From: Geminicoccaceae bacterium
Lineage (GTDB): Bacteria; Pseudomonadota; Alphaproteobacteria; Geminicoccales; Geminicoccaceae
Assembly (NCBI GenBank): GCA_028279345.1
Contig: JANQNY010000027.1
Location: 1-64,000 of the forward strand
Direction: 5' to 3'
Length of the DNA stretch: 64,000 nucleotides
Shown here: positions 1 to 64,000 of the stretch, one piece after another
Position numbering within the stretch: position 1 is the first letter of the stretch
How the letters are laid out: every line of letters starts with the position of its first letter
Notes under the pieces: model-generated
Databases searched by the model: none
The model's input: the letters and a program-made list of their open reading frames with translations, nothing else
What the model was told of the DNA's origin: nothing
Translations under genes and position numbers: made by a program

Positions 1-115
1 ACCCCCTTCGATCACGACGGAGGAAGCCCACCCCAAGTGCGGGGGCTGAGCACGGCCTAGACTAGGCGGCGGCGCCGGCAGGCCCCTCCCCCGCTTGCCT
101 CCGACCAGGAGAACG

Positions 116-1342
116 ATGATGGCGGAATCGAAACCCGCCGGCGGCCGCGCACCCGCTGCGTTCGAAGAAGGCTTGGGCGGCGCGTCCACCGACGTCGCCC
201 GCTTCGACGAAGAACGCGCGACGCTAACCTCACGCTTCCACTACTTCCTCCATGCCTACCCGACGGCCGCGCCGGCGCTCGTGCTGATCATCAGCTGCCT
301 GGCCTTCGGCCTGATTGCGCCGAACTTCTTCTCCGCGTTCAACCTGTCGCTGATCATCCAGCAGGTCACCGTCATCGGCCTCCTGGGCGCGGCGCAGACC
401 CTGGTCATCCTGACCGCGGGCATCGACCTCTCGGTCGCCGCCATCATGGTCTTCAGCTACATGATCATGGCGCGTCTAGGGGTCGAGGCGGGTGTACCGG
501 CGCCGATCGCCATCCTGATCGGCCTTGCTGTCGGGACCGCCTGCGGATTGCTCAACGGCTCGCTGGTGACGAAGACGCGCCTTCTGCCGGTGCTCGTGAC
601 CGTCCTTGCGTGGTTCGGTCTGATCAGCCTCGGCGTGCCGATGATCTGGGCGGTGCCGTTAGGTATCCTGCTAGGCCTCGCCTTGGGCCTGAGCCGCCCC
701 GGTCCCGCGCTCGCGCTGCGGCTGCCGCCCTTCATCGTCACGCTCGGTGCCTGGTCCATCTTCTTCGCGCTCAATCTCTGGTATTCCGAGGCGCAGACGA
801 TCCGCAGCCAGGACATCGACGCGACCGCGCCGCTCTTGAAGATCTTTGGCGAGCGCGCCGGCATCATGGGGGCGCAGTTCACCTATGGCTCGTTTCTGAT
901 GGTGTTCGTCTTCGTGGCGCTTTGGTACGTGCTGAACTGGACCGCCTGGGGCCGCGCGGTCTACGCGGTAGGCGACGACAAGGAATCGGCCGAACTCTCC
1001 GGCATCCGCACCGACCGCATGCTGCTCTCGGTCTATGGCGTGGCGGGCTTTCTCTGCGCGCTCGCCGGGTGGGCCGCTATCGGCCGCGTCGGGTCCGCCT
1101 CACCGCAGAGCTTCTATGAAGGCAATCTCGACGCGATCACCGCGGTCGTCATCGGCGGAACGTCGCTCTTCGGCGGTCGCGGGGCAATCTTCGGGACCCT
1201 CGTCGGCGCGCTGATCGTCGGCGTCTTCCGCTCCGGCCTAAGCCTCTCGGGCGTCGACGTGCTCTGGCAGACCTTCGCCGTCGGCCTCCTGATCATCGTT
1301 GCCGTGGCCATGGACCAGTGGATCCGGAGGGCTTCGTCATGA
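116..1342 (+). CDS. frcC: Sugar ABC transporter permease (FrcC-like)
   Basis: Inner-membrane permease of a CUT2-type (ribose/fructose class) sugar ABC importer. It is almost wholly hydrophobic after a polar N-terminal stretch of about 45 residues. The C-terminal half carries the family stretch GRAVYAVGDDKESAELSG and a Gly-rich region (VIGGTSLFGGRGAIFG) typical of BPD_transp_2 permeases. AGGAG lies 5-9 bases before the ATG pair at 116/119, so I start there rather than at the first possible codon near 95. The stop overlaps the ATPase start. Permease, single ATPase, then PfkB kinase matches the order of the Sinorhizobium frcBCAK fructose operon; the binding protein frcB would lie before the window. 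The exact sugar is inferred from gene order. Confidence 0.82.
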   Translation: MMAESKPAGGRAPAAFEEGLGGASTDVARFDEERATLTSRFHYFLHAYPTAAPALVLIISCLAFGLIAPNFFSAFNLSLIIQQVTVIGLLGAAQTLVILTAGIDLSVAAIMVFSYMIMARLGVEAGVPAPIAILIGLAVGTACGLLNGSLVTKTRLLPVLVTVLAWFGLISLGVPMIWAVPLGILLGLALGLSRPGPALALRLPPFIVTLGAWSIFFALNLWYSEAQTIRSQDIDATAPLLKIFGERAGIMGAQFTYGSFLMVFVFVALWYVLNWTAWGRAVYAVGDDKESAELSGIRTDRMLLSVYGVAGFLCALAGWAAIGRVGSASPQSFYEGNLDAITAVVIGGTSLFGGRGAIFGTLVGALIVGVFRSGLSLSGVDVLWQTFAVGLLIIVAVAMDQWIRRASS

Positions 1343-2133
1343 CCACGAACGGTGCCGACAGCGTCGTCAAAGGGCGCTCGCTCGTCAAACGCTTCGGCCG
1401 CGTCACCGCGCTCGATCACGCCGATTTCGACCTCAAGGCCGGCGAGATCCTCGCGGTGATCGGTGACAATGGTGCCGGCAAGTCGACCCTCATCAAGGCG
1501 TTGTCGGGCGCGTTGCGCGTCGACAGCGGGTCGATCGAGATCGACGGCGAAGAGCGCCATTTCGGCTCGCCCATCGAGGCCCGCGAGCACGGTATTGAGA
1601 CGGTCTACCAGAACCTCGCCCTCTCGCCGGCGCTCTCGATCGCCGACAACATGTTCCTCGGCCGCGAGCTGCACCGCCCGGGCTTCTTGGGTCGCTGGCT
1701 CAAGATGCTCGACAAGAAGCGCATGCGAGACTTCTCGCGGCAGAAGCTAACGGACCTGGGCCTCATGACGGTGCAGAGCATCGATCAAGCCGTGGAAACG
1801 CTCTCGGGCGGTCAGCGGCAGGGTGTGGCGGTCGCCCGCGCCGCTGCGTTCGCCACCAGGTTCGTCATCATGGACGAGCCGACGGCAGCCCTAGGCGTCA
1901 AAGAGAGCCGTCGCGTCCTCGAGCTCATCAAGGAGGTCAAGGCGCGCGGCCTGCCGATCATCTTGATCTCCCACAACATGCCGCACGTCTTCGAGGTGTC
2001 TGACCGTATCCACATCCACCGCTTAGGCCGCCGCGCCTGTGTCATTCGACCTGACGACTTCTCGATGTCCGACGCCGTGGCCGTGATGACCGGCGCGATG
2101 GAACCGCCGGCGCCCGAAGCGCAGGCGCACTGA
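1339..2133 (+). CDS. frcA: Sugar ABC transporter ATP-binding protein (FrcA-like)
   Basis: Cytoplasmic ATPase that powers the adjoining permease. It has a single nucleotide-binding domain of 264 residues, unlike the double-domain RbsA. Visible motifs are Walker A GDNGAGKST, signature LSGGQRQ, Walker B VIMDEPTAA and a switch His in LISHNM. The chosen ATG at 1339 overlaps the permease stop (ATGA) and has GGAGG upstream, indicating translational coupling. An in-frame upstream start near 1318 would lie well inside the permease gene and is less likely. Single-domain ATPases of this kind are typical of FrcA. Confidence 0.85.
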   Translation: MTTNGADSVVKGRSLVKRFGRVTALDHADFDLKAGEILAVIGDNGAGKSTLIKALSGALRVDSGSIEIDGEERHFGSPIEAREHGIETVYQNLALSPALSIADNMFLGRELHRPGFLGRWLKMLDKKRMRDFSRQKLTDLGLMTVQSIDQAVETLSGGQRQGVAVARAAAFATRFVIMDEPTAALGVKESRRVLELIKEVKARGLPIILISHNMPHVFEVSDRIHIHRLGRRACVIRPDDFSMSDAVAVMTGAMEPPAPEAQAH

Positions 2134-3059
2134 TGTTCCTGGTCTGTGGCGAAGCCCTGTTCGATGTTTTCGTGGGCACTGAGGATCCTGGAGGCTTCGG
2201 CCTGAACGCGAGGCTCGGCGGCTCGGCCTTCAACTGCGCCGTCGGCCTCGCCAGGCTCGGTCGCAAAGTCGGCCTAGTGACCGGCGTCTCGACGGACGTG
2301 CTTGGCCAGAAGATCACGGACACCCTCGACGGCGAAGGGGTGGCGACCCGCTTCCTCCTGCGCGTCGACCGCCGGACCACGCTCGCCCTCGTGGCGCTCG
2401 GTCCCGACGGCGGCGCGCGCTACGCCTTCTACGGCGAGGAGGCCGCCGACCGTGCCGTCACGGAGGTCGACCTGCCGTCACTGGATGGCATCGGCGCGTT
2501 GGTCTTCGGCTGCTTCTCGATGCTCACAGAGCCGACCGGGTCGAGTTTCCTCAAACTCGCTCAGCGCGCCGCGAATGGCCCCCTCGTCGCCCTCGATCCC
2601 AATGTGCGGGTCACGGTAGAGCCCGATGTCTCTAGCTGGCGAAGCCGCACCGCCGCGTTCGCCAGGACCGCCGACATCATCAAGGTGAGCGCCGAGGACC
2701 TGGCGCTGCTCTATCCCGACAGGGCGGCCGCCGAGATCGCGCAGGCCTGGCTGAAGGGCGGCACCAGCCTCGTCGTCGTGACCGATGGCGGCGCGGGCGC
2801 ACACGCTTGGTCTTCCGCCGGTGCGGTCTCCGTTGCGGCAGAGCCCGTCGATGTCGTCGACACGGTCGGTGCTGGCGACAGCTTTCTGGCAGCGCTCCTC
2901 ACGGCGCTCGATGAGCGCGGCTTAGGGGCGCGTGATTCGTTATCGGCGCTCACTTCGGACGATGCCGAAAGGCTCCTGCTTTTTGCGGCGACTGCCGCGG
3001 CACGGACCTGTGCGCGTCGGGGCGCCGACCTGCCACGGCGGCACGAACTGCCCGGCTGA
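2133..3059 (+). CDS. frcK: PfkB-family carbohydrate kinase (fructokinase-like, FrcK)
   Basis: Cytoplasmic sugar kinase expected to phosphorylate the imported sugar with ATP. The N-terminal PfkB signature region GGSAFNCAVGLARLG and the C-terminal signature DTVGAGDSF (around residues 243-251, containing the catalytic Asp) are both intact. The length of 308 residues is normal for ribokinase/fructokinase proteins. Its ATG shares a base with the ATPase stop (TGATG), so it is the third gene of the same operon. Fructose as substrate is inferred from the frcCAK order. It ends 30 bp from the convergent glpU stop. Confidence 0.82.
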   Translation: MFLVCGEALFDVFVGTEDPGGFGLNARLGGSAFNCAVGLARLGRKVGLVTGVSTDVLGQKITDTLDGEGVATRFLLRVDRRTTLALVALGPDGGARYAFYGEEAADRAVTEVDLPSLDGIGALVFGCFSMLTEPTGSSFLKLAQRAANGPLVALDPNVRVTVEPDVSSWRSRTAAFARTADIIKVSAEDLALLYPDRAAAEIAQAWLKGGTSLVVVTDGGAGAHAWSSAGAVSVAAEPVDVVDTVGAGDSFLAALLTALDERGLGARDSLSALTSDDAERLLLFAATAAARTCARRGADLPRRHELPG

Positions 3060-3089
3060 GCGGAAGGCGATCGCTTGGAAGCGCGCTGC

Positions 3090-3371
3090 TTAGACCTTCC
3101 AGAAGACGAACACGCCCCAGGCGATCGCGAGCGCGAGCCCGCCCCAGAGCGGCGTGCCCATGACGCCGAGCCAGCCGAGGAAGATAAAGGCGGAGCCCAA
3201 GAGCGTGATGAACAGCCGATCGCCACGGGTGGTGTCGAGCCCAAAGACGCCACGTCTCGGCGCGCCGCCGGGCCAGCGGTACTCCAAGAACCCCATGCAG
3301 GCGATGCTCGCGAAGATGAAGATGAAGAAGGCCGCGGTCTGCCAGGTCCACGCCATCCAGCTCAGGTCCAT
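3090..3371 (-). CDS. glpU: Small membrane protein of the glycerol ABC transporter (GlpU, DUF2160)
   Basis: A 93-residue integral membrane protein with about three hydrophobic segments and a polar loop containing YRWPGGAPRRG. A small DUF2160 protein occupies this place in the rhizobial glycerol uptake operon (glpSTPQUV), where it is called GlpU; its biochemical role is not established. It is the last gene of the minus-strand operon, 12 bp after glpQ. Identification rests on size, hydrophobicity and position. Confidence 0.75.
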   Translation of the reverse strand: MDLSWMAWTWQTAAFFIFIFASIACMGFLEYRWPGGAPRRGVFGLDTTRGDRLFITLLGSAFIFLGWLGVMGTPLWGGLALAIAWGVFVFWKV

Positions 3372-3383
3372 GGGCGTGCTCCC

Positions 3384-4187
3384 TCAGACACGGCCGAGCG
3401 CGAAACCGCGCGCGATGTAGTTGCGGACGAAGTAGATGACGATGGCGCCGGGGATGATCGTCAAGACGCCGGCGGCGGCCAAGAGGCCGAGGTCGTACCC
3501 CGCCGTCGAGGCCGTTCGGGTCATGGTCGCGACGATCGGTTTGGCTTCCACCGCCGTCAGCGTCTTCGCCAAGAGCATCTCCACCCAGGAGAACATGAAG
3601 CAGAAGAAGGCGGCGACGCCGACACCCGAGCTGATGTTGGGCAGGAAGATGCGCGTGAAGAAGTGCGGAAAGGAGTAGCCGTCGACATAGGCCGTCTCGT
3701 CCAGCTCCTTGGGCACGCCCGACATGAAGCCTTCGAGGATCCACACCGCGAGCGGGATGTTGAACAGGCAGTGCGCGAGCGCCACGGCGATGTGCGTGTC
3801 GAAGAGCCCGATCGCCGAGTAGAGCTGGAAGAATGGCAGCGCGAACACCGCCGGCGGCGCCATGCGGTTGGTCAAGAGCCAGAAGAACAGGTGCTTGTCG
3901 CCCAAGAAACGATAGCGCGAGAAGGCATAGGCCGCCGGCAGCGCTACCGCGATCGCCAGTACCGTGTTCAGCGTCACGTAGATGATCGAGTTGATATAAC
4001 CCCAATACCAGGTCGGGTCGGTCAAGATCGTCAGATAGTTCTCGAGCGTCCATACTTGTGGAAACAGGGTGAAACCGCCAAGGATCTCGTTGGTCGTCTT
4101 GAACGACATGGCGACGAGCCAATAGATCGGCAGCATCAAGAAGACGATGTAGAGGATGAGGGCGACAGTGGGTAGGCGTGCACGCAT
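3384..4187 (-). CDS. glpQ: Glycerol ABC transporter permease GlpQ
   Basis: Inner-membrane permease of the CUT1 class, MalG-like, 267 residues with about six membrane segments. It starts with a transmembrane helix (VALILYIVFLMLPIYWLVA). The cytoplasmic EAA-type loop is in the MSGVPKELDETAYVDG region, which docks the ATPases. It pairs with glpP, 10 bp upstream on the minus strand. In Rhizobium leguminosarum the equivalent transporter imports glycerol, and the neighbouring glpR and glpD support the same substrate here. Confidence 0.85.
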   Translation of the reverse strand: MRARLPTVALILYIVFLMLPIYWLVAMSFKTTNEILGGFTLFPQVWTLENYLTILTDPTWYWGYINSIIYVTLNTVLAIAVALPAAYAFSRYRFLGDKHLFFWLLTNRMAPPAVFALPFFQLYSAIGLFDTHIAVALAHCLFNIPLAVWILEGFMSGVPKELDETAYVDGYSFPHFFTRIFLPNISSGVGVAAFFCFMFSWVEMLLAKTLTAVEAKPIVATMTRTASTAGYDLGLLAAAGVLTIIPGAIVIYFVRNYIARGFALGRV

Positions 4188-4197
4188 CGATCCGCCC

Positions 4198-6149
<1,952 letters not shown>

Positions 6150-6159
6150 TGCCCCGTCC

Positions 6160-7227
6160 TCAGACCATGACGCGCCGGCCGTCGGCGTGGAAGTAGATGC
6201 AGCCGGTCGTGTCGATATGGAAATCGTGCTCTTCGCCCACGCGGAACGGATGGATGCCGTGGCTGTGCGAGACCCAGGCCCGATCGGCGATCTCGAAGTG
6301 CGCCGTGCTTTCCGACCCGGAAAGCTCCGTGATCAGCACTTTGCCCGTCAGCGGCGCGCTAGCGTCCCCGTGCGGCACCGGCGTCACGAAATGCGGGCGG
6401 ACGCCCACCATGTAGTCGCCGTCGGGTGCACCCGCGATCGTACCGGCCGCAGCCCAGTGCGCGGCGTTGCCGAGGTGAATCTCGTGGCCGCGCTTGACGA
6501 CTGGCGCCACGTTGATCGGCGGGTCCGAGAACACCCGTGCCGTCTCCAGATCGTCCGGGGACCGGTAGAGATCGGAAGTCGGGCCGAACTGCGTTACGCG
6601 TCCTTTGCTGACGGTGGCCGTATGGCCACCCAGCATCAGCGCCTCGGTGGGCTCGGAGGTCGCGTAGACGACCGCAGCGCCACGGCCGGCGAAAAGACGC
6701 GGCAGTTCCTCGCGGAGTTCTTCGCGAAGCTTGTAGTCCAGGTTGGCCAGCGGTTCGTCCAGCAAGACGAGTTCGCTGTCCTTGACGATCGCGCGGGCGA
6801 GCGCCGTCCGCTGCTGCTGGCCGCCGGAAAGCTCGCCCGGACGACGGCGCAGGAACGGCTCGAGGCGCAACAGCTCCGCCGCTTCGCCCACGCGCCGCTT
6901 GACGTCGGCGTCGCGCATCCGCGCCACCCGCAATGGCGAGGCAATGTTGTCGTAGACGCTCATGTGGCCGTAGTTGACGAAGAACTGATGGACCAGGCTG
7001 ATGCGCCGCTTCTGCGTCGGCAGCTTGGTCACGTCCTCGCCCTTGAAGAGGATCCGCCCGGAGGTCGGTCGATCGAGCCCTGCCATCATCTTGATGAGGG
7101 TCGTCTTACCGGCGTTGGTCTCGCCCAAGAGCATGTTGAAGCCGGTCGCGGCGAGCGCGAAGGACGTCTCGTAGATCAGCGTGTCGGCGCCTGAGCGCTT
7201 CACGACCGCTTGGAATTCGAGCGACAT
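6160..7227 (-). CDS. glpS: Glycerol ABC transporter ATP-binding protein GlpS
   Basis: Second ATPase subunit, 355 residues. Signature LSGGQQQR (133-140) and Walker B LVLLDEP (153-159) are intact. Walker A is atypical, GETNAGKTT (35-43), with Asn in place of the second conserved Gly. The switch His is replaced by Ser191 in YATSEPTEA. A TOBE-like C-terminal region follows. It is the second gene of the operon, after glpV and 10 bp before glpT. Gene order and complementary motif loss identify it as the heterodimer partner of GlpT. Confidence 0.85.
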   Translation of the reverse strand: MSLEFQAVVKRSGADTLIYETSFALAATGFNMLLGETNAGKTTLIKMMAGLDRPTSGRILFKGEDVTKLPTQKRRISLVHQFFVNYGHMSVYDNIASPLRVARMRDADVKRRVGEAAELLRLEPFLRRRPGELSGGQQQRTALARAIVKDSELVLLDEPLANLDYKLREELREELPRLFAGRGAAVVYATSEPTEALMLGGHTATVSKGRVTQFGPTSDLYRSPDDLETARVFSDPPINVAPVVKRGHEIHLGNAAHWAAAGTIAGAPDGDYMVGVRPHFVTPVPHGDASAPLTGKVLITELSGSESTAHFEIADRAWVSHSHGIHPFRVGEEHDFHIDTTGCIYFHADGRRVMV

Positions 7228-7292
7228 GCCGAGGCCTTCCGGAGAGAGGGAGCGGGTGGTCGGTCGAGCCGACCACCCGCGCGGTCAAGACC

Positions 7293-9035
7293 TCAGTTCC
7301 CCTCCTGCCAGCGCTGGACGAGATCCTCGTAGACCACGGTCTCGCCCTGCGGCTTCTCGTTCTCGAGCTTGGCCTTCGGCGCGCCAGGCTGCGAGAGCCA
7401 GTACTCGGGGTCCTGCTCCTCGTTGAGGCGCGGGCCGCAGCCACCGTAGACGTCCGCACCTTCGTCGGCCGCCTGCATGCGCGCCATGACGAGGTCCATC
7501 TCCTCGGCCAGCCGGTCCATCGCCTCCTGCGGGGTGAAGGTGCCGGCGTTCACGTCACCGATCTGCTGCCACCAGATCTGGGCGAGCTTCGGATAGTCGG
7601 GGACGTTGACGCCCGTCGGCGACCAGAGCACGCGATCTGGCGAGCGATAGAACTCGACGAGGCCGCCCAGCTTCGGTGCCCGCTCGGTGAAGCTCTCGTG
7701 GCGCACCGTGCTGTCACGAATGAAGGTGAGCCCGACATGACTCTTCTTCGTGTCGACGGTCTTCGACGTGACGAACTGCGCGTAGAGCCAAGCTGCCTTG
7801 GCGCGGTCGGTCGGCGTCGAGGTGAGGATGGTCCAAGACCCGGCATCCTGATAGCCGAGCTTCATACCCTCTTCCCAATAGGGACCCTTCGGGCTGGGCG
7901 CCATCCGCCAGAGCGGGTTGCCGTCCGCGTCGACGGTGTTGTTGCCGTCGGACTGCGGCGCCACCATCGACGCGGTAAACGCCGTGTACCAGAAGATCTG
8001 CTGCGCAACATTGCCCTGCGCCAACGCCGGCAGCGACTGGTAGAAGTCGTAGGACGCGGCGGCAGGCGGCGCATACTGGCGGAGCCACTCGTCCCACTTG
8101 CGGATTGCGTAGACCGCGGCCGGCCCATTCGCAGCACCACCGCGGCTGACGCTCGCACCGACGGGGTTGCACGACCCCTCGTCCATGCGAATGCCCCACT
8201 CGTCGACGGGTCGACCGTTGGGTAGGCCCTGGTCGCCCGCACCGGCCATCGACAGCCAGGCATCGGTCATGCGCCAACCGAGATCGGGCGCGCGCTTGCC
8301 GTAGTCCATATGGCCGTAGATGCGCACGCCGTCGATTTCCTGAACATGCACGGAGAAGAACTCGGCGATGTCCTCGTAGGCCGACCAATTGACCGGCACG
8401 CCGAGATCGTAGCCGTAGATCTCCTTGAACTGCGCCTGGAGGTCCTCGCGGTCGAACCAGTCTTTGCGGAACCAGTAGAGGTTGGCGAACTGCTGGTCCG
8501 GCAGCTGGTAGAGGTCACCATCTGGGCCGGTCGTGAAGGAGATGCCGATGAAATCCTCGAGATCGAGCGCCGGGTTGGTGACGTCGGCGCCCTCTCCGTC
8601 CATCCACTCGCTGAGGTTGACGGCCTGCTGCAGTCGGGAGTGCGTGCCGATCAGGTCGCTGTCGTTGACGTAGGCATCATAGAGGTTGCGCCCGGTCTGC
8701 AGCTGGGTCTGTACCGCCTGCACCACCTCGCCCTCGCCGAGCAGCTGGTGGTTGACCTTGATGCCCGTAATCTCCTCGAAAGCCTGGGTCAGCACCTCGC
8801 TTTCGTAGGTGTGCGTCGGGATCGTCTCCGACAGCACGTTGATCTCCATGCCGTCGAACGGTGCCGCGGCATCGATGAACCACTGCATTTCTTCGATTTG
8901 CTCGTCCCGCGAGAGCACCGACGGCTGGAACTCGTCGTCGATCCACCGCTCTGCGGCGGCCATGTCGGCCCAAGCATGACCACTGGCCGCGATGACGGCG
9001 ATGGCCGCTGCGGCACCAAGCAGGCGCGCTTTCAT
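7293..9035 (-). CDS. glpV: Glycerol ABC transporter substrate-binding protein GlpV
   Basis: Periplasmic solute-binding protein, 580 residues, large for the class but usual for GlpV. The start at 9035 is chosen because a perfect TCCTCC complement (GGAGGA on the coding strand) lies at 9041-9046 and the product then begins with a signal peptide (MKARLLGAAAAIAVIAASGHAWA). The mature part has the extracellular solute-binding family 1 pattern, including YGHMDYGKRAPDLGW. It is the promoter-proximal gene of the minus-strand operon, divergent from glpR, with two candidate operator palindromes between them. Confidence 0.87.
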   Translation of the reverse strand: MKARLLGAAAAIAVIAASGHAWADMAAAERWIDDEFQPSVLSRDEQIEEMQWFIDAAAPFDGMEINVLSETIPTHTYESEVLTQAFEEITGIKVNHQLLGEGEVVQAVQTQLQTGRNLYDAYVNDSDLIGTHSRLQQAVNLSEWMDGEGADVTNPALDLEDFIGISFTTGPDGDLYQLPDQQFANLYWFRKDWFDREDLQAQFKEIYGYDLGVPVNWSAYEDIAEFFSVHVQEIDGVRIYGHMDYGKRAPDLGWRMTDAWLSMAGAGDQGLPNGRPVDEWGIRMDEGSCNPVGASVSRGGAANGPAAVYAIRKWDEWLRQYAPPAAASYDFYQSLPALAQGNVAQQIFWYTAFTASMVAPQSDGNNTVDADGNPLWRMAPSPKGPYWEEGMKLGYQDAGSWTILTSTPTDRAKAAWLYAQFVTSKTVDTKKSHVGLTFIRDSTVRHESFTERAPKLGGLVEFYRSPDRVLWSPTGVNVPDYPKLAQIWWQQIGDVNAGTFTPQEAMDRLAEEMDLVMARMQAADEGADVYGGCGPRLNEEQDPEYWLSQPGAPKAKLENEKPQGETVVYEDLVQRWQEGN

Positions 9036-9093
9036 GCTGTCCTCCCTAAGCACATCCGCGTTGTGCGGAATTGACGCTAACACCTGGGTCTGG

Positions 9094-9123
9094 ATTGTCG
9101 AACCGCAAATGATTTTGCGTCAA
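9094..9123 (-). promoter_or_regulatory. Candidate glpV promoter
   Basis: On the minus strand TTGACG (9118-9123) is followed after 18 bases by GACAAT (9094-9099). This is a reasonable sigma-70-like pair about 60 bases before the glpV start codon. The two TTCATATGAA boxes lie just upstream of the -35 on this strand. Read by eye only. Confidence 0.4.
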
Positions 9124-9138
9124 GCGAAAAAGCGTGTT

Positions 9139-9170
9139 TTCATATGAAGGGCTATAGAGTTCATATGAAC
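9139..9170. promoter_or_regulatory. Tandem palindromic operator between glpV and glpR
   Basis: Two identical TTCATATGAA palindromes lie at 9139-9148 and 9160-9169, exactly 21 bp apart (two helical turns). The second extends to the perfect 12-mer GTTCATATGAAC. They sit just before the glpR start at 9175. DeoR-family repressors bind repeated palindromes, so these are the natural candidate GlpR sites controlling both glpR-glpD and the glpV operon. The binding assignment is inference. Confidence 0.6.
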
Positions 9171-9174
9171 GCGC

Positions 9175-9987
9175 ATGCTTGCACCCGACCGCGCCGGTGA
9201 TCTGAGCCAGCGACAAGCCTCCATCATGGCGCGTGCGCGCGTCGCGGGGCGCGTCGCCGTCGACGAGCTGGCGACCACCTTCGGCGTAACCACGCAAACG
9301 ATCCGGCGTGATCTCAACGATCTCAGCCGGGCGGGACTGCTCGCCCGCGTGCATGGCGGCGCCGCCCTCGCCAACACGGTCTCCAACGTCGACTACACCG
9401 TGCGCCGAGCCATCGCCCACGACGGCAAGCGCGCGATCGGCGAACGCGTCGCGGCGATGCTCCCCGAAGGCTGCTCGCTGATCCTCAATATCGGCACGAC
9501 CACCGAAAACGTGGCGCGGGCGATCGGCAGCAAGCGCGACCTCGTCGTGGTCACCAACAACATCCACATCGCGTACATCCTCGCCGCCGCACCGCTCAAG
9601 GAGCTGTTTCTCGCTGGCGGCGTGGTCCGTCAGAGTGACGGCGCCATCATCGGGGACGAAGCCGTCGCGTTCATCCGTCAGTTCAAGGTCGACTACGCCG
9701 TCATCGGTGCTTCCGCCCTGGATGCCGACGGGGCCATCATGGACTTCGACATGCGCGAGGTCGCCGTCGCCCGCGCCATCGTGCAGAGCGCGCGTCGCGT
9801 CTTGCTGGCGGTCGACCACTCCAAGTTCGAGCGAACGGCACCAGTGCGGATCTGCGCGTTGGCGGAGATCGACGTGTTCGTGACCGACCGACCGCCGCCA
9901 CGGGCTTTTGCCGAGGCCTGCGCCGCAGCGAATGTCGCGATCGAGATTGCGGGTGGCGCTACGACTGAGGGGGACACCAGTGACTGA
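9175..9987 (+). CDS. glpR: DeoR-family transcriptional repressor GlpR
   Basis: Regulator of glycerol use, 270 residues. An N-terminal DeoR helix-turn-helix lies at about residues 10-60, with recognition-helix region VTTQTIRRDLNDLSR. The C-terminal sugar-phosphate sensing (DeoRC) domain has the family end motif AVDHSKFER. The family senses glycerol-3-phosphate in E. coli. It is transcribed away from the glycerol transporter operon and overlaps glpD by 8 bp. The overlapping palindromes upstream suggest autorepression together with control of glpV. Confidence 0.87.
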   Translation: MLAPDRAGDLSQRQASIMARARVAGRVAVDELATTFGVTTQTIRRDLNDLSRAGLLARVHGGAALANTVSNVDYTVRRAIAHDGKRAIGERVAAMLPEGCSLILNIGTTTENVARAIGSKRDLVVVTNNIHIAYILAAAPLKELFLAGGVVRQSDGAIIGDEAVAFIRQFKVDYAVIGASALDADGAIMDFDMREVAVARAIVQSARRVLLAVDHSKFERTAPVRICALAEIDVFVTDRPPPRAFAEACAAANVAIEIAGGATTEGDTSD

Positions 9988-11506
9988 ACCAACAGCACGC
10001 CTTTACGACCTCGCCATCATCGGCGGCGGCGTAAATGGCTGCGGGATCGCGCGCGACGCCGCCGGACGTGGGCTGGACGTCGCGGTCTTCGAGCAGGGCG
10101 ACCTCGCTCAGGCGACCTCTTCCGCGTCGACCAAGCTCTTTCACGGCGGCCTGCGCTACCTCGAATACTACGAGTTCCGGCTCGTCCGCGAGGCGCTCAT
10201 CGAGCGCGAGGTGCTGCTGCGCGCGATGCCGCATATCTCCTGGCCGCTGCGCTTCATCCTGCCACACCGCAAGGGCATGCGACCGGCCTGGTTCCTGCGC
10301 CTCGGCCTCTTCATCTACGACCATCTGGGCGGGCGCGAGATCCTACCGCCAACCCGAACGATCGATCTCCGCACCGACCCGCTGGGGGCTCCGCTCGCCG
10401 ACGGCTTCGACAAGGGCTTCGAGTATTCCGACTGCTGGGTGGAGGACGCGCGGCTCGTCGTGCTCAACGCCCGGGACGCAGCGCGGCTCGGCGCTGACAT
10501 CCACCCGCACACGCGCTGCATTGCGGCGGAGCGTGACGGCGAGTTGTGGTCGGTCACCGTCGAAGACATGGTGAGCAGTGAGCAGCGCGTCGTTCGCGCA
10601 CGCGGTGTCGTCAATGCGGCTGGCCCCTGGGTCGACGAGGTGCTGACGCGGCGCCTGCGGCGCAACGCGCCCGCCCACATCCGGCTCGTGCGCGGCAGCC
10701 ACATCGTCACGCGCAAGCTCTTCGATCACGATCGCGCCTACATTTTCCAGACCAACGATCGCCGCATCGTCTTCGCCATTCCCTACGAGACCGACTTCAC
10801 GCTCGTCGGCACGACCGATCTGGAGCACCACGGCTCGCCAGCCGATGCCACGTGCACGCCGGAGGAAGCCGCCTACCTGCGCGATGCGGTCTCCGGGTAC
10901 TTCAAGAACCCGGTCACGCCCGACGACGTGGTCTGGAGCTACTCAGGCGTGCGGCCGCTCTACGACGACGGCGCGTCCTCGGCGACCGCAGCGACGCGCG
11001 ACTACGTCCTCGAAGTTGACGACATCGATGGCAAGTCGCCCGTGCTCAACGTGTTCGGCGGCAAGATCACGACCTATCGACGCTTGGCCGAGGCCGCGCT
11101 CGGCAAGCTCCAGCCCCACTATCCGACGATGCGCGCACCTTGGACCAAGGGCGCGCCGTTACCAGGCGGTGACTTCCCCTACGACGCGGCGCCGGCGCTC
11201 GCCGCCGAGTTCCGCCATCATCATCCGTTCCTCGACGAGGCGTGGTCGCTCAGGCTGGTGCATGCCTATGGCACCGACGCGCGCGAACTCCTGGGTGACG
11301 CGAAGGCGGAGGAGGATTTGGGCCGGCGTTTCGGGTGGAACCTGACCGAAGCGGAGGTCCGCTGGCTGATGACCAAGGAGTGGGCACGCGTCGCGGACGA
11401 TGTCCTGTGGCGGCGCAGCAAGCTCGGCCTGCGCCTAAGTCGAGACGAAGCGCAGGCGCTCGATGCGTGGATGCGCGAGCAGGAGCCAGCGCTCGCAGCC
11501 GAATGA
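9980..11506 (+). CDS. glpD: Aerobic glycerol-3-phosphate dehydrogenase
   Basis: FAD-dependent membrane-associated enzyme that oxidises glycerol-3-phosphate to dihydroxyacetone phosphate and passes electrons to quinone. The Rossmann FAD-binding motif is DLAIIGGGVNGCGIARDAAGR near the N-terminus, followed by the GlpD feature SSASTKLFHGGLRYLE. I use GTG 9980: GAGGGGG (9966-9972) lies at proper distance and the protein then begins a few residues before the Rossmann strand. The longer in-frame reading from 9908 would overlap glpR by 80 bp. Length is 508 residues, normal for the family. It is coupled to glpR by an 8-bp overlap. Confidence 0.9.
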   Translation: MTEPTARLYDLAIIGGGVNGCGIARDAAGRGLDVAVFEQGDLAQATSSASTKLFHGGLRYLEYYEFRLVREALIEREVLLRAMPHISWPLRFILPHRKGMRPAWFLRLGLFIYDHLGGREILPPTRTIDLRTDPLGAPLADGFDKGFEYSDCWVEDARLVVLNARDAARLGADIHPHTRCIAAERDGELWSVTVEDMVSSEQRVVRARGVVNAAGPWVDEVLTRRLRRNAPAHIRLVRGSHIVTRKLFDHDRAYIFQTNDRRIVFAIPYETDFTLVGTTDLEHHGSPADATCTPEEAAYLRDAVSGYFKNPVTPDDVVWSYSGVRPLYDDGASSATAATRDYVLEVDDIDGKSPVLNVFGGKITTYRRLAEAALGKLQPHYPTMRAPWTKGAPLPGGDFPYDAAPALAAEFRHHHPFLDEAWSLRLVHAYGTDARELLGDAKAEEDLGRRFGWNLTEAEVRWLMTKEWARVADDVLWRRSKLGLRLSRDEAQALDAWMREQEPALAAE

Positions 11507-11603
11507 GCGCGCAGCTTGGGGCGGGAATAGCGACGCTTGTGGTTGCGTCCATCGAAGCGCACATCCGCGGACGAAACCGCTACGCGACACTCGATCGAAA
11601 GAG

Positions 11604-12221
11604 ATGACCATGGCACAGCCTAGGGAAAACGCTCGCGCGCAGCTGCGTGAACGCGTCGCCGTCGTTCGTGCCCGAAGTAGCGAGAAGCTGGGCCAACTCT
11701 GGTGAGCCTTCCTCGTCCGTGGTGCACTGGCGGGTGTTTTGGCGTCGGTGCTACTGGTCTGGCCGAGCTGGAGTGTTGCCGTGCTGGTGACGGTCGTCGG
11801 CCTCTTTGCCCTGGTCGATGGCGCGACCGGCTGTGTCGCCGCTTGGCGCGCGCAGGAACGGGGGCCTACCTTCGGCCAGGCGTTGCTCGTTCTCGTGCTC
11901 GGCCTGATCCTTCTCCTCTGGCCGGGCGCGACTTTACGCACGCTGCTCATCCTGATCGGCCTCGTCGCCATCGTCACTGGTGCCGGCATAGTCTTCAACG
12001 CCAGGGCGGCGGCCCTCGCCGAGGACGATGGGACGCTGATGCGGAATGTGGGCATCGGCGTCGCGGTGGTCGGCCTCCTACTCACGCTCTGGCCGGGTTC
12101 CGGGGTCCTTACGGTCGCCTGGGTGCTGGCCGCGGCCCTATTCGCGCTAGCGGCGCTGTCGCTCTTCCTGGCCCGCCGCTTCAAACGCTTGCAGGCGCGG
12201 CCGGATACGGGCGAAGCGTGA
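11604..12221 (+). pseudogene. DUF308/HdeD-family membrane protein broken by one in-frame TGA
   Basis: Reading from ATG 11604 gives a charged N-terminal tail (MTMAQPRENARAQLRERVAV...) ending KLGQLW, then TGA at 11703-11705, then in the same frame AFLVRGALAGVLASVLLVWP and about six hydrophobic helices to a stop at 12221. Without the TGA the product would be 205 residues, the normal size of HdeD-like DUF308 proteins, with the break just where the first membrane helix begins. A TGG to TGA change at a likely Trp is the simplest explanation. Either the gene is disrupted, or a shorter product starts inside (TTG 11739), or there is a base error. HdeD-like proteins are linked to acid resistance in enterobacteria; the role here is unknown. 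Confidence 0.7.
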
Positions 12222-12644
12222 GCTTGCCGGGACAAGCTGCCGCTGTCTAATCCGGTGGCGGATCTTCAGCGGGGAAGTGCTGCAAAGCAGGCCTGTAGGC
12301 GGCAGCGAGTTGCGGAAACACGTTGCCGCAAACCAAGCCATTCCCGGGTCGGCACATCGGTCAACGATCGCATCTTGTTGCCGTCTCGCCACAATCACCC
12401 CAGGGGCAAACTCCGTTCGCGCGGTCGTGCTCCCCAGGCACGCGCTGTCCGGCACGAACGCCGGCGCGCTGGGCACGCAGCCTTGCCTGCAACTCGTGCG
12501 GACATGCGGCAGATGAGGAACTCTAAACGGAAGACGGCACATACTCGAATGTGCTTAACTTGAGATTAAATAAATTTCTGTTAGGAAAGGGGCCATGCTG
12601 CGTTAAGCTACAGCGTCTCCGGCGGCTTAGAGGGAGGTATAGTC
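12222..12644. other. Intergenic region with no recognised gene
   Basis: No convincing coding sequence on either strand. The last 80 bases turn AT-rich, with the stretch TTGAGATTAAATAAATTTC around 12560-12580, a plausible promoter area for the following secreted protein. GGGAGG at 12630-12635 is that gene's ribosome-binding site. Confidence 0.5.
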
Positions 12645-13274
12645 ATGCTGAGAGTTCTCGCGCTCGCGGGGGTCATTGGTCTCTTTTCGAGCTCCGCTTG
12701 GGCCGTCGCGCTCGTTCCCGGCGCTCCTGACAACTTCATCGACTTCGCCGCTCGAGGCGTGACGGACCAACCCAGCTTTACCTTCGATGTCGGCGACGGG
12801 AAGTCCGTCACCGCAACTGGCAGGGTGCTGAGGTTCCCAACGCTCGTTCGTCAGACTGCCTCGGGTCTCGGCGTAAATGGCGGTCGCTTCGACCCCGAGA
12901 AAGACGAAGTCGGCGTGTTGGAGGAACTCTATCTCGACTTCGATAGCACGTTCAACCTCAGCCACATTGTCATCGACGACTTGACGCAGAACTTCTTCAA
13001 GATTGACACCGGGGTCGTCAAGCTCATCAGAGATGGACACGTGCTGGAGACCGTGCGCTTCGATGCTCGGTCGGCAACCAACGAGATGCTGACGCTCGCA
13101 TTTGCGGAGGGCCGCTTGGTCGACCACCTTGCGTTCTACGTCCCCATCCACGCGCCGCTGAGCAACTTTGCAGTACGTGGCATCAGCGAGGTGCCTGTCC
13201 CCGCGGCTCTGCCGCTGCTTGCGACCGCGCTCGGCGGTCTCGCTTGGATGCGCCGGCGTCGGCAAGCCGCCTGA
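12645..13274 (+). CDS. Secreted protein with VPLPA/PEP-CTERM-type sorting tail
   Basis: A 209-residue protein of unknown function. An N-terminal signal peptide (MLRVLALAGVIGLFSSSAWA) is followed by a polar, probably all-beta body. The tripartite C-terminus is VPVPAALPLL, a hydrophobic stretch (ATALGGLAW), then RRRR. This is the VPLPA-CTERM variant of the PEP-CTERM signal recognised by exosortases, so the protein is probably anchored, cleaved and released with exopolysaccharide. GGGAGG lies 9 bases before ATG 12645. No exosortase gene is in the window. It is monocistronic. Confidence 0.75.
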   Translation: MLRVLALAGVIGLFSSSAWAVALVPGAPDNFIDFAARGVTDQPSFTFDVGDGKSVTATGRVLRFPTLVRQTASGLGVNGGRFDPEKDEVGVLEELYLDFDSTFNLSHIVIDDLTQNFFKIDTGVVKLIRDGHVLETVRFDARSATNEMLTLAFAEGRLVDHLAFYVPIHAPLSNFAVRGISEVPVPAALPLLATALGGLAWMRRRRQAA

Positions 13275-13369
13275 CCGCCGCGCGGTTGCGCACATATTGA
13301 GCAGGGGCGGCCTCCGGGCCACCCCTAGTTCTTTGCGCTCTCATAGTTTCGTTGAGGAGATCGGAACCC

Positions 13370-13443
13370 TGGCTGGGGGACCTGGATTCGAACCAGGACT
13401 AACCGGTCCAGAGCCGGTCGTTCTACCGTTAAACTATCCCCCA
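13370..13443 (-). tRNA. tRNA-Gln (anticodon CTG)
   Basis: On the minus strand a 74-base cloverleaf can be read. The acceptor arm is TGGGGGA pairing with TCCCCCA, the anticodon stem is ACCGG/CCGGT with loop CTCTGGA (anticodon CTG), and the T arm is CTGGTTCGAATCCAG. The discriminator is G, followed by an encoded CCA. It decodes CAG. It lies 11 bp downstream of tRNA-Ala on the same strand and is probably co-transcribed. Confidence 0.95.
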
Positions 13444-13454
13444 ACGCCGCGGGC

Positions 13455-13530
13455 TGGTGGAGCCGAGCGGGATCGAACCGCCGACCTCCTGAATGCCATT
13501 CAGGCGCTCTCCCAGCTGAGCTACGGCCCC
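13455..13530 (-). tRNA. tRNA-Ala (anticodon GGC)
   Basis: On the minus strand a 76-base cloverleaf. The acceptor begins GGGGCCG and pairs with CGGCTCC (one G-T pair), the D arm is GCTCAGCTGGGAGAGC, the anticodon stem CCTGA/TCAGG encloses loop ATGGCAT (anticodon GGC), the T arm contains GGTTCGATCC, and CCA is encoded. It precedes tRNA-Gln in the direction of transcription. Confidence 0.95.
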
Positions 13531-13600
13531 GCGCCCGCGGGCGGGCAGGACGGTTAGGCGATTTCGCCCGGCGGCGCAAGCAATGACGACGGGTCCGACC

Positions 13601-13930
13601 TCAGGTCGACTCGTCCTCGTCTTCCGGCCGCACGACGTCGACATCGGCCTCCTCGGCGAGTTCCTCCGCATCTTCATAGTCGGCGTCGTCGGCCGCCTCG
13701 TCGACGACGGCCTCCAAATCCTCCTCCGCTTCCTCGGTCGCGCTTTCTTCGGCGACCTCGGTCGCGGCAGCCGCGCGCGGCGCCGCGCGTGGGCGACGTG
13801 TGCGCTGGACCGCCTCGACTTCGAACGTGGCCCCACACGCCGGACACAGGATTGGCGCGCGATGAAAATCATAAAAGCGGGCACCGCAGGCTTGGCAAAC
13901 CCGCTTGCTGCCCCATTCCGGCTTGACCAA
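13601..13930 (-). CDS. FYDLN-acid family zinc-ribbon protein (TIGR02300)
   Basis: Small protein of 109 residues found in most alphaproteobacteria, function unknown. The start is taken as TTG 13930 with GAGGGG upstream, giving MVKPEWGSKRVC, which matches the usual family beginning. Two CxxC pairs (CQAC and CPAC) form a zinc ribbon around the signature GARFYDFHRAPILCP; the consensus is FYDLNR, so FYDFHR is a variant. The C-terminal half is highly acidic (runs of Glu, Asp and Ala). It is divergent from aroA across about 100 bp, the usual alphaproteobacterial arrangement. Confidence 0.85.
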   Translation of the reverse strand: MVKPEWGSKRVCQACGARFYDFHRAPILCPACGATFEVEAVQRTRRPRAAPRAAAATEVAEESATEEAEEDLEAVVDEAADDADYEDAEELAEEADVDVVRPEDEDEST

Positions 13931-14030
13931 GCTCGTGCACCCCTCGGCTCGGATTTCGCGCGGCGATTGCCACGTCCGTCGCCGACTGTCAAAACCATAG
14001 CGCGCCCCCGCGCCAAGCTTTCTGGACCTC

Positions 14031-15353
14031 ATGCGCCTCGTCAGCCACGCGTCCGGCCCGCTCAGAGGCCGTCTTGCCCTGCCGGGCGACAAGTCGATCT
14101 CGCATCGCGCCTTGATTCTCGGCGCGCTCGCCGTCGGACGCAGCACCATCCGCGGACTGCTTGACGGCGCCGATGTGCAGGCGACCTGGCGTGCGCTCGA
14201 AACGCTCGGTGTGCGCATCGGCCGCCAAGGTGACGCGGTCGTCGTCGACGGTGTCGGCCTGGGTGGTCTGCGCGAACCCGACGAGGCGCTCGATCTCGGT
14301 AATTCCGGGACGGGTGTGCGCCTGTTGATGGGACCGCTCGCGGCAGCGCCCTTCCCGACGGTGCTCACGGGCGATGCCTCGCTGCGCAGCCGACCCATGG
14401 GACGCGTCATCGACCCTTTGATGCAAATGGGCGCGCAGGCGATCGCGCGCACCGGCGCGCGGTTGCCGCTGACGATGATCGGGGCCGAGCGGCTGATGCC
14501 GATCCATCACACGAGCCAGTTCGCCTCGGCGCAGGTGAAGTCGGCCGTGCTGCTGGCAGGGCTGCATGCGCCGGGTCGAACCACCGTCACCGAGCCCACG
14601 CTTTCTCGCGACCACACAGAAAACATGCTCGCGGCGATGGGCGCCGAGCTTAGCCGCAGCGAGACGGCTAGTGGGGGTGTTACGGTCGGGGTCCGCGGCG
14701 AGCCCGTGCTGCACCCGCTGAACGTCGACGTGCCCGCCGATCCGTCCTCCGCCGCCTTTCCCTTGGCGGCCGCCCTGTTGGTGCCCGGCTCCGCGGTGAC
14801 GCTCGAGCGCGTCGGCCTAAACCCCACCCGCGTTGGCCTGCTCGACGTCCTTCGCCGTATGGGTGCGGAGATCGACGTCGTCGATGCGCGCCAGATGGGT
14901 GGCGAGCCGGTTGGTGACCTGCGGGTCGTGAGCAGCGCCCTGCGGGCGACCGAGGTGCCCGCGGCGACAGCGCCGGCGATGATCGACGAATACCCAATCC
15001 TCGCCGTGGTCGCGGCGCGCGCCTCGGGTCGCACGGTCATGCACGGGCTTGGGGAGCTGCGGGTGAAGGAGACGGATCGCCTCGCGGCAATGGCTCAGGG
15101 CCTCACTGCAGCGGGGATTGCCGTCGAGGAGGGGCCCGACTGGCTCGCGGTGACGGGTGACACCGAACGCGCCATTCCCGGCGGGATCGTCGTCGATGCC
15201 AATCACGACCACCGCATCGCGATGAGCTTCGCCGTTCTGGGGTTGGCAGCGGCACGGCCCATCGAGGTGCAGGGCGCCGAGACCATCGCCACGAGCTTCC
15301 CGTCCTTCGTCGATCGTATGCGAAGCTTCGGTGCCGAGCTGGAAGGCACATGA
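14031..15353 (+). CDS. aroA: 3-phosphoshikimate 1-carboxyvinyltransferase (EPSP synthase), class II type
   Basis: Sixth step of the shikimate pathway: shikimate-3-phosphate plus PEP gives EPSP. It is 440 residues long. All four class II (CP4-like) sequence signatures are present: PGDKSISHR, SAQVKSA, SRDHTE and NPTRVG, as well as LRVKETDRL. At the position where Agrobacterium CP4 has Ala100 this protein has Gly93 (GNSGTG), as in glyphosate-sensitive enzymes. Its end overlaps cmk by 4 bp (ATGA). It heads an aroA-cmk-rpsA series. Confidence 0.93.
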   Translation: MRLVSHASGPLRGRLALPGDKSISHRALILGALAVGRSTIRGLLDGADVQATWRALETLGVRIGRQGDAVVVDGVGLGGLREPDEALDLGNSGTGVRLLMGPLAAAPFPTVLTGDASLRSRPMGRVIDPLMQMGAQAIARTGARLPLTMIGAERLMPIHHTSQFASAQVKSAVLLAGLHAPGRTTVTEPTLSRDHTENMLAAMGAELSRSETASGGVTVGVRGEPVLHPLNVDVPADPSSAAFPLAAALLVPGSAVTLERVGLNPTRVGLLDVLRRMGAEIDVVDARQMGGEPVGDLRVVSSALRATEVPAATAPAMIDEYPILAVVAARASGRTVMHGLGELRVKETDRLAAMAQGLTAAGIAVEEGPDWLAVTGDTERAIPGGIVVDANHDHRIAMSFAVLGLAAARPIEVQGAETIATSFPSFVDRMRSFGAELEGT

Positions 15354-16036
15354 CGGTCCTGCCGCCGGACACGCCCTTCCCTATCGCCATCGACGGACCG
15401 GCAAGCTCCGGCAAGAGCTCGATCGGTGGCCGCGTCGCCCATGATCTCGGCGTGCCCTTTCTCGACACAGGCCTCCTCTACCGGGCGGTCGGTGTGGCCC
15501 TGCGCGACGATCGGCTAGACGACGTCGAGGCCGCCGTGGCGATCGCTCAAGACCTCGACACCAGGCGTCTCGACCCCGCCCGACTTGCCAGTGAGGCGGC
15601 GGGCGAACGGGCATCGCGGGTGGCGGTCATGGCGCCCGTACGGCAGGCCCTCCATCGGCTGCAGCGCGCGATCGCGTCCTCGCCCGGCGGTGCGGTGCTG
15701 GCCGGGCGTGACATCGGCAGCGCGATCGTGCCGGATGCGCCAGTGAAGATCTTCGTCACCGCGAGCGTCGACGTACGCGCGGAACGCCGACGGCGACAGT
15801 TGCTCACGCTGCACGAGACCGTTATACACAGCGACGTCTTGGCGGAGCTTCGCCGCCGCGACGTGCGCGATGCCACCCGGCGCACAGCACCATTGATGGT
15901 GCCGCCGGATGCGCTGCTCCTCGATACCACGCGTCTGGACTTCGAGGCCGCCGTCGCCGCCGTGCGGAGCTTCATTGACGAAAGAGCCGCGCGGGCCCTC
16001 CCGAAAAAGGGGCGCCGCGGCATTGGTGCAACCTGA
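15350..16036 (+). CDS. cmk: Cytidylate kinase
   Basis: Phosphorylates CMP and dCMP with ATP in the cytoplasm. The P-loop is IAIDGPASSGKSS near residue 12, and the CMP-binding and lid regions are recognisable (FLDTGLLYRAVG, AGRDIGSAIVPDAPVKIFVTAS). Length is 228 residues, within the family range. Its ATG overlaps the aroA stop. The order aroA-cmk-rpsA is widely conserved in proteobacteria. Confidence 0.92.
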   Translation: MTVLPPDTPFPIAIDGPASSGKSSIGGRVAHDLGVPFLDTGLLYRAVGVALRDDRLDDVEAAVAIAQDLDTRRLDPARLASEAAGERASRVAVMAPVRQALHRLQRAIASSPGGAVLAGRDIGSAIVPDAPVKIFVTASVDVRAERRRRQLLTLHETVIHSDVLAELRRRDVRDATRRTAPLMVPPDALLLDTTRLDFEAAVAAVRSFIDERAARALPKKGRRGIGAT

Positions 16037-16072
16037 ACCAGCGGACCCTCGGGCCCGCGCCGCGGAGACTGC

Positions 16073-17788
16073 ATGAGCGACACCACCCCCGCCGTTGAAG
16101 CGCCGGCGGTCGAGGATTTCGCCGCGATGCTCGACGAATCGTTGTCGGGCCGTGACAAGCTCGAGGGGACCGTGGTCCGGGGCACCGTCGTCTTGATCGA
16201 GAACGACGATGCCGTCGTCGATGTCGGCCTGAAGGCGGAAGGCAGGGTGCCGTTGCGCGAGTTCGCGCCACAGGGTCAGGTGCCGGAGGTGAATGTCGGC
16301 GATGTCGTCGAGGTTTACGTCGAACGCCTGGAGAACAAGGTCGGCGAAGCCGTGCTGTCGCGTGACAAGGCACGTCGCGAGGAGAGCTGGAACCGGCTGG
16401 AGAAGGCGTTCAACGCCCAAGACAAGGTCACGGGCCACATCTTCGGGCGCGTCAAGGGCGGCTTTGCCGTCGATCTTGGCGGCGCGGTCGCCTTTCTGCC
16501 TGGAAGCCAGGTCGACATTAGGCCCGTGCGCGATGTCTCCTACCTCTTGAACAAGCCCGAGCCGTTCCTGATCCTCAAGATGGATCGCCGCCGTGGCAAC
16601 ATCGTGGTGTCCCGCCGCTCGGTCCTGGAAGAGAGCCGGAAGGAGCAGCGCGACGAGCTCCTGCAGACCCTCAAGGAGGGCCAGGTTCTCGACGGCGTGG
16701 TCAAGAACATCACCGACTACGGCGCCTTCGTGGATCTCGGGGGCCTCGACGGGCTGTTGCACGTGACCGACATCTCGTGGCGCCGCGTGGCCCATCCAAC
16801 GGACGTTCTCGGCGTTGGTCAGCAGGTCAAGGTCCAGGTGATCCGCTTCAACCGCGAGACCCAGCGCATCTCGCTCGGCATGAAGCAGCTCGAGGCCGAT
16901 CCGTGGGAAGGCGTGAGCGCCAAGTACCCAATCGGCACGAAGTGGACGGGCCGCGTCACGAACATCACCGACTACGGAGCCTTCGTGGAACTCGAGCCCG
17001 GCGTCGAGGGGCTGGTTCATGTCTCCGAGATGAGCTGGACCAAGAAGAACGTGCACCCCGGCAAGATCGTTTCGACCAGCCAGGAGGTCGAGGTGATGGT
17101 GCTCGAGGTGGACGAGGAGAAGCGTCGCATCTCGCTGGGGCTCAAGCAGGTTCAGTCCAATCCGTGGGACGAGTTCCTGGAGCAGCATGCGGTGGGCTCG
17201 ACGCTCCAAGGCCAGATCAAGAACATCACCGAGTTCGGCCTGTTCGTCGGGCTCGGCGGCGACGTCGATGGGCTCGTGCACCTCTCGGACATTTCCTGGG
17301 AGGAAACCGGCGAGGAAGCGATCCAGCGCTTCAACGAGGGCGACACGGTCGACGTCATGGTGCTCGACGTCGATGTCGAGAAGGAACGGATCTCCCTCGG
17401 CATCAAGCAGCTCAGCGACGATCCTTTCAAGGAGGCGACCGCAGGCCTCACGCGCGGCGCGCGCGTCACTTGCACCGTCACCGGCGTTACGCCGGGCGGG
17501 CTCGAGATCGAGACGAACGGTGCCCCGGGCTTCATTCGCAAGAACGAGCTCGCGCGCGACCGCGGCGAGCAGCGACCGGACCGGTTCGCCGTCGGCGAGA
17601 AGGTCGACGCCATGGTCACCTCGCTGGATCGGAACACGCGCCGCGTCGTGCTGTCCATCAAGGCCATGGAGCTCGAGGACGAGAAGAAGGCCATGGCCGA
17701 CTTCGGCTCCGCCGATAGCGGCGCTTCGTTGGGCGACATCCTCGGCGCCGCCCTGCGCGAGAAGCAACGCACCGGCAACGACGGCTGA
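16073..17788 (+). CDS. rpsA: 30S ribosomal protein S1
   Basis: RNA-binding ribosomal protein that captures mRNA for initiation, 571 residues. Six S1 repeats are visible; repeats 3-5 share the near-identical core KNITDYGAFV / TNITDYGAFVELEPG / KNITEFGLFVGLGG, each followed by HV(T/S)(D/E)(I/M)SW-type segments. The C-terminal repeat is the most divergent. It follows cmk by 36 bp, and a 13-bp GC-rich hairpin starts 8 bp after its stop. Confidence 0.95.
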   Translation: MSDTTPAVEAPAVEDFAAMLDESLSGRDKLEGTVVRGTVVLIENDDAVVDVGLKAEGRVPLREFAPQGQVPEVNVGDVVEVYVERLENKVGEAVLSRDKARREESWNRLEKAFNAQDKVTGHIFGRVKGGFAVDLGGAVAFLPGSQVDIRPVRDVSYLLNKPEPFLILKMDRRRGNIVVSRRSVLEESRKEQRDELLQTLKEGQVLDGVVKNITDYGAFVDLGGLDGLLHVTDISWRRVAHPTDVLGVGQQVKVQVIRFNRETQRISLGMKQLEADPWEGVSAKYPIGTKWTGRVTNITDYGAFVELEPGVEGLVHVSEMSWTKKNVHPGKIVSTSQEVEVMVLEVDEEKRRISLGLKQVQSNPWDEFLEQHAVGSTLQGQIKNITEFGLFVGLGGDVDGLVHLSDISWEETGEEAIQRFNEGDTVDVMVLDVDVEKERISLGIKQLSDDPFKEATAGLTRGARVTCTVTGVTPGGLEIETNGAPGFIRKNELARDRGEQRPDRFAVGEKVDAMVTSLDRNTRRVVLSIKAMELEDEKKAMADFGSADSGASLGDILGAALREKQRTGNDG

Positions 17789-17795
17789 GATCGAT

Positions 17796-17827
17796 CGACG
17801 CCCGCGCCACCGTGGGCGCGGGCGTCG
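17796..17827 (+). terminator. Hairpin after rpsA
   Basis: A perfect 13-bp inverted repeat (17796-17808 with 17815-17827, arms CGACGCCCGCGCC / GGCGCGGGCGTCG) encloses a 6-base loop and begins 8 bp after the rpsA stop. There is no good T-run after it, so it may terminate weakly, act with Rho, or stabilise the 3' end. Confidence 0.55.
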
Positions 17828-18042
17828 CCAACGTCTTCGTCCCCCGCGCTGATGGCAGCTCCGTCAGATCGGCGCTGCCTTCCGCACGGCCTGCCCGCCG
17901 GCCTAGGCCACGGACCGCTTCAACCAAAGCTGAAGCAAGCGCAGAAAAAGATCGCACGTCAACGACTTAGCGTCGGACCGTCCTTGACCGTGTGAACATC
18001 GTCTGGCACCTGCAGGTGGCATCGTCGCCGGAGCAGCCCAAG

Positions 18043-18324
18043 TTGACGAAGTCCGATCTGATCAAGCGCTTGGCGGAAGCCAACCCCCATCTTCAGTTGC
18101 GCGACGTCGAACGTATCGTCGCCACCGTCTTCGACGAGATCACGGAGGCGCTCGCCCGCGGCGATCGGGTCGAGCTGCGTGGGTTTGGCGCGTTCTCCGT
18201 GCGTCAGCGGGCGGCACGGGTCGGACGCAACCCGCGCACCGGCGAAGACGTGGCAATCCCCGACAAGGTTGTGCCGCACTTCAAGACCGGTAAGGATTTG
18301 CGCGAGCTCTTGAATAGCGAGTAG
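18043..18324 (+). CDS. ihfB: Integration host factor subunit beta
   Basis: DNA-bending nucleoid protein of the HU/IHF family, 93 residues with the chosen TTG start. GGAG at 18030-18033 sits 9 bases before TTG 18043, and the protein then begins [12 protein letters not shown], the normal family N-terminus. Upstream in-frame starts would add a non-homologous tail. The DNA-binding arm region carries [13 protein letters not shown], and the end [12 protein letters not shown] is typical of IhfB. The order rpsA-ihfB-lapA is a common proteobacterial arrangement. Confidence 0.9.
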
Positions 18325-18358
18325 CCGCAGCGCGCTCCCTAGGGAAGGACAGCAGCAG

Positions 18359-18787
18359 ATGATGCGCCTGATCCGTCTTCTGATCGCCGCCGTGGCGGCC
18401 GTCTATCTCATCGTGTTCGCGGTGCAAAATCGCGACGTCGTGGACGTGGTGGTCTGGCCACATACGAGCTTCGCGGCCCTCTCGTTGCCGGTTTGGGGTG
18501 TGCTGCTCAGCGGGATCGTCATCGGCATCGTCCTGGCGGCAATCGCCGTCTGGCTCGGCGGCTGGCGCTGGCGTTCGCGGGCAGCCGCCGCGCACCGGAC
18601 GCTGCGCTCGCAGGAGCGGCGCCAGGAGGCCGCCGAGCGGCGCGAAGAGTACGCCGCAGCCCAGCGCGCCGCCGAAAGGCGCAAGGCCGCGGAGCTGGAA
18701 AAGAAGCGCACGCCGGCGCTCGCGGCTCCATCCGCGCAGGCGCCCGCTACCGGTTCGCTCGTGCTGCCGTCACAGAACCAAGCCTGA
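18359..18787 (+). CDS. lapA: LapA-domain membrane protein
   Basis: A 142-residue protein with two N-terminal transmembrane helices (about residues 4-22 and 42-65) separated by the LapA-type segment FAVQNRDVVDVVVWP. A cytoplasmic charged coiled-coil-like helix rich in Arg, Glu and Ala follows. Known LapA of E. coli works with LapB in lipopolysaccharide assembly control; that role is not shown here. AAGGA precedes the double ATG (18359/18362). It lies 34 bp after ihfB and is probably co-transcribed. Confidence 0.75.
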   Translation: MMRLIRLLIAAVAAVYLIVFAVQNRDVVDVVVWPHTSFAALSLPVWGVLLSGIVIGIVLAAIAVWLGGWRWRSRAAAAHRTLRSQERRQEAAERREEYAAAQRAAERRKAAELEKKRTPALAAPSAQAPATGSLVLPSQNQA

Positions 18788-18837
18788 TCCGGGGCCGGAG
18801 CGCGCGCCCCGGCCCCCAAGCGACCAGGGTTGCCCGC

Positions 18838-19983
18838 TTGAAGGTCGTGATCGTCGGCGGTGGTATCATCGGCCTGGCTGCCGCCTGGGCGGTGGCCCGC
18901 GCCGGGCACGACGTGGAGCTGTGCGAACGGGCGTCGCTCCCCAACCCCCTCGCCTCGTCGAGCGATGACAGCCGCTTGATCCGCTTTCCCTACGGCGCAA
19001 AGCGCAACTATGCCCGTATGGTGGCGCCGGCCTACCGTGCCATCGCCCATGTGTCCCGAGACCTCGCTGTCGATGTCCACATCCCGACCGGCACGCTGAT
19101 CGTAGCGGGCGAAAACGATCCCTCGATGCGCGCCTGCATCGGCGACCTCGAAGCACTCGCCGTGCCGTACGACGTCTTGAAAGCCGGCCAGGTGGCGACA
19201 CGCTTCCCGCTGCTTGTCGAGGCGCCAGGCGCTTGTGGGCTCTGGACGCCCACCGGTGGCGTGCTGCTGGCACGGCGCCTCCTCCACGCGCTCATCAGCT
19301 GGCTGGACGCCCGTGACAATGTGCTGTTGCGCCCACAGACGCGCGTGACGGCCGTTGATCGCGCGAGCGCCCGCGTCGAGACGGCGACGGGCGCGGAGAT
19401 CAGGGGCGACCGGCTGATCATCGCGGCCGGGCCTTGGGCGCCCGACCTGCTGCCTGACTTCGCGGGCCGGCTCGAGCCTTCGCGCCAAGTCGTGGTCGAG
19501 CTCGATGCATCGCCGGACACCGCCGCTTCATGGTCGACGATGCCGATGGTGCTCGACGGGATCGCCGCCGGCGGCTCTGGCTTCTACGCCGTTCCGCCGG
19601 TCGCGGGCCTGAACCTCAAGATCGGCGACCACGGGTTGTCGCATGCCGGCCATCCCGACCAGGACCGGGTGCCGACACACAGCGAACGCCAGCGGATTCT
19701 GGAACTCGCCCGCACCCGCTTGGCGTCGGCCGACGCCTACGCCCCCGTAGCCGCGCGGACCTGCTTCTACACCCGCGCGGCGGAAGAGCGGTTTGTCGCC
19801 GAAGCTGGCGCGCGGGCACTGGTGCTGGCCGGCTTCTCGGGCCACGGCTTCAAATTCGGACCGCTGATCGGGCTCGCCGTCCAGGCCTGGTGCGAAGATC
19901 GGCTGCATGGCCCTAGCCTCGAGCGCTGGCTTGCCGGCCACATGCCGGAAGCGCCGGCCTGCCTGGACCTCGTCGAGACGTGA
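18838..19983 (+). CDS. FAD-dependent oxidoreductase (monomeric sarcosine oxidase / DAO-like)
   Basis: Flavoprotein amine or amino-acid oxidase family, 381 residues from TTG 18838. The dinucleotide motif KVVIVGGGIIGLAAAW stands at the very N-terminus, so this start is preferred over longer in-frame readings that run through lapA. The second half has GFSGHGFKFGPLIGLAV, typical of sarcosine/N-methyltryptophan oxidases, which carry FAD covalently on a Cys in the C-terminal part; Cys is present in ARTCFYTRAAEERF. The substrate cannot be told from sequence. It stands between lapA and pyrF, unrelated to either pathway. Confidence 0.75.
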   Translation: MKVVIVGGGIIGLAAAWAVARAGHDVELCERASLPNPLASSSDDSRLIRFPYGAKRNYARMVAPAYRAIAHVSRDLAVDVHIPTGTLIVAGENDPSMRACIGDLEALAVPYDVLKAGQVATRFPLLVEAPGACGLWTPTGGVLLARRLLHALISWLDARDNVLLRPQTRVTAVDRASARVETATGAEIRGDRLIIAAGPWAPDLLPDFAGRLEPSRQVVVELDASPDTAASWSTMPMVLDGIAAGGSGFYAVPPVAGLNLKIGDHGLSHAGHPDQDRVPTHSERQRILELARTRLASADAYAPVAARTCFYTRAAEERFVAEAGARALVLAGFSGHGFKFGPLIGLAVQAWCEDRLHGPSLERWLAGHMPEAPACLDLVET

Positions 19984-20041
19984 CGAACGCGTGTCGGTGC
20001 GCGTAGATGACGTCGGTTTAGGGGGAAGGACGAGACGCGCC

Positions 20042-20743
20042 ATGGCCCGAGCTCAGGTCTACTGCGCCATCGACCGCGCTGACATGGACGCGGCCAACGC
20101 ACTGGTCGCCGAGGTGGCACCGGTCGTCGACGGCTTGAAGCTCGGTCTAGAGTTCTTTGCCGCGAACGGCCCGGGCGGCGTGCGCCGGGTCCGGTCGAGC
20201 GGCCGCCCGATCTTTCTCGACCTCAAGCTGTTCGACATTCCGAACCAGGTCGCGGGAACCGTTTCAGCGGTGGCGCGCCTCCAGCCTCAGTTCCTCACCC
20301 TCCACGCCTCGGGCGGACGCGCCATGCTCAAGGCCGCCGTCGATGCCACCCACGACATGCCGGGCCGGGTTCGCATGCTCGGGGTCACCGTGCTGACCAG
20401 CCTCGACGACGCAGACCTCGACAGCATCGGCGTGCATCGCTCCCCGGCGGACCAGGTTCGGGCACTCGCCGAGATTGCGCTCGAGGCCGGCTGCGAAGGG
20501 CTCGTCTGCGCGGCCGCCGAAGTGGCCATGCTGCGCAACACCTTCGGCCGCCAGCCGCTGCTCGTCGTGCCTGGCATAAGGCCGGCGGGCGTGCCGCAAG
20601 GCGATCAGAAGCGCACCCTGTCGCCCCGCGACGCGCAGGCGGCCGGTGCCGACATCCTGGTCGTGGGCCGCCCGATCACCGATGCGGAGAGCCCCGCTGC
20701 GGCCGCCGAGACGATCGTTGCGGACCTCGACGGCGGCAGCTGA
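20042..20743 (+). CDS. pyrF: Orotidine 5'-phosphate decarboxylase
   Basis: Last step of UMP synthesis. It is 233 residues long from ATG 20042, with GGGGAAGGA a short way upstream. Conserved motifs are KLGLEFFAANG and FLDLKLFDIPNQV, containing the catalytic Asp/Lys array, with a C-terminal phosphate-binding GADILVVGRPIT. The stop overlaps the trpF ATG by one base, so it is translationally coupled to the tryptophan genes, an arrangement known in alphaproteobacteria. Confidence 0.92.
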   Translation: MARAQVYCAIDRADMDAANALVAEVAPVVDGLKLGLEFFAANGPGGVRRVRSSGRPIFLDLKLFDIPNQVAGTVSAVARLQPQFLTLHASGGRAMLKAAVDATHDMPGRVRMLGVTVLTSLDDADLDSIGVHRSPADQVRALAEIALEAGCEGLVCAAAEVAMLRNTFGRQPLLVVPGIRPAGVPQGDQKRTLSPRDAQAAGADILVVGRPITDAESPAAAAETIVADLDGGS

Positions 20744-21393
20744 TGGCGCAAGCAAAGATCTGCGGGCTCGCGCGCGCTGAGGACGTCGCCGTAGCGGTCG
20801 CGGCCGGTGCGCGCGCCGTCGGCGCCATCCTCTATCCGCGCTCCAAGCGGGCCGTCGAGCCGCGAGAGCTGGCGGCGCTCTTCGATGCGGCGCGAGGGAT
20901 GAGCGAGCGGGTCGCCGTACTCGTCGACCCGGATGACACGCTGCTCGACCAGGTCGTCGCCTCGTGCGCCGTCGACACGGTGCAGCTGCATGGCCACGAG
21001 ACGCCGGAGCGGGTAGCCGAGGTGCGGCGGCGGACCGGCCTCTCGGTAATGAAGGCCATCGGTGTTGCGACCCGTGCCGACCTGGACGCCGTGGCCGGCT
21101 ACGCGAAGATCGCCGATCGACTGCTGTTGGACGCCAAGCCACCGCCCAACTTCGTCCCGGGGGGCAACGGGCTTGCCTTCGACTGGCGCCTTGTGGAAGA
21201 CGCCTCCTTGCCATCCGACTGGGGCCTAGCGGGTGGTCTCAACCCCGGCAACGTTACCGCGGCAATCGCGCTCACGGGTGTATCTTGGGTCGATGTCGCG
21301 ACAGGCGTCGAGGAGGCTCCGGGCGTCAAGGATCACGCGGCGATCCGCGCCTTCGTCGCCGCTGCCGCGCTTGCTAACAAAGGAACGACATGA
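20743..21393 (+). CDS. trpF: Phosphoribosylanthranilate isomerase
   Basis: Amadori isomerase of tryptophan synthesis, 216 residues. The family start [12 protein letters not shown] contains the catalytic Cys. VQLHGHET holds the second strand motif, and [10 protein letters not shown] carries the catalytic Asp. A C-terminal phosphate-binding loop is seen at [11 protein letters not shown]. It overlaps pyrF by one base and trpB by 4 bp. Confidence 0.93.
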
Positions 21394-22601
21394 CGACGCT
21401 CAACTCGCTGCGCAACGGTCCCGACGAGCATGGGCACTTCGGCACGTTCGGCGGTCGCTACGTGGCCGAGACGCTCATGCCCAACATCCTCGAGCTGGAG
21501 CGTGCCTACGCTGACGCGCGCCGTGACCCCGCCTTCAAGGCGGAGCTGGCCTTGTGGCTCCGGGACTATGTCGGTCGCCCGAGCCCCCTTTACCTCGCGG
21601 AGCGTCTCACCGACGCGCTCGGCGGCGCCAAGATCTACTTCAAGCGCGACGAGCTCAATCACACCGGCGCGCACAAGATCAACAATTGCATCGGCCAGAT
21701 CATGCTCGCCCAGCGCATGGGCAAGCGACGGATCATCGCCGAGACCGGCGCCGGTCAGCACGGCGTCGCGACAGCCACCGTCGCTGCCCGCTTTGGCCTG
21801 GACTGCATCGTCTACATGGGCGAGCGCGACATCGAGCGTCAGCAGCCCAACGTGTTCCGCATGAAGCTCTTGGGGGCAGAGGTCCGCCCCGTGGGCTCGG
21901 GTTCGAAGACCCTCAAGGACGCCATGAACGAGGCCCTGCGCGACTGGGTGACCAATGTCGAGGACACCTTCTACCTGATCGGCAGCGTGGCGGGCCCCCA
22001 CCCCTATCCGGCCATGGTCAGGGACTTCCAGGCGATCATCGGCGAGGAGGTCAGAGAGCAGCTGGCTGAGCGCGAGGGCCGCCTGCCGGACGTGCTTGTC
22101 GCCGCCATCGGCGGTGGCTCCAATGCCATGGGGCTGTTCCACGCTTTCCTCGACGATCCCGAGGTCGAGCTGCTGGGCGTGGAGGCCGCCGGTGACGGCC
22201 TCGAGACCGGACGCCATGCCGCGGCCCTCACCGCCGGCTCGCCCGGCGTGCTGCACGGCTCGAAATCCTACCTGCTGCAGGACGACGACGGGCAGGTGAT
22301 CGAGCCGCATTCCATTTCCGCCGGGCTCGACTATCCGGGGGTTGGACCGGAGCACAGTTGGCTGAAGGACATCGGCCGGCTGCAGATGGCCGCCGTGACC
22401 GATCAGGAGGCGCTCGACGCCTTCGAGCGCTGCTCGAGGCTGGAGGGCATCATCCCGGCACTCGAGCCCTCGCACGCGCTCGCCCAGGTCATCAAGCTCG
22501 CACCCGGCTTGCCGCGCGACAGCATCGTCGTGATGAATCTCTGCGGACGCGGCGACAAGGACATCTTCACCGTCGCCAAGGCGCGCGGGGTGGAGCTTTG
22601 A
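21390..22601 (+). CDS. trpB: Tryptophan synthase beta chain
   Basis: PLP enzyme that condenses indole with serine, 403 residues. The PLP-binding Lys is in [10 protein letters not shown], and the phosphate-binding glycine loop is [10 protein letters not shown]. The monovalent-cation and COMM regions are intact. Start and stop overlap trpF and trpA by 4 bp each, giving a tightly coupled trpFBA unit. This is the standard TrpB1 type. Confidence 0.95.
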
Positions 22602-23416
22602 GCACGCGGATCGATCGCCGCTTCGAAGCGCTTGCGGCGGCCGGTCGCGCGGGCTTCGTCACCTTCGTCACCGCAGGCGATCCGGATCCAGACACCTCGC
22701 TCCGCCTCTTGAAGGCACTCCCGGAAGCTGGGGCGGACGTGATCGAACTCGGCATGCCCTTCACCGATCCGATGGCCGACGGGCCGGCGATCCAGGCGGG
22801 GGGGCTCCGAGCGCTCGCCGCCGGCATGACGCTCGCCAAGACGCTGGACCTGGTGCGCGCCTTTCGCGCCGAGGACGACGCCACGCCGATCGTCCTGATG
22901 GGCTATTTCAACCCGATCTTCGCCTACGGTCCCGAGCGTTTTCTCGACGACGCCGCGGCCGCCGGCGTTGATGGGCTGATCATCGTCGACCTCCCGGCGG
23001 AGGAGGACGCCGAACTGTGCCTGCCGGCGCGGACCCGCGGTCTCAACTTCATCCGTCTGGCGACACCGACGACCGACGACCAACGGCTGCCGGCGGTGCT
23101 TACCAACAGCTCGGGCTTTCTCTACTACGTCTCGATCACCGGCATCACCGGCGCAGCGGCGCCCATGGCAGATACGGTTGCCGCCGCGGTGGATCGCATC
23201 CGCCGGCACACGCGCCTGCCGATCGCCGTCGGCTTCGGTATCCGCGAGCCGGAACGCGCCGCCGAGATCGGCCGAGCCGCCGATGCCGTGGTCGTCGGCA
23301 GCGCACTCGTGGAATTGGTCGGCGCGCATCAGGCCAACGGCGCCACCGCCGTCGTCGATGCGGTCCGCGCCAAGACCGCGGCACTTGCCGAGGCGGTCAG
23401 GGGGGCGCGGGGCTGA
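22598..23416 (+). CDS. trpA: Tryptophan synthase alpha chain
   Basis: Cleaves indole-3-glycerol phosphate to indole and glyceraldehyde-3-phosphate, 272 residues. TTG 22598 is used: it overlaps the trpB stop (TTGA) and the product then begins [12 protein letters not shown], the normal family N-terminus. Catalytic residues lie in [14 protein letters not shown] (Glu) and [10 protein letters not shown] (Asp). The phosphate loop is GFGIREPE. It is followed 10 bp later by accD. Confidence 0.93.
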
Positions 23417-23426
23417 ACCACTCGCG

Positions 23427-24365
23427 ATGAACTGGCTCACCAACTACGTCAGACCGCGCATCCGCGCGCTCGTTCGGCGCGAGGAATCCACCGTCCCCGA
23501 CAATCTCTGGGCGCAGTGCCCAGGCTGCGAGCGGATGATCTTCCATCGCGACCTCGAGGCCAACGGCGCGGTCTGCCCGCTCTGCGGCCACCACCACCGC
23601 GTCGCTCCAGACGCCCGATTCCAGGCGCTGTTCGATGCGGGGAGCTGGCAGACGATCGAGCTGCCCAAGCCGGCTGCCGATCCACTCCGCTTTCGCGACG
23701 CGCGACGCTACGAGGAGCGCTTGAAGGACGCGCGGACGAAGACCGGCGCGAGTGACGCCGTTGCCGTCGCCCACGGCCGGATCGAAGGACGCCGCGTGGT
23801 GATCGCCGCCTTCGACTTCGCCTTCATGGGGGGATCGATGGGGATGGCAGCGGGCGAGGCGCTGGTGGCCGCTGCCGAACTCGCGCGGCTGCAAGCGGCA
23901 CCGCTCGTCGTAGTGACCGCCTCGGGCGGGGCGCGCATGCAGGAGGGTGCGCTGTCGTTGATGCAGATGGCACGGACGACCGCCGCAATCGCGACCGTGA
24001 AAGAGGCCGGACTACCCTACATCACGCTGCTCGCCGATCCGACGACGGGCGGCGTCACGGCGTCCTTTGCGATGCTCGGTGACGTCGCGATGGCCGAGCC
24101 CGGCGCGATCATTGGCTTCGCCGGTGCCCGCGTCATCGAGCAGACGATCCGTGAGACCCTTCCGCCCGGCTTTCAGCGCGCCGAGTACCTGCTCGAGCAC
24201 GGCATGATCGACCTCGTCGTCCACCGTTTCGAGCTGCGCTCGACGCTTGCCCGCATCCTGGGCCTCCTCTGCGGCGCGCCGCCCAGCCAGCCGGAGTCGT
24301 CACCGCCCATCGACAACGTCCAGCCGCATCTCAAGCCCATCGCCGTCGATGACGACGCCGACTGA
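23427..24365 (+). CDS. accD: Acetyl-CoA carboxylase carboxyltransferase subunit beta
   Basis: Zinc-binding half of the carboxyltransferase making malonyl-CoA, 312 residues. The N-terminal zinc ribbon has two CxxC pairs (CPGC and CPLC, about residues 31-55). The carboxyltransferase core shows FDFAFMGGSMG and TASGGARMQEGALSLMQM. ATG 23427 gives MNWLTNYVRPRI, the usual alphaproteobacterial beginning. The trpA-accD-folC order is classical. It overlaps folC by 17 bp. Confidence 0.95.
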   Translation: MNWLTNYVRPRIRALVRREESTVPDNLWAQCPGCERMIFHRDLEANGAVCPLCGHHHRVAPDARFQALFDAGSWQTIELPKPAADPLRFRDARRYEERLKDARTKTGASDAVAVAHGRIEGRRVVIAAFDFAFMGGSMGMAAGEALVAAAELARLQAAPLVVVTASGGARMQEGALSLMQMARTTAAIATVKEAGLPYITLLADPTTGGVTASFAMLGDVAMAEPGAIIGFAGARVIEQTIRETLPPGFQRAEYLLEHGMIDLVVHRFELRSTLARILGLLCGAPPSQPESSPPIDNVQPHLKPIAVDDDAD

Positions 24366-25629
24366 CCCGATCCTCGACCGTATGAGCCGTCTGCACCCGA
24401 AGGCGATGGACCTGTCCCTGGGGCGCATGCGGCGGCTGCTCGGGGCCCTGGACCATCCCGAGCGCCGGCTACCGCCCGTCGTGCACATCGCCGGCACCAA
24501 CGGCAAGGGCTCCACGCTGGCGCTCTTGTCCGCCATGCTCGAAGCGGCGGGCTACCGCGTGCACCGCTATGTCTCGCCACACCTGATCCGCTTCAACGAG
24601 CGCATCCTGATGGCCGGCCAGCCCATCGCCGATGCGACCCTGGAGGCGCTGCTCGTCGACGTCGAGCGCGCCAACGAGGACGCGCCGATCACCTTCTTCG
24701 AGATCACGACGGCCGCCGCGTTCGAGGCGTTCGCGCGGTCGCCTGCCGACATCCTGTTGCTCGAGACCGGGCTCGGTGGCCGGCTCGACGCCACCAACGT
24801 CGTACCCCGCCCGCTGCTCACGCTCATCTCCTCGATCTCTTTCGATCATGAGGCTTGGCTCGGCTCCACCCTCACGGCGATCGCCGGCGAAAAGGCGGGC
24901 ATCATGCGACGAGCCGTGCCTGCGCTCTCGGTGGCGCAGCGTCCGGCGGCGGCCGTGACGCTCCGGCAGGCGTCCGCACGGATCGGCGCGCCGCTCGTTG
25001 TCGAGGGGCGCGACTGGCGGGTGCAGCCGTCCGGGGACGGCTTTTTCTTCGCGGATGCAGCTGGGTCGCTCACGCTGCCAGCGCCGTCGCTGGTTGGCGC
25101 GCATCAGGTCGAAAACGCCGGTCTTGCCACGGCCGCGGCGCGGCGCCTGGGGAAGCTGGCACCGCCAGCCAAAGCCATCGCCGCAGGCCTGCAACGGGCC
25201 TCTTGGCCGGCACGACTGCAACGCGTCCGCGAGGGTCGGCTGGTAGACCTTGCGCGGCCGGAAGACGAACTCTGGATCGACGGCAGCCACAATCCGGATG
25301 GTGGCCTGATGAGCGCCGCCTTCTTCCGCAGCCTGCCGCCAAGGCCGTTCCGCGTCGTCCTCGGCATGCTCGCGAGCAAGGACGCGCGCGGCTACCTCGG
25401 GCACTTGGCACCGCTGGTGGATCGCCTGATCACCGTGCCGGTGCCGGGAAGCGACGCGGGACTGCCGCCGCCGGAACTGGCTTCGGTCGCCCGAAGCTTA
25501 GGGATCGAGGCGACCGCTGCCACGACGATCGACGCAGCCTTAAGCGCGCTCGCGGCAGGCCCGCCCGCCCGGCTCGCCATCATGGGTTCGCTCTACCTCG
25601 CCGGCGCGGCCCTCGCCGAGAACGGCTAG
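24349..25629 (+). CDS. folC: Folylpolyglutamate synthase / dihydrofolate synthase
   Basis: Mur-ligase-fold enzyme that adds glutamate to dihydropteroate and folates, 426 residues. The P-loop is VHIAGTNGKGSTLALL, with further family motifs HLIRFNERI, LETGLGGRLDATN and WIDGSHNPDGG. ATG 24349 lies inside the accD end (17-bp overlap) and gives the normal N-terminus; a longer in-frame reading would run further through accD. It is the last gene of the plus-strand run, followed by a 26-bp hairpin. Confidence 0.92.
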   Translation: MTTPTDPILDRMSRLHPKAMDLSLGRMRRLLGALDHPERRLPPVVHIAGTNGKGSTLALLSAMLEAAGYRVHRYVSPHLIRFNERILMAGQPIADATLEALLVDVERANEDAPITFFEITTAAAFEAFARSPADILLLETGLGGRLDATNVVPRPLLTLISSISFDHEAWLGSTLTAIAGEKAGIMRRAVPALSVAQRPAAAVTLRQASARIGAPLVVEGRDWRVQPSGDGFFFADAAGSLTLPAPSLVGAHQVENAGLATAAARRLGKLAPPAKAIAAGLQRASWPARLQRVREGRLVDLARPEDELWIDGSHNPDGGLMSAAFFRSLPPRPFRVVLGMLASKDARGYLGHLAPLVDRLITVPVPGSDAGLPPPELASVARSLGIEATAATTIDAALSALAAGPPARLAIMGSLYLAGAALAENG

Positions 25630-25656
25630 GTTGTTCTAGTTCACGTTCGAACCGTA

Positions 25657-25727
25657 CCGCCCGCGCCCCCGCCCTTCCACCCGATGGCATCGTACGCTCG
25701 CGGGTGGAAGGGCGGGGGCGCGGGCGG
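25657..25727. terminator. 26-bp perfect hairpin between convergent folC and rodA
   Basis: Arms 25657-25682 and 25702-25727 are exactly complementary over 26 bp, with a 19-base loop. The arms are almost all G/C except for one TTCCAC/GTGGAA segment. It lies between the folC stop (25629) and the convergent rodA stop (25748), so it can serve as a two-way terminator. No T-run follows on either side. Confidence 0.65.
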
Positions 25728-25747
25728 CCGGGCCAGAGGTCAATCCC

Positions 25748-26890
25748 CTAGAATTCTTCGCCCGGATGGCGCCGCATGTTCAGATCGCGATGGAGATCGA
25801 CGCCTAGCGCCAGGCCGCAGCCGACGAGGATCGTCATCATCGCCGTACCGCCATAGGAGACGAGCGGAAGCGGCACGCCGACAACCGGGATCATGCCGGT
25901 GACCATCGCGACGTTGATGGCGACGTAGAAGAAGAAGGTCACCGACACGCCCGCTGCCACCAGACGGCCAAACTGCGAGCGCGATCTGAGCGCGAAGAGC
26001 AGCCCCATCATCAACACGGCGCAATAGAGCACCAGGACGACCAGCGCGCCGACCAAGCCCTGCTCCTCGGCGAGCATGGTGAAGACGAAGTCGGTGTGCT
26101 TCTCCGGCAGAAAGCTGAGCTGAGCCTGCGAACCCTCGAGAAACCCCTTGCCCCACAGCCCACCGGCACCGAGCGCAATCTTCGATTGAATGATGTGGTA
26201 CCCGGCGCCGAGCGGATCGTTCTCCGGGTTCAAGAAGGTCAGCACGCGCTGGCGCTGGTAGTCGTGGAGCTGCTGCCACAGGACCGGCAGGGCGCCGGCC
26301 GCCGCTGCGCCGGCCATGGCGAACTTCCACCAGGGCACCCCGGCGAGGAACAGCATGATCGTCCCGCCCGCGAGCAACATGACCGCAGTGCCAAGATCCG
26401 GCTGCTTGAGCACCAGGATCGCCGGTACTGCTATCAACAAGAGCGGCGGCAGCAGAAACAGCGGCCGCCGGACGCGCGACAGCGTCGCGCCGTGGAAGTA
26501 GCGGGCAAGCGCGAGCACGAGCGCGATCTTCATGACCTCGGAAGGTTGGAGCTGAAAGAGGCCTAGATCGATCCAGCGTTGGGCACCCTTGGACAAGGAC
26601 CCCATGACCTCGACAGCCGCCAATGCGATCAACGCCGCGCCGTAGATCACATAGGCGTAGCGGAACCAGAGGCGCGGATCGATCAGCGCTACGGTCAGCA
26701 TCACCACGATGCCGAAGGCGAGCCGAACGGCATGCCGCCAGGCCCAGGGCTCGTGCGAGCCGCCGGCCGCCGAGTAGAGCATGGCATACCCGGCAACACC
26801 CAGGAGCAGGACCAGGAGCACATAGGCCCAGCTCACCCGCTGTAGCTTGTCGGGGAGCGCGATGACGTCGTCGGCGAACTCAGCCCGCAT
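25748..26890 (-). CDS. rodA: Rod-shape-determining protein RodA (peptidoglycan glycosyltransferase)
   Basis: SEDS-family integral membrane polymerase that builds glycan strands for cell elongation with PBP2. It has 380 residues and about ten membrane helices. Family motifs include YHIIQSKIALGAGGLWGKG and PEKHTDFVFTMLAEEQGL, with the catalytic-region Asp in TDFVF. The end has the SEDS segment PLVSYGGTAMM. It overlaps the mrdA end by 11 bp and is the last gene of mreB-mreC-mreD-mrdA-rodA. Confidence 0.94.
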   Translation of the reverse strand: MRAEFADDVIALPDKLQRVSWAYVLLVLLLGVAGYAMLYSAAGGSHEPWAWRHAVRLAFGIVVMLTVALIDPRLWFRYAYVIYGAALIALAAVEVMGSLSKGAQRWIDLGLFQLQPSEVMKIALVLALARYFHGATLSRVRRPLFLLPPLLLIAVPAILVLKQPDLGTAVMLLAGGTIMLFLAGVPWWKFAMAGAAAAGALPVLWQQLHDYQRQRVLTFLNPENDPLGAGYHIIQSKIALGAGGLWGKGFLEGSQAQLSFLPEKHTDFVFTMLAEEQGLVGALVVLVLYCAVLMMGLLFALRSRSQFGRLVAAGVSVTFFFYVAINVAMVTGMIPVVGVPLPLVSYGGTAMMTILVGCGLALGVDLHRDLNMRRHPGEEF

Positions 26891-28769
26891 CGATGTCTCG
26901 GACCGGACGCACAGGCGTCGCCAGGGCGTTCAGGCGCCGCCCCGAAGGATCGAGGTCGAGCGTCTTCTGCATGAGGTCGCGGGCGATCGGCGCCGCTGCG
27001 CCACTGCCGCTACCACCGTGCTCAACGACCACGGACACGGCGTAGCGCGGGTCGACGAACGGCGCGAAGCCGACGAACAGCGCGTGGTGCCGGTCCTTCC
27101 ATGGCTTGTCCTTGCGTTTGTGAAGACCGGCAGCGCGTTCTGCGCGCGTGATGCGCTTGACCTGCGAGGTGCCGGTCTTGCCGGCCATCTGGTCGACCTC
27201 GCTCAGGAGCTTCTGCCTCCGGGCGGTGCCGCGACGGCCATTGACGACCTCGAACATGCCGTCGCGCACGAGCGCCAGTGACGTTGGCGAGACCCCAAGG
27301 GGCGGCGCCGGCTCGAGCGGTGCGGCGTCGACGCCGGACTGGCGCACGAGCCAGGGCTCGACGCCGAAGCCACCATTGGCGATGCGCGCCGTCATGACGG
27401 CGAGCTGGTGCGGCGTGCTCGACACATAGCCCTGGCCGATCGCGCAGACGACGGTCTCGCCCGGCTGCCACGCCTCGTTCAACTGCGCCAACTTCCACTC
27501 TCGCGTCGGAATCAGGCCCACCCGTTCGTTCGGCAGATCGAGGCCGGTGGGCAAGCCGAGGCCGAAGCGGCGCGCCATGGCAGCAATGTTGTCGATACCG
27601 ACCCGCTTGCCGGCCTCGTAGAAGTACACGTCGCACGACTGCGCGAGCGCCTGCACCACCGCGAGCGAGCCATGCCCGCCGCTCCGCCAGCAGTGGAAGC
27701 GCGCCTTCCCCATCGAAAGGTGGCCCGGGCAGAAGAATGTCTTTCCTGCATCGACCGCGCCATGTTCCAACGCGGCGAGTGCCGTGATCATCTTGAAGGT
27801 CGAGCCCGGCGGGTACTGGCCGGCTGCCGTCTTGTTCACCAGCGGTGCGCGTGGATCATCACGCCACTCGTTCCATTGGGCGTGGCTGACGCCGTTGACG
27901 AACGCTGCCGGGTCGTAGCTCGGCACCGACACCATCGCCAACACCTCGCCCGTGCGCACATCGAGGATTACCGCGCTGGCGCTGAGCTCGGAGGCGAGCC
28001 GCCGGTGCGTGTAGCGCTGCAGCTCGTGGTCGATCGTCAGCTCGACATCGCGGCCACCGACCCCCGGCCGACGGTCGAGCTCGCGAATCTCGCGGCCGAC
28101 GGCGTTGACCTCGACCTGCAACAAGCCAGCCCGGCCGCGCAGCGCCTTGTCGAAGCCGCGCTCCACGCCGTTCTTGCCGATACGCAGATCGGGCACGCGC
28201 AACAGCGGATCGGTGTCCGCGTCGAGTTCGCGCTGATCGACCGGGCCAACATAGCCGAGCACGTGCGCGAATTCGGGGCCGTGGGCATAGCGGCGCAATA
28301 GGCCGGCGTCGAGCATGACGCCCGGAAGGTCGGGCGCGTGGACGGCGACCTGGGCCACTTCGTCCCAGCTGAGATCGTCACGCACCGTGATCGGCAGAAA
28401 GGCGGCCCGCGCCCGCGCCTGCGCGATGATCTCGTCACGGCGCGCGGTAGGGATGGTGATCAGCTCGCCGAGTTCCGCAAGCACGCGCTCGAGGTCGCGT
28501 GCCTGCTCGGCAACCACCCAGACGCGGTAGACCGGGACATTGTCTGCCAGGGCGCGCCCGTCGCGGTCGAGGATGCGGCCCCGCGCCGGCGTCAAGAGCC
28601 GTTGGCTGATCCGATTTTCCTCGGCCTGGAGGGCGAAACGCGAGGCGTCGCTGACCTGGAGCTGATGAAGCCGGACGCCGAGCGCCCCGAAGACGGCGAG
28701 TTGGGCCCCGGCCACCAGCGCCAAGCGGCGGCTAAAGGCGCGGGTGCGTTCTGCTTCAGGGTTCTGCAT
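26880..28769 (-). CDS. mrdA: Penicillin-binding protein 2 (transpeptidase)
   Basis: Class B PBP that cross-links peptidoglycan during elongation, about 629 residues. One N-terminal membrane anchor (LALVAGAQLAVFGAL) precedes the dimerisation domain. The transpeptidase domain has the SxxK motif in GSTFKM, SxN-type SCD in AQSCDVYFYEAG, and KTGT in MAGKTGTSQV. Start ATG 28769 gives MQNPEAERTRAFSRR, similar in length to family N-termini; ATG 28793 is an alternative adding 8 residues. It overlaps mreD and rodA, showing translational coupling. Confidence 0.92.
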   Translation of the reverse strand: MQNPEAERTRAFSRRLALVAGAQLAVFGALGVRLHQLQVSDASRFALQAEENRISQRLLTPARGRILDRDGRALADNVPVYRVWVVAEQARDLERVLAELGELITIPTARRDEIIAQARARAAFLPITVRDDLSWDEVAQVAVHAPDLPGVMLDAGLLRRYAHGPEFAHVLGYVGPVDQRELDADTDPLLRVPDLRIGKNGVERGFDKALRGRAGLLQVEVNAVGREIRELDRRPGVGGRDVELTIDHELQRYTHRRLASELSASAVILDVRTGEVLAMVSVPSYDPAAFVNGVSHAQWNEWRDDPRAPLVNKTAAGQYPPGSTFKMITALAALEHGAVDAGKTFFCPGHLSMGKARFHCWRSGGHGSLAVVQALAQSCDVYFYEAGKRVGIDNIAAMARRFGLGLPTGLDLPNERVGLIPTREWKLAQLNEAWQPGETVVCAIGQGYVSSTPHQLAVMTARIANGGFGVEPWLVRQSGVDAAPLEPAPPLGVSPTSLALVRDGMFEVVNGRRGTARRQKLLSEVDQMAGKTGTSQVKRITRAERAAGLHKRKDKPWKDRHHALFVGFAPFVDPRYAVSVVVEHGGSGSGAAAPIARDLMQKTLDLDPSGRRLNALATPVRPVRDIDAG

Positions 28770-29280
28770 AGGCTCGCGTCCGTACCTGCTCATGCAGCCG
28801 TACGAGAACCCAACTCAACGCAGGGTAGAGCGCAATCGTCAATCCGCATTGTGCCACAAGTGGCAACGGGTCGACGAGAACGCCCAAGGATGCTGCCGTG
28901 AACGCGTAACGCACCAGCTCCACGGCCGGCGCCCACACGACAAACAGCGCCCAGATGACGACGAAGGACTTTGCGTAGAAGAACCGATGCCGCGCGACCA
29001 TGACCGCACGACCGAGCAGCAGTGCAACCGAACTGCAGCCCAAGGGCAAGCCACTCAGCACGTCGTAAACGAGGCCTATGGCGAATACCGCCGCATTACT
29101 CATGAGATCCGGGCGATAGACACCCCAGAAGTAGACCGCGCCCAGCGTGAGGAAGGGCGCGATGCCGCCGCCCGCAGGCGCAGGCCGCGGCGTAAGATCG
29201 ATCGTCACCAGCACGAGGGCAAACAGGAGCGGCAGCCCCTCGCGAAGCCTCGTCTCGAGATCGGGGGCGCTCGGTTGCAT
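28756..29280 (-). CDS. mreD: Rod-shape-determining protein MreD
   Basis: Small inner-membrane protein of the elongasome, 174 residues with about five membrane helices. ATG 29280 gives MQPSAPDLETRLREGLP, in line with the position 8 bp after the mreC stop; longer in-frame readings would lie inside mreC. MreD motifs include GLVYDVLSGLPLGCSSV. It overlaps mrdA by 14 bp. Confidence 0.88.
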   Translation of the reverse strand: MQPSAPDLETRLREGLPLLFALVLVTIDLTPRPAPAGGGIAPFLTLGAVYFWGVYRPDLMSNAAVFAIGLVYDVLSGLPLGCSSVALLLGRAVMVARHRFFYAKSFVVIWALFVVWAPAVELVRYAFTAASLGVLVDPLPLVAQCGLTIALYPALSWVLVRLHEQVRTRAYAEP

Positions 29281-29288
29281 GGCGCCGC

Positions 29289-30176
29289 TCAGCGTCGTGC
29301 CGTAGCGCGGCCGTCCGCGGCGTTGTTGCGCGGCTCCTCGAGCGGCTTGGCGCGGACGAGCCGCACGTGGTGCAGCTCTCCCCAATCGACCGTCGGCTGG
29401 ACGCGGAGCATGTCGTCGTCGCCCTTTACGACTGTACCTACGGCGATGCCGGCCGGAAGCACACCTGCCGCTCCCGAGGTGACCACCCGGTCACCGATGC
29501 CCACCTGCGGCGTCAACGGCAGGAAATCGAGCCGCGGCGTGGGCCCGTTGTCGCCCGTCAGGATCGCCGGATCCCGAGCTGGCAGGACTAGCACGGGGAC
29601 GCGGCTGTTGAGGTCGGTCAACAGCAACAGCCGCGCGCTGTTCCGGCCGACGTCGACGACCCGGCCCGCCAAGCCGCCCGAACCGAGCGCCGCCATCCCT
29701 TCGTCGATCTCTTGCGCTGCACCGGCGTCGATGAGCCGCGTGTGGACGAACGGTGAGCGGCTGTCGGCGACGACGCGCGCCGTCCGCGTAATCGGCCGCG
29801 GTTGGCGGCGCTGGGCATTAAGGACGTCGCGTAGGGCGGCGTTCTCGACCTCCAGCCGGGTGGCCGCCGCCTGCCAGGTCAACAACCGCTCGACCTGCGC
29901 GCGTAACCGCTCGTTCTCTTCGGCCAGCGCGAATTGCGTTCCGACCCAATCCAGGCCGTCGTCGATCGCGGCGTTGGGACGGGCGATCACCGCCATGACC
30001 GGCACCAGGGCGTCGCGAACCGTGTGGCCAACCTGTGCGATCAGGCCCACTTCAGCACGGCTGAAGACGACGAGCAGCAGGGCGACCCCCACTAGGCCAC
30101 CGAAGCTCGCACGCTCGACCCAACTTCTGGGCGGCACCAAGCCGACGGCGAACGAGGCACGACGCAGTCGGATCAC
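29289..30176 (-). CDS. mreC: Rod-shape-determining protein MreC
   Basis: Bitopic periplasmic scaffold that activates PBP2/RodA, 295 residues. A GTG start at 30176 has GGAGAG just upstream. One membrane helix (GLVGVALLLVVFSRA) is followed by a coiled coil around EENERLRAQVERLL and the beta-rich MreC core (SRVPVLVLPARD, GIGDRVVTSGAAGVLPAGI). It is separated from mreB by about 110 bp that contain two inverted repeats, unlike the overlapped genes downstream. Confidence 0.92.
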   Translation of the reverse strand: MIRLRRASFAVGLVPPRSWVERASFGGLVGVALLLVVFSRAEVGLIAQVGHTVRDALVPVMAVIARPNAAIDDGLDWVGTQFALAEENERLRAQVERLLTWQAAATRLEVENAALRDVLNAQRRQPRPITRTARVVADSRSPFVHTRLIDAGAAQEIDEGMAALGSGGLAGRVVDVGRNSARLLLLTDLNSRVPVLVLPARDPAILTGDNGPTPRLDFLPLTPQVGIGDRVVTSGAAGVLPAGIAVGTVVKGDDDMLRVQPTVDWGELHHVRLVRAKPLEEPRNNAADGRATARR

Positions 30177-30195
30177 GCAACTCTCCGTCGAGTCC

Positions 30196-30215
30196 AGCCG
30201 ACCGCGCGGTCGGCT
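30196..30215. repeat. 20-bp perfect palindrome upstream of mreC
   Basis: The sequence from 30196 to 30215 is its own reverse complement (half-site AGCCGACCGC). It sits 20 bp before the mreC GTG on the minus strand. It may be a regulator site or a small RNA hairpin. Confidence 0.55.
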
Positions 30216-30233
30216 ACGGCGGACCTTGTTGCC

Positions 30234-30280
30234 CGACGACGGTTAAGAGGTGTTCAACAGAACCCTAAAAACCGTCGTCG
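30234..30280 (-). terminator. Hairpin between mreB and mreC
   Basis: An 11-bp perfect inverted repeat (arms 30234-30244 CGACGACGGTT and 30270-30280 AACCGTCGTCG) with a 25-base loop begins 6 bp after the mreB stop on the minus strand. The loop is large and no U-run follows. A partial terminator or processing site that keeps mreB expression above mreCD would fit. Confidence 0.4.
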
Positions 30281-30285
30281 CATTC

Positions 30286-31347
<1,062 letters not shown>

Positions 31348-31348
31348 T

Positions 31349-31386
31349 CAAAAACACGCGGAGCCGCGCGTGTTGCGCGGCTCCGC
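31349..31386 (-). terminator. Rho-independent terminator of leuA
   Basis: On the minus strand a perfect 12-bp GC stem (arms 31358-31369 and 31375-31386, GCGGAGCCGCGC type) with a 5-base loop is followed by GTGTTTTTG. It lies about 46 bp after the leuA stop and separates leuA from mreB. Confidence 0.8.
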
Positions 31387-31431
31387 TTTCTAGTACAGCG
31401 CGAACCTGAACGCGACGACCGGTTTTGTCGA

Positions 31432-32982
31432 TCACGCCGATAACGCGTGTGGTGCGGTCCGATCGCGCTTCACCAAGAGCTTGTTGAGGGCGCCCAGATA
31501 GGCCCTGGCTGAGGCGACCAGCGTATCGGTGTCGGCCGACATGCCCGCAACCGCAGTGCCGTTCTCCTCGAGCCGAACGGTCACGACCGCCTGGGCGTCG
31601 GTTCCTTCGGTGACCGCGTTGATCTGAAAGAGGAGCAGCTTCGCGTCGTGTGGCACGAGCGCGCGAATGGCCTTGAACGTCGCGTCGACCGGGCCGTCGC
31701 CCTCAGCCTCGGTCGCGCGTCGCTCGCCGTCGACATCGAGCGCGAGGCTGGCGCGCGGCTTGATCTCGGAGCCGCAGCGAACTTCGAGCGAGACGAACTT
31801 GACGTGCTGATCGGCAGCGGCGATCTGGTCGTCGACGAGCGCCACGATGTCGTCGTCGAAAACCTCCTTCTTCTTGTCGGCGAGCGCCTTGAACCGCACG
31901 AAGGCGTCGTTCAACGCGTTGTCGCCGATATCGTAGCCGAGTTCCTCGAGCTTCTTGCGGAACGCGTGGCGACCCGAAAGCTTGCCCATCACCAGCGTCG
32001 AACGGCTGAGACCGATGTCTTCCGGGCGCATGATCTCGTAGGTCTCAGCGTCCTTGAGCATCCCGTCCTGGTGAATGCCGCTTTCGTGGGCGAAAGCGTT
32101 CTTGCCGACAATCGCCTTGTTGGGCTGGACGGCGAATCCAGTCGACGCGCTCACCTGCCGCGACAGGCTCATGATATGACGGGTGTCCAAGCCGAGCGCG
32201 TGCGGCAGGCGGTCCTGGCGGGTCCGAACCGCCATCACGATTTCCTCAAGCGCCGCATTGCCGGCCCGCTCGCCGATCCCGTTGACGGTGCATTCGATCT
32301 GCCGGGCACCGGCTTCGATCGCCCGCAGGCTGTTCGCCACGGCGAGGCCGAGGTCATTGTGGCAATGCACCGAGATCACCGCGCGATCGATGTTCGGAAC
32401 GCGGTTACGGATCATGCGGATGAGGTCCGCGAACTCCTCGGGATGCGCGTAGCCGACCGTGTCAGGGATGTTGATGGTCGTTGCACCGGCGGTGATCGCC
32501 GCTTCGATGCAGCGCATCAGGAAGTCGTGCTCGCTGCGCGACCCGTCCTCGCAGCTCCACTCGACGTCGTCGGTATGGCGGCGCGCCCGCGTCACGCTGG
32601 CGACGACGCGTTCGAGAACTTCGTCCGGCTCCATCTGCAGCTTGACCCGCATGTGCAGCGGGCTCGTGGAGATGAAGGTATGGATGCGTTTGCGCTCGGC
32701 GGGCACGAGCGCCTCGGCCGCGCGGTCGATGTCGGCGTCGTGCGCGCGAGCGAGTGAGCAGACAACGGAGTGACGGCAAATCTTCGCGATTTCACGCACG
32801 GCCTCGAAGTCGCCGTCCGAGGAGATCGCAAAACCCGCCTCGATGACGTCGACCTTCATCTGGTCGAGCATCTCGGCGATGCGGCACTTCTCGGAGACGG
32901 TCATCGAGGCGCCTGGCGATTGCTCGCCGTCGCGCAGCGTCGTGTCGAAGATGATCAAGCGGTCTGGATCGGTCATATCCAA
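31432..32982 (-). CDS. leuA: 2-isopropylmalate synthase
   Basis: First committed step of leucine synthesis: 2-oxoisovalerate plus acetyl-CoA. It is 516 residues long, full size, including the C-terminal regulatory dimer domain that binds leucine. N-terminal HMGL-type catalytic motif is FDTTLRDGEQSPGASM; metal ligands are in VHCHNDLGLAVANS. The start may be ATG 32982 or 32976. It is transcribed alone, with a hairpin in its leader and a terminator behind it. Confidence 0.94.
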   Translation of the reverse strand: MDMTDPDRLIIFDTTLRDGEQSPGASMTVSEKCRIAEMLDQMKVDVIEAGFAISSDGDFEAVREIAKICRHSVVCSLARAHDADIDRAAEALVPAERKRIHTFISTSPLHMRVKLQMEPDEVLERVVASVTRARRHTDDVEWSCEDGSRSEHDFLMRCIEAAITAGATTINIPDTVGYAHPEEFADLIRMIRNRVPNIDRAVISVHCHNDLGLAVANSLRAIEAGARQIECTVNGIGERAGNAALEEIVMAVRTRQDRLPHALGLDTRHIMSLSRQVSASTGFAVQPNKAIVGKNAFAHESGIHQDGMLKDAETYEIMRPEDIGLSRSTLVMGKLSGRHAFRKKLEELGYDIGDNALNDAFVRFKALADKKKEVFDDDIVALVDDQIAAADQHVKFVSLEVRCGSEIKPRASLALDVDGERRATEAEGDGPVDATFKAIRALVPHDAKLLLFQINAVTEGTDAQAVVTVRLEENGTAVAGMSADTDTLVASARAYLGALNKLLVKRDRTAPHALSA

Positions 32983-33410
32983 GGCTTTCGCTGAAAGTCG
33001 ATGGATCTGCGTCGGCGCCCCTGAACCCGAGCTCGTAAGAGCCAGCGTGCTCAGGGGCAGCTAAGTCGAAGCAGACCGAGCGAAAGCGTCGCCGATGCGG
33101 CGAACCCACAATACCGGAACGGCCCGCCTGGCGCAGGCCATGTCGTCTCGGCGAAGGTGCAGGCAAGCGCCATCTGGCCCCGCGGTCTGTGGTGCGGCTC
33201 ATCCCCTGCCGCATAGAAACCAAAACCAACAGTTTCGTAAAGGGGCCGCGTCGCGCTCGACCTCGGGCGCCCCAACCCTGGCGAAAACCGGGCTGGGGCG
33301 CACCAGTGTATCTCAAGCTTTTGTTTAAATTTGTTCATTATTCTCAAACCTAGTCTACGTTCACGTCTGCTGACGTTATCGGCGCACAAACTCACATCAG
33401 GAGGACAACC
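32983..33410. other. Intergenic region between divergent leuA and the secreted-protein gene
   Basis: No convincing protein-coding gene. On the minus strand the leuA leader contains a hairpin (33017-33058). A 26-codon reading frame starting ATGGCCTGC and ending in TAG directly before that hairpin has no Leu-codon run, so it is not an obvious attenuator peptide. On the plus strand the AT-rich stretch 33310-33360 is the likely promoter area of the gene at 33411, which has AGGAGGA as its ribosome-binding site. Confidence 0.5.
33017..33058 (-). promoter_or_regulatory. Hairpin in the leuA leader
   Basis: Arms GCCCCTGA (33017-33024) and TCAGGGGC (33051-33058) pair perfectly, and the loop contains a nested GAGC/GCTC pairing. 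It ends 35 bp before the leuA start on the minus strand. It could be an attenuator, a former terminator or mere chance; no T-run follows. Confidence 0.3.
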
Positions 33411-34064
33411 ATGCGCTTCGTTCTTGCGGGCGTGCTCGTTGCTGGTCTCGCCGCCACGTCTTCGCAGGCGCGCGTCATCGAGGATTTCGAGGGCTTGCCC
33501 TCGACCGGCGATCTCAACGGCAGCGCGGTCCTCGACGGGCTGATGAGCGTCAGCTCGCCAACCAACGTGCTCCGCGTGTACGACACGAGCGGCACCGGCG
33601 GGGCGGACGGCGACCTCGAATATGCCGACAGCGGTCAGGCGCTGATCCTGCAGAGACCCCGCCGCAACGCTGCGACCGATCGGCCGAACGACGACGCCAA
33701 CGGTGGCACCGTGCGCTTCGACGTCACGGCGGGCGTGCTCGACGTGATCTCTCTCACGCTGTTCGATTTCGAGCGGAACGAGCGGGCCAGCTTCACGAGC
33801 GACAAGGGCGAAATCGGAACGATCGTCGGCACGGCGCTCGAGCGCTCGGGGGCCAACCAGAACGCCAGCTCGACCTTCGTCGTCGACTTCGCGTCCCTGG
33901 CCAATCCGGAGAACGCGCTCGGCATCTCCTGGCTGCGGATCAACACCGATGCCTCGACGGCCTTCGACAACCTTGTCGCCACGCCGATCCCCGGGGCCGC
34001 CCTCCTGCTGGCGAGCGGCATCGCTGCCCTCGGTGTGGCGCGTCGCCGACGTCTCGCCTCCTGA
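33411..34064 (+). CDS. Secreted protein with VPLPA/PEP-CTERM-type sorting tail
   Basis: A 217-residue protein of unknown function. Signal peptide MRFVLAGVLVAGLAATSSQA is followed by a beta-rich Gly/Asp/Ser-rich body (including VIEDFEGLPSTGDL). The tail is TPIPGAALLLASGIAALG followed by VARRRR, the sorting-signal layout of the exosortase substrate family. AGGAGGA lies 7 bases before the ATG. It is not similar in its body to the other such protein at 12645. A terminator follows. Confidence 0.72.
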   Translation: MRFVLAGVLVAGLAATSSQARVIEDFEGLPSTGDLNGSAVLDGLMSVSSPTNVLRVYDTSGTGGADGDLEYADSGQALILQRPRRNAATDRPNDDANGGTVRFDVTAGVLDVISLTLFDFERNERASFTSDKGEIGTIVGTALERSGANQNASSTFVVDFASLANPENALGISWLRINTDASTAFDNLVATPIPGAALLLASGIAALGVARRRRLAS

Positions 34065-34086
34065 ACACCGCGACATAGCTCCCGGA

Positions 34087-34130
34087 CGAGGTGCGCCGCC
34101 AGCGTTTCGGCGGCGCACCTCGCTGTTCTA
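34087..34130 (+). terminator. Terminator after the second VPLPA-CTERM gene
   Basis: A perfect 14-bp inverted repeat (34087-34100 with 34109-34122, arms CGAGGTGCGCCGCC type) with an 8-base loop is followed by CTGTTCTAAG. It starts 22 bp after the stop at 34064. Confidence 0.7.
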
Positions 34131-34360
34131 AGCGCTTCGGGCGCATCACGCCCAGCCAGCCCATCGCGTCCGCGGCAGCCACCCAGCCTCACCGCAGACC
34201 ACCTCTCCGCTGATCGCCGCCCCATTTGCAGCCGATCCGCCGGCATCCCACCCCGCACTGGACCATTGCGGCAGGCGCGCTCCATGGCGCTCATCGAGGT
34301 TCGTATCGTATGAACGGGCCGCGCCGGCGACACGGCGTCGTCGATCGGGAGGAACCGTTG

Positions 34361-35398
34361 ATGCAGCGAAGGAACTGGGTGGCCGGAATTGCCGTCGCCA
34401 TCTGCTTGGCAGCGAGCGTCGGCTCGGCGAACGCCCAGGAGCACGTTTTTCGGCTCCACCACTTTCTCTCACCGCGCGCACCGGCGCATACCGCCATGCT
34501 GGAACCCTGGGCGCGCCAAGTGGAGGCGAACGCCGGCGGCAGCGTCAGCATCGAGATCTTCCCGTCGATGTCCCTCGGCGGCAAGCCGCCCGAGCTGATC
34601 CGCCAGGCCCGCGACGGCGTCGTGGACATCATCTGGACCGTGAACGGCTACACGCCGGGTCTCTTTCCACGCACCGAGGTCTTCGAGCTGCCCACCGTGT
34701 TCTTGAACAACGCGCGGGCGGCCAATCTCGCCATGTACGACATGTTCGAAAGCCATCTGGCCGACGACTATGACGGCCTCAAGGTGATGTTCCTGCATGT
34801 CCACGCCGGTCAGGCGCTGCATACGGTCGATGAAGCGGTCCGCACACCGGGGGATATGACCGGCATGAAGTTGCGGACACCGACGCGCACCGGCGCCTGG
34901 GCCATCGAGGCCTTGGACGCCAGCCCCGTCGCGATGCCGGTCCCCGACCTACCTCAAGCCCTGGCGCGCCAAGTGGTGGACGGCGCCCTGATCCCCTTTG
35001 AGATCATTCCGCCGCTGAAGCTCCAGGACCAGACGCAGTACCAGATCGAGGGCGCGGACGGCTGGCGCTTCGGCACGACGAGCTTCCAGGTGTCGATGAA
35101 CCGCGCGCGCTGGGATGCGTTGCCGGCCGACGTTCAGCAGGCCTTTCTCGACGCCTCAGGGCCGAACTGGTGGGCCGAAGTCGGCGAGATCTGGGAGGAC
35201 AATGACGAGATGGGCATCGCCTTAGCGACCGACGCCGGCAACGAGCACATCGTCTTGACCGAAGAGGAGACGACCGCCTTCGCCGAGGTGTTGGAGCCCG
35301 TTGCTCAACGTTGGATCGACGATAGCACGGCGGGCGGCATTGATGGCCAAGCCTTGGTCGACCGTGCGCGGGCGTTGATCACGAAACACAGCAACTGA
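34361..35398 (+). CDS. dctP: TRAP transporter substrate-binding protein (DctP family)
   Basis: Periplasmic binding protein of a tripartite ATP-independent transporter, 345 residues. ATG 34361 is chosen because GGGAGGA lies just upstream and a signal peptide follows (MQRRNWVAGIAVAICLAASVGSANA split over the N-terminal 24 residues). The family pattern SLGGKPPELIRQARDGVVDI and MKLRTPTRTGAWAIEAL (Arg that binds the carboxylate) is visible. The ligand is an organic acid, exact identity unknown. The dctQ gene starts 4 bp later. Confidence 0.87.
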   Translation: MQRRNWVAGIAVAICLAASVGSANAQEHVFRLHHFLSPRAPAHTAMLEPWARQVEANAGGSVSIEIFPSMSLGGKPPELIRQARDGVVDIIWTVNGYTPGLFPRTEVFELPTVFLNNARAANLAMYDMFESHLADDYDGLKVMFLHVHAGQALHTVDEAVRTPGDMTGMKLRTPTRTGAWAIEALDASPVAMPVPDLPQALARQVVDGALIPFEIIPPLKLQDQTQYQIEGADGWRFGTTSFQVSMNRARWDALPADVQQAFLDASGPNWWAEVGEIWEDNDEMGIALATDAGNEHIVLTEEETTAFAEVLEPVAQRWIDDSTAGGIDGQALVDRARALITKHSN

Positions 35399-35401
35399 GC
35401 A

Positions 35402-35905
35402 GTGGCGCAGAGCGCTCGCCGCGGTGGTGCGCGCCTCGTCGAGCGGCTCGTGACCTGGTGGGCGCTCGTCGGCGGCGCCGTGCTGCTTGCGCTTATTGCC
35501 ATGAGCGTCTGGTCGGTCCTTGGCGGCGTTTTGCTCGGCGCCCCTTTCGCTGGCGATTTCGAGCTCATGCAGATGGGGATCGCGATCGCCGCCTTCGCCT
35601 TTCTGCCCTACAGCCAGCTGACCGGCGCCAACGTCACGGCGGACATTTTCACCATGCGGGCATCACCGCGGGCCGTAGCGTGGATGGCGGTCGGTGGCGC
35701 CGCGGTGGCCCTGGGCTTCAGCCTCCTCTTGCTCTGGCGCATGAGCGCCGGTCTCGAAGACTACCGCCGCTATGAAGAGACCACGACGATCCTCCAGATC
35801 CCGCACTGGATAGCCTTCGTGCCGATCCTGGCGTCGCTCGTCCTGCTCGCAGCGGCTTCCTTGGTGACGCTCGCGGAGAGCCTGCGGGGAACCGAGGGCC
35901 GATGA
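35402..35905 (+). CDS. dctQ: TRAP transporter small permease (DctQ family)
   Basis: Small membrane subunit of the TRAP transporter, 167 residues with four membrane helices. It starts at GTG 35402, just behind the dctP stop, and ends overlapping dctM by 4 bp. The segment SQLTGANVTADIF is typical of DctQ. It couples the large permease to the binding protein. Confidence 0.85.
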   Translation: MAQSARRGGARLVERLVTWWALVGGAVLLALIAMSVWSVLGGVLLGAPFAGDFELMQMGIAIAAFAFLPYSQLTGANVTADIFTMRASPRAVAWMAVGGAAVALGFSLLLLWRMSAGLEDYRRYEETTTILQIPHWIAFVPILASLVLLAAASLVTLAESLRGTEGR

Positions 35906-37254
35906 CGCCACTCGCTGCGGGCGTCGTCGGCCTCGTCCTGCTCGTCCTGTTGATCATCGTCCGCATGCCGATCGCCTACGCGATGATCCTGGTCGGCGGC
36001 GGCGGGATCGTGCTGTTGAACGGCCCTGCCATCTTCTTGAGCCAGCTCAAGACCCTCGCCTACGGCCAGTTCTCAATCTACGACCTGTCCGTCGTGCCGA
36101 TGTTCGTGTTGATGGGCTACCTCTCGACGAAAGCTGGCCTGTCGCGGCGCCTGTTCGGGGCGGCCAGTGCCTGGCTGGGCTGGATGCGCGGCGGCGTCGC
36201 CATGTCGACGGTCGCGGCTTGCGCGGGTTTTGGTGCCGTGTGCGGCTCCTCGCTTGCTACCGCCACGACGATGGGCCAGATCGCCCTGCCGGAGCTGAAG
36301 CGCCTCAACTATTCCGGCGCGCTCGCCACCGGCGCCGTCGCCGCCGGCGGCGTGTTGGGCATCCTGATCCCGCCGTCGGTCGTGCTCGTCATCTACGCCA
36401 TCATCGTCGAAGCCAACATCGTGACGATGTTCAAGGCGGCGCTCCTCCCGGGGCTCGTCGCCGTCGGTCTGTTCATCCTCACCATCGCCATCTATGTGCG
36501 TTTGTTCCCGCGGGCGGGACCGCCCGGCGAACCCATGGCGCCAGCCGAACTACGTGGCGCGACCCTGGGCGTGCTGCCGGTCGTCGTCATCTTCGGCCTT
36601 GTCGTCGGCGGCATCTACGCCGGATGGTTCACGCCAACGCCTGCGGCTGCGATCGGCGTCGCCCTTGTCCTGGCCTATGGCATCGTCACCGGCGAGATCG
36701 GCTGGCAGGACGTGCGCTCGGCGCTGCTCGAGACCGCCGCCACTACGGGCATGATCTACCTCATCCTACTCGGCGCCGAACTCTTCTCGATCTTCATGGC
36801 GCGAGGTGGCGTCCCCCAGGCCGTCGCCGAGTGGATGGCGGCTTCGGCACTGCCGCCGATGGCCATCCTGGTGCTCGTCCTCGTTGCGCTGATCCTGCTC
36901 GGCTGCCTCATGGACTCGCTCTCCATGATCCTGCTCGCCGTGCCCTTCTTCTGGCCGATCCTGGTGGAGCTCAACGGCGGTGATTTCGTCACCGCCAGCG
37001 AAGCCGGCTTCGGCATGACCACGGACGAACTCAAGATCTGGTTCGGCATCCTGGCGCTGGTCGTGGTCGAGCTCGGGCTGATCACGCCGCCCGTAGGTCT
37101 GAACGTCTTCGTCATCTCCTCGCTCGCCAAGGACGTGCCGATGATCGAGACGTTCAAGGGGACCGTACCCTTCGTTGTCGCCGAGCTGCTGCGCGTGGCC
37201 CTGCTCCTCGCGTTCCCGGGGGTCACGCTTTGGCTTACCCGGGTCTTGGTCTGA
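35902..37254 (+). CDS. dctM: TRAP transporter large permease (DctM family)
   Basis: Ion-coupled permease of the IT superfamily, 450 residues with about twelve membrane helices. Characteristic segments are GGVLGILIPPSVVLVIYAI, GLITPPVGLNVFVI and the repeated Gly/Pro hairpins. It overlaps dctQ by 4 bp. Its last 20 bp overlap the convergent prmC end. Confidence 0.9.
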   Translation: MTPLAAGVVGLVLLVLLIIVRMPIAYAMILVGGGGIVLLNGPAIFLSQLKTLAYGQFSIYDLSVVPMFVLMGYLSTKAGLSRRLFGAASAWLGWMRGGVAMSTVAACAGFGAVCGSSLATATTMGQIALPELKRLNYSGALATGAVAAGGVLGILIPPSVVLVIYAIIVEANIVTMFKAALLPGLVAVGLFILTIAIYVRLFPRAGPPGEPMAPAELRGATLGVLPVVVIFGLVVGGIYAGWFTPTPAAAIGVALVLAYGIVTGEIGWQDVRSALLETAATTGMIYLILLGAELFSIFMARGGVPQAVAEWMAASALPPMAILVLVLVALILLGCLMDSLSMILLAVPFFWPILVELNGGDFVTASEAGFGMTTDELKIWFGILALVVVELGLITPPVGLNVFVISSLAKDVPMIETFKGTVPFVVAELLRVALLLAFPGVTLWLTRVLV

Positions 37255-38104
37255 CGGCGAGACAGCGATCGCGTCCACCCAGATCGCGCAACAGCTCAGC
37301 ACGTTCGAAGCCCGCGTTCGCTGCCGCGCGCATGGCCGCTTTGCCCTGCTCGTGGCCGAGCTCGAGGAGCGCTAGCCCGTCCACCGTCAAGTGGTGAGCG
37401 AGCCGGTCGAGGATGTGCCGGTGCGGGTCGAGCCCGTCGCTTCCCCCGTCGAGTGCCATGCGCGGCTCGTGATCGCGCACGTCGACCATCAGTGCATCGA
37501 CCTCGGCGGCCGGGATGTAGGGCGGGTTCGCGAGCACAAGGTCGAAGCGCCCTCCAACCGCGTCGAGCCAGGCGCTTCGCACGAGCAGGCAACGACGTGC
37601 GAGCCCGTGCCTTGCCCGGTTCGAAGTAGCATAGCGAAGCGCGTCACTGCTCCAGTCCACCCCCACGCCCGAAGCCGAGGGGCGCTCGTGGAGCACGGTC
37701 AACAGGAGGCAACCGCTGCCCGTGCCGAGGTCGAGGACGCGGGCTGGGCGCTCTAGCGGGAGGTGGTCGAGCGCCGCCTCGATCATCGTCTCGCTCTCGG
37801 GCCGCGGCACGAGGACGCCCGGCCCTACCTCGAAATCCAGTCCCCAGAATTCCCGGCGACCGGCGACGTAGGCGTAGGGCTCGCCGGCAGCGCGACGCCA
37901 GGCGAAGGCGCGCGCGCGTTCGATCACGTCGGGGTCGACCCAAGTCTCGGGGGCCGTCACGAGCCGGGCTCGATCACAGCCCGAGGCCAACATCACGAGC
38001 CGTTGCGCCTCGCTCCGCGCGCCTGCGCCCATCGACGCTTCGAGCAGCGCCTCCAGGTCACGCACAAGGTCGCCGAGTGTGATCCGGTTAGCCGTGCTCG
38101 GCAC
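37235..38104 (-). CDS. prmC: Peptide chain release factor N5-glutamine methyltransferase
   Basis: SAM-dependent enzyme that methylates the GGQ glutamine of release factors, 289 residues. SAM-binding motif VLDLGTGSGCLLLTV and catalytic NPPY in VLANPPYIPA are intact. N-terminal recognition domain has the usual GEPYAYVAGRREFWG. It is the last gene of hisS-prfA-osmC-prmC, overlapping the osmC-like gene by 17 bp; its substrate PrfA is encoded two genes upstream. Confidence 0.92.
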   Translation of the reverse strand: MPSTANRITLGDLVRDLEALLEASMGAGARSEAQRLVMLASGCDRARLVTAPETWVDPDVIERARAFAWRRAAGEPYAYVAGRREFWGLDFEVGPGVLVPRPESETMIEAALDHLPLERPARVLDLGTGSGCLLLTVLHERPSASGVGVDWSSDALRYATSNRARHGLARRCLLVRSAWLDAVGGRFDLVLANPPYIPAAEVDALMVDVRDHEPRMALDGGSDGLDPHRHILDRLAHHLTVDGLALLELGHEQGKAAMRAAANAGFERAELLRDLGGRDRCLAVRPRPG

Positions 38105-38548
38105 GAATCGTCGGCTCGTGGCGGACCGGGAAATTCACCGAGTTGGCTATGTAGCAGCGCCGCCCGGCCTCGCCGTGCAGCCGCTCCGCCTCGTCGGCAT
38201 CGCCCGCATTGATCGTGACCACGGGCCGCAGAACGACCGAGGTGAAGTGCCCACCATTGGCACCGGCAGTCATCTCGCCGATCGCATCGTCACGGTAACC
38301 GACGACGACGATGCCCGCCTCAGTGGCGAGGTGCAGGAACCAGAGCATGTGGCAGGTGGCGAGCGCAGCGACGAGGAGGTCCTCGGGGTTGTGGCGACGT
38401 GCGTCGCCTAAGAAGGCGGGGTCGGCCGAGGCCTCGATCACCGGCTTGCCGCCGACGATGATCTGATGATCGCGGCCATAGGCCTTGTAGCCGGACGTTC
38501 CGGCGCCGCGATTGCCCGTCCAGACGACCTTCACTGCGTAGCTATGGC

Positions 38549-38552
<4 letters not shown>
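38088..38552 (-). CDS. OsmC-family peroxiredoxin-like protein
   Basis: A 154-residue OsmC-like thiol protein that may reduce organic hydroperoxides. The two conserved Cys are in [17 protein letters not shown] (peroxidatic) and [10 protein letters not shown] (resolving), and the family arrangement [13 protein letters not shown] is clear. It overlaps prfA by 4 bp and prmC by 17 bp, so it is translated as part of the release-factor operon. Confidence 0.85.
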
Positions 38553-39606
<1,054 letters not shown>

Positions 39607-39610
<4 letters not shown>

Positions 39611-40848
39611 AACGTGGCCTTCAGCCGTGCCACCAGCTCGCCGCCCGCGACCTCGACCTGCTGGCCGGTGCCCAAATCGCGGAGCTGCACGCTGCCTGCT
39701 GCCAGCTCATCGTCGCCGAAGACCACTGCGCGTTCCGCGCCCAGCCGGTCGGCACGCTTCATGCGCTGGCCCGGCTTGCCCTTGAAGGCAAGATCACACG
39801 CGATCCCCGCCTCCCGAAGACGGGCGGCAAGGAGCAGCGCCTCCAGCTCGGCCGCGGGTCCGATCGGTACGAGCGCCACCGGCGCCGGCGTTGCAGGCGC
39901 GTCCGCCAGCAGGAGCGCCAACCGCTCGATGCCCGCCGCCCAGCCGATGCCGGGGGTGGAGTGACCGCCCAGCTGCTCCATCAGGCCGTCATAGCGCCCG
40001 CCGGCGATGACGGCACCCTGAGCGCCCAGGGCGTCGGTCGTGAACTCGAAGGCCGTGTGGGTGTAGTAGTCGAGGCCGCGGACGAGGGTCGGGTCGAGTT
40101 CGAAGGCGATGCCGAGCCGCCCGAGCCCTTCGAGCACGGCGTCGAAGAAGGCGCGGCTCGCGTCGTTGTAGTGCGCGGCGAGCGGCGGCGCGCCGTCGAT
40201 GATCTCGCGATCGCGGCCGTCCTTGCTGTCGAGGATCCGCATCGGGTTGCGTTCCAGCCGACGTTGGCTGTCCTCCGACAGCTCGTCGCGGTAGCGTTCC
40301 AGATAGGCGACCAGCGCGTCGCGGTAGGCGCCGCGGCTCGTCGGATCACCCAAGCTGTTGAGCTGCAGCTTCACCTGATCGGCGATACCGAGTTCCGCCA
40401 GCACGTGCTGGCCGATGGCGATGATCTCGATGTCGGCGAGTGGCTCCGGTGCGCCTACGAGCTCCGCGCCGATCTGGTGAAACTGCCGGAGCCGGCCCCT
40501 TTGCGGCCGCTCGTAGCGAAACATCGGACCGGCGTAGAAGAAGCGCAGCGGTGCCTGCTGCAGAAGGCCGTGCTGCAGGATCGCCCGCATCACCGACGCG
40601 GTGTTCTCCGGCCGGAGCGTGATCTCCTCGCCGCCGCGGTCGGTGAAGCTGTACATCTCCTTGGACACCACGTCCGAAGTCTCGCCGAGCGAGCGCGCAA
40701 AGACGCCGGTGAACTCGAAGATCGGTGTCGCCATCTCGGCATAGCCGTAGAGCGCAGCGACGGCGCGCGCGCGCTCGACGACGTGACGATGGCGAAGCGC
40801 GTCGTCGCCGAAGATGTCATGGGTGCCGCGGGGTGAGCGGAGCTGCAT
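39607..40848 (-). CDS. hisS: Histidyl-tRNA synthetase
   Basis: Class II aminoacyl-tRNA synthetase, 413 residues from ATG 40848; a TTG at 40866 would add six residues. Motif 1 region is [14 protein letters not shown], motif 2 is [19 protein letters not shown], and the HisA motif is [14 protein letters not shown]. Length is normal. It heads the translation operon hisS-prfA-osmC-prmC. Confidence 0.94.
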
Positions 40849-41085
40849 GTAGGGTCGGGCGTGCAATCTGAAGGAGCGCTGCTTTAGCGCAACCCGACGC
40901 CGGCGTCAGCCCCCGGCCGACCGCTATAGCTCGGGCGTTAGATGCCCGCGTAGCCCTGCATGTGATTGTCCGAATGGTGCGGCGATGCGAAGGTTCGGCT
41001 CGTCATCATGAAGCGCGCTCCGGGCGGCCAGCACTCGGTGCTTGCTTTTCGGGGCGGCCACGGAGCGGCAACACGTAGGACGTCG

Positions 41086-42624
41086 ATGGACGCACGAACC
41101 AGGCTGAGCATCGCCATCTTGATGCTACTGGCGTTCACGGTCGGCACCGACTTTACCGGCGCGATCTTTCTCGTGCCGCCCATCGAGCGGGACTTTGCCG
41201 CCGACATCACGACAACCCAGTGGGTGCTTAACGTCTACGCACTCACCTTCAGCATGCTCATGGTCGCCGGTGGGCGGCTCGGCGATATGTACGGCCATAA
41301 GCGGCTGATGGCGGTTGGTGGCGTCATCTTCATCGCCGCGTCGCTCGCCTGTTTCTTCGCGCCCTCGATTGGCGCGCTGATCGCGGCACGAGCCGCGCAG
41401 GGCGTGGGTGCAGCCATGCTTTGGCCCACGCTGATCGCGCGGGGGTCGACCGTCGTCGATGCTGACCGCCGCGGGCTCGCCCTAGGCTTGATTTTGGCTG
41501 GCGTCACCACCGGCAACGTGGTCGGTCCGCTGATCGGCGGTGTCGTCGTTTCGCTGGGCGACTGGCGGCTGTTCTTCTTGGCGAATACCGTCCTCATGGC
41601 TGCTGCGACGCTGCTAGTGTTCTGGTTGTTGCCAAAAGACACGACTCCGCGGCAAGACGAGCGGATCGATTTCGCGGGGATGGCTGTCCTCAGCGCTGCC
41701 GTCCTCGCATTGCTCTATGCATTGGATGTCGGCGCTAGCTGGGGTTGGCAGTCTCCGGCGGTGCTCGGATTGTTCGGGCTGAGCTTCGTCCTGTTCGTCG
41801 TGCTGCCGCTGGTCGAGCAACGGATCGTCCAGCCGCTCCTGCCGCCCGTTCTGCTCCGCAACCGTGAGTTCCTCCTTGCGCTCGCGACCAACGGCTTGAT
41901 CGTACCGTCCATCTTCATCGGCTTCTTGTACTTCCCACAATATCTGCAGAAGACGATCGGCTTGTCAGCGCTCGAGGCGTCTTTCGGGATCGCTCCGCTG
42001 ATGGTGCTGCTCGCGATCGGCTCGATCATTTCGGGCAATTTCTACAAGCCTGTTGGCCCGAAGCGGCTGCTGCTGCTCGGCTTCGTCCTGGCCGGGCTGG
42101 GTGCGGCGTCCGTGGTGGTACTGGCGCCTTCGCAGACATATCTGGCCCTCCTGCCGGCGATGCTCTTGATCGGCCTCGGCGGCGCGATCACCGTCGGCAC
42201 GGCTGGAACTGCGGTGGTAAGCGCCGTCGCCAGCTCGCGGGCGGGATTGGCCGGCGGCTTGAGTTTCATGTTTCACCTAGCTTTCGGGGCCATTTGCGTC
42301 GCCGCCGCGACGGCCGTCATGTTCATCTCCAGCGCCGCCTCGCTGCGGCAGGGCCTGGCGCGAGCGGGCATCGACATGTCATCCGCGGACCAGGCGGTCA
42401 TCAATGCCAGCTCTCCCGACGGGGCGGCTGCGCGCGCGGTCCTTGGTGACTTCGACCCCGAAACCGTCGAGCGCATCCGAGCCGTGTTGAACGATGCGTT
42501 CGCTACCGGCCTCAGCAGTGCCTACTGGATAGCCGTCGCAACGGCGTTAACTGGTGTGCTCGCCGTCCTCGCTCTGGACGAGCGCAAGCTTACGAGCGAG
42601 GACAGCGAAACCCGCACCGCCTGA
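41086..42624 (+). CDS. MFS transporter, DHA2 (14-TM drug exporter) family
   Basis: Proton-coupled efflux protein of the inner membrane, 512 residues with about 14 hydrophobic segments. Motif A is GGRLGDMYGHKRL between helices 2 and 3, and the antiporter-type region LIGGVVVSLGDWRLFF follows helix 5. ATG 41086 has AGGA at 41077-41080. The substrate is unknown. It is divergent from hisS and converges on the CPA1 antiporter with 18 bp between stops. Confidence 0.82.
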   Translation: MDARTRLSIAILMLLAFTVGTDFTGAIFLVPPIERDFAADITTTQWVLNVYALTFSMLMVAGGRLGDMYGHKRLMAVGGVIFIAASLACFFAPSIGALIAARAAQGVGAAMLWPTLIARGSTVVDADRRGLALGLILAGVTTGNVVGPLIGGVVVSLGDWRLFFLANTVLMAAATLLVFWLLPKDTTPRQDERIDFAGMAVLSAAVLALLYALDVGASWGWQSPAVLGLFGLSFVLFVVLPLVEQRIVQPLLPPVLLRNREFLLALATNGLIVPSIFIGFLYFPQYLQKTIGLSALEASFGIAPLMVLLAIGSIISGNFYKPVGPKRLLLLGFVLAGLGAASVVVLAPSQTYLALLPAMLLIGLGGAITVGTAGTAVVSAVASSRAGLAGGLSFMFHLAFGAICVAAATAVMFISSAASLRQGLARAGIDMSSADQAVINASSPDGAAARAVLGDFDPETVERIRAVLNDAFATGLSSAYWIAVATALTGVLAVLALDERKLTSEDSETRTA

Positions 42625-42642
42625 GCCGCGCAGGCTATCGGA

Positions 42643-43950
42643 TCAAGGTGCGGACCGCTCCCCGCCGTCGTCCGTGGACGCTGGCGCGTCGCTCGGCTCT
42701 TCCGCCTCTGCCGCAGATCGCGCGTAGCGGCGCGCCAGACGGGCGACCGTCAGGCCCTGCACGAGGATGGAGAAGACAACGATCGTGTAGGTGAGCGCCA
42801 GGATTTCCGTTCGCCATTCGCCGTCCGGAAGCGAGAGAGCGAGCGCAATCGACACCCCACCTTTCAGCCCACCCCAAGTGAGGATCGGGATCACGCCGAC
42901 CGGGAACTCGCGCACCAATCGCAAGCTGATGACGGCCGCCGAGACCGCCGCCAGCCGGGCGAGCAACGCCAACGCAACGGCCGCAACCGCCACCAGCACC
43001 ATGTCGGCGGCGAACGCGATCGCGAACACTTCGACGCCGATCATCAAGAAGAGCAGCGCGTTCAGGATCTCGTCCACGACTTGCCAAAACTCGTCGACAA
43101 CCTCTGTCGCGCGCGGCGTGACAGCGTACGCACGACGGCGATTGCCGATGGCGAGGCCCGCGGTCACCGCCATGATCGGTGCGGACACTTCGAGCGCAAG
43201 AGCGAGCTCGTAACCGCCGAGGGCGACGCCGAGCGTGATCAGGATCCTCAGCGAGGGGTCGGTCAGCCGGCGCATCATCGAGAAGGCGAGCCAGCCAACG
43301 ACAAAGCCGAGCAGCGCGCCGCCCGCTATCTCTTGGACAAACAACGACGCCAGTGCCGCCGTCCCCTCGCCATGGTGGGCGATCGTTGTCGGAAAGGCGA
43401 TGCCGGCTAGGACCAAGAAGAGGATGTAGGCGACCCCGTCGTTGAAGAGGCTCTCGCCTGCAATCTGTGTCTGGACGGCGCGGTCCAGTTCCACCTCGCG
43501 CAGAACATCCAGCGTGGCCACCGGGTCGGTCGGCGAGACCATCGCGCCGAACAGCAGCGCCACGACCACCGGCATACCGAAGAGCCAAGCAGCACCAGCG
43601 CCGACGATCGCGGCCGACATGACGACGCCGATCGTTGCCATCACGAGGATGATGGCCCACTCCGACCGCAAGTCCTCGATGTTCACGCGTAGCGCGGCGG
43701 CGAACAAGAGGAGCCCCAACATGCCATCGAGCAGCGCTGCCGAGAAATCCAGATCCGAGACGAGCGTGCCTACGCGCTCCGCCGCTTCGAGCGATGGCAC
43801 CAGGGCATCGACGGCGAGCACGAGAAGCGACGAGACGAGCGCCACGAACAGGATACCGATTGCCTTGGGCAAGCCGATGAAAAGTGCGTTGATCGTGCCG
43901 AACATGGCGGCCGCGACGATGAGCACGGCAGCGAGCTGCAGACCGGTCAT
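42643..43950 (-). CDS. Na+(K+)/H+ antiporter, CPA1 (NhaP) family
   Basis: Inner-membrane cation/proton exchanger, 435 residues with about 12 helices. The ion-site motifs SPTDPVATLDVLREV and AGESLFNDGVAYILF are typical CPA1 sequences, the Asp of FNDG being part of the transport site. The acidic/polar C-terminal tail is short. It stands alone on the minus strand. Confidence 0.88.
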   Translation of the reverse strand: MTGLQLAAVLIVAAAMFGTINALFIGLPKAIGILFVALVSSLLVLAVDALVPSLEAAERVGTLVSDLDFSAALLDGMLGLLLFAAALRVNIEDLRSEWAIILVMATIGVVMSAAIVGAGAAWLFGMPVVVALLFGAMVSPTDPVATLDVLREVELDRAVQTQIAGESLFNDGVAYILFLVLAGIAFPTTIAHHGEGTAALASLFVQEIAGGALLGFVVGWLAFSMMRRLTDPSLRILITLGVALGGYELALALEVSAPIMAVTAGLAIGNRRRAYAVTPRATEVVDEFWQVVDEILNALLFLMIGVEVFAIAFAADMVLVAVAAVALALLARLAAVSAAVISLRLVREFPVGVIPILTWGGLKGGVSIALALSLPDGEWRTEILALTYTIVVFSILVQGLTVARLARRYARSAAEAEEPSDAPASTDDGGERSAP

Positions 43951-44402
43951 GTGGCCTCCGTCAGCGACGTCGTGGGTTTGTCGCGCAGCACCACGCTCGA
44001 CGCATCTTCTTCGTCACTTCGATGTGCTATGAGCCAAGCGGTGTGGTCGACAGTGACCATGGTCGGGCACCGGCCCGTCGCGGCCCCGAACTGCCGCACG
44101 CCACCGCTGGCAGCGGTGGCCACGTTGAATTTGCTGGCGCCGAGGCAGCTTATATAGGACACAAATATCGATTTCGGCGCTCAACACTATCGATGGCCAC
44201 CTCACCTATTCTACCAAAAGTATGGATGATGCTCGTCTCTATGTATCTCCATTTGCGAGCGCCAAGCCGATTCTTACCGAGCGCGCGGCGTTTCGCCTGC
44301 TCAACACCACCAGCATGCAGATCAGGGCGCCAGTTTCCTGACCATGTGCGCGCCCGATCTGCGCCCTTCCGAGCGTGGCGCTTGTAAGAAGAAGGGGGAC
44401 GA
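43951..44402. other. Intergenic region between divergent nhaP-type gene and aspT
   Basis: No gene seen. It contains a 21-base palindrome (44100-44120) and a lower-GC stretch 44145-44250 with TTATATAGG, the likely promoter zone for aspT. GAAGAAGGGGGAC just before 44403 is the aspT ribosome-binding region. Confidence 0.5.
44100..44120. repeat. Palindrome upstream of aspT / antiporter gene
   Basis: GCCACCGCTG (44100-44109) and CAGCGGTGGC (44111-44120) are perfect inverted repeats around one central base. It is symmetrical enough for an operator of a dimeric regulator, or could form a small hairpin. Confidence 0.45.
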
Positions 44403-46109
44403 ATGATCGACTGGTTCGTCGACACGCTGCAGACCTATCCGCAGCTCGCCGTCTTCCTGGCGCTCGGCATCGGCTTCGTGATCGGGCCGCTCAAGCTCCT
44501 GGGTTTCAATCTTGGCAACGTCACGGCGACGCTCCTCGCGGGCGTGGCGATCGGCCAGCTCGGGATTCAGATCTCCGCGGACGTCAAGAACACCTTCTTC
44601 ATCCTGTTCCTGTTCGCGGTCGGCTTTGGTGTCGGGCCCCAGTTCGTGAGAGGTCTCTCGAGCGACGGCCCCAAGCAGATCGCGTTCGCACTTACAGTGC
44701 TGTCGCTGTGCCTCGTGGTGCCTTGGGCGTGCGCAGTCTTCGCTGGTCTGCCGCTCGGCTATGGCGCCGGGCTCTACGCCGGCTCGCAGACCATCTCGGC
44801 CGCGATCGGTGTCGCCACGGACCAGATCGGCTCGCTGGGTCTGCCAGCCGCGGAGGCGCAGACCTACGCCAACCAGGTGCCCATCGCCTACGCCGTGACG
44901 TACATCTTCGGCACGATCGGCTCGGGCATCATCCTCGCGCAGATCGGCCCACGGCTCATCGGCGTCGATCTGCCGGCCGCATGCCGCGAGTACGAGGCGA
45001 AGCTGGGCGGTGGGGTCGGGTCGACGACCGAGCCCGGCATCTCGTCGGCCTATCATCGCTTTGCCATGCGTGCCTACGTCGTCGATGAGGCAAGTGGACT
45101 TACGGGACAGCCGATCGGTCAACTGATGCCCGATGTCCGGCTGTTCGTCGAACGCGTGCGCCGCGGCGACCAGGTCTTCGAGGCGGATCGCGACACCGTG
45201 CTACAGCCCGGCGACATCGTCGCCGTATCTGGTCAGCGGCACCAGCTCGTCCAGCAGCTGGAGCCGAAGCTCACCGAGGTTGATGATGAGGCGTTGCTCA
45301 ACGCCGAAGCCGAAGTGCTCGATACCTTCGTTACCAACAAGGCGCTCGCCGGCAAAACGATGCGCGAGCTGGGCGCCGAGCCTTGGGCCCGGGGCGTCTA
45401 CGCCCGGAAGATCGTGCGCTCTCTGGTGGAGGTCCCGGTTCTACCCGAAACCACGATCGAGCGCGGCGACATCGTCACGCTCGTCGGGCGCCGAGTCCAC
45501 GTCGAAAATGCCGTCAAGGCTCTGGGATTTGCCGACCGCCCGGTCGAAACCACCGACATTGCCTATGTCGGTTGGGGGATTTTCCTGGGCGGCATGATCG
45601 GCGCACTGACCCTGGTCGTCGAGAACGTGCCACTCAGCCTGTCGACCTCCGGCGGCGCGCTGCTCGCGGGCCTGCTGCTCGGGTGGTTGCGTGCGGTTCA
45701 CCCGGCCTTCGGGCGCATTCCGGCGCCGGCGCTCTGGGTGATGAACACGCTCGGGCTCAACGTGTTCATCGCGGTCGTCGGCATCGGTGCGGGACCCGGC
45801 TTCGTCGCAGGCATCGCCGAGGTCGGCGTCTCTCTGTTTCTCTGGGGAGCTGCCGCCACCTCGGTGCCGATGGTCGCATCCGTGTTCATCGGCCGCTACA
45901 TCTTCCGCTTCCACCCCGCCATTCTGTTCGGCGCCTGTGCCGGGGTGCGGACCACCACCGCGGCGCTGGGCATGATCCAGGAGGCCGCCAAGAGCAAGGT
46001 GCCGGCCTTGGGCTATGGCATGCCCTACGCGGTCGGCAACACACTGTTGACCATCTTCGGCCTCGTCATCGTGCTGCTCCTGGCGCCGTCGGGCGGTAGC
46101 GGTCCGTAG
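44403..46109 (+). CDS. aspT: Aspartate:alanine antiporter (AspT, AAE family)
   Basis: Inner-membrane exchanger of the AAE family, 568 residues. About five helices lie at each end around a large cytoplasmic region (about residues 180-385) with two TrkA-C-like (RCK_C) domains. Typical segments are FAVGFGVGPQFVRGL and GACAGVRTTTAALGMIQEAA. In Tetragenococcus it exchanges aspartate(-) for alanine(0), giving a proton-motive cycle with aspartate decarboxylation. The decarboxylase gene follows 34 bp downstream, which makes this assignment firm. Confidence 0.88.
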   Translation: MIDWFVDTLQTYPQLAVFLALGIGFVIGPLKLLGFNLGNVTATLLAGVAIGQLGIQISADVKNTFFILFLFAVGFGVGPQFVRGLSSDGPKQIAFALTVLSLCLVVPWACAVFAGLPLGYGAGLYAGSQTISAAIGVATDQIGSLGLPAAEAQTYANQVPIAYAVTYIFGTIGSGIILAQIGPRLIGVDLPAACREYEAKLGGGVGSTTEPGISSAYHRFAMRAYVVDEASGLTGQPIGQLMPDVRLFVERVRRGDQVFEADRDTVLQPGDIVAVSGQRHQLVQQLEPKLTEVDDEALLNAEAEVLDTFVTNKALAGKTMRELGAEPWARGVYARKIVRSLVEVPVLPETTIERGDIVTLVGRRVHVENAVKALGFADRPVETTDIAYVGWGIFLGGMIGALTLVVENVPLSLSTSGGALLAGLLLGWLRAVHPAFGRIPAPALWVMNTLGLNVFIAVVGIGAGPGFVAGIAEVGVSLFLWGAAATSVPMVASVFIGRYIFRFHPAILFGACAGVRTTTAALGMIQEAAKSKVPALGYGMPYAVGNTLLTIFGLVIVLLLAPSGGSGP

Positions 46110-46143
46110 CGAGGGCCACCGAGCCTGCTCAAGGGAGGAGTCC

Positions 46144-47775
46144 ATGGACGCCGTCTTCAACTACCACCGCTTCGAAGCGCTGAGCCCCTTCCAGATCAAG
46201 GACGAGCTGATCAAGCTTGCCCGCGCAGAGGCCGACAAGAGTGCGGCCATGTTCCTGAACGCCGGCCGCGGCAACCCGAACTGGATCGCGGTCAAAGCGC
46301 GCGAGGCCTTCTTCCTCTTGGGCCAGTTCGCGCTCACCGAAGCCAGACGCACGATGGACGACGAGGACGCCGGGCTCGCCGGGATGCCGCCGCGGGACGG
46401 CTGCCACGGCCGGCTCAAGAAGTGGCTCGAGCAACGTCAGGGCGATGCGGCAGCATCGGGTGCGGCGACCCTAGGCGCGGTCGTCGACTTCGCGATCGAC
46501 AAGTTCGGCTTCGAGCCCGACGCCTTCGTCCATGAGCTGACGGACTCCGTGATCGGCGACAACTATCCGGTGCCGGACCGTTGCCTGGTCCACAACGAGG
46601 CGATCGTCCACGATTACCTGATGTGGGCGATGTGCGCGGGGCACCGCCCGAGCGAGCGGTTCGACCTCTTTCCGACCGAAGGTGGCACCGCCGCGATGTG
46701 CTACATCTTCAAGACACTCAAGAACCAGCGCCTGCTCAACGCGGGCGACACGATCGCGCTCGCCACCCCGATCTTCACGCCCTACCTGGAGCTGCCCGAG
46801 CTCGAAGACTACAGCCTGCACCATATTGATGTCAGCGCGGAGGAGGAGGACCAGTTCCAGCTCTCCGATGCTGACTTCGAAGCTCTGGAAGACCCGAAGG
46901 TTCGCGCCCTCTTCCTCGTCAATCCGGGCAACCCTTCGTCGGTAGCCCTGCACCCCGATACGATCGGCAGACTGGTCGAGCTCGTCAGAACCAAGCGCCC
47001 GGACCTGATGATCTTGACCGACGACGTGTATGGCACGTTCGTTCTGAACTTCGAGTCGCTGCTGGGTCACCTGCCGCGCAACACGATCGGTGTCTATTCG
47101 TTCTCCAAGTATTTCGGCTGCACGGGCTGGCGCCTCGGGGTTATTGCCGTGGCTCAGGAGAACGTTTTCGACGAGATGATCCAGAAGCATCCGGAGGAGA
47201 CGGCGCAAGCCATTGATCGGCGCTACGTCGCGTTGGCACCGAACCCACGCGCGCTGAAGTTCATCGATCGCATGGTCGCGGACAGCCGGGACGTCGCGCT
47301 CAACCACACCGCCGGGCTGTCGCTGCCGCAACAGGTCATGATGATGCTGTTCGCGCTCGTCGAGATGATGGACGAGGCGAAGACCTATCAGAAGGCCTGC
47401 ATGGCGATCTGCGATCGCCGCTTCCGCAACCTTGTCGACGGCATGGGCATCGAGGCGCACCCTGGCCCCTACTACGACCGCTATTACGGCCTGATCGACT
47501 TCGAGTACTGGCTCAAGAAGTATGTCGGTGAGGACGTGGTCCACTGGATCAAGGCCAACGTTCACCCGCTCGACATCCCGTTCAAGCTCGCCCAGGACCA
47601 CGGCATCGTGCTGCTCAACGGCGGAGGCTTCGACGCCCCCAACTGGTCGGCGCGCGTCTCGTTCGCCAATCTCGACGACCCGGCTTACGCGAACATCGGC
47701 CGCGCGGTGCGTGCGGTGGCCCGCGGCTATGTCCAGGCCTATCGGGCTTCGAAGGGTGAGCCGGTGCAGCCCTGA
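46144..47775 (+). CDS. asdA: Aspartate 4-decarboxylase / aspartate aminotransferase (PLP)
   Basis: PLP fold-type I enzyme that beta-decarboxylates aspartate to alanine and CO2, 543 residues, the large size of AsdA/AspD. The PLP Lys is in VYSFSKYFGCTGWRLG; LTDDVYGTF holds the pyridine-ring Asp. GGGAGGAG precedes ATG 46144. With AspT it forms a cycle in which aspartate enters, a cytoplasmic proton is consumed and alanine leaves. Confidence 0.9.
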   Translation: MDAVFNYHRFEALSPFQIKDELIKLARAEADKSAAMFLNAGRGNPNWIAVKAREAFFLLGQFALTEARRTMDDEDAGLAGMPPRDGCHGRLKKWLEQRQGDAAASGAATLGAVVDFAIDKFGFEPDAFVHELTDSVIGDNYPVPDRCLVHNEAIVHDYLMWAMCAGHRPSERFDLFPTEGGTAAMCYIFKTLKNQRLLNAGDTIALATPIFTPYLELPELEDYSLHHIDVSAEEEDQFQLSDADFEALEDPKVRALFLVNPGNPSSVALHPDTIGRLVELVRTKRPDLMILTDDVYGTFVLNFESLLGHLPRNTIGVYSFSKYFGCTGWRLGVIAVAQENVFDEMIQKHPEETAQAIDRRYVALAPNPRALKFIDRMVADSRDVALNHTAGLSLPQQVMMMLFALVEMMDEAKTYQKACMAICDRRFRNLVDGMGIEAHPGPYYDRYYGLIDFEYWLKKYVGEDVVHWIKANVHPLDIPFKLAQDHGIVLLNGGGFDAPNWSARVSFANLDDPAYANIGRAVRAVARGYVQAYRASKGEPVQP

Positions 47776-48103
47776 GCCGGAGATCGGTACGGCAGCTTCG
47801 GCTCCCCGGTCTCGGCGACGGTGCATCTCAAGCCACGCTTGTCGGGCGACGACCGGAGGCCACTTGGCCCAACGGACGCAGACGTCGACAGGCCGGGCAT
47901 CACGGCGCACTCGCCCAAGGGCGTCGAGGACATCCTCGACCGCCACTACCTGATCCGCACGCGCCGCCAGGCCGAACGCGCCTTCCGCCTCCGCCTGACC
48001 GACGAAGGCAAGAGCTGACGCTCCCCGGGATTCGGCGTCAATAGGCGCGCTCCAGATTTCCGCCAACTGTCTCCACGGGTGCACGTGGTATCGAAGCGAT
48101 CTG
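47776..48103. other. Intergenic region with a repeat and a possible recombinase-tail remnant
   Basis: The 65-codon frame 47821-48018 (+) contains HSPKGVEDILDRHYL and ends RRQAERAFRLRLTDE. This recalls the tail of a tyrosine recombinase, but the match is too short to assign. Bases 47959-47996 recur at 49114-49151 (35 of 38 identical). No intact gene. Confidence 0.35.
47959..47996 (+). repeat. Imperfect 38-bp direct repeat, copy A
   Basis: Matches 49114-49151 at 35 of 38 positions, in the same orientation. The similarity continues at the protein level in one frame (RRQAERAFRLRL versus RRQTERAFRLRL). The two copies bracket the HNH gene. Confidence 0.6.
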
Positions 48104-48883
48104 TCATCGATAGCCAACCAGTACCTCGTAGACTGGAGCACCCAGCCCCGCAAAAAGGCAGATGTGAGCCGCGAAAGCCTCTCCATTGGTCGCTAGAACA
48201 ATAAAGTGGTCGCTCCGATTGATCAGAGAGCCTCTTAGAGACGACCCACCTACGAACTCCGTAATTCGCGCGTCAGGAAGCGCCCCCCGAATAATGTCGG
48301 GAAGGACTGGGCGAAATCCACCATAGCCAAGCTGGGAGACTGCAAAACAATGGGCGATCTTGCCCAGTTGCAGCATCACAATCGTGATATTCATCCTACG
48401 CGATACGCTAATTTGCGATGCACCTACACGGTCGCCGTATCGCTTAAAGCTATCTTTCTTGTAAAGAAAATGCGGAATTTCAGTCAAATTCGCGCCGACC
48501 TCGCCCGTAATTGCGCTGGGGCGAGACAAAAATCTCGGGAATATGGCAGATTTCGGATAGTAAGTGACTGGAACTTCAGCAGTGCTCCACTTGCGAGCGC
48601 TATCCGATATTTGGAGAGTAAGCCTCTCTGGCCTCCGCTTCTTGGGGCGCTTGGAACGGGTCTCGAGAATGAGACGAAGAGGCCCGTAAATCGTCCGCAT
48701 GAAGGGCTGCTCAATGCGACGATTGATCGTCGCCGCGCAGTCCCGGCAGCTTGCCTCGGGCAGCATCCAGTTGCCACCAATCCCTTCGGGCACGATGTGT
48801 TCGATGGTCAGCTGACGGTCGGAGCGACCGCAATAGATGCAGGCGCCGACCGGCGGAAAGACAGATTTCTTGCCGAAATTCAC
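48104..48883 (-). CDS. HNH endonuclease domain protein
   Basis: A 259-residue protein whose N-terminus has the HNH_5-type layout: CIYC (zinc), TIEHIVPEGIGG (His motif), LPEASCRDC (second zinc pair), about residues 15-55. The remaining 200 residues are not recognised. Base composition is clearly lower in GC (about half in several 60-base lines) and codon use differs from neighbours, pointing to recent transfer. It could be a defence nuclease, a homing-type nuclease or part of a mobile element. No partner gene is adjacent. Confidence 0.72.
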   Translation of the reverse strand: MNFGKKSVFPPVGACIYCGRSDRQLTIEHIVPEGIGGNWMLPEASCRDCAATINRRIEQPFMRTIYGPLRLILETRSKRPKKRRPERLTLQISDSARKWSTAEVPVTYYPKSAIFPRFLSRPSAITGEVGANLTEIPHFLYKKDSFKRYGDRVGASQISVSRRMNITIVMLQLGKIAHCFAVSQLGYGGFRPVLPDIIRGALPDARITEFVGGSSLRGSLINRSDHFIVLATNGEAFAAHICLFAGLGAPVYEVLVGYR

Positions 48884-49428
48884 GGTCTACAGCCCTCTCA
48901 TTTGGCTCAGAGCGAAAGCGACGCCTCGCCAGTCCCGATCGGCACGATGAGCTCCGGCCGGTCCGCCGCCCGCCAGCTGCGCGCCTCGTCTGCCACTCGA
49001 CAGCCCTCCGTCAGCTTCGTCACATAGTGGCCGAGCAACTCGGCCGGGAGTTCGCCTGGCGCACCGATCGCCACCGAACAAGATCTGGGAGGATCACGGG
49101 CATCCGGTCGTGGACGCGCCGCCAGACAGAACGCGCCTTCCGCCTTCGCCTCGCCGCGGAACGCGAGCGGTAGAGATCCTCTGAGTGGCGCCCCGATTCA
49201 GGGGTGCGGGTTGGTGTCCCGAGGCGTGGTACAGTAGGCCGCGGGCGGAGCCTTCAGGCGTGGCGTAGCGCGGGGCCGGTGGCCGGGGTCGGCCATCGCC
49301 GGTCTTCGGTAGAGGTTCGTGTTGCCAGACATGAACCGACCGGAGGCGACGATGACCGATCGCCGCGCAGCAAGCTCGCCGATCCGACTGCGAAGCAGCC
49401 GGCGTCAGGAGACGCCGGAGGCGAGAGG
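48884..49428. other. Gene-poor region with decayed fragments
   Basis: No intact gene. On the minus strand around 49080-49120 the peptide VHDRMPVIL can be read, a sequence diagnostic of the SRAP (YedK) C-terminal part, but frames break at once on both sides. Repeat copy B lies at 49114-49151. From about 49320 the plus strand reads NRPEATMTD, like the N-terminus of IS256-type transposases, before the clearer fragment at 49429. Confidence 0.4.
49114..49151 (+). repeat. Imperfect 38-bp direct repeat, copy B
   Basis: Second copy of the repeat at 47959-47996 (35 of 38 identical, same orientation), 1155 bp downstream. Confidence 0.6.
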
Positions 49429-49744
49429 ATGGCGCTCTTGGAGCTGATCGAGAAGGGCGCGGATGTGGACCTGGTGCGTGAACTCCTGGCCTTCGCGGCC
49501 TGCTGGCGCGCGATGGGCCCAGATCGCGAGCACCAACCCGCTCGAGCGGCTCAACAAGGAGATCAAGCGCAGGGCCGACGTGGTCGGCATCTTCCCGAAC
49601 GATGCCGCCATCGTCCGCCTCGTGGGCGCGCTCATGCTCGAGCAGTCCGACAAGTGGGCGGTAACCCGCCGCTACTTCAGCCTGGAAAGCCTCGCCAAGC
49701 TCACCGATACTCAGCCACGTCAGCTCGCCGCCGTGGCCGGCTGA
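49429..49744 (+). pseudogene. IS256-family (mutator-type) transposase remnant
   Basis: Two ends of an IS256-type transposase are joined without the catalytic middle. From 49429 one frame reads ALLELIEKGADVDLVREL, the N-terminal part. From about 49514 another frame reads STNPLERLNKEIKRRADVV and GIFPNDAAIVRLVGALMLEQ, the conserved C-terminus, ending at TGA 49744. The DDE domain of roughly 250 residues is missing, so it is inactive. The sequence after it (to about 49800) resembles the end of such an element, but I could not match a left inverted repeat. Confidence 0.85.
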
Positions 49745-49991
49745 CCAAAACTCGGACCTCACCGAGGACTGGCGCTCCTACAGCATGACTCGGGGCACGA
49801 CCGACAAACAGTGCCAGCCGAGGGCTGTATTGGCGGTGCGGTCAACCGCCCGTCCAGACTGGCGACAGTCGTCGATAGTGGTCTTGAGGCAAGTCGCGTT
49901 CGACAATTGCCGCCTGATGACTTAACGCCGGCAAACGACGATGCTCGTGCGGACTGCGGCCTAAGGACGAGTAGCGTTGGGGGAGCACTTT

Positions 49992-52388
49992 ATGCACAGA
50001 TTGACAACTTGGCCCACAGCGCCGCAGGCAGTGTTTCGGTCAGTTGTTATGACGCGGAGTGATTTTCTACTTTTGGTGTGGCTGATCACCTGCGCGCACG
50101 CGCCGTTCGGCAACGCGCGTGCTCAGCAGGATCAGAGCGAAACCTACATCGTCGTCCTCGAGGAAGGGCAGACGCTGCGTGACGTCGCAGCTGAGCACCT
50201 CGGGGACCCCGATCTATGGCCGGAACTCCTGCTCTCCAGCGGCTTGCAATCGATTACCGAGGCCGTCCCCGGCACCGCGCTGGTGATCCCCGCAACGATC
50301 GTCGCTAGGGCCAACCGCGCGATCGAGCAGGCACTCGCGACGATCCAAGCCGCCAATCGTGAGGGCGCGCGCCTGTTCGCACCGGAAGAGATCAGTCTGG
50401 CGATCGACCGGCACGAGCAGGCCCTGACGATGCGTCAGGCGGGCGCTTGGGAGGAGGCGGCGCAACAGGCTGATGACGCACATCTGTTCGCGAGCCTGGC
50501 GCTCGATCTCGCGACGGCTGCGCGCGATGCTACTGCCGAGGCGATTTTGAGCGACCGCGAAGGTTCGGTCGAAGGACGCCGCACCGAAGAGCTCGATTGG
50601 TCCGCGCGCGATCTGAATGCAATCCTGCTTGAGCAGGAGACGGTCCGGACGCTGTCCCGCTCCTCCGCCCAGATCACCTTCACAGACGACAGCCGACTGC
50701 GGCTGAACGCCAACTCGCAAGCTGTCATCGAGCACATGCGGAGAGACCCGCTCACCCGTCGCGAGGAGGCGACGGTGAGCCTCGTCGAGGGCGACTTCTA
50801 CGCGATCCTCAGCGACAACACGGCCCGGAGCGAGTTCGCCGTCGAAGTCGCGGAGGTGGAGACGGAGCTCGATTCGCGCAGCTTCTGGATGCGCCGCGAC
50901 GACACCGGCTCCAAGTTCACCAACTATGACGTCGAGGGCGTGCTGACCGTGTCGGCGAACGGCGGCAGCGTCGCGCTGGGGGAGAACGAAGGTACGCTCG
51001 TGCGCCGCGGCCGGCCGCCGAGCCCGAAGCTCGCCGTACTGACCGCACCGAACCTCGCGAGCCCCGCCGACGACGAGATCATCTTCGTCGCCGATGTGCC
51101 ACTCGCCTGGGAGGTCGTCGATGGCGCCGCAGGCTACTGGCTGGAGGTGGCGGCCGACCCCGGCTTCAACCGCATGACCCAATCGCGCTGGGGTCTGCTG
51201 GAGCCGCTGCACACGATCGAGGGACTCGACGTGGGTGTCCACTACTGGCGGACGGCCGCGCTGGACAATTTCGGGCTGCCCGGGGGGCGCAGCGAGGCCC
51301 GGCGCTTCAATGTCCGGATCGACCAAGCACCACCGTTCTTGGTGCTGCGAGCGCCGGTCGAGGGGGCCGTTGTCAGGGCTGGTCCGGTCACCCTCCGCGG
51401 CGAGACGGAGATCGGCGCCACCGTCGCCTTCGACGGACAACCCGTCGAGACCGACGACGCTGGAAGGTTCGAGCTCTCGGTTACCGCGCGCCCAGGCCTC
51501 AACGATGTATCCGTCGATGCCCGCGATACGGCCGGCAACGTCACGCGGCGAAGCCGGAGCTTCACCTTCGCGCCCGACGCCGGCGTAGCGATCCATTTCG
51601 ACGAGGCCATCCCACGGCGTGGACCCCGGCGCTTTGTGGCCGGATCGAAGACCATTTCAGTTGCCGGCCAAGGCCTGCCCGACGCGCTCGTCGAGGTATC
51701 GGCGGAGGACGGCGCTCGCCGTGCTGCGACCTACAGCAACACCGTCGGCGCCTTCAACCTGAACGTGCCGATACGTGGCGATGAAGAGAATTTCTCCATC
51801 GTCATGACGGACCCCACGGGCCTCCAGGTGGGCGATGGGTTCACGGCCGTCATCGACCGTGAGCCGCCGAGCATCGTTCTCGAGCCGCCGGTCCCCGCAG
51901 TCACCGCCGTCGAATGGTTGCCGCTTCGCGGCCGCGCGGACGGCGCTGTCCGGCTTAGCATCAACGGCGACGAGGCGAACCTCGTCGACGGGACGTTCGA
52001 TGAAACGCTGACGCTGCAGCTCGGTACGAACGACATCAAGATGGGCGCGATGGACCTCGTCGGGAATGTGCGCGTCGAGACCCACCAGGTCGTGCTCGAT
52101 CAGGAACCTCCGGAGATCGTGAGCCACGCGCTCTCGGCTACGCGCGCCGCGCCCGGCAGCACCGTCTCGATCGAAGTCGTCGCCCGCGACCATTCCGGCT
52201 TGAGGAAGGCAGCGCCGTTCGCTTTGTCCGCCGGCGAATCGTCCGTAACGGGCTACCTCGAGTTCTTGCCGGCGACCGGAAGCTACCGGGGTACCGTCGT
52301 ATTGCCCGCGGACGCCAACGGCCGTCTGGCGCTCGACGAGGTGGAGGTAGAGGATTACGCCGGCAACAGAACGAGGCGACGCTTTTAG
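49992..52388 (+). CDS. Exported LysM-FecR-Ig-like envelope protein
   Basis: A 798-residue protein, first of a three-gene operon. GGGGGAG (49978-49984) at seven bases favours ATG 49992; ATG 50049 is an alternative start closer to the signal peptide (FLLLVWLITCAHA, cleavage near NARAQ). Domains in order: LysM-like at about 50-95 (YIVVLEEGQTLRDVAAEHLG), an Ala/Glu-rich helical stretch about 105-200, a FecR-like domain about 215-340 (VRTLSRSSAQITFTDDSRL, EGDFYAILSDNT, VEGVLTVSANGGSVAL), then at least four bacterial Ig/fibronectin-like segments (TAGNVTRRSRSF, DLVGNVRVE, DYAGNRTRR). Probably periplasmic and bound to peptidoglycan. FecR-like proteins of this type are often encoded beside class III cyclases. 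Next gene 24 bp later. Confidence 0.78.
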   Translation: MHRLTTWPTAPQAVFRSVVMTRSDFLLLVWLITCAHAPFGNARAQQDQSETYIVVLEEGQTLRDVAAEHLGDPDLWPELLLSSGLQSITEAVPGTALVIPATIVARANRAIEQALATIQAANREGARLFAPEEISLAIDRHEQALTMRQAGAWEEAAQQADDAHLFASLALDLATAARDATAEAILSDREGSVEGRRTEELDWSARDLNAILLEQETVRTLSRSSAQITFTDDSRLRLNANSQAVIEHMRRDPLTRREEATVSLVEGDFYAILSDNTARSEFAVEVAEVETELDSRSFWMRRDDTGSKFTNYDVEGVLTVSANGGSVALGENEGTLVRRGRPPSPKLAVLTAPNLASPADDEIIFVADVPLAWEVVDGAAGYWLEVAADPGFNRMTQSRWGLLEPLHTIEGLDVGVHYWRTAALDNFGLPGGRSEARRFNVRIDQAPPFLVLRAPVEGAVVRAGPVTLRGETEIGATVAFDGQPVETDDAGRFELSVTARPGLNDVSVDARDTAGNVTRRSRSFTFAPDAGVAIHFDEAIPRRGPRRFVAGSKTISVAGQGLPDALVEVSAEDGARRAATYSNTVGAFNLNVPIRGDEENFSIVMTDPTGLQVGDGFTAVIDREPPSIVLEPPVPAVTAVEWLPLRGRADGAVRLSINGDEANLVDGTFDETLTLQLGTNDIKMGAMDLVGNVRVETHQVVLDQEPPEIVSHALSATRAAPGSTVSIEVVARDHSGLRKAAPFALSAGESSVTGYLEFLPATGSYRGTVVLPADANGRLALDEVEVEDYAGNRTRRRF

Positions 52389-52411
52389 AGCCGACGCCCG
52401 GGAGGGACACA

Positions 52412-55400
52412 ATGCAGCAAATGGCGCTCGGGCTTGCCGCTCTGGTGGCGCTGGCTATGTCGCAGCCGACCTCGCTTGCGAGCGCCCAGGCGTTCGACGA
52501 GCCGCTGCTGATGGTCTATGGGGCCGACGCTGCGACCGCCGAGGGCGATTTCGACCACCGCGCGGCCATCTACATCAGCGTGCCGGCCGATCTGTCCGAC
52601 CACCTGTTCTTGCGCGTGTTCGATGCCGACACCAGCGGCGACCATGATTTGCTCTATGGCCCCGGGCCCGATAGCCGTGTTCGTTATCGGCTGCTCGGCG
52701 GCGAGGGAGCCGCCGCGGTTCGCGCCGCGCCCGATGGGCTTGCCGACGATGCCGGGAGCGAGCCGGACGGCACCGTCCTCGCCGAGCGCGTGGTGGGCGA
52801 CGATGCCGCCTACGATTCACGCTGGACGACCGTCGCGCGTTTTGCCGTCGATGCCGGCGAACTCGTCGGCGACCGGCGCCTCTTCCGGCTCGCCATCGAG
52901 GGCCTGGACGGCGATGACGGCAACCTCTTCGATGTAGCTGTCAGCACGCGCGAGCACCGTAACGTGGCGCCCGCTGGTCTCGAGCTCCTCGACTACGCGC
53001 CAACCGTCCGCATCCCCGACATGCAGCGCCTGACCGAACTGCGCTTCGAGCTGCCGTCCGCCGGGCAGACGCTGCGCGTGCGGAACTTCGATGCCGCCCA
53101 AGGCGACATCGCGTTGACGACGGCGACCCGAACCGTGCCGCTCGAGGCCTCGGGCCAGAACGAGTGGCGGGAAAGCCAGGTCGAGCTGCTCCCGGGGGAG
53201 CAGGGCGTCGCCGCGGTCACGGTCAGGCGCGGCAACGAGATTCCCAACGACGTCACCGTCATGGTCTCCGACGACGAAGGCAGGCCGCTCCCGTTCCTTC
53301 TGCCGCCCCGTGCGTGGACGCCGAACAATCGCCCCGTCCCAGGTGTCGCGGCGACCGTGCTCGCCGACTGCCGAGCCGTGGCGTTGGACGCCTCGGCGTC
53401 GAGCGACCCGGACGGTGATGCTCTCGGCTACATTTGGCGCTTCGACTATGGCGGGGTGGCAACCGGGCCTGTCGTCGTGCATCGCTACGCCGAACCGGGC
53501 GTCTCGACCCCGACATTGTTGATCACCGACAGTTCCGGACAGGTCGGCGCCAGCACGCTCGTCGAGCTGCTGGTCGACGTTCCGGAAGCGCCCGTCGCCG
53601 ACGCCGGCACGGATCTCGTCGCGGCGCCAGGCGTGCCCGTCACCTTCGATGGGACCGGCTCGCGGGACGGCTCCAACGCAATCGAGCGCTTCATCTGGGA
53701 TTTCAAGGACGGCAGCGTGGGCGAGGGCCCCGCTCCGACACACGTCTTCGAGACGCCTGGGACCTACGACGTTGCGCTCCGGGTCGAGACCGCAGCGCCC
53801 GATGATGCTTGCGGCTTCGCCGTCGACCACGTTCGCGTCCACGTCAATGCCGGTCCGGTGGCGGTGCTCAGCGGCCCTGAACGCGTCGCCGCAGGCGATC
53901 AGGTGGCGTTCGGCGCAGCGTCCAGCTACGACCCCGATGGGACGATCGTCGCCTATCGATGGGACTTCGGTGATGGCACGCGCGGCACGGCTGCTGCTGT
54001 CGAGCACGTGTACGCGGCGCCTGGCATGTACCCGGTACGGCTGACCGTCGAGGACGATTCCGGCTCGGCCAATTCGGTGAGCGAGGCTACCACAGTCGTG
54101 GCGGTGAACGCTCCGCCCTTGCCGGTCGCCGGCGAGGATCGCACGCTCGCCATCGGTGAGCTATCGGTCTTCGATGCGAGCGGTTCCAGCGACGCGGACG
54201 GCGGCGAGCTTCAGTACGTCTGGGACTTCGGTGACGGCGGTGGCGCTCATGGCGAGCGCGTGACCTACGCCTATCGCACCCCCGGCCTCTACGACGTGAC
54301 GCTCACGGTCGAGGACGACTGGGGCACGACAACGAGCCAGGCTAGTGACGCGCTACGCGTGGTCGTCAATGCGCCACCGGTGGCGGAGGCGGGCGACGAC
54401 CTGGTGGTCACATCGAGCGAAGTGGCCTTCGATGGCACCGGCTCGTTCGACGAAGACGGCCGCATCACGACCTATGCGTGGAGCTTCGGCGACGGCAGCA
54501 CCGGCGAAGGAGCGACGCCTGTGCACGTCTATCGCAAGTCCGGCGTCTACTCGGTCGAACTCACGGTCACCGACGACAGTGGCACCGTGCGCAACAGCGC
54601 GACGGATCGCCTGCAGGTGATCGTCAACCGAACACCGATTGCGGATGCCGGGCCGGACCTTGTCGCCGCCCCTGGCGAAGAGCTGCTGTTCGATGCTTCG
54701 GGATCGATCGATCCTGACGGCGACCTGAGTACCTATCTGTGGGATTTCCGTGACGGGAACACGGCCGAAGGTGTGCGCGTGCGCCATGCCTTCGAGCAAC
54801 CTGGCATCTATCTGGTGCGGCTTGTCGTGCAGGACGAGACGGGCCAGCTCGGAGCAACGGCGAGCGACGGAGCGAGGGTGGTCGTCAACGCACCGCCGGT
54901 CGCGGACGCCGGGCCCGATATCCGTGCCGCGCCAGGCGACACCGTAATCCTGAACGCCGGCAGTTCGTTCGATCCCGACGGCACCATCGCCACCTATCGC
55001 TGGGACCTCGGTGACGAGCCCGGACCCGAACTCGGCACGCAGATCACGCGCCGCTACAGCACGCCGGGCGTCCGCGCCGCTCGGCTAACCGTGATCGACG
55101 ACAGCGGCGCCCGCAACGCCGTCGCACAGGACGACGTCGTCATTCGCATCAATCATCCGCCGGTTGCTGCTGCCGGCCCCGATGTCGTGACGAACAGCAA
55201 CACCGTCACGTTTGATGGCTCCGCATCAGCCGACGCCGACGGCGACGCCTTGGTCTTTCGCTGGGACTTCGGCGACGGCAGTCCACCCCGGCTGGGCATT
55301 CGGCCGACGCACACCTATGCCGAGGGCGGGACGTTTCCGGTCGTGCTCTCCGTCGACGATGGCACCGGCCTCGCCAATGGCACCGACACGACGGCGATCA

Positions 55401-57268
55401 CGGTCAGCATCGACCGTCCGCCCATCGCCGATGCCGGCGGCAACAAGGACGTCTGCGCCGGCGATATCGTCGTGTTCGACGGCTCCGGCTCCGCTGATCC
55501 CGAGGGCGGCCTGCTGCGCTATGCCTGGGACTTCGGCGACGGCGGCACTGAGGATATCGTCAACCCGACGCGGGTCTTCGATCGGGGTGGTCTCTTTCCC
55601 GTGACCCTCGAGGTCGAGGACGAGTCCGGTTTTCCCGCCAATCGACATCGGGATCGGCTCGTGGTCCGCGTCAACGAATCGCCCCTCGCCGATGCCGGTC
55701 CCGACCAGACCGTCTGCGTCGGCAGCCAGGTGCGCTTCGACGGCACCGGGTCGAGCGACCCGGACGGTGTCGTCGACCGCTTCTCCTGGGATTTCGGCGA
55801 TGGCAAGACCGGCGGCGGAGACAGGCCCGTCCACGTCTTCACCGAGCCCGGCGAGCACCGGGTGCTGCTCACCATCACCGGCAGTCAGGCGGGGCAGTGC
55901 AGCAACACCGCCACCGACGAGGCGGTCGTGCGGGTACTCGAGGCGCCGGTAGCGCGGATCGCCGCTCCGACGCTCGCCGGCGTCGGCATGCCCGTACGCT
56001 TCGACGCCTCGGCTTCGACGGGCGCATCGGGACCACTCGAGGCGTTCCGCTGGGACTTTGGCGACGGCACGACCGCGGATGGAGCCGTCGTCGAGCACCG
56101 CTTCCCAGAGCCCGGCCGGCAGCTCGTGACCCTCACGGTCGAGGGGCCGTCGGAGGCGGCGGATTGCGGGATGATCACCGCGCAGCACGCCATCACCATC
56201 AACGCGGCGCCGATCGCTGACGCCGGTGGCGACCGAAGTGTCGCCATCGACGAGGTCCTGGTCTACGATGCTTCCAAGTCATTCGATCCCGATGGTGCGA
56301 TCGTCGACTATCGATGGGACTTCGGCGACGGCAACACGGCGACCGGCTTGCTCGTGCGTCACCAATATGCCGAAGGTGGTAGCTACTCGCTGACCTTGAC
56401 CGTCATGGACGACAGCGGTCTGGTCAACTCCAGCGCCACGGACACCGTCACGGTCATGGTCAACCACAGCCCCCATCCTGTGATCGAGGGACCGGCGGTG
56501 GCCTGCGTCGACGAAGCGCTGAGCTTCGACGGGCGCAACTCCAGCGACGTCGAAGGTGATGTCGGCGCACTCGCCTGGACCTTCGGTGACGGCTCCAGCG
56601 CTTCCGGTCCCCAGGTCTCGCACAGCTTCGCCGACCCCGGCCTATACGACGTCACCCTCGCCGTCGACGACGGCTCCGGGCTCAAGAACGCGCGCGCGCA
56701 ACGGACGCGGCCCATCCAAATCAACCGGCCGCCGGTGGCGGTGGCGGGCGGCGACCAGCTCGTCTGCCCCGGTGATCCCGTTCGGTTCGACGCCGGTGCG
56801 TCCATCGACTGGGACGGGGAGCTCGTCGGCTATCGCTGGGATCTCGGTGATGGCACGGTACGCGAGGGTGCCTCGGTCGAGCACCGCTACGTCCAGCCCG
56901 GCAGCTATGAGGTCGTCCTCGAGGTCACCGACGGGTCGGGCTCGGCGTGTGCCACCGCGAGCGACACCGTGCGGGTGCTGGTCAACGCTGCTCCGGTGGC
57001 GCAGGCCGGTGGGGATCGCCGGGGCCTCGTCGGTGGTGCCCACGACCGCGTTGCGTTTGACGCGTCCGCCTCGAGCGACCCCGACGGGCAGCCGCTCGGT
57101 TTCGTGTGGGAATTCGGCGACGGGGTCTCGGTGGCCGGCGAGCAGGTCCGCTATGGCTACGCAGCCGCAGGCAGCTACGCCGGCACGCTTACCGTCGACG
57201 ACGGGACCGGCCTCGCCTGCGGCGTCGCCGTGGACAGTTTCGAGGTCGTCGTCGATGAGCGCTCCTAG
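52412..57268 (+). CDS. Exported giant PKD-repeat protein (15 PKD domains)
   Basis: A 1618-residue protein with signal peptide (MQQMALGLAALVALAMSQ... cleavage near SLASAQA). Residues about 28-300 form a unique domain rich in Asp and beta strands. From about 310 to the end I count 15 tandem PKD repeats of about 87 residues, each with the pattern (F/L)D(A/G)(S/T)xSxDxDG followed by YxWDFGDG. No transmembrane anchor, sorting signal or catalytic motif is visible at the C-terminus. PKD repeats are usually extracellular binding or spacer modules. The first gene lies 24 bp before and the cyclase 10 bp after, so all three are one operon. Confidence 0.85.
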   Translation: MQQMALGLAALVALAMSQPTSLASAQAFDEPLLMVYGADAATAEGDFDHRAAIYISVPADLSDHLFLRVFDADTSGDHDLLYGPGPDSRVRYRLLGGEGAAAVRAAPDGLADDAGSEPDGTVLAERVVGDDAAYDSRWTTVARFAVDAGELVGDRRLFRLAIEGLDGDDGNLFDVAVSTREHRNVAPAGLELLDYAPTVRIPDMQRLTELRFELPSAGQTLRVRNFDAAQGDIALTTATRTVPLEASGQNEWRESQVELLPGEQGVAAVTVRRGNEIPNDVTVMVSDDEGRPLPFLLPPRAWTPNNRPVPGVAATVLADCRAVALDASASSDPDGDALGYIWRFDYGGVATGPVVVHRYAEPGVSTPTLLITDSSGQVGASTLVELLVDVPEAPVADAGTDLVAAPGVPVTFDGTGSRDGSNAIERFIWDFKDGSVGEGPAPTHVFETPGTYDVALRVETAAPDDACGFAVDHVRVHVNAGPVAVLSGPERVAAGDQVAFGAASSYDPDGTIVAYRWDFGDGTRGTAAAVEHVYAAPGMYPVRLTVEDDSGSANSVSEATTVVAVNAPPLPVAGEDRTLAIGELSVFDASGSSDADGGELQYVWDFGDGGGAHGERVTYAYRTPGLYDVTLTVEDDWGTTTSQASDALRVVVNAPPVAEAGDDLVVTSSEVAFDGTGSFDEDGRITTYAWSFGDGSTGEGATPVHVYRKSGVYSVELTVTDDSGTVRNSATDRLQVIVNRTPIADAGPDLVAAPGEELLFDASGSIDPDGDLSTYLWDFRDGNTAEGVRVRHAFEQPGIYLVRLVVQDETGQLGATASDGARVVVNAPPVADAGPDIRAAPGDTVILNAGSSFDPDGTIATYRWDLGDEPGPELGTQITRRYSTPGVRAARLTVIDDSGARNAVAQDDVVIRINHPPVAAAGPDVVTNSNTVTFDGSASADADGDALVFRWDFGDGSPPRLGIRPTHTYAEGGTFPVVLSVDDGTGLANGTDTTAITVSIDRPPIADAGGNKDVCAGDIVVFDGSGSADPEGGLLRYAWDFGDGGTEDIVNPTRVFDRGGLFPVTLEVEDESGFPANRHRDRLVVRVNESPLADAGPDQTVCVGSQVRFDGTGSSDPDGVVDRFSWDFGDGKTGGGDRPVHVFTEPGEHRVLLTITGSQAGQCSNTATDEAVVRVLEAPVARIAAPTLAGVGMPVRFDASASTGASGPLEAFRWDFGDGTTADGAVVEHRFPEPGRQLVTLTVEGPSEAADCGMITAQHAITINAAPIADAGGDRSVAIDEVLVYDASKSFDPDGAIVDYRWDFGDGNTATGLLVRHQYAEGGSYSLTLTVMDDSGLVNSSATDTVTVMVNHSPHPVIEGPAVACVDEALSFDGRNSSDVEGDVGALAWTFGDGSSASGPQVSHSFADPGLYDVTLAVDDGSGLKNARAQRTRPIQINRPPVAVAGGDQLVCPGDPVRFDAGASIDWDGELVGYRWDLGDGTVREGASVEHRYVQPGSYEVVLEVTDGSGSACATASDTVRVLVNAAPVAQAGGDRRGLVGGAHDRVAFDASASSDPDGQPLGFVWEFGDGVSVAGEQVRYGYAAAGSYAGTLTVDDGTGLACGVAVDSFEVVVDERS

Positions 57269-57277
57269 GGGCGGACG

Positions 57278-59065
57278 ATGTTGCGGCTGACGCTGCGGCG
57301 GAAGCTACTCCTGTTCGCCGTCGTCATCGCCGTCCTACCGCTGCTTGTCGCCGGCCGAAGCATGATCAGGATCGCTCAGGATGAGCTCAAGAGCTCCGCC
57401 AACGAGCAACTCGTCACGACCGCGAGCGAGATCGTTCGCGAGATCAACGACCTCTACGAACGCACCTGGCTCGCGCCACTGCTCCTGATCCGCAACGCCG
57501 TCGATGGCGAGATGCTGGGCGTGCAGGAGAAGATCGCGCTCCTGACCCTGGGCATCGCCGACCTCCCAGACATCGTCGCGCTGCAGATCACGGTCGAGGG
57601 GGCGCCGCTGCCGGTTGTCGTCACGCAGGACCGTTTCTCGCGGCATCTCGAAGCGAGCGGCCTCGTGCCCCTCGATGTCTTGCGTGTGCCACCGGATCGG
57701 ATCGCCGCACTGCGAGAAAGCGGCAACGTCTACGCGGGCGACGTGACGCGGATCGCCGCAACCGGCGACTGGCTCGCCACTATCGTCTTGCCTCTCGACA
57801 CGATGCTTGCCGGCAGCCGCGCCACCCTGTCCGCGCGCATCGATCTCTACGGCCTCCAGCGGCTCCTGCGCGAACACCCGTTTGCCACCACCGGCGAAGT
57901 CACCCTGGTCGACGCCGCGGGCAGCACAGTGTTGGATGCACAGACCGAAGACCGTGCCGATTATCCAATCGTTGAAGCTGCCGTTGGGATGCTGGCTGGC
58001 GGCCCACGGCTCGTGAGCGTCGAACCCTATGTCCGGCCGGACGGCGACGTCATGTTGGGTGCGTTCGGCTTTCCAAGGCCCTTCGATTGGGCGGTCCTCG
58101 TCGAGAAGAGCCAGGACGACGCGTATCTGGCGATCACGCGGATGACCGACAACCTGATCGTCTGGAGCCTCGCAGGCCTTGCTGCCGCCGTCGCTGGAGC
58201 AGCACTGCTCGCGCTCCGGATGAGCGGGCCGATCCTCGAGATTGAGCGTGTTGCCGCCCGCGTCGAGACCGGTGATTTCTCTGCCAGGGTGGTCCAAGGC
58301 TTAAGATTGCGCGATGAGATCGGCGATCTTGCTCGGCGCATCAACCAGATGGTGGTCGGCCTCGGCGAGCGCTTCCAGCTCGAGAAGTTCGTCTCGGGTG
58401 AGACGGTGGAAGCGATCCGCGGATCGACCTTCGAGGGCGTGAAGCTCGGCGGCGAGCGTCGCGAGGTGACCATCCTCTTCTGCGACATTCGCGGCTACAC
58501 CGCTTTCGCTGAAAAGAACCCTCCAGAGACCGTGGTCGAGGTCCTGAACTTCCACTTCCAGCACCTGACTGACCTGGTGGCGACCCATCAAGGCGACATC
58601 GACAAGTTCGTGGGTGACCAGATCCTCGCCGTCTTCCAGGGGGAGACGATGGCGCTGGACGCCGTTCGTTGCGCGCTCGCGATGCAGGCGAAGATGGCCG
58701 AGCTCGGGCAAGAGCGGCCTGACTGGCATCTTGCCGTCGGCATCGGGATCAACACGGGCGAAGTGACGATGGGCGCTATGGGAAGCGACCGGCGCATGGA
58801 CTTCACCGTCCTTGGCGATGCGGTAAACCTCGCCGCGCGGCTCTGCAGCCATGCCGATCGCGGCCAGACATTGATCTCCCGCACCACGCAGCTGGCCGTT
58901 GCCGACGCTTCTGATCTGGCCACAAAGCGGCTGAACGCCATCAGCGTCAAGGGCAAGCGCGAGACCGTTACCGTCTACCAGGTCGTAACGCAGCCACGAA
59001 GCCTGGCGGATGTCTCGTTGGCACGCCGGCAAATGCGATCGTCGAGGCCGGCCGGCGACAGATGA
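57278..59065 (+). CDS. Membrane class III adenylate/guanylate cyclase with periplasmic sensor and HAMP
   Basis: A 595-residue cyclase. TM1 is at about 10-27, a periplasmic sensor of about 260 residues (Cache-like layout; not CHASE2 by eye) follows, TM2 is at about 291-313, HAMP about 313-365, and the catalytic domain about 390-575. Catalytic residues appear complete: metal Asp in FCDIRGYTAF (about 400-409), substrate Lys and second metal Asp in DKFVGD (about 441-446), VLGDAVNLAAR with the transition-state Asn and Arg (about 511-521). It should make cAMP (or cGMP) in the cytoplasm in response to an envelope signal. It starts 9 bp after the PKD gene. Confidence 0.86.
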   Translation: MLRLTLRRKLLLFAVVIAVLPLLVAGRSMIRIAQDELKSSANEQLVTTASEIVREINDLYERTWLAPLLLIRNAVDGEMLGVQEKIALLTLGIADLPDIVALQITVEGAPLPVVVTQDRFSRHLEASGLVPLDVLRVPPDRIAALRESGNVYAGDVTRIAATGDWLATIVLPLDTMLAGSRATLSARIDLYGLQRLLREHPFATTGEVTLVDAAGSTVLDAQTEDRADYPIVEAAVGMLAGGPRLVSVEPYVRPDGDVMLGAFGFPRPFDWAVLVEKSQDDAYLAITRMTDNLIVWSLAGLAAAVAGAALLALRMSGPILEIERVAARVETGDFSARVVQGLRLRDEIGDLARRINQMVVGLGERFQLEKFVSGETVEAIRGSTFEGVKLGGERREVTILFCDIRGYTAFAEKNPPETVVEVLNFHFQHLTDLVATHQGDIDKFVGDQILAVFQGETMALDAVRCALAMQAKMAELGQERPDWHLAVGIGINTGEVTMGAMGSDRRMDFTVLGDAVNLAARLCSHADRGQTLISRTTQLAVADASDLATKRLNAISVKGKRETVTVYQVVTQPRSLADVSLARRQMRSSRPAGDR

Positions 59066-59099
59066 CGATCTGCAATGCCGCATCTCAACCATCTCGGCG

Positions 59100-59508
59100 C
59101 CGACACGTCCATGCAGTGCCAGCCTCCGATTCCGTCAGCCGCTAACGGAGGGCTCCATCGGTGGAACTGTCGGTTTTCCTTCGGCCCGTCCACTCGTAGA
59201 AGCCATTGGCTGGTGAAAGGCGCCGCCGGGCCTTGAAGGCGCTGCGGAAGGCCGGCTTTTGGCGGGCCGTCTCGACGGGGGCGTCAATGAGAAGTGAGCC
59301 GCCCAGGCGATCCTTTACTCAGCCCGGCACCAAGCCCCAGAAGGCCACCTGAGGACCGCTTGCCGTGGGTGTCCGATATCATCGGGGTGTATTGGGTGGG
59401 CGCGATGTTGTCGCGCGGTTCAAGGTTTGGCAGCTGGCCACCGAGATCGAGCGCGAACGTGCGTTCGAGCGCTTCTACGGGGGCGTAGAGGAGGTAGCGA
59501 CCGCACAT
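59100..59508 (-). pseudogene. Broken SRAP (YedK/HMCES-like) gene
   Basis: From ATG 59508 the frame begins MCGRYLLYAPVEALERTFAL and NLEPRDNIAPTQYTP, an exact SRAP N-terminus with the catalytic Cys2. After DTHGKR the frame shifts by +1; the new frame reads VAFWGLVPG, then TGA (59319-59321) where Trp is expected, then ETARQKPAFRSAFKARRR and SPANGFYEWTG, and shifts again near 59180 (GPKENRQFHRW). The C-terminal third is missing. SRAP proteins cross-link to abasic sites in single-stranded DNA; this copy cannot make the whole protein. Confidence 0.85.
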
Positions 59509-59955
59509 GGTCCGATGCTCCTAAGGCGCGATCCTACCGTTCCCGACCACGCCGCCTTCGTCGAGCCCGTCACGGCGAGTTCCACTCCGAACACACGGAA
59601 ATGCAACAAATCCACATCTCCGTGGGCCCCGTAATCCGTCTGCACGTGCATCACGATAGGGACCCGATCCTAGCGCGGCGCTCCCGAAAACAGGGGTAGG
59701 TGGGGGGCGATCGGAGCTTCAGAAAGAGCGTAGAGGGTCGAACCGAAGCTGCCACATTCGCGACGACGTCGCCCGTCCTTTCACTGAGCTTCCGATAGCA
59801 CCCGCACAGCTGCCGCGTGGCTCTTCGGACGTTGTTCGCACCAATCCTCTCCTGGCCGAACGGGGGGCCGACTTCCAACTCGGCGGCTATCGGGTGGCTA
59901 TCTGGAGCTTCACGCCGCTGCTTGGCAGCTCTAACCCATTGAAAAGAATGGTGCA
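59509..59955. other. Gene-poor region between SRAP pseudogene and ATP-grasp gene
   Basis: No convincing gene. A minus-strand frame 59651-59956 starts with an ATG overlapping the upstream stop (TAATG), but its Arg/Pro-rich product resembles nothing and could be chance. The ends of two decayed pieces probably meet here. Confidence 0.4.
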
Positions 59956-61272
59956 TTAACTGAAGCCGATCTCGAACCGCTCCTCCATGGCCATCCGAAC
60001 CATTTCGCCGAACTGAGCGGCGACCTGAGCAAGCTCGTCTTGCTCGTCGGGCGTCGGAAGAGCGTAATCCGCGCTGCGGGCGAAGTTGAGCGCATAAGGC
60101 GCGTAGTCACGGGTCAATCCCTGCGGATGCCGCTCCGGCAGCGGAGTCGAGGAGATCTTCTCGTGGGAAGACAGATACAAGCTGTAGAGAGGTGACAAGA
60201 ACACATTGAGCCGAATGACCCGTGGTCGATCACCCACGGTGTCGGGTGGAATGAATGGCTGGAAAATGTTCTCTCGCTGCGGACTTATGCTCGCCGCGAT
60301 CCGTTGGCTCAGCGGGAGTTTAAAGATGGCTGGTGTGCTCTGCGGGTCTCGTTGGTTGATGCCGAAGGCGTCGAGCGCCGCGCTCGCGTCACTGAAGCGG
60401 CCCATGGCCACATGCGCCCCTCGGTCGGAGGACGCGAGCTTCAGGACGAGATTGGGCCATCGTTCATCGGTGGTCTCAGCCGCAATTATGGGCTCTCGGT
60501 AAGTCGGGACATAGGCGAGCTTGCTGAAGCGACCTGGTTCACGATCAATAATCGCGCGTGTCCAGTTGGCGAACGACCACTTGTTGTGGAGGAAGTCGAC
60601 GGAATGCGCTGAGGGTCGCCAGCTCGAAAACAGATGGTACGCCGTTCCTGGCTCTGGCGCGCGCGGCAGTTCGGGCAGCCAATCTTCGGCGTTCCGAACG
60701 CCCGACGCCGGCACCACCTCAATGCGATAACGTGTGGCCGCGAGCGCGAACTCGTCCATGGCTTGTTCGGGCCAACCGGCGCGTTTCATAAGCACGAGGC
60801 GTCGAAATCCGTGCGCCTTCGCCTGCTCCACCAAAGCGACCAACAACGGATCGAGGTCCGTCTCGAAAAGGGCGCGACGCTCCGGTTTCAGGGCCGGGTT
60901 AGTGTTGAGCTCAAGGAGATAGTAGCGCTCGCCGTTACGGATCAGATCGAGGCCCATCACCAAGCCGACCAACGTATTGCGGCTCCGGTCAAACCAGTAG
61001 GCCGGCTGCGCCGGATCCTGAGGTTGTTTGGCCTGCAACATCAAGGACGCGCTCACGGGGCGACCCGGACAACTCAGCCGTGCGCCCGATCGCACAAACT
61101 CGCAGCCCTCGTGGCCTAGCAGCGCGGCGGCCCCTGCAGCACGTGCCAGAAAGAGCCTGAGGGACCGGTCGCCGTGCCGAGCTGCTGCGTCGATGGCGCG
61201 TTGCACGCGTCTGCGAAAGCGCAGTCGACGCTGTATCGACTCGACCTCAGAAGCGCTTGCAGTTGGTCCCAT
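59956..61272 (-). CDS. ATP-grasp-like protein (possible peptide/amide ligase), unusual domain order
   Basis: About 438 residues from ATG 61272; earlier in-frame starts (GTG 61284, TTG 61323) are possible. The second half looks like an ATP-grasp fold: VDFLHNKWSFANW (linker before the fold), NLVLKLASSDRGAHV (strand-Lys plus Gly loop) and IFQPFIPPDTVGDRPRVIRLN. The usual C-terminal Glu-x-Asn metal motif is absent there, but MGLDLIRNGERYYLLELNTNPAL, which looks like that motif, stands in the N-terminal third. Substrate unknown. It is divergent from the ATP-grasp gene at 61605 across an AT-rich region. Confidence 0.55.
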   Translation of the reverse strand: MGPTASASEVESIQRRLRFRRRVQRAIDAAARHGDRSLRLFLARAAGAAALLGHEGCEFVRSGARLSCPGRPVSASLMLQAKQPQDPAQPAYWFDRSRNTLVGLVMGLDLIRNGERYYLLELNTNPALKPERRALFETDLDPLLVALVEQAKAHGFRRLVLMKRAGWPEQAMDEFALAATRYRIEVVPASGVRNAEDWLPELPRAPEPGTAYHLFSSWRPSAHSVDFLHNKWSFANWTRAIIDREPGRFSKLAYVPTYREPIIAAETTDERWPNLVLKLASSDRGAHVAMGRFSDASAALDAFGINQRDPQSTPAIFKLPLSQRIAASISPQRENIFQPFIPPDTVGDRPRVIRLNVFLSPLYSLYLSSHEKISSTPLPERHPQGLTRDYAPYALNFARSADYALPTPDEQDELAQVAAQFGEMVRMAMEERFEIGFS

Positions 61273-61473
61273 CGGGCAATTCACTTCTCTACGCCGGGCT
61301 CGGCAGAACGCCCACGTCAGCAACCTTGGCTTCTAGCACGAAGTAGATCGGACGCGCTTCATCGCGGCGACGATTGCACCGTACCCGGATAATTGTTGCT
61401 CAGACTAGGGGTATCGCCGCTTCGTGTAGAGGTATTTTGGTTGAATATATATCAGAGAAGTTTATATTTTCAG

Positions 61474-61479
61474 TATAAT
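61474..61479 (+). promoter_or_regulatory. Candidate -10 element for the downstream ATP-grasp gene
   Basis: TATAAT matches the sigma-70 consensus exactly and lies about 130 bp before GTG 61605. No convincing -35 is seen at 16-18 bp, so an activator or a long leader would be needed. Confidence 0.35.
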
Positions 61480-61528
61480 TTTGCGTCTGCTTACATCACT
61501 ATATTGGAGATCGATCACAATAATATAT

Positions 61529-61588
61529 ATGGACAAGGAGAGTGTGTCTTATTTACTGCGTGCTAGGCGTTTGTGCATGAACTGTTAA
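61529..61588 (+). CDS. Possible 19-residue peptide (short ORF) before the ATP-grasp gene
   Basis: ATG 61529 to TAA 61588 encodes MDKESVSYLLRARRLCMNC: a charged start, a basic centre and a Cys-x-x-Cys end (LCMNC). It stops 16 bp before the ATP-grasp gene at 61605, same strand. The only Shine-Dalgarno-like GGAG (61505-61508) is too far upstream (20 bp), so translation is doubtful. If real it could be a leader peptide or a substrate of the adjacent ligase. Chance is quite possible in AT-rich DNA. Confidence 0.25.
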   Translation: MDKESVSYLLRARRLCMNC

Positions 61589-61604
61589 TATCGAGCAAGG
61601 CTCT

Positions 61605-62486
61605 GTGCGTACCTGGGTGATCTTGCCAGAAGATAAACTTACAGATGATAGGGTCTGCTTAATTGGCTACTTGAAGGCGTCATTCGACGAGGTCATCGTC
61701 AGCCACGCAGCTCGGACCGCCGAGGCGGTCGAGGCGCCGCCGGCACGGCCCGACGCGATCTTGAATCTGGTCTCCGCACGTAGTCGCACCCTCCTCGAGG
61801 ACATCGACGCCAAGGCGCGCCACCTGGGCATTCCCGTCTCGCCCCCGTCACGCGGATCATGGCGCGCCGAGGACAAGCGCACCTACCTTGAGGATTTTCC
61901 GGACGTGAGCCCGCCGACGCTGATCGTCCGCAACCTCGACGAAGTGCGCGATGCATGGCAGCACTTCGGCGGTGACGTGGTCGTCAAGGACCCGATGGGC
62001 GACCGCGGCAATGGGATCGAGCGCGTGCGCTCGGCTGAGGACATCGAGATCGCTCGGGCGATGCTGCAAACCACGATCTGCGGCACCGGCGAGTTGATCG
62101 TCCAGCCCTATATGTCGGACTTCACGCAGGGCGACAAGCGGATCGTCTTGCAACGAATGCCAGACAACAGCTTCGAGATCATTGCCTATTTCTTCCGGCA
62201 ACCGCCACCGGGCGGTTGGAAGAGCAACATCCGCAACGGCGGGATTTCCCTGCCCACTAAGCTCACCGATGCGGAGGCGGCTTTCGCCCTAGACCTCGCG
62301 CCACGCGCTGGCATCGACAATGTAGGCTTCGACGTGGCGCAGCATGATGGGCGTCTCTACTACATCGAGCACAATCAGGGCTACGGAGGCATCATCGACT
62401 TCGATGTGCACTGGGGCGTGCGCTCCGTTCGTCATTGTGCTGCGGTCATTGGGCACATCGCGCGCCATGGTCGGCCGGGGTCTTGA
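61605..62486 (+). CDS. ATP-grasp ligase (glutathione-synthetase/RimK-like)
   Basis: A 293-residue protein, GTG start with AAGG four bases upstream. An N-terminal pre-ATP-grasp domain (ILNLVSARSRTLLEDID) is followed by the ATP-grasp fold: strand-Lys and Gly loop in VVVKDPMGDRGNGIERV, IVQPYMSDFTQGDKRIVL (Arg), and metal-binding Glu-x-Asn in YYIEHNQGYGG. All catalytic positions seem present, so it is likely active as an ATP-dependent carboxylate-amine ligase. GshB proper has different conserved flanks, and the amino substrate is unknown. It is preceded by the AT-rich island and followed by IS3 debris. Confidence 0.75.
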   Translation: MRTWVILPEDKLTDDRVCLIGYLKASFDEVIVSHAARTAEAVEAPPARPDAILNLVSARSRTLLEDIDAKARHLGIPVSPPSRGSWRAEDKRTYLEDFPDVSPPTLIVRNLDEVRDAWQHFGGDVVVKDPMGDRGNGIERVRSAEDIEIARAMLQTTICGTGELIVQPYMSDFTQGDKRIVLQRMPDNSFEIIAYFFRQPPPGGWKSNIRNGGISLPTKLTDAEAAFALDLAPRAGIDNVGFDVAQHDGRLYYIEHNQGYGGIIDFDVHWGVRSVRHCAAVIGHIARHGRPGS

Positions 62487-62552
62487 CCCTTCGAACTGAT
62501 GAACTGGAAGTGCAAGCATCCGCGCAGCCTCCGGACAAGGAGGAAGTGCACG

Positions 62553-62985
62553 ATTGCGAGGAAGCGTCGCAGCGACGAACAGATCGCCTTTGCGCTCAGA
62601 CAGGCGGAGGCTGGCACGGCGGTGGGCGAGATCTGTCGGAACCTGGACGTGTCTAACAGGCGCTTCACTCGCCGCGATCCGGTCGAGGATCTCGGCGCGC
62701 ATCTCCGTCAGGGTCTCAACCACCAGCGGATCGTCCATGCCCCATTGGATAGCCGTCCTACTCTTCTCCGACAGGCGCCTTCGTGGTGCGATTGCTGCCC
62801 AAGGCTGAACTCCTGGGTCGCTAGATCTTCCACAGGCTCACCAAGGCCCAAAACACCGTCGAGGGCTGGCGGCAGCACTACAACCAAGTCCGACCGCACT
62901 CCGCGCTTGGCCGCCGACCGCGCGCGCCCGAGACCGCGCTCACGCAGCCTCCGTTTCGCAACGCTCCACCCCGACTGGCGTTCAT
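62553..62985 (+). pseudogene. IS3-family transposase remnant (OrfA start joined to OrfB end)
   Basis: From 62553 the frame reads RKRRSDEQIAFALRQAEAG and VGEICRNLDVS, the N-terminus of an IS3-family OrfA helix-turn-helix protein; it is lost after about 62660. From about 62770 another frame gives LPKAELLGR, a TAG (62822-62824) where family members have Glu, then IFHRLTKAQNTVEGWRQHYN and VRPHSALGRRPRAPE, the OrfB C-terminus. The DDE core is missing. It is an inactive relic just behind the ATP-grasp gene. Confidence 0.82.
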
Positions 62986-63008
62986 GGCAACGCCTTGCTT
63001 CACCAACA

Positions 63009-63323
63009 ATGCGCCTGGACCGCCTGCTGGGAGCGGCTCAAGTCGCCCAGTCGTCGTGCTCGCCTGAAACACTGTTGGCTGTAGTACACCAACTCGCGGA
63101 ACTTCACGGCCGTGAGTGGTTCGCCGACGCCTCAAAAGATGTAGGCCGCGACATCCAGTCCCTTTGCCATATCCACCTACTCCAAGCGGAGCTTCCGCGG
63201 TTGGTGACGTCGGCTTTACAATACGTCGCGACAACTAGGAGTTTCGGGCAGCGCGACGTGGATGTGCACCAGGCGGTCGCCGCGCGCTTCGACCGTGCCA
63301 GTACGCTCACAAGGCACCAATGA
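63009..63323 (+). CDS. Small hypothetical protein
   Basis: A 104-codon frame from ATG 63009 with a helical-looking middle (SPETLLAVVHQLAELHGRE, LLQAELPRLVTSALQYVATT). No family recognised. It lies between the IS3 relic and the last ATP-grasp gene. It may be a genuine small gene or the tail of an older gene cut by the IS element. Confidence 0.3.
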   Translation: MRLDRLLGAAQVAQSSCSPETLLAVVHQLAELHGREWFADASKDVGRDIQSLCHIHLLQAELPRLVTSALQYVATTRSFGQRDVDVHQAVAARFDRASTLTRHQ

Positions 63324-63516
63324 GCGGCCGGCCTTCGTCAGACGCGGGTTGCGCAAAGCGCGCTGCCAGTCACCAAGGATTTGGCGGCCCCGCCTGCATC
63401 AACCACGCTGAGCCATGGTCCACCGAGATGGTGCGTACCGGCGGTTTCACCGCGGGCGAAATCGTTGGTTCGCAAGATGCCTCGGTCTTAACGTTCTGTT
63501 TCTGCAGCTCCAAACG

Positions 63517-64000
63517 GTGACGCAGTTGGCAAACCTGACGGATTTCGCTTATCAATTTGCTTTCGCGTTCTGGATACTTCGCCAGGGGAGGCAGATCTGG
63601 CGCCGGTCGCAGGCTGCCGATCCGAGTCTATCGACAGTCCAGCGGGCGCAAGACTTGCTGGCAGGCTTTCGGCCCGAGAACGCTGCCGCCTACCGCCAAG
63701 TGCACGGCACCCTTGACGATTGTCTAACCAATTTCGACGCGCAGTTCCCTCGCAGCATGAGCGGAGATCACGCGCTACTGGATAACAAGGTCCGGTTTGC
63801 CGACGTCATGGCCGCCGCTGCAGTCGCCCACGTTCCGGTGCTCGGCACGTTCCACGACGGGCGCTGGTCGTGGAGTGAGGCAGGAGCGGCATTGCGGGAT
63901 GATGCGCTGGCCCAAGACGGCATTGTCGTCAAGCCGATCAACGGTAACCGTGGTCGTGGCGTGCACGTTGTCACTACGGCGGAGGAACTGTCCGGTGACT
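63517..64000 (+). CDS. ATP-grasp protein (sugar-transfer/RimK-like), partial at window end
   Basis: Open to the end of the window. The start is uncertain: GTG 63517 is used, TTG 63526 has GGTGA upstream, and the frame is open back to ATG 63415. The N-terminal region is helical and hydrophobic-basic (FAYQFAFAFWILRQGRQIWRR). Then LLDNKVRFADVMAAAAV with VPVLGTF (the linker before the fold) and IVVKPINGNRGRGVHVV (strand-Lys and Gly loop) are typical of the ATPgrasp_ST / alpha-L-glutamate-ligase-like group. The Glu-x-Asn end is outside the window. It is the third ATP-grasp type protein in 4 kb. Confidence 0.65.
   Translation, partial: MTQLANLTDFAYQFAFAFWILRQGRQIWRRSQAADPSLSTVQRAQDLLAGFRPENAAAYRQVHGTLDDCLTNFDAQFPRSMSGDHALLDNKVRFADVMAAAAVAHVPVLGTFHDGRWSWSEAGAALRDDALAQDGIVVKPINGNRGRGVHVVTTAEELSGD

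Follow-up and report, generated by a model that had tools for sequence, protein, structure and literature searches.

The gene trio examined here is best explained as belonging to a so far undescribed family of signalling systems that span the envelope and have three parts. It lies on the forward strand of the 64,000-nucleotide stretch of Geminicoccaceae DNA that was analysed (the window), and it encodes an exported LysM-like/FecR/Ig protein, an exported PKD-repeat protein and a membrane receptor. The FecR and PKD proteins probably make up an envelope-bound input module that is read by the double Cache (dCache) sensor of the receptor. Bacterial receptors whose stimulus is still to be found are common. 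For this receptor family the genome data name likely protein partners, which remain linked to the sensor through changes of output, and the input thus becomes directly testable.

Three genes and their products

Gene 1, for which orthologues were aligned, ends at 52388 and can begin at TTG 49977, ATG 49992 or ATG 50049, giving a product of about 779-803 amino acids depending on the start. It is followed by gene 2 (52412..57268; 1618 aa) and gene 3 (57278..59065; 595 aa). All three reading frames are on the + strand, with gaps of 23 bp and 9 bp between them, as the initial annotation had described. A promoter and terminator scan returned no sigma-70-like promoter, and terminator-like sites at about chance level; the reading frames adjoining the trio include no sigma factor gene.

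The most natural signal peptide of gene 1 is the one that begins at ATG 50049 (MTRSDFLLLVWLITCAHAPFGNARA), so the true start may lie 57 bp inside the ATG 49992 start given at first. Pfam finds FecR, Glucodextran_B and Big_6 domains in this protein, in keeping with its first description as an exported FecR-Ig protein. The FecR domain itself (50640..50912, +; residues 217-307; PF04773, E 1.1e-9) is present in all 33 homologues. The LysM-like segment (50139..50297, +; residues about 50-102 of the ATG-49992 form) was placed through homologues: Pfam LysM does not match the window protein, but it matches 12 of the 33 aligned homologues (best E 2.4e-7), so the earlier label "LysM" is right by homology. 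Such a domain would hold the FecR protein at the peptidoglycan.

The product of gene 2 carries 15 PKD stretches (Pfam PKD_4; 53330..57256, +; residues 307-1615), exactly the number first reported for this exported protein. They follow a conserved N-terminal all-beta domain (52490..53329, +) with a good AlphaFold model and no close PDB or NCBIfam match; the fold search gave only weak beta-sandwich matches, some of them carbohydrate-binding modules, at a TM-score of about 0.2. The 15 repeats stay in register from Alphaproteobacteria to Ignavibacteria, and each resembles the repeat at the same position in an orthologue more than it resembles the others (58% vs. 40%, in the comparison to L010). 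Ten conserved cysteines (53369..57220, +), through their joint losses and their spacing in homologues, point to five disulfide staples between neighbouring repeats, predicted as C320-C467, C1015-C1163, C1102-C1252, C1365-C1513 and C1452-C1603, which would join repeats 1-2, 9-10, 10-11, 13-14 and 14-15, respectively. This pairing is the unique best among 945 matchings, its five pairs are each spaced by 147-151 residues, and additional PKD repeats are inserted only in the unstapled middle. Judged by these comparisons of homologues, the PKD protein acts like a rod of fixed length, probably semi-rigid. A PKD domain is roughly 4 nm long, and at that length the rod would be longer than the periplasm is wide, which counts against our best explanation.

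Gene 3 encodes a receptor of the order TM1-sensor-TM2-HAMP-cyclase, which agrees with its first reading as a complete class III cyclase with a large periplasmic sensor. No Pfam sensor family scores above its cut-off in the sensor region; dCache_1 has no match in the window protein, and its best score in a relative is 34.3 bits against a curated cut-off of 45. Structure prediction of the periplasmic domain alone, which the initial annotation had proposed, resulted in a dCache fold: the modelled stretch (57350..58171, +; residues 25-298, sensor plus the start of TM2) has a pLDDT of 87.8 and folds as a double PAS-like domain behind a long N-terminal helix. Because the top PDB fold matches of the model are all dCache domains (TlpA, Mlp24, TlpC and PctC; E 6e-11 to 7e-10, TM about 0.6-0.7), the sensor is, on this modelling, a divergent dCache domain. 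The earlier remark that it is not evidently CHASE2 also holds, CHASE2 being found neither in the window receptor (P0010) nor in its relatives, in a scan in which the loci L013 and L014 match strongly. Domains of the dCache type usually bind small molecules, and the motif R-x-W-[FY] defines the amino-acid-binding receptors among them. None of the sensors searched carries that motif, and this allows for a protein as the input.

The sensor is followed by a HAMP domain (58205..58360, +; PF00672, E 8e-10) and by the class III adenylate cyclase catalytic domain (58460..58981, +; Pfam Guanylate_cyc, E 1.9e-26). The metal-binding Asp 403 and 447 are invariant in four orthologues, and Lys443 and Thr510 align with the same substrate-defining residues of Pseudomonas aeruginosa CyaB (3r5g). 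These active-site residues favour an adenylate over a guanylate cyclase, so that cAMP would be the product; a guanylate cyclase is less likely, as the alignment matches the CyaB Lys/Thr pair.

Conservation of the trio and exchange of the receptor output

The FecR-PKD-cyclase order recurs in three further genomes of the family, in other genera, and in practically all complete loci found in Alphaproteobacteria, often with 4-bp overlaps; the same three genes stand in the same order on an independently annotated Skermanella plasmid. Carriers that can be cultured include Geminicoccus, Roseibium aggregatum, Sulfitobacter mediterraneus and Shimia haliotis. The gene set is thus not due to chance, and the multi-phylum survey rules out a chance or local gene cluster. 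The initial annotation would have counted a trio not kept in relatives as a refutation; this check did not refute it, as the trio is conserved as a unit in dozens of Alphaproteobacteria. Finding these loci by contig profile search needed an alignment as query, a single FecR protein having found nothing. Flanking genes are not shared across loci, none of the window's flanks being kept, so the trio itself is the unit. No fourth gene is conserved; the few common flanks resemble transporters, along with one synteny block within Rhodobacteraceae.

In a sample of 249 genomes of Rhodobacteraceae, exactly the same 15 have the PKD N-terminal domain, the sensor and the FecR protein; the trio is present in the 13 of those loci that were examined, one being cut by a contig end. 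Across 247 genomes of the phylum Bacteroidota, the PKD protein is found in all five that have the sensor. These distributions support the PKD protein as an obligatory member of a conserved functional unit. Distances in the FecR and sensor trees are correlated in Alphaproteobacteria at r = 0.954, with a maximum of 0.33 on shuffling the labels. Tree correlation and co-occurrence can both partly reflect joint vertical or horizontal transfer of the operon.

The same sensor, with FecR and PKD, persists in Ignavibacteria/Bacteroidota and other distant lineages, where a histidine kinase or a SpoIIE-type phosphatase serves as the output. A SpoIIE phosphatase ends the receptor in L051 and L061, a histidine kinase in L065, L067, L118, L119, L120, L139 and L141, and a cyclase in L117. 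Since sensor, FecR and PKD are kept while the output differs, the linkage follows the sensor rather than the cyclase, and comparison of the loci shows the parts of the trio to have been inherited together in at least two phyla while the receptor output was exchanged. The proposed conversion of the signal into cAMP or cGMP would therefore apply only to the alphaproteobacterial version of the system, as the set also occurs with kinase or SpoIIE outputs.

The arrangement varies in a few loci, which weighs against our best explanation. Ca. Tariuqbacter has its PKD gene on a separate contig; in the Bacteroidota locus L118 the kinase directly adjoins the PKD gene, with no FecR gene between; and the genomes G737 and G733 also have sensor kinases (L141 and L139, respectively) that adjoin response regulators, the short stretch examined there containing neither FecR nor PKD. 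No dCache domain is recognisable in the Balneola-like kinases that accompany FecR and PKD, and an hhalign comparison of their sensors with that of the window gave no significant homology (probability 1%, E 0.04).

Relation to known systems

SiaA of P. aeruginosa is a Cache-HAMP-PP2C phosphatase, and we know of no FecR or PKD partners for it, for CyaB of the same species or for the cyanobacterial adenylate cyclase. The SpoIIE-phosphatase version of the receptor resembles SiaA in overall architecture, but L061 gives only a partial match to NCBIfam NF038263, at 70 bits, far below the 700-bit cut-off. With CyaB (3r5g) and the cyanobacterial enzyme (2w01) the window receptor has the catalytic domain in common, and with 3r5g also the Lys/Thr pair; both PDB constructs, however, comprise the catalytic domain only. 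The FecA-FecR-FecI system likewise has a FecR domain, whereas the trio lacks genes for a sigma factor and a TonB receptor, and its FecR protein is exported and carries LysM-like and Ig domains.

FecR/LysM proteins beside CHASE2 receptors have been published (PMC5192318, PMC9239204). The BiofilmReg operon of Burkholderia comprises a response regulator, a LysM-FecR protein (COG4254/PA4035), a CHASE2 histidine kinase and a DUF4136 protein (PMC5192318). An exported LysM-FecR protein stands there directly beside a membrane receptor with an extracytoplasmic sensor, comparable to the exported LysM-like/FecR protein and the receptor of the trio, and the partner genes vary; unlike the trio, BiofilmReg has CHASE2 in place of dCache, no PKD protein, a shorter FecR gene (1362 bp) and kinase output only. 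In Campylobacterota, CHASE2 adenylate cyclases are clustered with a FecR protein, a TPR protein and a phosphodiesterase (PMC9239204). There too a FecR-domain protein accompanies a membrane adenylate cyclase, but the sensor is CHASE2, the PKD rod is missing and the phosphodiesterase and TPR genes are extra. Closer to the window, L013 and L014 of the same family hold pairs of a LysM/FecR protein and a CHASE2-PAS-GGDEF-EAL receptor; the FecR protein, weakly homologous to that of the window, lies immediately 5' of the receptor gene, but the sensor is CHASE2, the output is cyclic-di-GMP and there is no PKD gene. The trio shares with CHASE2-FecR pairs an exported FecR protein near the receptor, here in the same operon and with the PKD gene between. 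None of the open-access papers searched describes a FecR-PKD-dCache receptor trio, which agrees with the earlier statement that no described pathway with exactly these parts was known.

Possible input to the receptor

The occurrence of FecR-CHASE2 pairs in the literature cited above, and in the same family (L013, L014), might suggest an ordinary pair of that type with an incidental PKD gene. This is highly improbable, being contradicted by the CHASE2 scan and by the dCache fold search, and a PKD protein present in every complete alphaproteobacterial locus, with its repeats conserved in register, is hardly incidental. It is rather unlikely, too, that FecR and PKD form an assembly on the surface, structural or adhesive, with a job of its own, for which the receptor serves as a checkpoint on completion or damage. 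This was the idea of the initial annotation, and it would make the rod the monitored object and not a sensor arm. Large size and Ig and PKD domains are typical of surface proteins, the fixed length and the staples suit a structural part, and the receptor is the sole membrane-signalling part, which in the Rhodobacteraceae sampled always comes with the pair. Yet the trio has no conserved neighbour that encodes a secretion system, an anchor or another structural part, and if the structure had an independent job one would expect to find it now and then without its monitor, whereas the distribution is strictly all-or-none.

A still more doubtful reading has the dCache domain sensing a small molecule (a polysaccharide or peptidoglycan fragment, for example) that FecR and PKD deliver, concentrate or bind, or has the two as merely co-regulated envelope proteins. 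Every match of the sensor model in the PDB is indeed a ligand-binding dCache domain, and the all-beta PKD N-terminal domain has carbohydrate-binding modules among its fold matches. Those matches are weak, however, with the TM-score of about 0.2 given above, and the search for a known dCache ligand motif, that for amino acids, found none; nor would mere co-regulation explain why FecR and PKD are kept with the sensor across the change of output, or their perfect co-occurrence.

In the protein-input reading that we prefer, the FecR protein and the semi-rigid PKD rod would form the extracytoplasmic input, as a co-receptor or through their state of assembly. A changed state or engagement of that input would reach the dCache domain by protein contact and pass through HAMP to the cyclase, with cAMP being made. 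More tentatively, the stapled rod of fixed length, tied to the cell wall, might act mechanically or sterically on the receptor as a gauge of envelope spacing or integrity. Such a gauge would be a modular system over several phyla, driving cAMP, phosphorelay or phosphatase outputs, and would give bacteria from soil, sea and hosts a new means of tying second-messenger control, phosphorelays or phosphatases to the condition of the cell wall. Clear experimental predictions follow from the strict co-occurrence of the three parts, the constant number of repeats and the pairing of the cysteines.

Occurrence of the trio

Three genes that the initial annotation had proposed as a single operon are borne out in coordinates, strand and spacing: lying on the + strand and separated by 23 and 9 bp, they encode an exported LysM-like/FecR/Ig protein (49977/49992-52388; Pfam FecR, Glucodextran_B and Big_6), a PKD-repeat protein (52412-57268; 15 PKD stretches) and a receptor (57278-59065) in which the Pfam scan recognised HAMP and a class III cyclase domain and no sensor family. 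FecR orthologues occur in 5/31 genomes of the window's family (its own included), representing 4 genera; this family takes in the genomes of the Geminicoccus loci, since the contig and locus of genome G040 match comparison locus L030. The order FecR, PKD, cyclase is identical in all three family genomes first examined. A scan of GTDB genomes with the FecR alignment returned 39 loci, and the trio is found in nearly all complete alphaproteobacterial loci (Rhodobacteraceae, Roseibium, Inquilinus, Bauldia, Mesorhizobium and others), where 4-bp overlaps between the genes are common, as well as in the independently annotated record of a Skermanella plasmid. Conservation in relatives, which the initial annotation had named as a test, is thus seen in all three settings. 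Flanking genes show no conservation across the loci compared, those of the window matching none of the other loci. Two trio copies (loci L040 and L055) come from a record titled Mycobacterium sp. KBS0706; both group with Inquilinus, and the label on that genome is probably wrong.

The PKD N-terminal domain, the sensor domain and the FecR protein were each searched separately in an even sample of 249 Rhodobacteraceae genomes. Each is present in 15, and the 15 are identical; all 13 of these loci that were fetched contain the trio, one interrupted by a contig end. In the phylum containing the Ignavibacteria the sensor occurs in 5/247 genomes, and in all five the PKD protein is present too. On comparative evidence, the coupling of FecR protein, PKD protein and receptor is well supported.

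The putative PKD rod and the dCache sensor

Geminicoccaceae-type, rhodobacterial and ignavibacterial PKD proteins have 15 repeats; counts of 14 most likely reflect one weak repeat missed, because the protein lengths are equal. Repeats of the window's protein and that of locus L010 share 57.7% identity on the diagonal and 40.2% off it; against ignavibacterial L067 the values are 41.9% and 35.5%, with best matches in register for 7/15. Position by position, then, the repeats are orthologous. The window's protein has exactly ten cysteines, all ten conserved, placed near position 14 in one repeat and near position 75 in the one that follows, 147-151 residues apart. They are lost pairwise in L049, L053, L116, L118 and L121, and of 945 possible pairings the predicted set of five is the single best, a result that becomes a tie with two others when two divergent phosphatase-type proteins are omitted. 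Ignavibacterial members have one further pair, the sixth, spanning repeats 8 and 9; proteins that exceed 15 repeats (17, 19 or 20) carry the additional ones only in the cysteine-free middle. We infer a rod that is stapled at its ends and has a plain spacer between them. Its N-terminal domain (model pLDDT 89.5) gave no close structural relative in a fold search and no NCBIfam match. Tandem PKD pairs occur in Hyphomicrobiales loci L029, L035, L045, L046, L048 and L060, the first copy being short (6-7 repeats and, in those checked, the N-terminal cysteine pair alone) and the second, where complete, long (16-20 repeats).

An AlphaFold model of receptor residues 25-298, built from 34 sequences (mean pLDDT 87.8), matches dCache ligand-binding domains of chemoreceptors and kinases in the PDB. 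Pfam dCache_1 gives matches in relatives alone, none of them reaching its cut-off, and no sensor searched has the R-x-W-[FY] motif that marks amino-acid dCache receptors. The matches and the missing motif together place the modelled sensor in the dCache fold, outside the known amino-acid group.

Outputs and the proposed mechanism

Outside the Alphaproteobacteria the receptors keep sensor and HAMP and differ in output: some end in a SpoIIE-type phosphatase (L051, L061), others in a histidine kinase (L065, L067, L118, L119, L120 and, as read from sequence, L139 and L141, where a response regulator gene adjoins). The cyclase version is present in one genome of the Bacteroidota phylum (G737, locus L117). 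The sensor-domain tree sets phosphatase, kinase and cyclase forms apart, so the output has changed at least twice; since FecR and PKD proteins were retained with the sensor throughout, their role most likely concerns input. In L119 a response regulator-SpoIIE phosphatase gene (8509-9669, - strand) directly adjoins the system's sensor kinase and is a second route to phosphatase output.

The most economical general reading is that the LysM-like/FecR/Ig protein and the PKD rod would form an envelope input module read by the dCache receptor, whose output in the window's system would be cAMP; we give it rather better than an even chance. We can only infer direct contact of the parts, the nature of the stimulus, and which role falls to the rod, that of detector or of the thing detected. 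A variant in which the system acts as an assembly checkpoint seems to us unlikely. Marginally less probable still is a small-molecule sensor with FecR and PKD as accessory proteins.

More distant sets in another clade of the Bacteroidota phylum (L124-L133) combine a kinase with FecR and PKD proteins of 585 and 1572 aa, both clear homologues of the trio's; the kinase sensors show no recognisable relationship to the trio sensor. TrkA-like and TrkH-like genes, so identified from sequence starts and not by scanning, come next in this strongly conserved block, and a link to potassium or turgor control is possible.

Known relatives and genomic surroundings

In the Burkholderia BiofilmReg operon a LysM-FecR protein lies beside a CHASE2 receptor (PMC5192318). 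The initial annotation's remark that FecR-like proteins beside CHASE2 cyclases are a known theme agrees with Campylobacterota CHASE2 cyclase clusters in which FecR is encoded (PMC9239204). Within the window's family, too, FecR adjoins CHASE2-GGDEF-EAL receptors (L013, L014). All three share the FecR theme with the trio, which differs from each in its sensor, its PKD rod and its range of outputs. No description of the PKD-dCache branch was found in the open-access papers searched, subscription literature and preprints lying outside their range, and the branch looks undescribed.

Class III cyclase domains occur at 18 places in the window's genome, which points to elaborate cAMP signalling and is a rich repertoire for 4.4 Mb. 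Downstream of the trio, a 455-aa ORF (59956-61323, - strand) has no Pfam match at E 0.001. Upstream, at 44403-47775 (+ strand), an Aspartate-alanine exchanger type permease (Asp-Al_Ex, TrkA_C) precedes a 543-aa protein of class I/II aminotransferase fold, probably an aspartate 4-decarboxylase; the two look like the pair of an aspartate-alanine proton-motive cycle. Between the aminotransferase gene and the trio sits a gene for an HNH_5 endonuclease-like protein (48107-48883, - strand).
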